From a virus: a stretch of DNA of 21,979 bases. The notes beneath the pieces are model-generated. The model ran no database searches, was not told where the DNA came from, and saw only the letters and a list, made by a program, of their open reading frames with translations. The stretch lies in the IMG/VR virus record IMGVR_UViG_3300029787_000118, positions 18,317 to 40,295 of that record. One strand, written 5' to 3'. Position numbers and translations under genes: made by a program. Of the stretch, positions 1 to 21,979 are shown in pieces; within the stretch, counting starts at the first letter, position 1, and each line of letters opens with the position of its first letter.

Positions 1-1560
1 CAGCCGTTGGTTCGTCTGCTTTAAATGCAAACACTACAGGTACTTCAAACGTAGGAGTTGGTGCTAATGCACTAGAAGCAAACACGACAGGACTTCAAAA
101 TACTTCTATTGGACACCTTGCAGGAACAGACATTACAACAGGGCGTGAAAATGTAGCGGTTGGTTATGCAGCTTTATTTACTGAAGATACTAATAATTAT
201 AATACAGCCATAGGTGCAAGAGCTTTACAAACTTCAAATGGTGCAGATAACAACACAGCAGTTGGTTACTCAGCTTTAACATTAAACACTACAGGTGTAA
301 ATAATACAGCAGTTGGTCGTTCAGCTTTAGTAGCAAACACTACAGGCTCTAATAACACAGCAGTAGGTTATTTAACACTTGATGCTAATACAACAGGTGT
401 TGAAAATGTTGCTATTGGTGACCAAGCTTTAACAACAAACACAACAGCAAGTTACAACACATCAGTTGGTGGCGAATCAATGAAAGCAAACACCACAGGT
501 GCAGAAAATTCAGCACTTGGTCAACGTGCTTTGTTTGCAAACACTACAGGTGATTACAACGCAGCAGTTGGTTTATCATCATTAGGTAATAATACTACAG
601 GTTCTAACAACGCAGCAGTTGGTTATCTTGCTTTATATCAAAACACTACAGCAGATAACAACACAGCTATGGGTAAAAGTGCTTTACAAGTAAACACCAC
701 AGGTACAGGATGCGTTGCTGTAGGTGCTTTGGCTTTAGATGCTAGTAATGCAAATGCTAATACTGCTGTAGGCTACTTATCTTTGACTTCTAATACAAGT
801 GGAGCTTCAAATACAGCAGTTGGTAAAGATTCTCTAAGTGCAAATACAGAAGGTGCTGGAAATACAGCTATAGGAAAAGATTGTTTAAAAGCAACTACAA
901 CAGGTGGCAATAACACAGCAGTTGGAATAGACTCCCTAACATCCAATACTACAGGTGCTAGTAATGTTGCAATAGGTACCAGTGCTTTACAAACAGCAAC
1001 TACACGATTAGGAAATACAGCAGTTGGGTTTAATGCTGCAAGAGACTTAGATACAACAGGAGTTGTTGCTATAGGTTATAAAGCTATGGAATCAAGTACA
1101 AGTAGTTACGATTGTGTAGCTGTAGGTGCAAGTTCTCTTTTGAATAATAGCTCAGGTAATCAGAATACAGCAGTTGGTTTTAATTCTTTAAGTCAAAATA
1201 CCACTGCTTCTAATAATACAGCAGTTGGTAATAGTGCTTTGTTACTAAACACTACAGGTACTGTAAACACAGCAGTAGGTGTTTTAGCTTTAAGTTCAAA
1301 CACTACATCAGGTGGTAACACAGCAGTTGGTTATAAGGCTTTAGAAGATGACACTACAGGTGGTGAAAACACAGGATTTGGAGCAAATGCAGGTGGTGCT
1401 AATACAACAGGAACACAAAATGTTTATGTTGGAGAAAGAGCAGGTAATTATGTTACAGCAATTACTACTGGAAGCTATAACACTTATCTTGGAATGGCAA
1501 CTCAGGCTAGTTCTTCAAGTGTGGGTAATGAAATAGTAATTGGGCGTATACAGGCAGGTA
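1..1560 (+). repeat. Tandem array of 51-bp (17-aa) NTAVG repeats in the first fibre gene
   Basis: Around 30 degenerate in-frame units with consensus N-T-T-G-x-x-N-T-A-V-G-x-x-A-L-x-x encode the shaft of the partial fibre. DNA similarity between units is high because the codons for NTTG and AVG recur (aacactacaggt, acagcagttggt). The array is matched by a related one in the neighbouring gene. Confidence 0.85.
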
Positions 1561-1964
1561 AAGGTTCTCAAACTGCTATGATTGGTGGTACTAGTGGAGC
1601 TTATAACGGAGCTAACTCATCTACATGGTCAACAACTTCTGACAAAAGAATTAAAAAGAACATAAAAGATAATAATACTGGTCTTGATGCTATTAAAGAA
1701 ATACAAGTTAAAAACTTTGAATATAGAACTGAAGATGAAATTACAGATTTTGAAAATCCTGCATCTGCTGTTGTAAAACAAGAAGGAGTACAACTAGGAG
1801 TTATAGCTCAAGAAATAGAAACAATTTTACCTGATATGGTTACTACACAATCAACAGGTGTAAAAGCTGTAAATCCTGATAACCTAACTTGGTACTTGGT
1901 AAACGCAGTAAAAGAACTATCAGCAGAAGTAGAAGAATTAAAAACAAAATTGGAGAATAAATAA
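1..1964 (+). CDS. Tail fibre/adhesin with NTAVG repeats and C-terminal S74 self-cleaving chaperone domain (5' partial)
   Basis: The frame is open from base 3, in phase with the stop at 1962-1964, so the gene starts upstream of the window. The Met at 480 is internal because the same repeat continues before it. About 510 residues are tandem 17-residue units of the type NTTGxxNTAVGxxALxx, a pattern common in repetitive bacterial and phage surface adhesins and expected to form an elongated trimeric beta-rich shaft. The last roughly 110 residues (from about base 1638) are an S74-type intramolecular chaperone: TSDKRIKKNIKD with the putative nucleophile Ser at 1638-1640 and Lys five residues later, then GVIAQEIETILPDMV. 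In this family the domain trimerises the fibre and then cuts itself off before the Ser. The C-terminal tail is a short heptad-like helix. The stop overlaps the next ATG by one base. Role: host recognition or side fibre; the virion-attachment end is not visible. Confidence 0.85.
   Translation, partial: AVGSSALNANTTGTSNVGVGANALEANTTGLQNTSIGHLAGTDITTGRENVAVGYAALFTEDTNNYNTAIGARALQTSNGADNNTAVGYSALTLNTTGVNNTAVGRSALVANTTGSNNTAVGYLTLDANTTGVENVAIGDQALTTNTTASYNTSVGGESMKANTTGAENSALGQRALFANTTGDYNAAVGLSSLGNNTTGSNNAAVGYLALYQNTTADNNTAMGKSALQVNTTGTGCVAVGALALDASNANANTAVGYLSLTSNTSGASNTAVGKDSLSANTEGAGNTAIGKDCLKATTTGGNNTAVGIDSLTSNTTGASNVAIGTSALQTATTRLGNTAVGFNAARDLDTTGVVAIGYKAMESSTSSYDCVAVGASSLLNNSSGNQNTAVGFNSLSQNTTASNNTAVGNSALLLNTTGTVNTAVGVLALSSNTTSGGNTAVGYKALEDDTTGGENTGFGANAGGANTTGTQNVYVGERAGNYVTAITTGSYNTYLGMATQASSSSVGNEIVIGRIQAGKGSQTAMIGGTSGAYNGANSSTWSTTSDKRIKKNIKDNNTGLDAIKEIQVKNFEYRTEDEITDFENPASAVVKQEGVQLGVIAQEIETILPDMVTTQSTGVKAVNPDNLTWYLVNAVKELSAEVEELKTKLENK
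1638..1655 (+). other. Predicted S74 autocleavage site and Ser-Lys dyad, first fibre
   Basis: Codons for S-D-K-R-I-K. The known dyad of this chaperone family (phage endosialidase and MYRF-type domains) places the catalytic Lys five residues after the cleavage-site Ser, and that spacing is present here. Cleavage is expected just before the Ser. This is a family-based prediction; nothing in the DNA shows that cleavage occurs. Confidence 0.6.
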
Positions 1965-4900
1965 TGGCAGGATATACAAGACAAAGTTCTTTTGCAGACG
2001 GAGATACAATTACTTCTGCATTGTTCAACAATGAATACAATCAGTTAGTTAATGCATTTCATAACTCTACAGGTCACAGCCATGATGGTACAGCAGCAAG
2101 TGGACCAGTTATAGGATTAATTGGTGATGCTGGTGAAACTTCTCCAAACAACAAAGTCTTAATAGATACTACTAATAACTTTATAGAATTTTATGTACAA
2201 GTATCAAGTAGTTCTGTACAACAGTTATATATAGCTGATGGAGCTATCATACCAGTAACAGATAGTGATATAGATTTAGGTACAACAAGTTTAAGATTTA
2301 AAGATACATATACAGATACAATTACTACAACTGGTAATGTTGCAGTAGGTGGTAATCTAACAGTCACAGGTACTACAACTTTTAACGGTGGTACAATTAC
2401 TATGGGTGATGCAGCTACTGATAACGTAGTCTTTGGTGCTGATGTAGACTCAAACATTATACCTGATGATGATAACACTTATGACCTTGGTAGTTCTTCA
2501 CAAGAATGGAGAGACCTTTACATAGACGGTACTGCACATATAGATACATTAGACGTAGATATAAATGCTACAATCGCAGGAACTCTAGGTGTTACAGGCG
2601 TATTAACTGGTACAAGCTTAGATATCTCTGGAGACATTGATGTTGATGGAACAACTAACTTAGATGTTGTTGATATAGACGGTGCAGTTGATATGGCTAC
2701 TACTCTTACTGTAGCAGGTAACGTAGACTTTAACGGTGATTTAGATGTTGATGGTACTACTAATTTAGATGTAGTAGATATTGATGGAGCTGTTGATATG
2801 GCTACAACTCTTGCAGTTGCAGGTAATGTAGACTTCAATGGTGATTTAGATGTAGACGGAACTACTAACCTTGATGTTGTGGACATAGATGGTGCTGTAG
2901 ATATGGCTACAACTCTTACAGTTGGTGGTGAAATAGCAGCAGCAAGTTTAGATATATCAGGAAATGTAGATATAGACGGTACATTAGAAACAGATGCACT
3001 ATCTATAAACAGCACAGCAGTTACAAGTACAGCAGCAGAATTAAACATACTTGATGGAGTTACATCAACTGCAGCAGAACTAAACATCCTAGATGGAGTT
3101 ACAAGCACTGCTACTGAATTAAATTTATTAGATGGAGTAACTAGTACAACTGCAGAATTAAACATCTTAGACGGTGTTACAGCGAGTGCTACAGACATTA
3201 ATCTTATAGATGGTATAACTAACGGAACTGTTATAGCAAGTAAAGCAATTATTACAGATGCTAACAAAGACATTACAGGTGGTAGAAACATAACCATTAG
3301 TGGTGAATTAGATGCAGCTACCTTAGACATATCAGGAGATGCTGACATTGATGGTACTTTAGAAGCTGATGCAATTACTATAGGTGGTATAACATTAGCA
3401 GAAACTATTAGTGATACTGTTGGTGCAATGGTATCTAGTAATACAGAAACAAACATAACAGTCAGTTATGATGATTCAGATAATACTCTGGACTTTGTAA
3501 TTGGCACACTAAACCAAGACACTACAGGTTTAGCAGCTACAGCTACAGCATTAGCAACAGCTAGAACAATTCATGGTGTATCATTTGATGGTACAGCTAA
3601 CATAGACTTAACAGAAGTTGTACAAGATACAGTTGGTGCAATGTTTACAAGTAATACTGAATCAGGTATTACAGTAGCTTATCAAGATGCAGACGGTACA
3701 GTAGACTTTACAGTTGGTACATTAAATCAAGATACTACAGGTTTAGCAGCAACTGCAACAGCTTTAGCAACTGCAAGAACTATAGGTGGTGTAAGCTTTG
3801 ATGGTACTGCTAATATTACTCCAACAACTTTTGCAGCAGCTACATTCTCTGGAGACTTAAATGTTGACAGTGGTGTATTGTTTGCAGATGTTAGTACAAA
3901 TAGAGTAGGTATTAATCAAACTTCTCCAGATGTTAGTTTAGATGTTGGTTCTAATACAGATGCTATACACGTACCTAGTGGTACAACAGCAGAAAGACCA
4001 ACAAGTCCTGCAGCAGGTTACTTCAGATATAACTCAACTACTGGAGACTTTGAAGGTTATACAGATGCTTGGGGTGCTATTGCTGGAGGTGGTGGTGGAA
4101 CTGCTCCTGCTATAGATACTATGACAGGTGATGGCAGTGATACAACACTAACACTTACTTCTGCACCAGCTAATGAAAATGCTACAGTCGTAACAATTGA
4201 TGGTGTTGTTCAACATAAAGATACTTATGCAGTATCCAGTAATACTTTAACATTTTCTGAAGCTCCTCCAACTGGAACTAAAGTAGAATGTATTACATGG
4301 ACTAACACAGCAGTCAACTCTGCATTGCTTGTTCAAGATGCTGATGGTGATACACAGATTCAAGTAGAAGAAAGTTCAGACGAAGATAAGATTAGATTTG
4401 ATACTGGTGGTACTGAAAGAGCAGTTATAGATTCTAGTGGTTTAACTATATCAGGTGGTTTATCAGTAGATGGTGGAACAATTAAACTAGATGGTAATTA
4501 TCCAACTGGTACAGGTAATGTAGCTTTAGGTGATACAGCTTTAGATAGTTTAGTAAGTAGTAATTATAATGTTGCTATAGGTCATAATGCTGCAACTGCA
4601 TTCAGTTCTAATAATGGCTATTCAGTATTTATAGGGGGTTTTACAGGTCAAAATACTACAACAGGTGATTATAATACTGTAGTTGGTTCAGCAGCTTTTT
4701 CTGATAACACAACAGGCTCAAACAATACTGTTCTTGGTACAAGTGCTTTAGGTGATAATACAACAGCATCAAATAATACTGCTATTGGTTTTGAAGCATT
4801 AAGATTAAACACTACAGGTACTAGGAACACAGCAGTAGGAAGGAGTACAGGAGCAGCCATAACAACAGGTTCTTACAATGTATTAATGGGTGCATTTACA

Positions 4901-6730
4901 GGTGATGCTATTACGACTGGTGAGCAAAATGCAGCTTTTGGTGATGCGGCTTTAAGTGCTTGTACTACAGGTACAGATAATGTTGCTATAGGAGACCAAG
5001 CTTTAAAAGCAAACACTACAGCTTCAAACAACACTGCTGTTGGTTCAAGTGCTTTATTAGCAAACACTACAGGTGCTTCAAATGTAGCTGTAGGTGCAAG
5101 TGCTTTAACATCTAACACCACTGCAACTGGTAATAATGCAATAGGATTGAGTGCTTTAGGTAGTAATACAACTGGTGCTAGTAATAATGCTATGGGGCAA
5201 CAAGCCTTGCTTAACAACACTACTGGGACTAACAATACAGCCATAGGTCATGTTGCTCTTGGAGATAATACAACAGCTAGTAATAACACAGCAGTTGGTT
5301 ATTTAGCCTTAAATGCAAACACTACAGGTGAATTAAATACAGCAATAGGCGTACAATCTCTTGATGCAAATACAACTGGTTCTTCAAATACTGCATTAGG
5401 TATAGATTCTTTAGGTGGTAATACCACTGGTGGTTCTAATGTTGCTGTCGGTAGAGGTGCTTTATATAGTAATACTACAGCTTCAAACAATGTAGCAGTT
5501 GGTCTTAACGCATTAGTAACAAACACTACAGGTGCTCAACAAGTAGCAGTAGGTGGTTCAGCTATGGAATCAAATACCACAGGGTATAACAATACTGCTG
5601 TTGGTTGGGAATCAATGAAAGCAAATACAACTGGTGCTTTAAATGTAGCTGTTGGTCAACAAGCCATGTTAGTAGCTACCACAGGTGATAAAAATGTTTG
5701 TGTAGGTCATAACAGTTTAGCTGCTTTAACCACAGCAGATAATAATACAGCTATAGGTGATAATGCTATGGCAGTAAACACTACAGGTGCTAATAACGTA
5801 GCGGTTGGTGCTTTAGCATTAGATGCAAACACAACAGCAAGTAATAATACAGCAATAGGTTTTAAATCTTTAACAGCAAATGTTACAGGTACTTATAACA
5901 CAGCAGTTGGGTTTAATGCTGGTGCTGCTACAACAGCAAATTATAATACAGCAATTGGTTATCTAGCTTTGCAAGATGCTACAGCAGGAGCAAATACAGC
6001 AGTTGGAGGTGAAGCTGCAAAAGACATCACAACTGGGCATTCTAATGTGGCTATGGGTACTTCTGCTGGTTTTGCTATTACAACTGGTCTATATAATGTT
6101 TCCATAGGTCATACTTCTGGTGGTGCAACTACAGGTCAAGGAAATGTTGCTATAGGTTATTATGGTGGTAGTTCAATGACTACAGGGTCTCAAAATGTAG
6201 TCATAGGCAGACAGTCTCAATTATCTACTGGTAGTGGAAATAATCAAATTGTAATGGGTTATCTTGTATCAGGTTCAGGTGATAATAACTTTACTTTTGG
6301 TAATCAAAGTACAGACAGTAATATTGCTTTTGGTGCTACATCTATTACAGCTCCTTCAGATATAAGATTAAAAGAAGATATACAAGATGAAGAAGTAGGC
6401 TTAGATTTTATAAACGATTTAAGACCTGTTACTTTCCAATGGAAAAAAGAAAAAGATATACCTTCAGACATGAGAGCATATAAAGAAGGCTCTGAAGAAA
6501 GAACTATGAATGGTAAATACAATCATGGTTTTATAGCTCAAGAAGTTAAAGAAGTGATTGATAATCATAATTTAAAAGATGGTTTTGATATGTGGCAAGA
6601 AGATGAAGCAGATGGAAGGCAAAGGGTTGCACCTGCTGCTATTATGTCTGTCATGGTTAAAGCAGTCCAAGAACTGTCTACGCAAGTAGATGAATTAAAA
6701 GCCGAAATACAAACTTTAAAAGGAGAATAA
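1964..6730 (+). CDS. Giant multi-repeat tail fibre protein with C-terminal S74 self-cleaving chaperone domain
   Basis: This 1588-residue fibre is complete. Its start is set by GGAG at 1952-1955, eight bases before the ATG, and by a TAATG overlap with the previous gene. Residues 1-100 resemble a marine phage fibre N-terminus (FNNEYNQLVNAF..TGHSHDGT), presumably the virion-attachment end. Residues around 104-190 hold two motifs of the type IDLGTTSLRFKD and NTYDLGSSSQEWRDLYIDGT. Then come three 35-residue repeats (224-328), five 13-residue ELNILDGVT-type repeats (353-417) and two 71-residue repeats (about 484-625). Next are a TAERPTSPAAGYFRYNSTTG segment common in phage fibres, a Gly5 hinge near 708, and about 35 NTAVG units (850-1450). 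The C-terminal S74 chaperone has Ser1465 and Lys1470 and contains GFIAQEVKEVI. A short coiled coil ends the protein. It lies beside a paralogous fibre, so the two may form different appendages or parts of one. No receptor can be named. Confidence 0.88.
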   Translation: MAGYTRQSSFADGDTITSALFNNEYNQLVNAFHNSTGHSHDGTAASGPVIGLIGDAGETSPNNKVLIDTTNNFIEFYVQVSSSSVQQLYIADGAIIPVTDSDIDLGTTSLRFKDTYTDTITTTGNVAVGGNLTVTGTTTFNGGTITMGDAATDNVVFGADVDSNIIPDDDNTYDLGSSSQEWRDLYIDGTAHIDTLDVDINATIAGTLGVTGVLTGTSLDISGDIDVDGTTNLDVVDIDGAVDMATTLTVAGNVDFNGDLDVDGTTNLDVVDIDGAVDMATTLAVAGNVDFNGDLDVDGTTNLDVVDIDGAVDMATTLTVGGEIAAASLDISGNVDIDGTLETDALSINSTAVTSTAAELNILDGVTSTAAELNILDGVTSTATELNLLDGVTSTTAELNILDGVTASATDINLIDGITNGTVIASKAIITDANKDITGGRNITISGELDAATLDISGDADIDGTLEADAITIGGITLAETISDTVGAMVSSNTETNITVSYDDSDNTLDFVIGTLNQDTTGLAATATALATARTIHGVSFDGTANIDLTEVVQDTVGAMFTSNTESGITVAYQDADGTVDFTVGTLNQDTTGLAATATALATARTIGGVSFDGTANITPTTFAAATFSGDLNVDSGVLFADVSTNRVGINQTSPDVSLDVGSNTDAIHVPSGTTAERPTSPAAGYFRYNSTTGDFEGYTDAWGAIAGGGGGTAPAIDTMTGDGSDTTLTLTSAPANENATVVTIDGVVQHKDTYAVSSNTLTFSEAPPTGTKVECITWTNTAVNSALLVQDADGDTQIQVEESSDEDKIRFDTGGTERAVIDSSGLTISGGLSVDGGTIKLDGNYPTGTGNVALGDTALDSLVSSNYNVAIGHNAATAFSSNNGYSVFIGGFTGQNTTTGDYNTVVGSAAFSDNTTGSNNTVLGTSALGDNTTASNNTAIGFEALRLNTTGTRNTAVGRSTGAAITTGSYNVLMGAFTGDAITTGEQNAAFGDAALSACTTGTDNVAIGDQALKANTTASNNTAVGSSALLANTTGASNVAVGASALTSNTTATGNNAIGLSALGSNTTGASNNAMGQQALLNNTTGTNNTAIGHVALGDNTTASNNTAVGYLALNANTTGELNTAIGVQSLDANTTGSSNTALGIDSLGGNTTGGSNVAVGRGALYSNTTASNNVAVGLNALVTNTTGAQQVAVGGSAMESNTTGYNNTAVGWESMKANTTGALNVAVGQQAMLVATTGDKNVCVGHNSLAALTTADNNTAIGDNAMAVNTTGANNVAVGALALDANTTASNNTAIGFKSLTANVTGTYNTAVGFNAGAATTANYNTAIGYLALQDATAGANTAVGGEAAKDITTGHSNVAMGTSAGFAITTGLYNVSIGHTSGGATTGQGNVAIGYYGGSSMTTGSQNVVIGRQSQLSTGSGNNQIVMGYLVSGSGDNNFTFGNQSTDSNIAFGATSITAPSDIRLKEDIQDEEVGLDFINDLRPVTFQWKKEKDIPSDMRAYKEGSEERTMNGKYNHGFIAQEVKEVIDNHNLKDGFDMWQEDEADGRQRVAPAAIMSVMVKAVQELSTQVDELKAEIQTLKGE
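2633..2947 (+). repeat. Three tandem 105-bp repeats (35 aa each) in the giant fibre
   Basis: Units start at 2633, 2738 and 2843. Each encodes a variant of D-L-D-V-D-G-T-T-N-L-D-V-V-D-I-D-G-A-V-D followed by MATTLTVAGNVDFNG. Protein identity between copies is nearly complete, while the DNA differs at many third positions. This points to an older duplication kept at the protein level. The third copy diverges at its end (GGEIAAA). Confidence 0.85.
3020..3214 (+). repeat. Five tandem 39-bp repeats (13 aa, VTSTAAELNILDG type)
   Basis: Five consecutive units of 13 residues follow the pattern V-T-S-T-A-A-E-L-N-I-L-D-G. The last is more divergent (VTASATDINLIDG). The AELNILDGVT motif is frequent in phage fibre shafts and resembles the short 'phage tail repeat' family. 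It probably forms a trimeric shaft segment. Confidence 0.85.
3413..3838 (+). repeat. Two tandem 213-bp repeats (71 aa each) in the giant fibre
   Basis: Copies begin at 3413 and 3626, each starting D-T-V-G-A-M and containing GTLNQDTTGLAATATALATA and then GVSFDGTANI. The GVSFDGTANI box is common in phage tail fibres. The two copies are clearly homologous in both protein and DNA. Confidence 0.8.
4511..6330 (+). repeat. Tandem array of about 35 51-bp (17-aa) NTAVG repeats in the giant fibre
   Basis: This is the same repeat family as in the preceding gene (NTTGxxNTAVGxxALxx), here making up residues about 850-1453. Some stretches are strongly alike between genes: the ESMKANTTGA box occurs at about 475-505 and again at about 5610-5640. 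Such tracts are potential substrates for recombination between the two fibres or with other phages. Confidence 0.85.
6356..6373 (+). other. Predicted S74 autocleavage site and Ser-Lys dyad, giant fibre
   Basis: Codons for S-D-I-R-L-K (Ser1465, Lys1470) have the same Ser-plus-five-Lys spacing as in the neighbouring fibre. They are preceded by a beta-rich tail and followed by the conserved GLDFINDLRPVTFQWK segment typical of the chaperone. This is a family-based prediction. Confidence 0.6.
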
Positions 6731-6731
6731 T

Positions 6732-7010
6732 ATGGCACAAACAGTAACAGAATGTCTAGCAGCAGGAACTGATAGCGTAAACTTAATTGATGGTGTAAAA
6801 GCTGGAAGTTGGAACGTTGAAGGAATGACACAAGCTGAAATAAATGAAATGGTACAAAGGAACGTAGACCATTTAGAACTTATTTTAGAATATGCACCTG
6901 TTGATAGTGATGATGATACTCCAGATGTAAAAGGAGCAGCAAGTAATTTAAAAACTACTCACGTTGCAGCTATTGCAACTGGTAAGACATACATAACTGA
7001 CAACAGTTAA
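6732..7010 (+). CDS. Small conserved phage protein of unknown function
   Basis: This 92-residue acidic soluble protein has AGGAG at 6721-6725, six bases before the ATG and inside the end of the fibre gene. It has no signal peptide or membrane segment. The centre (QAEINEMVQRNVDHLELILE) looks helical, and the C-terminal end (THVAAIATGKTYITDNS) has the look of small proteins that I recognise next to fibre genes in marine phages, where they are annotated as hypothetical. Position between a fibre and the ejection genes suggests a fibre accessory or virion component, but nothing in the sequence proves it. Confidence 0.75.
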   Translation: MAQTVTECLAAGTDSVNLIDGVKAGSWNVEGMTQAEINEMVQRNVDHLELILEYAPVDSDDDTPDVKGAASNLKTTHVAAIATGKTYITDNS

Positions 7011-7015
7011 GTACA

Positions 7016-7258
7016 ATGGAACTAACACCTTATTTATTTTGGAACATCTTTATAACTTTGGTGTTAGCTCCGGTGCTTTATAGCATCAAAAGTAACACAG
7101 CAGAAAACAAAAGATTAGACATACTTTTAAACAAGACTCGTGAAGAGATAGCAAAAGACTATGTAACCAAAAACGAATTAAAAGATGACATGGGAATCCT
7201 CATGGATAGAATAGATAAAATCGGAGAAAAGCTTGACAAACTCTTTGAAGTTAAGTAA
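7016..7258 (+). CDS. Small single-span membrane protein with C-terminal coiled coil
   Basis: This 80-residue protein starts five bases after the previous stop and has no clear Shine-Dalgarno, so translational coupling is likely. Residues about 7-24 (LFWNIFITLVLAPVLYSI) form one membrane helix. The rest is a charged helix with heptad-like Leu/Ile spacing (KNELKDDMGILMDRIDKIGE). Its layout matches small phage membrane proteins whose role is uncertain. A holin-like or spanin-like lysis role is possible, but it lies about 12 kb from the lysozyme and next to a fibre gene, so a virion or assembly role is equally possible. It shares topology, but no obvious sequence identity, with the protein at 20250-20597. 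Confidence 0.75.
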   Translation: MELTPYLFWNIFITLVLAPVLYSIKSNTAENKRLDILLNKTREEIAKDYVTKNELKDDMGILMDRIDKIGEKLDKLFEVK

Positions 7259-7281
7259 AATATACTTATAGGTATTTATAA

Positions 7282-9726
7282 ATGGATAAAAAAAATAATA
7301 ACAAATTAAAACAGTATAAAAAGAAATATTATACTGGTGGTAGAGTTGATATGTCTACAGGTGGTAGAGTAAAAGCTGCTGTAGGTGGTATACAAAAAGC
7401 TCCTATGAGTCGTAAAGTACCTCCTATGTTTATAGAAAGAGAAGAAGAGCCTATGGTGAGTACTCCTAGTACTACAAAACAACCTACATTTACTCAAGCT
7501 CCAATAGAATCTAAAAGACCCGATGTTGTTCAACCTCAAGAAACATTTATAGAAAACTTAGATACTGCTGCAAACAATATAGATACTACATTTAGACAAG
7601 CTCCAACAACCGGTAAAGGCTCTGACCAAATGTTTATTGGTAGAGAAGGTGAAGTTAGACCTGCTATGTCAGTAAAAGATATTGAAGATGGAAGAATTGG
7701 AGATGAACGTAATGAGCCTAAAGACCCTCCAAATGGTCAAGCTACAATAGTAAGACAAGGATTTATTTATGCATGGAATGGTTTTACATATGTAAATACA
7801 AATCAACGAGCAAGTACAGATACAGATACAGATACAGATACTGAGACTGAACTAACTGCAGAAGAGTTAGCAGCTCAAGAAAAAACTAGAAGACAAGATG
7901 TAGCTAGACAATCTGCAGAAGCTGCTGCAAGAGGTGAAGTTCCAGAAGCTGCACAAATACCTGATGCTGAACAAGTAGGTTATCAAAGAGATGCACAAGG
8001 ACAGTTAGTTTTAGATGAACAAGGAAATCCTATTGTTTTAAAAGAACAACAAGTTACAACTATGGACCCTGTAACTAGAGCTAGAACTGATATAAGAGCT
8101 GAAGGTCAAGCTCCAGAACAAGTTACTACAGTAGATAAAGTAGAAACTGCAAAAACTCCAGAAACTATTACAACTTCTAAAATAGAAGATAAAGATTTAT
8201 CTATTGTTCCTGAACAAGCTCAAGTAGAAGTTGTAGAAGGTGATGTATCTGATGAAGCTATTGCACAAGCTGCACAAGTAGATAGAGTTGCACCAATAGA
8301 AGGTGCTGATGTTGATATACCAGAAGGTGCTTTAGCAGAAAGAGTTGTTGGTAAAATTAGTGAAGGTGCTAAAGCTACAGCAGCTATGAATGCTGGTACA
8401 AGCTTGTCAAGAATTACAAGAGCTAAAAAACAATTAAGTAGAGCTGGACTATCTGATGCAGATATACAAGAAATAGGTAATGACCCCGAAGCTTTAGAAG
8501 ATAGACTAGCAGACTTTAGTGAAGAACAAAGAGGTATCATAGAAGGATTACCTGAAGAAGCTTTAGTATCTACACAGATAAATGGTTTGTTAGAAGGTAT
8601 GGAAAACGGTGAGATACCTGTATGGGCTAGACCTGCTGTTGCACAAGTAGAACAGATGTTAGCTAGAAGAGGTATGTCTGCTTCTACAGTAGGTAGAGAC
8701 AATCTTTTTAACGCTATTATTCAATCAGCTATGCCTATAGCTCAAAGTAATGCACAAGCTATACAACAAAGTGTAAGTCAACAAAAAACTATAGAAGCTC
8801 AAGCTGCTGAAGCTAATGCACAAAGAATGCAACAAACAGCTTTAACTAATGCACAAAATGTATTTCAAATGGATATGTCTCAGTTTAGTGCTGACCAACA
8901 AACAACCTTATCTAACAGTAAGTTTATGCAAACTGTTGGTTTAACAGAAGCTAGTAATGACCAACAAGCTACAATACAAAATGCTGTAATAGCTTCACAA
9001 ATTAATTTAGCTGAAGCTGATTTTTATCAAAGAACTCAAGCTCAAAATGCTCAAGCTTTCTTACAAATGGATATGCAAAACTTAGCAAACGAGCAACAGT
9101 CTAATGTATTAAAAGCTCAACAAACTCAACAACGTATGTTATCTAATCAATCAGCTCAGAATGCTGCTGCTCAGTTTAATGCTGCTAGTGAGAATCAAAC
9201 ACAGCAGTTTATGTCTAGTTTGAATGCACAGATTGACCAGTATAATACTTCACAAATGAATGCAGTTTCTCAATTTAACGCAAGTCAAGAGAATGCTGCT
9301 GCAGCTAGAGATGCTAATAGAGCTGCTGATGTTGAAAAATTTAATACTCAACTTGAAACACAGATAGACCAGTTTAACGCTAACCAAGATTTTGCAAGGA
9401 ATCAATGGAACGCACAAAACCAAGCAGTAGTAGAACAGTCTAATACTCAGTGGAGAAGAAATACTAACACTGCAAACACTGCAATGCAAAATCAAATCAA
9501 TGCACAAAATGCTCAGAACTCTTTTGCAATGTCTCAAACTGCTCAATCATTTTTATGGCAAGAGTTAAGAGACCAAGCTGATTATGATTTTAGAAACAGT
9601 GAAAATGAAAAGAATAGAATTGCACAACTTGTAAATACTGCACTAGCTTCAGACCCTTCTAAATATGGTGGAAGTGTTAAAAGTATTGAACAGTTAATTG
9701 GTTTTATTGTAGGAGATTTAATTTAA
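7282..9726 (+). CDS. Large Gln/Asn-rich helical virion protein with N-terminal double TGGRV motif
   Basis: This is an 814-residue protein with a weak ribosome site (TAGGT at 7269-7273). The first 16 residues are Lys-rich. TGGRVDMSTGGRV at 18-30 then repeats a five-residue box after a three-residue spacer; nearly the same arrangement occurs in the 1985-residue protein. A Pro/Thr-rich low-complexity stretch follows (to about 190) and ends in a Thr-Asp run. From about 390 the protein is helical. It has a GMENGEIPVWARPAV..MLARRGMSAS segment and then a long tract (about 480-770) rich in Ala, Gln and Asn with recurring QFNA, FLQMDM and ANEQQ boxes. I recognise this architecture from large structural proteins of marine phages, but not an experimentally assigned function. 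A rod-like or pilot role inside the virion is inferred from the composition and from its ejection-type neighbours. Confidence 0.8.
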   Translation: MDKKNNNKLKQYKKKYYTGGRVDMSTGGRVKAAVGGIQKAPMSRKVPPMFIEREEEPMVSTPSTTKQPTFTQAPIESKRPDVVQPQETFIENLDTAANNIDTTFRQAPTTGKGSDQMFIGREGEVRPAMSVKDIEDGRIGDERNEPKDPPNGQATIVRQGFIYAWNGFTYVNTNQRASTDTDTDTDTETELTAEELAAQEKTRRQDVARQSAEAAARGEVPEAAQIPDAEQVGYQRDAQGQLVLDEQGNPIVLKEQQVTTMDPVTRARTDIRAEGQAPEQVTTVDKVETAKTPETITTSKIEDKDLSIVPEQAQVEVVEGDVSDEAIAQAAQVDRVAPIEGADVDIPEGALAERVVGKISEGAKATAAMNAGTSLSRITRAKKQLSRAGLSDADIQEIGNDPEALEDRLADFSEEQRGIIEGLPEEALVSTQINGLLEGMENGEIPVWARPAVAQVEQMLARRGMSASTVGRDNLFNAIIQSAMPIAQSNAQAIQQSVSQQKTIEAQAAEANAQRMQQTALTNAQNVFQMDMSQFSADQQTTLSNSKFMQTVGLTEASNDQQATIQNAVIASQINLAEADFYQRTQAQNAQAFLQMDMQNLANEQQSNVLKAQQTQQRMLSNQSAQNAAAQFNAASENQTQQFMSSLNAQIDQYNTSQMNAVSQFNASQENAAAARDANRAADVEKFNTQLETQIDQFNANQDFARNQWNAQNQAVVEQSNTQWRRNTNTANTAMQNQINAQNAQNSFAMSQTAQSFLWQELRDQADYDFRNSENEKNRIAQLVNTALASDPSKYGGSVKSIEQLIGFIVGDLI
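7815..7838 (+). repeat. Short 6-bp microsatellite (TACAGA x4) encoding Thr-Asp repeats
   Basis: Four perfect TACAGA units are followed by a degenerate continuation, giving the run STDTDTDTDTETE. The unit is a multiple of three, so slippage would change protein length but not the frame. It sits in a low-complexity linker of the 814-residue protein. Confidence 0.8.
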
Positions 9727-9737
9727 CAGGAATTAAT

Positions 9738-10763
9738 ATGGGATTATTTAAAAAATTAAAAAAAGCATTTAAAAAAGTTACAGGCTTTGTAAAGAAAAAT
9801 ATAAAAAGAGTAGTTAAGTTTACTAAGAAACAATTTAAAAGAATAACTTCTAGTAAAGTTCTTAAAGCTTTAGCTATTGCTGCTGCAGTCGTAGTCACGG
9901 GAGGTGCTGCTCTCGGTGCTATGGGAGCCACTGCAGGTGCTGGTGGTTTTACAGGTTGGATGGTTGGTGCAAGTCAAGCAGTTACTGGAGCTACAGTAGC
10001 TGGTTTAAATGTAGGAGCTGTTATGAAACCTTTTGCTGCTGCAGGTAGTGCAATTGGTACAGGTGTTTCAGCAGTTACAGGAATTAATTTAGCAACTCCC
10101 GCAGCTTCTATACCGGGAACAATTCCTAGTGCTGCTGGTACAGGTGCTACAGGTACTGCTGCTACAGGTGCTTCTACACTTACTGCACCTGCTGCAATAA
10201 CTACAAACCCTGCTGCTGCTGCTCAAGCTAGTACTGCAGCATCAAGAGGAGCTTTAAATGTAACAGCAAGTGGTCTTCCCGGAGCTACTACAGGTTCATA
10301 TGCTACATCTACAGGAATGGTAGGTACAGCTACTGGTACTGCTGCACAACAATTAGCAGTTACTACTAGCACTCTTCCGGCTGCTACAGCAGGTTCATAT
10401 GCTACATCTACAGGAATGGTAAATGCTTTAGCACTTCCAGCTTCAACTGCACCTGCTCAAGCAAGTTGGTTTGCTAGACATCCTAAACTTACCTCTGCTT
10501 TAGGAACAGTAGGTACAAACGTAGCAACAGGTGTAGCAACTGGAGCTGCTATGCAATATATACAAGGAGACCCTGAACAACAAGGTTCTATGGCTGGTGC
10601 TGCTGTTGAAGGTGGAGAATATTTAGACCCTTTAAAAGTTTATGCAGCCCAACAAGGAATCAATACAGATGGTATATATCAACACATGATGTATGGTAAT
10701 CAAGACCCAAGCACACAATATGGTTCTGAATTATTTAGACAACAAACATTTGGAGTAGCTTAA
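9738..10763 (+). CDS. Basic, Gly/Ala-rich putative membrane-active virion protein
   Basis: This 341-residue protein has AGGA at 9728-9731 six bases before the ATG. Residues 1-43 contain 17 Lys/Arg and no acidic residue, in an amphipathic pattern (FKKLKKAFKKVTGFVKK). Residues 44-62 are a hydrophobic Ala/Val/Gly helix. Residues 60-250 are Gly/Ala/Thr-rich and low-complexity, with a duplicated LPxATxGSYATSTGMV box (GSYATSTGMV at 186-195 and 219-228). The C-terminal 90 residues are more ordinary and acidic to neutral. A cationic helix followed by a membrane helix and a glycine-rich tract is what one expects of a protein that binds DNA or penetrates a membrane during genome ejection. I do not recognise a named family, so that role is inference. 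Confidence 0.78.
   Translation: MGLFKKLKKAFKKVTGFVKKNIKRVVKFTKKQFKRITSSKVLKALAIAAAVVVTGGAALGAMGATAGAGGFTGWMVGASQAVTGATVAGLNVGAVMKPFAAAGSAIGTGVSAVTGINLATPAASIPGTIPSAAGTGATGTAATGASTLTAPAAITTNPAAAAQASTAASRGALNVTASGLPGATTGSYATSTGMVGTATGTAAQQLAVTTSTLPAATAGSYATSTGMVNALALPASTAPAQASWFARHPKLTSALGTVGTNVATGVATGAAMQYIQGDPEQQGSMAGAAVEGGEYLDPLKVYAAQQGINTDGIYQHMMYGNQDPSTQYGSELFRQQTFGVA
10291..10421 (+). repeat. Exact 32-bp direct repeat pair
   Basis: Identical 32-base copies lie at 10291-10322 and 10390-10421, 99 bases (33 codons) apart and in the same frame. They encode the duplicated GSYATSTGMV box. Flanking codons are also related (LPGATT versus LPAATA). The perfect DNA identity, unlike the diverged fibre repeats, suggests a recent duplication or gene-conversion event. 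The intervening 67 bases could be lost by recombination without a frameshift. Confidence 0.85.
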
Positions 10764-11491
10764 TGAGTACACCTAAAAGACAACCTAATCCTGTTATATC
10801 TTCTAGCTTAAGTGAAGCTGCTGCTTCTTCTGTACTAGATGGATTAGATGCAGGTTTTACTATAGATGAAATAGCACCTGATACTGGTCCTAAGATAAGA
10901 GGTGAAGCTAAGTTTAGTCAAGAAGGATTAGATAATCTTGTAAACTTGTCAAGTAAAGGAGCTGTTATTCCCGGACAATCTCTTACTAATAATCCAGAAA
11001 ATCCTTATCCTTGGGAAACTCCACCAGAGTTTGCAAACCCTAGAGAAGCTTTAGATGATGTTGTAGGCTCTATAATGCAACCTGAAGCTATGAAGAATAT
11101 TGTAAGTGCTTTAGCTCAAGGTGCAGCAGTTGCAGATTTAGGTACTGCTATTTTATATGCTAAGTTTAACGAAGGTAAAATATCTCCTGATGCTATGATG
11201 CTGTTAGCTGAACCAGTTATGTATATTATTATGGCTATAGGTGAAGAAGCTAATATTAAATATAATATAGAAGGTAACGACTTAGATGAATTTGATGAAG
11301 AAGATGAAACAGAAAATTTTGATAGTAAAGTAAATGAATTTAGAAATGTATTAAGTGATATTAAGAAAGGAGCTACTAAAAACATAGAGCCTTCTAAGAT
11401 TGATAGTAACGTAGTTCCTAAAGGCATATTAGCACAGGTAAAAGAAAAAGGTCCAGAGATTAAAAGTTTATTAAGTAAAGGAGAAGAGTAA
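10763..11491 (+). CDS. Conserved marine phage structural-type protein, function unknown
   Basis: This 242-residue protein is coupled to its upstream neighbour by TAATG, with GGAG at 10752-10755. The most recognisable element is PGQSLTNNPENPYPWETPP at residues 70-88, a Pro-rich box that I associate with a conserved structural protein of marine T4-like phages. A helical domain follows (about 95-165), with a hydrophobic stretch MLLAEPVMYIIMAIGEEA near 146-163. Then comes a very acidic segment (about 173-188) and a charged C-terminus. The hydrophobic stretch is broken by Glu and Pro and is more likely a buried helix than a membrane span. Its place among ejection-type genes supports a virion role. 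No catalytic motif is seen. Confidence 0.78.
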   Translation: MSTPKRQPNPVISSSLSEAAASSVLDGLDAGFTIDEIAPDTGPKIRGEAKFSQEGLDNLVNLSSKGAVIPGQSLTNNPENPYPWETPPEFANPREALDDVVGSIMQPEAMKNIVSALAQGAAVADLGTAILYAKFNEGKISPDAMMLLAEPVMYIIMAIGEEANIKYNIEGNDLDEFDEEDETENFDSKVNEFRNVLSDIKKGATKNIEPSKIDSNVVPKGILAQVKEKGPEIKSLLSKGEE

Positions 11492-13206
11492 TGGCTATAG
11501 AAGATTATTTTAAAGGTAGTAGTCAAGCATACGGACAGTTAGCTGGTTCGTTATTAGCAGGTAGAAGAAAAGAAGATAAGAAAGAAGCTAAGAGAGCTTT
11601 ACTAGCTTCTACAGTTATGGCAACTTTTGGAGCTTTACAAAACCAACAAAAACAAAGTATTATTGATGGTTCTAATGATGTTAAAGATAAGTATCAAGAT
11701 ATATTTGATAATAACGAAGAAATATATAATAAAAAACGTGGAGCTAGAGCAGATTATTTAGCTTATAAAGAAAATCCAAATGATTATATTGAAACAAAAG
11801 CTGCTGAATTATTTAATAAAGATTTAGAATTACAAGCTGAGTTAGGAACTAACCCTTATTCAAGGATAAGTAAAGCAGATTTAACTCCTGAAAGTTATGA
11901 GTCTGCTATGGAAGTTTTAGATGATAAAAGAAAAATAGCTAAAGAGTATATAGAAGCTCAAGCCGGTAATGCAGCAGTAACTACACAAACATTTACAAAA
12001 TTTAATGCAGCAGCTAAAGAAGAATATGAAGCTGCAATGGCTGAAGTAGAAGATGACCCTTACAAGCAAGGTCTTATTAGGTCTGCATTTAGTAAAATAT
12101 TTGGAACAGGTGAAGAAAAGAAAAATAAATTACTTACAGATTTACAAACTGCAAAAACTAAAAGAATGCAACAAGAATCTACGATACCTTATATGGATAC
12201 TGTTAAAGGTAAAGAAGAATTAATTAACAAACAAATTAAAACTGGTGAAGAAAAAGCATCTAAAGATAGTTTTATGTATGAAACAAAAACTATGAAATTA
12301 GAGAAACAAGAAAAAGAAATTATAAAATCTATAGAAGAAGCAAGAACTAAAAATATATTAGCTGGTTCAAAAGAAGAAAAAGAATTAGAAGATAATGTAA
12401 TTAGTGCATACAGAAAAGGTTTAAAAGTTAGTAAGATAAAAGAACTTGATGAAATACAAGAAAATGATATACCAGCTTTTGTATCTACTTTTACAAAAGT
12501 TGACCGTATTAGAGAAGATGCTCCCGACATGGACCCAACAGATTTCTTAACTGTTAAAGAAAGAGACTTATATGATTTAGGAATGGGTATAACTAGAGAT
12601 GACATTAATGCTGTAGAAGAAATAAGAAACACAGAAAATAGATTAGAGGTTGTTTCTCAAATAAATTCAATAATAGGTCAAGAAACTGACGTTAGTAAAA
12701 AACTTTCTATGATAGACGGTAATTTTGGTACAAATGGCGAAGACGCTACAGGTCTTTCTAGTGTATATATTAGTAATGTTATTAGAGCTAAAACACATCT
12801 TATGAATAAATATGATATGGATGATATAGAAGCTTTACAAACTGCAATGGATATGCAATTAGAAGGGGTTTCTATAGGAAAAGGTGGAAGTACTACGGAT
12901 GATGAATATAATAGAGGAGGGTTTAGAAGATTGTTTACTTCACAAAAACCTACTCATGGAATTGAATATGTAAATCCAGATGTAGAAAATTTACCAATTA
13001 TACCAGACACTGCTAATCTACATGCTCAAAACTTAAACGAGTATAAATATTTACAGAATAGAAAGTACATAGATGATGAAGGAAATTCACAAACTTTAAT
13101 ACCTGATAGAGTTGGTAAAGAATATACTATAGATGATGAAGACTTTACAGTTTCATTTATTGTAAATAACGAAAATAAATGGATTCCATTAGTTACTTAT
13201 AAATAA
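11491..13206 (+). CDS. Helical putative internal virion protein
   Basis: This 571-residue protein overlaps the previous stop (TAATG), with GGAG at 11480-11483. After a short Gly/Ala helix (AYGQLAGSLLAGRRKEDKK) it is almost wholly charged helix rich in Lys, Glu, Asp and Ala as far as about residue 430. It has no membrane span and no signal peptide. The last 100 residues contain an RGGFRRLFTSQKP box, then a Tyr/Asp-rich beta-type tail ending WIPLVTYK. I do not recognise the family. Length, composition and position before the 1985-residue protein resemble the pairing of long helical inner-core proteins in other tailed phages, but that is an analogy and no shared motif supports it. Confidence 0.78.
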   Translation: MAIEDYFKGSSQAYGQLAGSLLAGRRKEDKKEAKRALLASTVMATFGALQNQQKQSIIDGSNDVKDKYQDIFDNNEEIYNKKRGARADYLAYKENPNDYIETKAAELFNKDLELQAELGTNPYSRISKADLTPESYESAMEVLDDKRKIAKEYIEAQAGNAAVTTQTFTKFNAAAKEEYEAAMAEVEDDPYKQGLIRSAFSKIFGTGEEKKNKLLTDLQTAKTKRMQQESTIPYMDTVKGKEELINKQIKTGEEKASKDSFMYETKTMKLEKQEKEIIKSIEEARTKNILAGSKEEKELEDNVISAYRKGLKVSKIKELDEIQENDIPAFVSTFTKVDRIREDAPDMDPTDFLTVKERDLYDLGMGITRDDINAVEEIRNTENRLEVVSQINSIIGQETDVSKKLSMIDGNFGTNGEDATGLSSVYISNVIRAKTHLMNKYDMDDIEALQTAMDMQLEGVSIGKGGSTTDDEYNRGGFRRLFTSQKPTHGIEYVNPDVENLPIIPDTANLHAQNLNEYKYLQNRKYIDDEGNSQTLIPDRVGKEYTIDDEDFTVSFIVNNENKWIPLVTYK

Positions 13207-13218
13207 GGATTATATAAT

Positions 13219-16200
13219 ATGCCGACTTTCGGAGACCTTAGTAAATATAAACAAAAATCTAATGCATATACTGTACCTAGTTATGTTGCTCAACAAAAAT
13301 ATTCCCTTACTGATTTAAGAAAAGATGAAGAATTTAATAAAGTAACAGAAAGATTTTTAACTTCTTTAGGAGAGGGAGAAACTGTTGGAGATTTATTTGG
13401 TTATTTTAGAGGAGCTGATTATAATTTAGCTGATGCTACTAAAATGGTTTTTGATAGTGGTAAGTTTACTGACCAACAAAAAACAGATTATCAGTACTTA
13501 CGTAGTAAATTTGATAATGCAGATTTAGGTGGTTTTGGTGAGTGGGTACGTGCAGGTGCTAATGTTACTAAAGAAATTGTAACAGACCCTACTATGATAG
13601 CTAGTGCTTTACTTGTTCCTTGGACAGGAGGAACTTCTGCTGCAGCTCGTATAACTGCTGGTAAAGCTGTACAGTCTAGTTTAAAAAAATTAGCTAATAA
13701 AGAAATAGCTGAAGGTGTTGCTAAAGGAGTATCTAAACTTCCCGGTCAAAAAATAAAAGCTCCTTTAAGTAAAAATGCTAAAACTGTTGTTGCTAGTACA
13801 GAAGGTTTTATCTATGGTAGTACTGCAAACTTTACAAAACAACATGCAGATGTAAATACTGATAGAAGAGAAGAAGTAAGTCCTGAAGAAAGTTTAGCTA
13901 TGGGAGCTATCACTGCAGCAATTCCTGCTGTTTTTAGAGGAGCTGGTGCAGGATATACAAAGTTTAATAAGTCTGTAGCTGATAGAAGAGCTGCCAGAAT
14001 TGACGGTAACGAAGATTATAAAGTAGGAATTATTGATAAAGGTATTGAAAAAACAGATGCTCTTATAGAATACGTTACTCCTAACATAAGAATACTTACA
14101 GGTTTTGTAAATAAACCTACTGCTTTACTTTTAGATAAAATGGAAGCTTCTCCAACACTTGACAAAGTTGTAAAGTATTTTAGATATGATGCAGCTAGAA
14201 GTATAACTGCAAAAGATTATGATGTTTCTCAAAAAGTTTCAAGTAGAAGTTTTTATGAAGATGTAAATTCTTTAATAGGTTTTAGAAGTGAGCAACTAAA
14301 AGCTATAATAGACCCTTTAAAAACTAAAGGAACTGTTACTGTTCCTAAGTTAGGTTCTAGAGATTCTTTTTTTAAAATTCCATTTAAAGATGCTCCTAAA
14401 GTAGAAAAACAAAGTTACTTTAAACGCCAAAGAATTGCAGATAATGTCAACGATGCATTAGCTTATTATCTAAGGACAGGAAGAAAAACTGTAACAGTTG
14501 ATGGCAAACAAATTAAATTAGAACAAGCATTTAAACTTACAAATAAGTCAACAGACGATATAATAACAGCCGGACAAGGTATTAAAAAACTAATGTCTGA
14601 TATTAGAAATGATGCAAAAAGAGAAGGGTTAGAGATTGGTTTAATAAAAAATTATTTACCTAGAGGTTTTTCTTACGGAGATGTTAAAGCTGAAATAAAA
14701 AACTTAGAAAAAGGTATAGAAGGTAAATTAGTAAAAGAGTTAAAAACTAAAGAAGGATTGAAAACTAACGAAGATGTTATAGATTTATTACAAGATATTA
14801 TTAATCCTTCTAAAACAGCAGGTAAAAGCTATACTGAACTTGCAACTGTTGGTAAAGGTGAAGCAAGAAAAGGTCTTTTCTTTCCAAAAACTACACCCGG
14901 TTTAACAAAAGAAAGAACTCTTAAAAACATAGATGAAAATAATATTATTGATTATTTAGATAACAATGTTGAAAATTTATTGTATGATTATATACATCAG
15001 TCTTCTAGTTTTATTCAAAGAAAAGCTGGATTAGGCGAAGATTTAGATGAGTTTATAAAAAGATTTGTAAATCCTATTAAAGAAGAGTTAGCAGCTAAAG
15101 GTAAAAAACTTACTGAAAAAGAATATAAAAGATTAGAAGATATTTATTTAGTTACCACTGGTCAAGTTCAACAAATAGATAATGTAATTGGTAGAACTTT
15201 ATCAGACATTGCTGTGGTTGGAAACCAATTAGCTTTACTTCCTCTTGCTACTATAACCAGTTTATCAGAAGTAGCTGTTCCTTTAGTTAGGGGAGCAGGT
15301 AAAAAATCTTTTCAAAAAGGTAAAACAGAATCTGGAGTAGATAAAGGAGGAGTAAGAATTCTTTGGGAAACTGCAGGAGACTACAGAAAAATGTGGTGGA
15401 ATGATTTAGTTAAAAAAGATATTACAGATGCTAGACCAGAATCTTTAAAAGAGTTAAACAGATTTAATAGAGCTATGAATAGAGCTGGAGAAGATAGGTC
15501 TCTTGCTATGTATGGTCAAGGTTTTGGAAGACGTGCAACTCAAGCACAAAATAAATTTTTTAAAATAAACTTACTGCATGACTGGACAAGATTTGTACAA
15601 CTTACAAGTTTTAATGTTGGTAAAGCTAAGATGTATGAAAACTTACATGAGCTTACTACTAATAAAAGTATTTCTTCAAAAAGAAAAATAAGATTAACTA
15701 ATGAATTAAAAGAGTTAGGTGTAGATGTAACAGCAGGTAAAAGATGGGTACAGTCTGGTGGAAAAGCTTCTGGTAAGTTTTATGATGAAAACTTTTTACC
15801 CAGTGCTGCAAGATATGTAGATGAAGTTATCATGAACCCTACTGCTGCAGCTAATCAAAAACCTTTATGGCATTCAATGCCTTCAACAAGATGGGCTTTT
15901 GGTTTAATGGGTTTTCCCACTGCTTTTAGTAATACGGTATTAAAAAATGCAGCTAGAGAAGTTGCTAAAGATGTTAGAGGTAAAGAGTTTGTAGGAACAC
16001 CTCAAGTTTTATCAGGTGTTACTGCTATGACAGCTATAGCTATGTTTGGTAATACTCTTAGAAGTAAAGGTCGTAACTTAGAAGAACTTGAAAGCGGTGA
16101 AACAGATATAGGTGAAGAAATACTTGAAGCTGCAATTAGAACAGGGTTACTAGGACCGGGTGAGCAAGTATATAGAACTGTAGAAGATAAAGAGTATACT

Positions 16201-19176
16201 AATTTAATTAGGGCAATTACTCAAAGGTTTACTGGACCGGCTGTAAATGACGTTATTAAGTTTTTTGATAGTTGGGTAGGTCCTTTAGCTATAGGAGTAG
16301 ATAAGATTCCCGGTATTGCTCTGTTAAGAACTACTAATCCTGAAACTTACAAAGAAATAAAATCTCTTGCTAAAAAAGCTGACAAGGCTGCAGGTTTTAC
16401 TGCTCAAAGAAAAACTAAAGAGGAGGAAAAAGAAACACCTGTGCCTTTGTACTCTACAGGTGGTAGAGTTAATAAATTTACAGGTGGTAGTTTAACTGAC
16501 GAATATAAATATTATAGTCAATTATCTGAAGAAATTCCTGAAGCAATAGAATCAACTAAAGAATTTTTAAAAGAAAGAGAAGAGGGTAGAGATGAGTCTC
16601 ATAAAAAGATAGCAGAGGCTACTAAAGAGGGAGATGTTAGAAAAGGTTTTGAAGCTTTTGAAACTTTACCAATTGGAGAACAATTAGCAGGTTACATGAA
16701 TCCTGTTACTAACGCACCCTTATCTGCTACAGGTGCTTTAATATATGCTGAAAAAGCTAAACCAAGTGTTAAAACTTTAAAAGAGTTTGCAATAGATTTT
16801 ATTAATCCAACAAAAAATATACTACAAAAAACACCTATTAAAGTAGAAGACACTATGTCTGCAGGTATATCAGCTATGGAAGCTTTTGGAGTTGTTCCTT
16901 TTATTGGTGGCGTAGGTAAATTTGGAAGTAAAACTTTAAGAAAGATACAAGCTAGAAGAGCTGATGATACTATGGGGGGAGGTAATGTACCCACTAATAT
17001 TGTAGATGATTCTGTAGCAGTAGACATGGCTGGTTATAAATCTACTATAGAAGAAACTGCTGAAAAAAGTGTAACCAACTTTAAAACAGGCGAACAATTT
17101 TTAAATTTTTTAAAAGCTAAAAATAAAGATAATAGTCCTAAAAGAGAAGGATTTAAAAAAGAAGAATTAGAGTTTATAGATTTAGACAATATACAAGTTA
17201 CTAAAAATACTACACCTGAAGAAGTTTTAAACTACGTTAGAGAAAACAGACCAAAGCTTTATAGAGTTGTTAGAAGTGAAGATAATCCTACTATTAGAAC
17301 TAGTAATGTTGATATGAATACATCTGTAGAAGAATTTTTAGAAATAGATAGACCCATGACTTCTGAATTAGAAAATGATTATGTAAACATGGAGCTAGAT
17401 AGAAACATTCAACTAAGAGAGGAAGGAGAAGGCTTTTATAAAAATTTATCTGATGAACAACTTGAAGAATTAGCTTATAAAAATACTGAAAATTTAAACG
17501 TAGAATATTTAACTGGAGAAATTGATGAAACTCCTATAGCTTTATTTGGAAATCAAAGAGGATACGAAGCTACTGTAGGTATAGGAGATAACAGAATATT
17601 TCTCACAGATGACTTGGTATCTAGAGATGAAGCTTTAATACGATTAAATATTTATGCTAGAAATCAAGGTTTATTAGAACCGGTTTCTACTATAAACCCA
17701 GATGTTCCTTTAAAAACTCAAGTACCTGAAAGTGTTTTAAAAGGTGAAGATACTTTATCTACAAGTTATGGTAATGACTACAAAGAATACAGACTTCCTA
17801 TGGGAGGAGCTGCTAATTATAGAGAAATTACAATTCATTTAGACAACCCTAAAACTCCTACAGTTTTTACAGATAATCATCTTGAAGGAGCTGACCAAAT
17901 TTTACACTATAGAATTTCTGATAGAGTAGATACTGAAGGTAACAAAGTTTTATTTGTAGAAGAAATACAATCAGATTTACATCAGGCTGCTAGAAAAAAA
18001 GGATATATTTCAGAAGACGGAAGTGTTCCAGACTATCCTTATAAAGGTTTAGGATTTGTTGATGTTGCCATGAAAGATGTTATGCAACTAGCAGTTAAAG
18101 AAGGCTATGATAAAGTTGCATTTACTGATGCAGCTACTCAAATAACTAGAAACAAAAAATCTTTAAATTATATTGATAGTATACAAATTAGTAAAGTTCC
18201 AACAGAAAAAGAAATATTACAAAGTGATGAGTTTACAGATAAACTTAATCAAAATTTAAATACAAAATATAATGATTTTAAAAATTTTGGAGACCCTGAT
18301 ATTCTTAAAGGAGAGGGGTTAGAAGGTAATAAAGTTTATGAAAAAGCTAAAGAATCTATAGATGAATATAAAAAACTTAGGGTAGGACTTTCTAGGAATG
18401 GTGAGTTTACATCTGAGAGCATAGAAAACGAAATGAAAGATTTAACTTTAGGACAATTAAAAAGTAAATATAACGTAGGTAGAGCTAAATGGATTGTAAA
18501 AGATTTTGGTTTAACTGGAGTAGTAAATACTCAAAAAGATACAGGAAAAGCTTTGATGTATGAATCCAAAGATTATTTAAAAAATTTAACAATGGATAAA
18601 GACGGTATTGGAATGGGTGAAACTTTTAATACTAGAACATTACAAACTGATGAAGAGTTATTAGCAGAACTTCCAGAATCAATAAGAGAATCTGTTAAAC
18701 AAGATATTAAAACTAAAAAAGATATTACAGTTGATGTAGGTAAATTAGAAGGTAGCGGTAAAAAGTTTTTAGATTTGTACTCAGATAAAATAAGTTCTAC
18801 AGCTAAAAAATTAGGTAAACAATATAAACAACAACCTAAGTTTACTTCTGTTCTTTATAGTAAAAATGAAAAACTTACTCCACAACAAATGTTAGAAATG
18901 TATAAAGATAGAAAAGAAGCTAAAAACTATGGTGAGTACATAGAAAAATATGGAGAAGAAAATAATATTCCAGAAGAATTAAAAGTTATATCGTTAGACG
19001 TAACACCAAATATGAAAGAACCTATGGCAGTATTTGCAAAAGGTGGATTAGTAGAAGGTAAAGATGACGTACCGTACACTAAAGAAAATCCAGCAGATAG
19101 AGTTGACCCTTTTACAGGACAACCTTACTCAGCACAAATGGAGGAATTAGGATTAGATGTTTTTCAAGAAAGATAA
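13219..19176 (+). CDS. Giant putative DNA-ejection protein with C-terminal polyvalent-protein module
   Basis: This protein has 1985 residues, and its ribosome site AAGGA at 13205-13209 overlaps the previous stop. Residues 110-245 include Ala/Gly-rich hydrophobic stretches (MIASALLVPWTGG; MGAITAAIPAVF). A NYLPRGF box is at 478-484. Residues about 650-960 contain hydrophobic helices and YVDEVIMNP..KPLW..MPSTRWAFGLMGFPTAF (866-905), resembling 'large polyvalent protein' helical domains. TGGRVNKFTGGSL at 1080-1092 marks a junction. Residues 1288-1935 match a polyvalent module: GEQFLNFLK, EELEFIDL (1315), VTKNTTPEEVLNYVREN, the signature LFVEEIQSDLHQAARKKGY (from 1578), AVKEGYDKVAF, GKKFLDLYSDKI (1847) and SLDVTPNMKEPM (1925). 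The C-terminus has a second Gly-Gly box (FAKGGLVEGKDDVPYTKENP, 1939). Polyvalent proteins are thought to enter the recipient cell with the DNA. This supports an ejected virion protein acting early on the host, but its biochemical activity is unknown. Confidence 0.8.
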   Translation: MPTFGDLSKYKQKSNAYTVPSYVAQQKYSLTDLRKDEEFNKVTERFLTSLGEGETVGDLFGYFRGADYNLADATKMVFDSGKFTDQQKTDYQYLRSKFDNADLGGFGEWVRAGANVTKEIVTDPTMIASALLVPWTGGTSAAARITAGKAVQSSLKKLANKEIAEGVAKGVSKLPGQKIKAPLSKNAKTVVASTEGFIYGSTANFTKQHADVNTDRREEVSPEESLAMGAITAAIPAVFRGAGAGYTKFNKSVADRRAARIDGNEDYKVGIIDKGIEKTDALIEYVTPNIRILTGFVNKPTALLLDKMEASPTLDKVVKYFRYDAARSITAKDYDVSQKVSSRSFYEDVNSLIGFRSEQLKAIIDPLKTKGTVTVPKLGSRDSFFKIPFKDAPKVEKQSYFKRQRIADNVNDALAYYLRTGRKTVTVDGKQIKLEQAFKLTNKSTDDIITAGQGIKKLMSDIRNDAKREGLEIGLIKNYLPRGFSYGDVKAEIKNLEKGIEGKLVKELKTKEGLKTNEDVIDLLQDIINPSKTAGKSYTELATVGKGEARKGLFFPKTTPGLTKERTLKNIDENNIIDYLDNNVENLLYDYIHQSSSFIQRKAGLGEDLDEFIKRFVNPIKEELAAKGKKLTEKEYKRLEDIYLVTTGQVQQIDNVIGRTLSDIAVVGNQLALLPLATITSLSEVAVPLVRGAGKKSFQKGKTESGVDKGGVRILWETAGDYRKMWWNDLVKKDITDARPESLKELNRFNRAMNRAGEDRSLAMYGQGFGRRATQAQNKFFKINLLHDWTRFVQLTSFNVGKAKMYENLHELTTNKSISSKRKIRLTNELKELGVDVTAGKRWVQSGGKASGKFYDENFLPSAARYVDEVIMNPTAAANQKPLWHSMPSTRWAFGLMGFPTAFSNTVLKNAAREVAKDVRGKEFVGTPQVLSGVTAMTAIAMFGNTLRSKGRNLEELESGETDIGEEILEAAIRTGLLGPGEQVYRTVEDKEYTNLIRAITQRFTGPAVNDVIKFFDSWVGPLAIGVDKIPGIALLRTTNPETYKEIKSLAKKADKAAGFTAQRKTKEEEKETPVPLYSTGGRVNKFTGGSLTDEYKYYSQLSEEIPEAIESTKEFLKEREEGRDESHKKIAEATKEGDVRKGFEAFETLPIGEQLAGYMNPVTNAPLSATGALIYAEKAKPSVKTLKEFAIDFINPTKNILQKTPIKVEDTMSAGISAMEAFGVVPFIGGVGKFGSKTLRKIQARRADDTMGGGNVPTNIVDDSVAVDMAGYKSTIEETAEKSVTNFKTGEQFLNFLKAKNKDNSPKREGFKKEELEFIDLDNIQVTKNTTPEEVLNYVRENRPKLYRVVRSEDNPTIRTSNVDMNTSVEEFLEIDRPMTSELENDYVNMELDRNIQLREEGEGFYKNLSDEQLEELAYKNTENLNVEYLTGEIDETPIALFGNQRGYEATVGIGDNRIFLTDDLVSRDEALIRLNIYARNQGLLEPVSTINPDVPLKTQVPESVLKGEDTLSTSYGNDYKEYRLPMGGAANYREITIHLDNPKTPTVFTDNHLEGADQILHYRISDRVDTEGNKVLFVEEIQSDLHQAARKKGYISEDGSVPDYPYKGLGFVDVAMKDVMQLAVKEGYDKVAFTDAATQITRNKKSLNYIDSIQISKVPTEKEILQSDEFTDKLNQNLNTKYNDFKNFGDPDILKGEGLEGNKVYEKAKESIDEYKKLRVGLSRNGEFTSESIENEMKDLTLGQLKSKYNVGRAKWIVKDFGLTGVVNTQKDTGKALMYESKDYLKNLTMDKDGIGMGETFNTRTLQTDEELLAELPESIRESVKQDIKTKKDITVDVGKLEGSGKKFLDLYSDKISSTAKKLGKQYKQQPKFTSVLYSKNEKLTPQQMLEMYKDRKEAKNYGEYIEKYGEENNIPEELKVISLDVTPNMKEPMAVFAKGGLVEGKDDVPYTKENPADRVDPFTGQPYSAQMEELGLDVFQER

Positions 19177-19180
19177 TAAA

Positions 19181-19630
19181 ATGGATATAGAACTTTGCAA
19201 AGCTGAAATAAAGAGACACGAAGGCGAAGTGTTAGAAATTTATATGGATAGTCTAGGTTATAAAACTCTTGGAGTTGGACACCTTTGCCAACCTAACGAC
19301 CCTGAATATAACTGGGAAGTTGGCACACCTGTCACACAAGAAGTTGTAGACATGTACTATGAAGATGACTTTGAAAAGCACTATAAGGAAACCATACATG
19401 TATTTGGTAGCGAGGAAGACTTTGAAAAGCTACCAGAGCCTGTACAAAGAGTGTTAGTCAATATGTGTTTTAATCTAGGTGGTACAAGACTTTCAAAGTT
19501 TCGTAACATGTTAAAAGCTTGTAGAGAACATAACTGGAAAGAGATGTCTGTACAAATGGAAGACAGTCGTTGGTTTAAACAAGTAGGCAGACGTAGTATA
19601 GAACTACAAAAAATAATTTTAGAACAATAG
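19181..19630 (+). CDS. T4-type lysozyme (endolysin, GH24)
   Basis: This 149-residue muramidase would cleave the MurNAc-GlcNAc bond of peptidoglycan at lysis. The motif RHEGEVLEIYMDSLGYKTLG has Glu14, Asp23 and Thr29. Their spacing (9 and 6) equals that of Glu11, Asp20 and Thr26 in T4 lysozyme, and VGHL follows as expected. Downstream, VQRVLVNMCFNLGGTRLSKF and DSRWFKQVGRRS match the conserved second half. It has no signal peptide or membrane anchor, so release through a holin is expected. I chose ATG 19181, five bases after the previous stop (19174-19176), because MDIELCKAEIKRHEG aligns with the usual enzyme start. An in-frame ATG at 19157 with AGGA at 19149-19152 would add eight residues and overlap the upstream gene by 20 bases; it cannot be excluded. 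Confidence 0.93.
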   Translation: MDIELCKAEIKRHEGEVLEIYMDSLGYKTLGVGHLCQPNDPEYNWEVGTPVTQEVVDMYYEDDFEKHYKETIHVFGSEEDFEKLPEPVQRVLVNMCFNLGGTRLSKFRNMLKACREHNWKEMSVQMEDSRWFKQVGRRSIELQKIILEQ

Positions 19631-19780
19631 ATGCTTTTGTATACTGAAAAACAATTAGAAGATTGCTATAAACAATATTGTGTTTTTCAAGGAAAGCATG
19701 ATATGGGTTTTGTTTCTTTAGAAGACTTTAGAATTTTATTTGAAAATTTATTAATAACAACATACGAGGATATAGAATGA
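19631..19780 (+). CDS. 49-residue small protein in the lysis cassette
   Basis: The ATG directly abuts the lysozyme stop (TAG-ATG), and the TGA overlaps the holin ATG (ATGA), so the gene fills its slot exactly. This is strong positional evidence for coding. The product begins MLLYTEKQLEDCYKQYCVF and ends with SLEDFRILFENLLITTYEDI. It resembles tiny proteins of the LYTEKQLDxA...FRxxFE type that I recognise from marine phages. No membrane segment is present. It is soluble, acidic and helical, with unknown function; its position hints at a lysis-timing or accessory role. Confidence 0.75.
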   Translation: MLLYTEKQLEDCYKQYCVFQGKHDMGFVSLEDFRILFENLLITTYEDIE

Positions 19781-20250
19781 AAAATATGTTAAAGAACATA
19801 GTTGGAGCTGTTGCACCCACATTAGGAACTGCATTAGGTGGACCTATGGGTGGAATGGCAGCTAATATGATAGCTGATGTGTTAGGTGTTCCTAATACTC
19901 CAAAAGCTATAGAGAAAGGATTAGCTGAAGCTACACCTGAACAAATGTTAGAACTTAAAAAAGCTGAACAAGATTTTGAAGTTCAAATGAAAGAGCTTGA
20001 TGTAGATGTATTTAAATTAGAAGTAGCTGATGGTCAAGATGCTAGGAATAAATTCAGTAAAGACTGGACAGCTCGTATAATGGGTATAGCTGTTGTAGGT
20101 GGATTTATGGGATACATATTCCTTGTCACTCTACAACCACCAGAGCAAAACTCTGAAGCCCTTATAAACCTTGTACTAGGATATCTTGGTGGTTTAGCAA
20201 GTGCTGTTATATCTTTTTACTTCGGAGCTTCTAACACACAGAAAGACTAA
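19777..20250 (+). CDS. Holin, GTA-type three-transmembrane family
   Basis: This 157-residue protein has AGGA at 19767-19770 six bases before the ATG and a 4-base ATGA overlap with the small gene before it. The N-terminus is Gly/Ala-rich and amphipathic to hydrophobic (VGAVAPTLGTALGGPMGG). A charged linker with ATPEQMLELKKAEQDFEVQM and a Trp-containing segment (KDWTARIM) comes next. It is followed by two clear membrane helices, MGIAVVGGFMGYIFLVTL at about 103-120 and LINLVLGYLGGLASAVISFY at about 129-148, and the ending FGASNTQKD. This order and the SFYFG(A/S)S ending are the signature of the holin family first known from gene-transfer agents. It would permeabilise the inner membrane so that the adjacent lysozyme can reach the wall. 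Confidence 0.85.
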   Translation: MKNMLKNIVGAVAPTLGTALGGPMGGMAANMIADVLGVPNTPKAIEKGLAEATPEQMLELKKAEQDFEVQMKELDVDVFKLEVADGQDARNKFSKDWTARIMGIAVVGGFMGYIFLVTLQPPEQNSEALINLVLGYLGGLASAVISFYFGASNTQKD

Positions 20251-20597
20251 TGGATGCAGTAGCAGTAATAACTGAACTAGGCTTTCCTATTGCAGCAGCT
20301 TTAGGTTTAGGTATGTTTGTTTGGAAACTTATCAATAGAATTATTGATGGTATGGAAAATAAATTAGATACCTTAGATGATAAAGTACAAACAGCTTTAG
20401 ATACTATGGAAGAAAGAGTATCTACAAAGCTTGATAGTCAGTATGGTATTATAGTAAGTTTAATTGATAGAGTAAGAGCTATGGATAATCAAAGTATTAG
20501 ACAAGATGTACTTTTGAAAACTTTATTAGGCGTACCCAACTTAGTAGATATAGATAAAATTGCAAAGGCAGATAGAGATGACCAAAGAAAAGATTAA
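20250..20597 (+). CDS. Membrane-anchored coiled-coil protein next to the holin
   Basis: This 115-residue protein is coupled to the holin by TAATG. Residues about 8-26 (ELGFPIAAALGLGMFVWKL) form one membrane helix. Residues 33-75 are a heptad-like amphipathic helix (NKLDTLDDKVQTALDTMEER), followed by GIIVSLIDRVRAMDNQSIRQ, a segment typical of small marine phage membrane proteins next to lysis genes. The charged C-terminus overlaps the start of the next small gene by 20 bases. One membrane anchor plus a long helix is compatible with an inner-membrane spanin-like or holin-modulating role, but no diagnostic spanin motif is visible, so the function is left open. Confidence 0.75.
   Translation: MDAVAVITELGFPIAAALGLGMFVWKLINRIIDGMENKLDTLDDKVQTALDTMEERVSTKLDSQYGIIVSLIDRVRAMDNQSIRQDVLLKTLLGVPNLVDIDKIAKADRDDQRKD
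20564..20568 (+). promoter_or_regulatory. Candidate ribosome-binding site for the 29-residue peptide
   Basis: AAAGG lies nine bases before the ATG at 20578, inside the 3' end of the preceding gene. It is stronger than the sites in front of csgF or csgG and is the main reason, with the ATGA junction, for believing that the tiny frame downstream is translated. Confidence 0.45.
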
Positions 20598-20667
20598 ATT
20601 TGAATTACCACTTATAAGTATATTTGTATTCTTATTTATTATAAGTGTATTAGAGCAACTACAATGA
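20578..20667 (+). CDS. Candidate 29-residue single-span membrane peptide
   Basis: The frame encodes a short charged start (MTKEKIKFELP) followed by a strongly hydrophobic helix (LISIFVFLFIISVL) and ends EQLQ. It starts 20 bases before the stop of the upstream gene, and its own TGA overlaps the csgF ATG (ATGA), so it bridges the lysis genes and the curli genes. The ribosome site AAAGG is well placed. Size and topology fit tiny phage membrane peptides such as lysis regulators, but no family can be named. If it is not translated, this 66-base gap is an intergenic region containing an inverted repeat. Confidence 0.5.
   Translation: MTKEKIKFELPLISIFVFLFIISVLEQLQ
20609..20647 (+). repeat. 9-bp perfect inverted repeat with 21-base loop
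   Basis: CACTTATAA at 20609-20617 is repeated inverted as TTATAAGTG at 20639-20647. The arms are AT-rich and no U-run follows, so it is not a convincing terminator. It lies inside the 29-residue frame and just upstream of csgF, where it could modulate csgF translation or be a chance consequence of AT-rich coding. Confidence 0.45.
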
Positions 20668-21173
20668 ACTTAAATGATTTAGAAAAAACACATCCGATGA
20701 AACAAATTACAATAGCTTCTATAGTACAAGTAGTTGTGTTTGGTTTTATGTTGTTAGCTTTTTGGGGCAACTCTAAACTCTTTGCAGATGAAATAGTATT
20801 TAAGTTTAAGAGTCCTAGCTTTAGTGGTATTAATACTAGCTCACATTATCTTACTATTCAGAATCAAGAGTTTAATCGTAAAGAAGCATTGAAGGCAGAG
20901 ATTAAGGCACTTCAAGACCAAATAGAAAGAGACAAAGAGAATACAACACTTGCAAGATTTATAAGAAACTTGGAATCACGTATATACTCACAACTATCAA
21001 GACAGTTAGTAGAGAACTTATTTGGTGAAGTTCCTTCTGATAGTGGTACATTAACTTTAGAAGGTAATACAATAGTATACAAAGTAGAAGATGGAATAAT
21101 AACTTTAACTATAACGGATAGTGATGGCAATACAACGACTATATCTTTGCCTGTTGGTAATTTTACTTTCTAG
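20664..21173 (+). CDS. csgF: CsgF-like curli secretion pore accessory protein
   Basis: This 169-residue exported protein has a signal peptide after a short charged leader (MNLNDLEKTHP). The hydrophobic core is about residues 15-35, and predicted cleavage is after LFA at 41. The mature start DEIVFKFKSPSFSG matches E. coli CsgF (MTFQFRNPNFGG), the segment known to insert into the CsgG barrel and form a second constriction. The end (DGIITLTITDSDGNTTTISL) matches the CsgF C-terminal beta region. Between them, residues about 70-118 form a highly charged helix (REAxK-type spacing) that looks longer and more charged than in E. coli. The gene precedes csgG as in the bacterial operon and overlaps it by about 50 bases. 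Met12 is an alternative start giving a cleaner signal peptide. Confidence 0.85.
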   Translation: MNLNDLEKTHPMKQITIASIVQVVVFGFMLLAFWGNSKLFADEIVFKFKSPSFSGINTSSHYLTIQNQEFNRKEALKAEIKALQDQIERDKENTTLARFIRNLESRIYSQLSRQLVENLFGEVPSDSGTLTLEGNTIVYKVEDGIITLTITDSDGNTTTISLPVGNFTF

Positions 21174-21978
21174 TTGTGCAGTAGTACAAGAGAGTGGAGA
21201 TTTAGTTTTAACTAAAAAAGTCCAGTCTAGTTCTACATTAGATTTACAATCAGAAGAGTTAAGGAATTTACCACCAGCACAAATAAGACCAACGATAGCT
21301 ATATACCCTAATAGCTTTAGAGATTTAACAGGTCAAAGAAGAAGTAATAGTACTTTTGCTTTGTTTAGTACTGCTGTAACACAAGCACCTGAAGCTTTTC
21401 TTATTAGAGCTTTTAAGCATACAGCAGGTGGAAAGTTTTTTAGAGTTGTAGAAAGGGTAGGTTTAGATGACCTAACAAAAGAAAGACAACTTATACGTAG
21501 CACACGTAAAGAATTTAAAGACGATGACAAGATGAAACCTTTGTTATTCGCAGGGTTACTAGTTCAAGGTGGAGTAATTAGCTATGAGTCTAATTTAAAA
21601 TCTGGAGGTAGTGGTGCTCGTTACTTAGGTATCGGCACATCAAAACAATTTAGGGAAGACACAGTTACTATATCATTAAGATTAGTTTCTGTACTTACAG
21701 GTGAAGTGCTTATGGAAACATTAGTATCTAAAAGTATTTTATCAACAAGCGTTTCTCAAGATGTATTTCGTTTTATAGAAGCTGGTAGTGAACTAGTAGA
21801 AATAGAAGGTGGTATAGCAGAGAATGAAAGTGTTTCTATAGCTTTACAAAAGGCTGTAGAAAGAGGGGTATTAAATATAATAAATATTGGAATAGATAGA
21901 GGCTATTGGAAATATGAAAACATTAAAATTACTAAGCCTGATTGCATTGATGAATGCATCGATAGCATACGGGGCTGA
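21124..21978 (+). CDS. csgG: CsgG-like outer-membrane curli secretion channel lipoprotein
   Basis: This 284-residue lipoprotein has a signal peptide ending in the lipobox LLSSC (Cys18). Conserved CsgG segments follow in order: DLTGQ...FSTAV (67-85), a FFRVVERVGLDDLTKERQLI helix region, GGVISYESNLKSGGSGARYLGIG, SLRLVSVLTGEVL, SKSILSTSV..VFRFIE and INIGIDRGYW. These cover the periplasmic vestibule and both barrel-forming hairpins. CsgG forms a nonameric outer-membrane channel. In the constriction loop only the Phe before STAV is kept; the E. coli Tyr51 and Asn55 positions are replaced and the loop is one residue longer. ATG 21124 was chosen (GGA five bases upstream); an in-frame GTG at 21121 would add one residue. 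The last residues (CIDECIDSIRG) are unlike the E. coli tail and share their DNA with the next frame. Confidence 0.9.
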   Translation: MAIQRLYLCLLVILLSSCAVVQESGDLVLTKKVQSSSTLDLQSEELRNLPPAQIRPTIAIYPNSFRDLTGQRRSNSTFALFSTAVTQAPEAFLIRAFKHTAGGKFFRVVERVGLDDLTKERQLIRSTRKEFKDDDKMKPLLFAGLLVQGGVISYESNLKSGGSGARYLGIGTSKQFREDTVTISLRLVSVLTGEVLMETLVSKSILSTSVSQDVFRFIEAGSELVEIEGGIAENESVSIALQKAVERGVLNIINIGIDRGYWKYENIKITKPDCIDECIDSIRG

Positions 21979-21979
21979 C
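21914..21979 (+). CDS. Start of an exported protein overlapping csgG (3' partial)
   Basis: In a different frame from csgG, ATG 21914 opens 22 codons running to the window edge with a textbook signal peptide: two Lys in the n-region, a core LKLLSLIALMNA, and ASIAYGAD with a likely cut after AYG-A or nearby. AGAGG at 21898-21902 and GGA at 21908-21910 are possible ribosome sites. It would overlap csgG by 65 bases, in keeping with the long csgF/csgG overlap. It is most simply a further exported member of the curli-like module, but what it encodes (CsgE-like factor, secreted substrate or other) cannot be seen here. Confidence 0.6.
   Translation, partial: MKTLKLLSLIALMNASIAYGAD

What the first reader, a model, noticed from the sequence alone, without database searches (positions are those of the whole stretch)
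7333..7371. TGGRVxxxTGG(R/S)(V/L) signature shared by two different virion proteins
The 814-aa protein has TGGRV-DMS-TGGRV at residues 18-30 (bases 7333-7371), and the 1985-aa protein has TGGRV-NKF-TGGSL at 1080-1092 (bases 16456-16494). The spacing is identical and the surrounding proteins are otherwise unrelated. A third Gly-Gly box, FAKGGLVEGKDD, is near the giant's end. I recall GG(L/R)V boxes near the ends of many marine phage proteins without a known role. A processing site, an assembly or packaging tag, or a hinge are all possible.
Basis: partly seen in the sequence, partly recalled or inferred. Interest (0 to 1): 0.65.

Follow-up and report, generated by a model that had tools for sequence, protein, structure and literature searches.

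The report
GG-box seams in phage ejection proteins
A short glycine-glycine motif in two very different proteins of a marine phage is real and conserved; it marks the seams where a giant infection protein has had its enzyme 'cargo' (cell-wall lysozymes, ADP-ribosyltransferase-like domains and others) swapped between viruses, and it also forms a conserved N-terminal tag on a second protein.

Summary
Observation confirmed to the base. The motif is conserved and specific. GGx[VILMF] boxes are enriched in the p814 family (3.5x; paired boxes 50 vs 2.2 expected) and in module-bearing giants (1.8-1.9x), and occur in a third protein (p305, outside the window), but not in most other virion proteins.

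Relatives explain the giant's doublet: STGGRV is the C-terminal box of a ~1,080-aa core, FTGGSL the first box of an ~850-aa cargo, so the spacing equal to p814's is probably coincidence. A further box opens a conserved tail module. Across IMG/VR, 14 core-end types combine with 13 kinds of C-terminus at these boxes; fused cargos include LysM, SLT, Phage_lysozyme2 and ART-PolyVal-like domains. DNA identity jumps from random to ~0.75-0.8 at the GG codons. Contigs with fused Phage_lysozyme2 lack the stand-alone lysozyme gene (0/7 vs 28/42).

In p814 the boxes are an isolated N-terminal island under purifying selection, before a hypervariable stretch.

Best reading: conserved joints (flexible linkers, perhaps docking sites) in modular ejection proteins of HMO-2011-type podophages. 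Virion location is inferred from gene order. Cleavage at GG is untested; no protease was recognised.

The parts
7282..9726 (+). p814, first ORF of a five-ORF cassette that by position is a putative ejection cassette
   Evidence: relatives in HMO-2011, CRP and HTVC phages; no PHROG or Pfam match
7333..7371 (+). two N-terminal GG boxes TGGRV-DMS-TGGRV of p814, consensus R.D[MY][RS].GGRV
   Evidence: conserved island with mixed synonymous codons in 35 distinct sequences
7384..7389 (+). third GG in register (residues 35-36 of p814)
   Evidence: both glycines kept in most of 35 distinct sequences (33 and 28 of 35)
9738..10763 (+). p341, cassette ORF 2; no box enrichment
10763..11491 (+). p242, cassette ORF 3; no box enrichment
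11491..13206 (+). p571, cassette ORF 4; no box enrichment
13219..16452 (+). core of the giant (residues 1-1078)
   Evidence: PHROG virion structural protein 3.2e-20 and endolysin family 2.9e-51; relatives 84-89% identical up to residue ~1084
16453..16470 (+). core-terminal box STGGRV of the giant
   Evidence: relatives read PLYSTGGLV at the same place
16477..16494 (+). cargo-initial box FTGGSL
   Evidence: cargo relatives read FQLGGLVDEYQYYSQLSEE at the same place
16477..19032 (+). cargo of ~850 aa between the boxes, function unknown
   Evidence: 74% identical to the L086 cargo although the two cores align at ~28%; no Pfam match
19033..19176 (+). C-terminal tail module FAKGGLVEGKDDVPYTKENPADRVDPFTGQPYSAQMEELGLDVFQER and stop
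   Evidence: 280 relatives in IMG/VR; alignment A1; architectures
19157..19630 (+). stand-alone lysozyme gene overlapping the giant's stop
   Evidence: PF00959 1.7e-8; all 36 contigs with a terminal module have this gene directly behind the giant

Best explanation
The GG boxes are conserved joints of modular head/ejection proteins in HMO-2011-type (SU10-portal) marine podophages. The giant is a delivery core to which different enzyme cargos are attached C-terminally. The joint reads [YF][AS][TK]GG[LI][VI]xG plus a ~35-aa tail module, and in most fused forms a second GG box opens the cargo. Recombination exchanges cores, cargos and the downstream lysozyme gene at these boxes. The boxes themselves probably act as flexible, partly sequence-specific linkers that let each module fold and pass the portal independently. 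In p814 the triple box is a short N-terminal tag before a hypervariable spacer. Shown here: module boundaries, exchange, purifying selection, specificity to a few proteins. Inferred: location in the virion, ejection, linker or docking role.
For: Core homology stops and cargo homology starts at the box in the window giant. 14 core-end clusters carry 13 kinds of C-terminus; one core cluster carries up to 8 kinds and one fused-cargo cluster sits on up to 6 core clusters. For 56 contig pairs with unrelated cores, DNA identity is 0.3-0.47 upstream, 0.74 at the GG codons and, aligned from the stop codon, ~0.8 through the last part of the module and the lysozyme gene. 43 of 45 internal modules have GG within 7 aa after LG[FL] (background 3.1%). 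Cargos: LysM 4.9e-15, SLT 2e-23, Phage_lysozyme2 2.5e-25 and 1.7e-20, ART-PolyVal 3e-5 to 2e-4, below Pfam's cut-off. A third protein, p305 (L002:12389-13303), has its conserved 140-aa domain bounded by boxes, with an identity step at the box. In the isolate HTVC103P, gp52 has STGGRV at residue 1455 followed by a Phage_lysozyme domain at 1536-1644. Enrichment is specific, and p814 box residues are invariant with synonymous codon variety.
Against: No structure: both AlphaFold models are poor (mean pLDDT 55 and 51), so 'the box is a linker' rests only on a low-confidence coil at 1058-1091. Strong sequence constraint is more than a plain linker needs. Some p814 relatives (HTVC103P, Rhizobium and Vibrio phages) lack the paired box, so it is not essential to that family. 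Virion location rests on gene order and PHROG names; no sequence relation to the SU10 ejection proteins was found.
Confidence: 0.65

Rival explanations
1. Processing sites: a protease cuts at or near the GG boxes and frees each cargo, for example the lysozyme, from the giant after assembly or delivery.
For: Boxes lie between independent enzyme modules. Contigs with fused Phage_lysozyme2 have no PF00959 gene anywhere in the contig (0/7 vs 28/42), so the fused enzyme may have to do the work of the free one. No internal start codon is enriched after the box. Polyvalent proteins are thought to be processed by metallopeptidases (PMC5512222).
Against: No prohead protease recognised among the late ORFs scanned. 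Among the long ORFs, HExxH occurs only in L003, L146 (same contig as L084) and L168. The contig is incomplete, so a protease could be out of view.
Confidence: 0.2
2. Docking or packaging tags: the boxes bind a common partner (portal, scaffold or each other) and bring p814, p305 and the giant into the head.
For: In p814 the box is an isolated conserved island at the N-terminus, with random DNA identity on both sides and invariant R, D, GG and V. The same core motif occurs in three otherwise unrelated proteins.
Against: Box position varies between families, and many giants carry several boxes between cargos, which suits joints better than one tag. Three other cassette ORFs lack it.
Confidence: 0.3
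3. Passive recombination seams: short conserved DNA at the boxes is only the place where strands cross, without function in the protein.
For: The DNA step is sharp at the GG codons, and 17 nt TCTACAGGTGGTAGAGT are identical between the p814 and giant boxes.
Against: Box codons vary synonymously while residues stay fixed, and module protein is conserved where module DNA is only ~66-78% identical.
Confidence: 0.12
4. Double-glycine leader peptides of the C39 type.
For: An N-terminal GG after 18-27 residues in p814.
Against: The leader is lysine-rich without the usual hydrophobic positions -4, -7 and -12 (own knowledge); boxes also occur deep inside and at the C-terminus of proteins; no C39 peptidase seen in the ORFs scanned.
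Confidence: 0.02

Closest known systems
Polyvalent proteins of phages and conjugative elements (Iyer et al. 2017, PMC5512222)
   Same: Large late-gene proteins that join ART, lysozyme and other domains in changing order, thought to be delivered with the DNA
   Different: A search of that paper's text for glycine, linker and GG motif found none; most giants here, the window's included, lack a metallopeptidase signature and carry a defined tail module
Ejection proteins of T7 (gp14-16) and SU10 (gp20-24)
   Same: Five consecutive ORFs at the end of the structural cluster, last one giant; mosaic exchange of hydrolase domains is known (PMC8954989, PMC9509320)
   Different: No detectable sequence relation to SU10 gp20-24; here exchange is at the C-terminus and marked by a recurring motif
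Siphophage tape-measure segment GGxVxGPGTGxSDSIPAxLSxGEF (recalled; p305 matches several tape-measure PHROGs)
   Same: p305 of this genome carries GPVEGPGSGVSDSIPARLSDGEFV between two GG boxes
   Different: The giant's tail module is a different sequence; common origin was not tested
Polymorphic toxins (PMC3482391, PMC5576092)
   Same: Conserved delivery part with exchangeable C-terminal enzymes after a conserved junction
   Different: Immunity genes were not looked for; recognised cargo here is mostly cell-wall hydrolases

Membership tests
Podophage ejection (internal virion) proteins | Position in the late structural cluster of an SU10-like genome | tested here: met
   SU10_portal 5.7e-29, SU10_adaptor 2.1e-12, capsid and terminase upstream on the same contig; five ORFs as in SU10 gp20-24
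Podophage ejection (internal virion) proteins | Sequence relation to SU10 gp20-24 | tested here: not met
   hhalign of all five families against SU10 proteins, probabilities below 4%
Podophage ejection (internal virion) proteins | Present in virions and lost on genome release | not testable with these tools
   needs virion mass spectrometry
Polyvalent proteins | Several enzymatic effector domains in one late-gene protein, exchanged between relatives | tested here: inconclusive
   seen across the relatives, but the window's own cargo has no recognised domain
Polyvalent proteins | Metallopeptidase (HExxH) domain | tested here: not met
   no HExxH in the window giant; among long ORFs only in L003, L146 and L168
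Polyvalent proteins | ART-PolyVal domain | tested here: inconclusive
   3.2e-5 to 2e-4 in L023, L150 and L175 cargos, below the Pfam cut-off; none in the window giant
C39 double-glycine leaders | N-terminal leader ending in GG with hydrophobic positions | tested here: not met
   lysine-rich N-terminus; boxes also internal and C-terminal
Polymorphic toxin systems | Immunity gene next to each toxin | not tested
   downstream ORFs were only checked for lysozyme

The most novel reading that the evidence does not exclude
The boxes are sequence-specific recognition sites (cleavage or docking) in a plug-in delivery system: cores with a GG socket carry interchangeable effectors, and in some phages the only recognised lysozyme is fused to the ejection protein and must be released at the box for lysis. 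Several unassigned cargo families found only in contigs without a lysozyme gene would then be new cell-wall hydrolases.
Probability: 0.25. Interest if true: 0.8.

Novelty: new variant of a known kind. Interest (0 to 1): 0.58.

Why it matters
It turns a vague motif into a usable rule: in these marine phages GG boxes mark module ends, so giant 'hypothetical' proteins can be cut into units and their cargos classified. The complementarity between fused hydrolase cargo and a free lysozyme gene predicts which unknown cargos are lysins, and raises a direct question: how does a phage lyse its host when its only recognised lysozyme is welded to a putative virion protein?

Tried and rejected
DNA copy between the two window boxes: 17 nt are identical, but codon bias can account for much of it; left as a lead. 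Internal translation start at the box: ATG within four codons after GG in 4 of 38, all one family, background 7%. Fold of the cargo: model too poor, only weak GNAT-like Foldseek hits with E above 1e-3, not used. Fold of the core: no meaningful match. Cargo in cellular genomes: none found. PDB sequence search: nothing usable. SU10 homology: none. Tail module in named phage records: none by tblastn. C39 leader: rejected.

Full report
Setting. The window is the right 22 kb of a 40,295-base IMG/VR contig. Upstream lie a terminase, an SU10-type portal, a P22-like capsid protein and an SU10-type adaptor. p814 has relatives in HMO-2011, RCA-roseophage and HTVC103P-type phages, so this is an HMO-2011-like marine podophage. 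Five consecutive ORFs (p814, p341, p242, p571, p1985) end the structural cluster, as do the five ejection proteins gp20-24 of SU10 (PMC9509320). Sequence relation to those was not found, so 'ejection protein' is an inference from gene order.

The observation. TGGRV occurs 3 times in the contig's ORFs against 0.012 in shuffles, but GGx[VILMF] as a class is not unusual overall (23 vs 21; 19 vs 13 without the glycine-rich fibres). Conservation settles the matter. In the p814 family 57 of 66 distinct N-termini carry a box (12.2 in shuffles) and 46 a close pair (2.1 in shuffles), with spacing 8 dominating. By protein class, boxes are enriched in p814 (92 vs 26.6; pairs 50 vs 2.2), in giant cores (106 vs 57) and in other module-bearing proteins (91 vs 51), and at background in capsid, adaptor, lysozyme, p341, p242, p571 and unassigned ORFs. 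One tail protein family (tail535) is at 1.8x and the p157 family is high with n = 3; these were not followed up.

What the giant is. Its closest core relatives (84-89% identical) leave the window protein's sequence at residue ~1084. L084, for example, continues there directly into GGLVEGKDDVPYTKENPADRVDPFTGSPYSEQMARLG, the same module that in the window protein stands at the very C-terminus. Conversely L086 shares the window's cargo at 74% with a core of only ~28% identity. In other cargo relatives the cargo opens with FQLGGLVDEYQYYSQLSEE, matching the window's FTGGSLTDEYKYYSQLSEE. The doublet TGGRV-NKF-TGGSL is therefore a joint of two boxes of different descent.

Generality. A profile of the tail module finds 280 relatives in IMG/VR (80 loci kept). 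In a dereplicated set 47 modules are terminal: 41 end in VFQER-type tails and 6 stop at the module itself. 45 are internal, of which 43 have GG within 7 residues after LG[FL]. Internal cargos include LysM, SLT transglycosylase, Phage_lysozyme2, ART-PolyVal-like and several unassigned families. Fourteen core-end clusters combine with 13 kinds of C-terminus. Between contigs with unrelated cores DNA identity is 0.3-0.47 up to the box and 0.74 at the GG codons; aligned from the stop codon it is about 0.8 through the end of the module and the downstream gene. In those contigs the module plus lysozyme gene is one shared 3' segment joined to different cores.

Third protein. p305 (L002:12389-13303, between portal and scaffold) has boxes near residues 124 and 262; relatives match mostly the stretch 124-264, with N-terminal partners of very different length and further boxes in them. 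DNA identity again steps up at the box. Inside this domain lies GPVEGPGSGVSDSIPARLSDGEFV, which matches tape-measure PHROGs.

Isolates. HTVC103P gp52 carries STGGRV near residue 1455 followed by a Phage_lysozyme domain at 1536-1644. HMO-2011 gp25 and CRP-1 gp35 carry paired boxes; the p814 relatives of CHOED, RHph_I3_11 and HTVC103P do not, so the box is not essential to that family.

Selection. In 35 distinct p814 boxes R, D, G, G and V are invariant while their codons vary. The conserved island runs from the lysine-rich N-terminus to the third box, with random identity on both sides. This points to a function in the protein beyond a strand-crossing site.

Lysozyme complementarity. All 36 contigs with a terminal module have a stand-alone lysozyme gene directly after the giant; only 12 of 34 with fused cargo do. 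Over whole contigs, the 7 with Phage_lysozyme2 have no PF00959 gene, against 28 of 42 others that do (Fisher 0.0014). Contigs with LysM, ART-like-only or two small unassigned cargo families keep the free gene. The remaining contigs without either carry unassigned cargos; one such family (alignment A5) has an invariant E followed by GxYQ, which resembles lysozyme folds by eye only. The contigs are fragments and share ancestry, so the p-values overstate independence.

Mechanism. I take the boxes to be conserved joints. They separate modules that must fold, pass the portal and act independently, and they let modules be exchanged. The specificity of the residues suggests recognition by a partner or protease as well, which I cannot distinguish. 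AlphaFold models of the cargo and core are of low confidence and give only a coil at residues 1058-1091 around the box.

Verdict. The motif is real and meaningful; the interpretation as hinge or linker is best supported, tag possible for p814, processing open.

Noticed in passing
window 20664-21173 and 21121-21978: CsgF (5.8e-18) and CsgG (2.1e-47) homologues of the curli secretion system behind the lysozyme gene; such genes are already reported in pelagiphages (PMC9599517).
   Followed up: partly
L002:12389-13303 (outside the window): p305 between portal and scaffold carries a tape-measure-like GPGSGVSDSIPARLSDGEFV segment inside a domain bounded by GG boxes.
   Followed up: partly
L019, L041, L044, L143, L149, L157, L163, L174 cargo ends (alignment A5): Unassigned cargo family with invariant E ... 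GxYQ ... H, found only where no lysozyme gene was seen downstream; candidate new lysozyme-like family.
   Followed up: partly
window 7354-7370 and 16453-16469: 17 identical bases TCTACAGGTGGTAGAGT encode the boxes of both proteins.
   Followed up: partly
window 3-1964 and 1964-6730: Two adjacent fibre genes made of NTTG/NTAVG-type repeats with similar C-terminal ends that look like self-cleaving chaperone domains.
   Followed up: no
L002:17917-18399 and 5181-5441: Runs of N in the contig; the first fibre ORF of the window begins behind such a gap.
   Followed up: no
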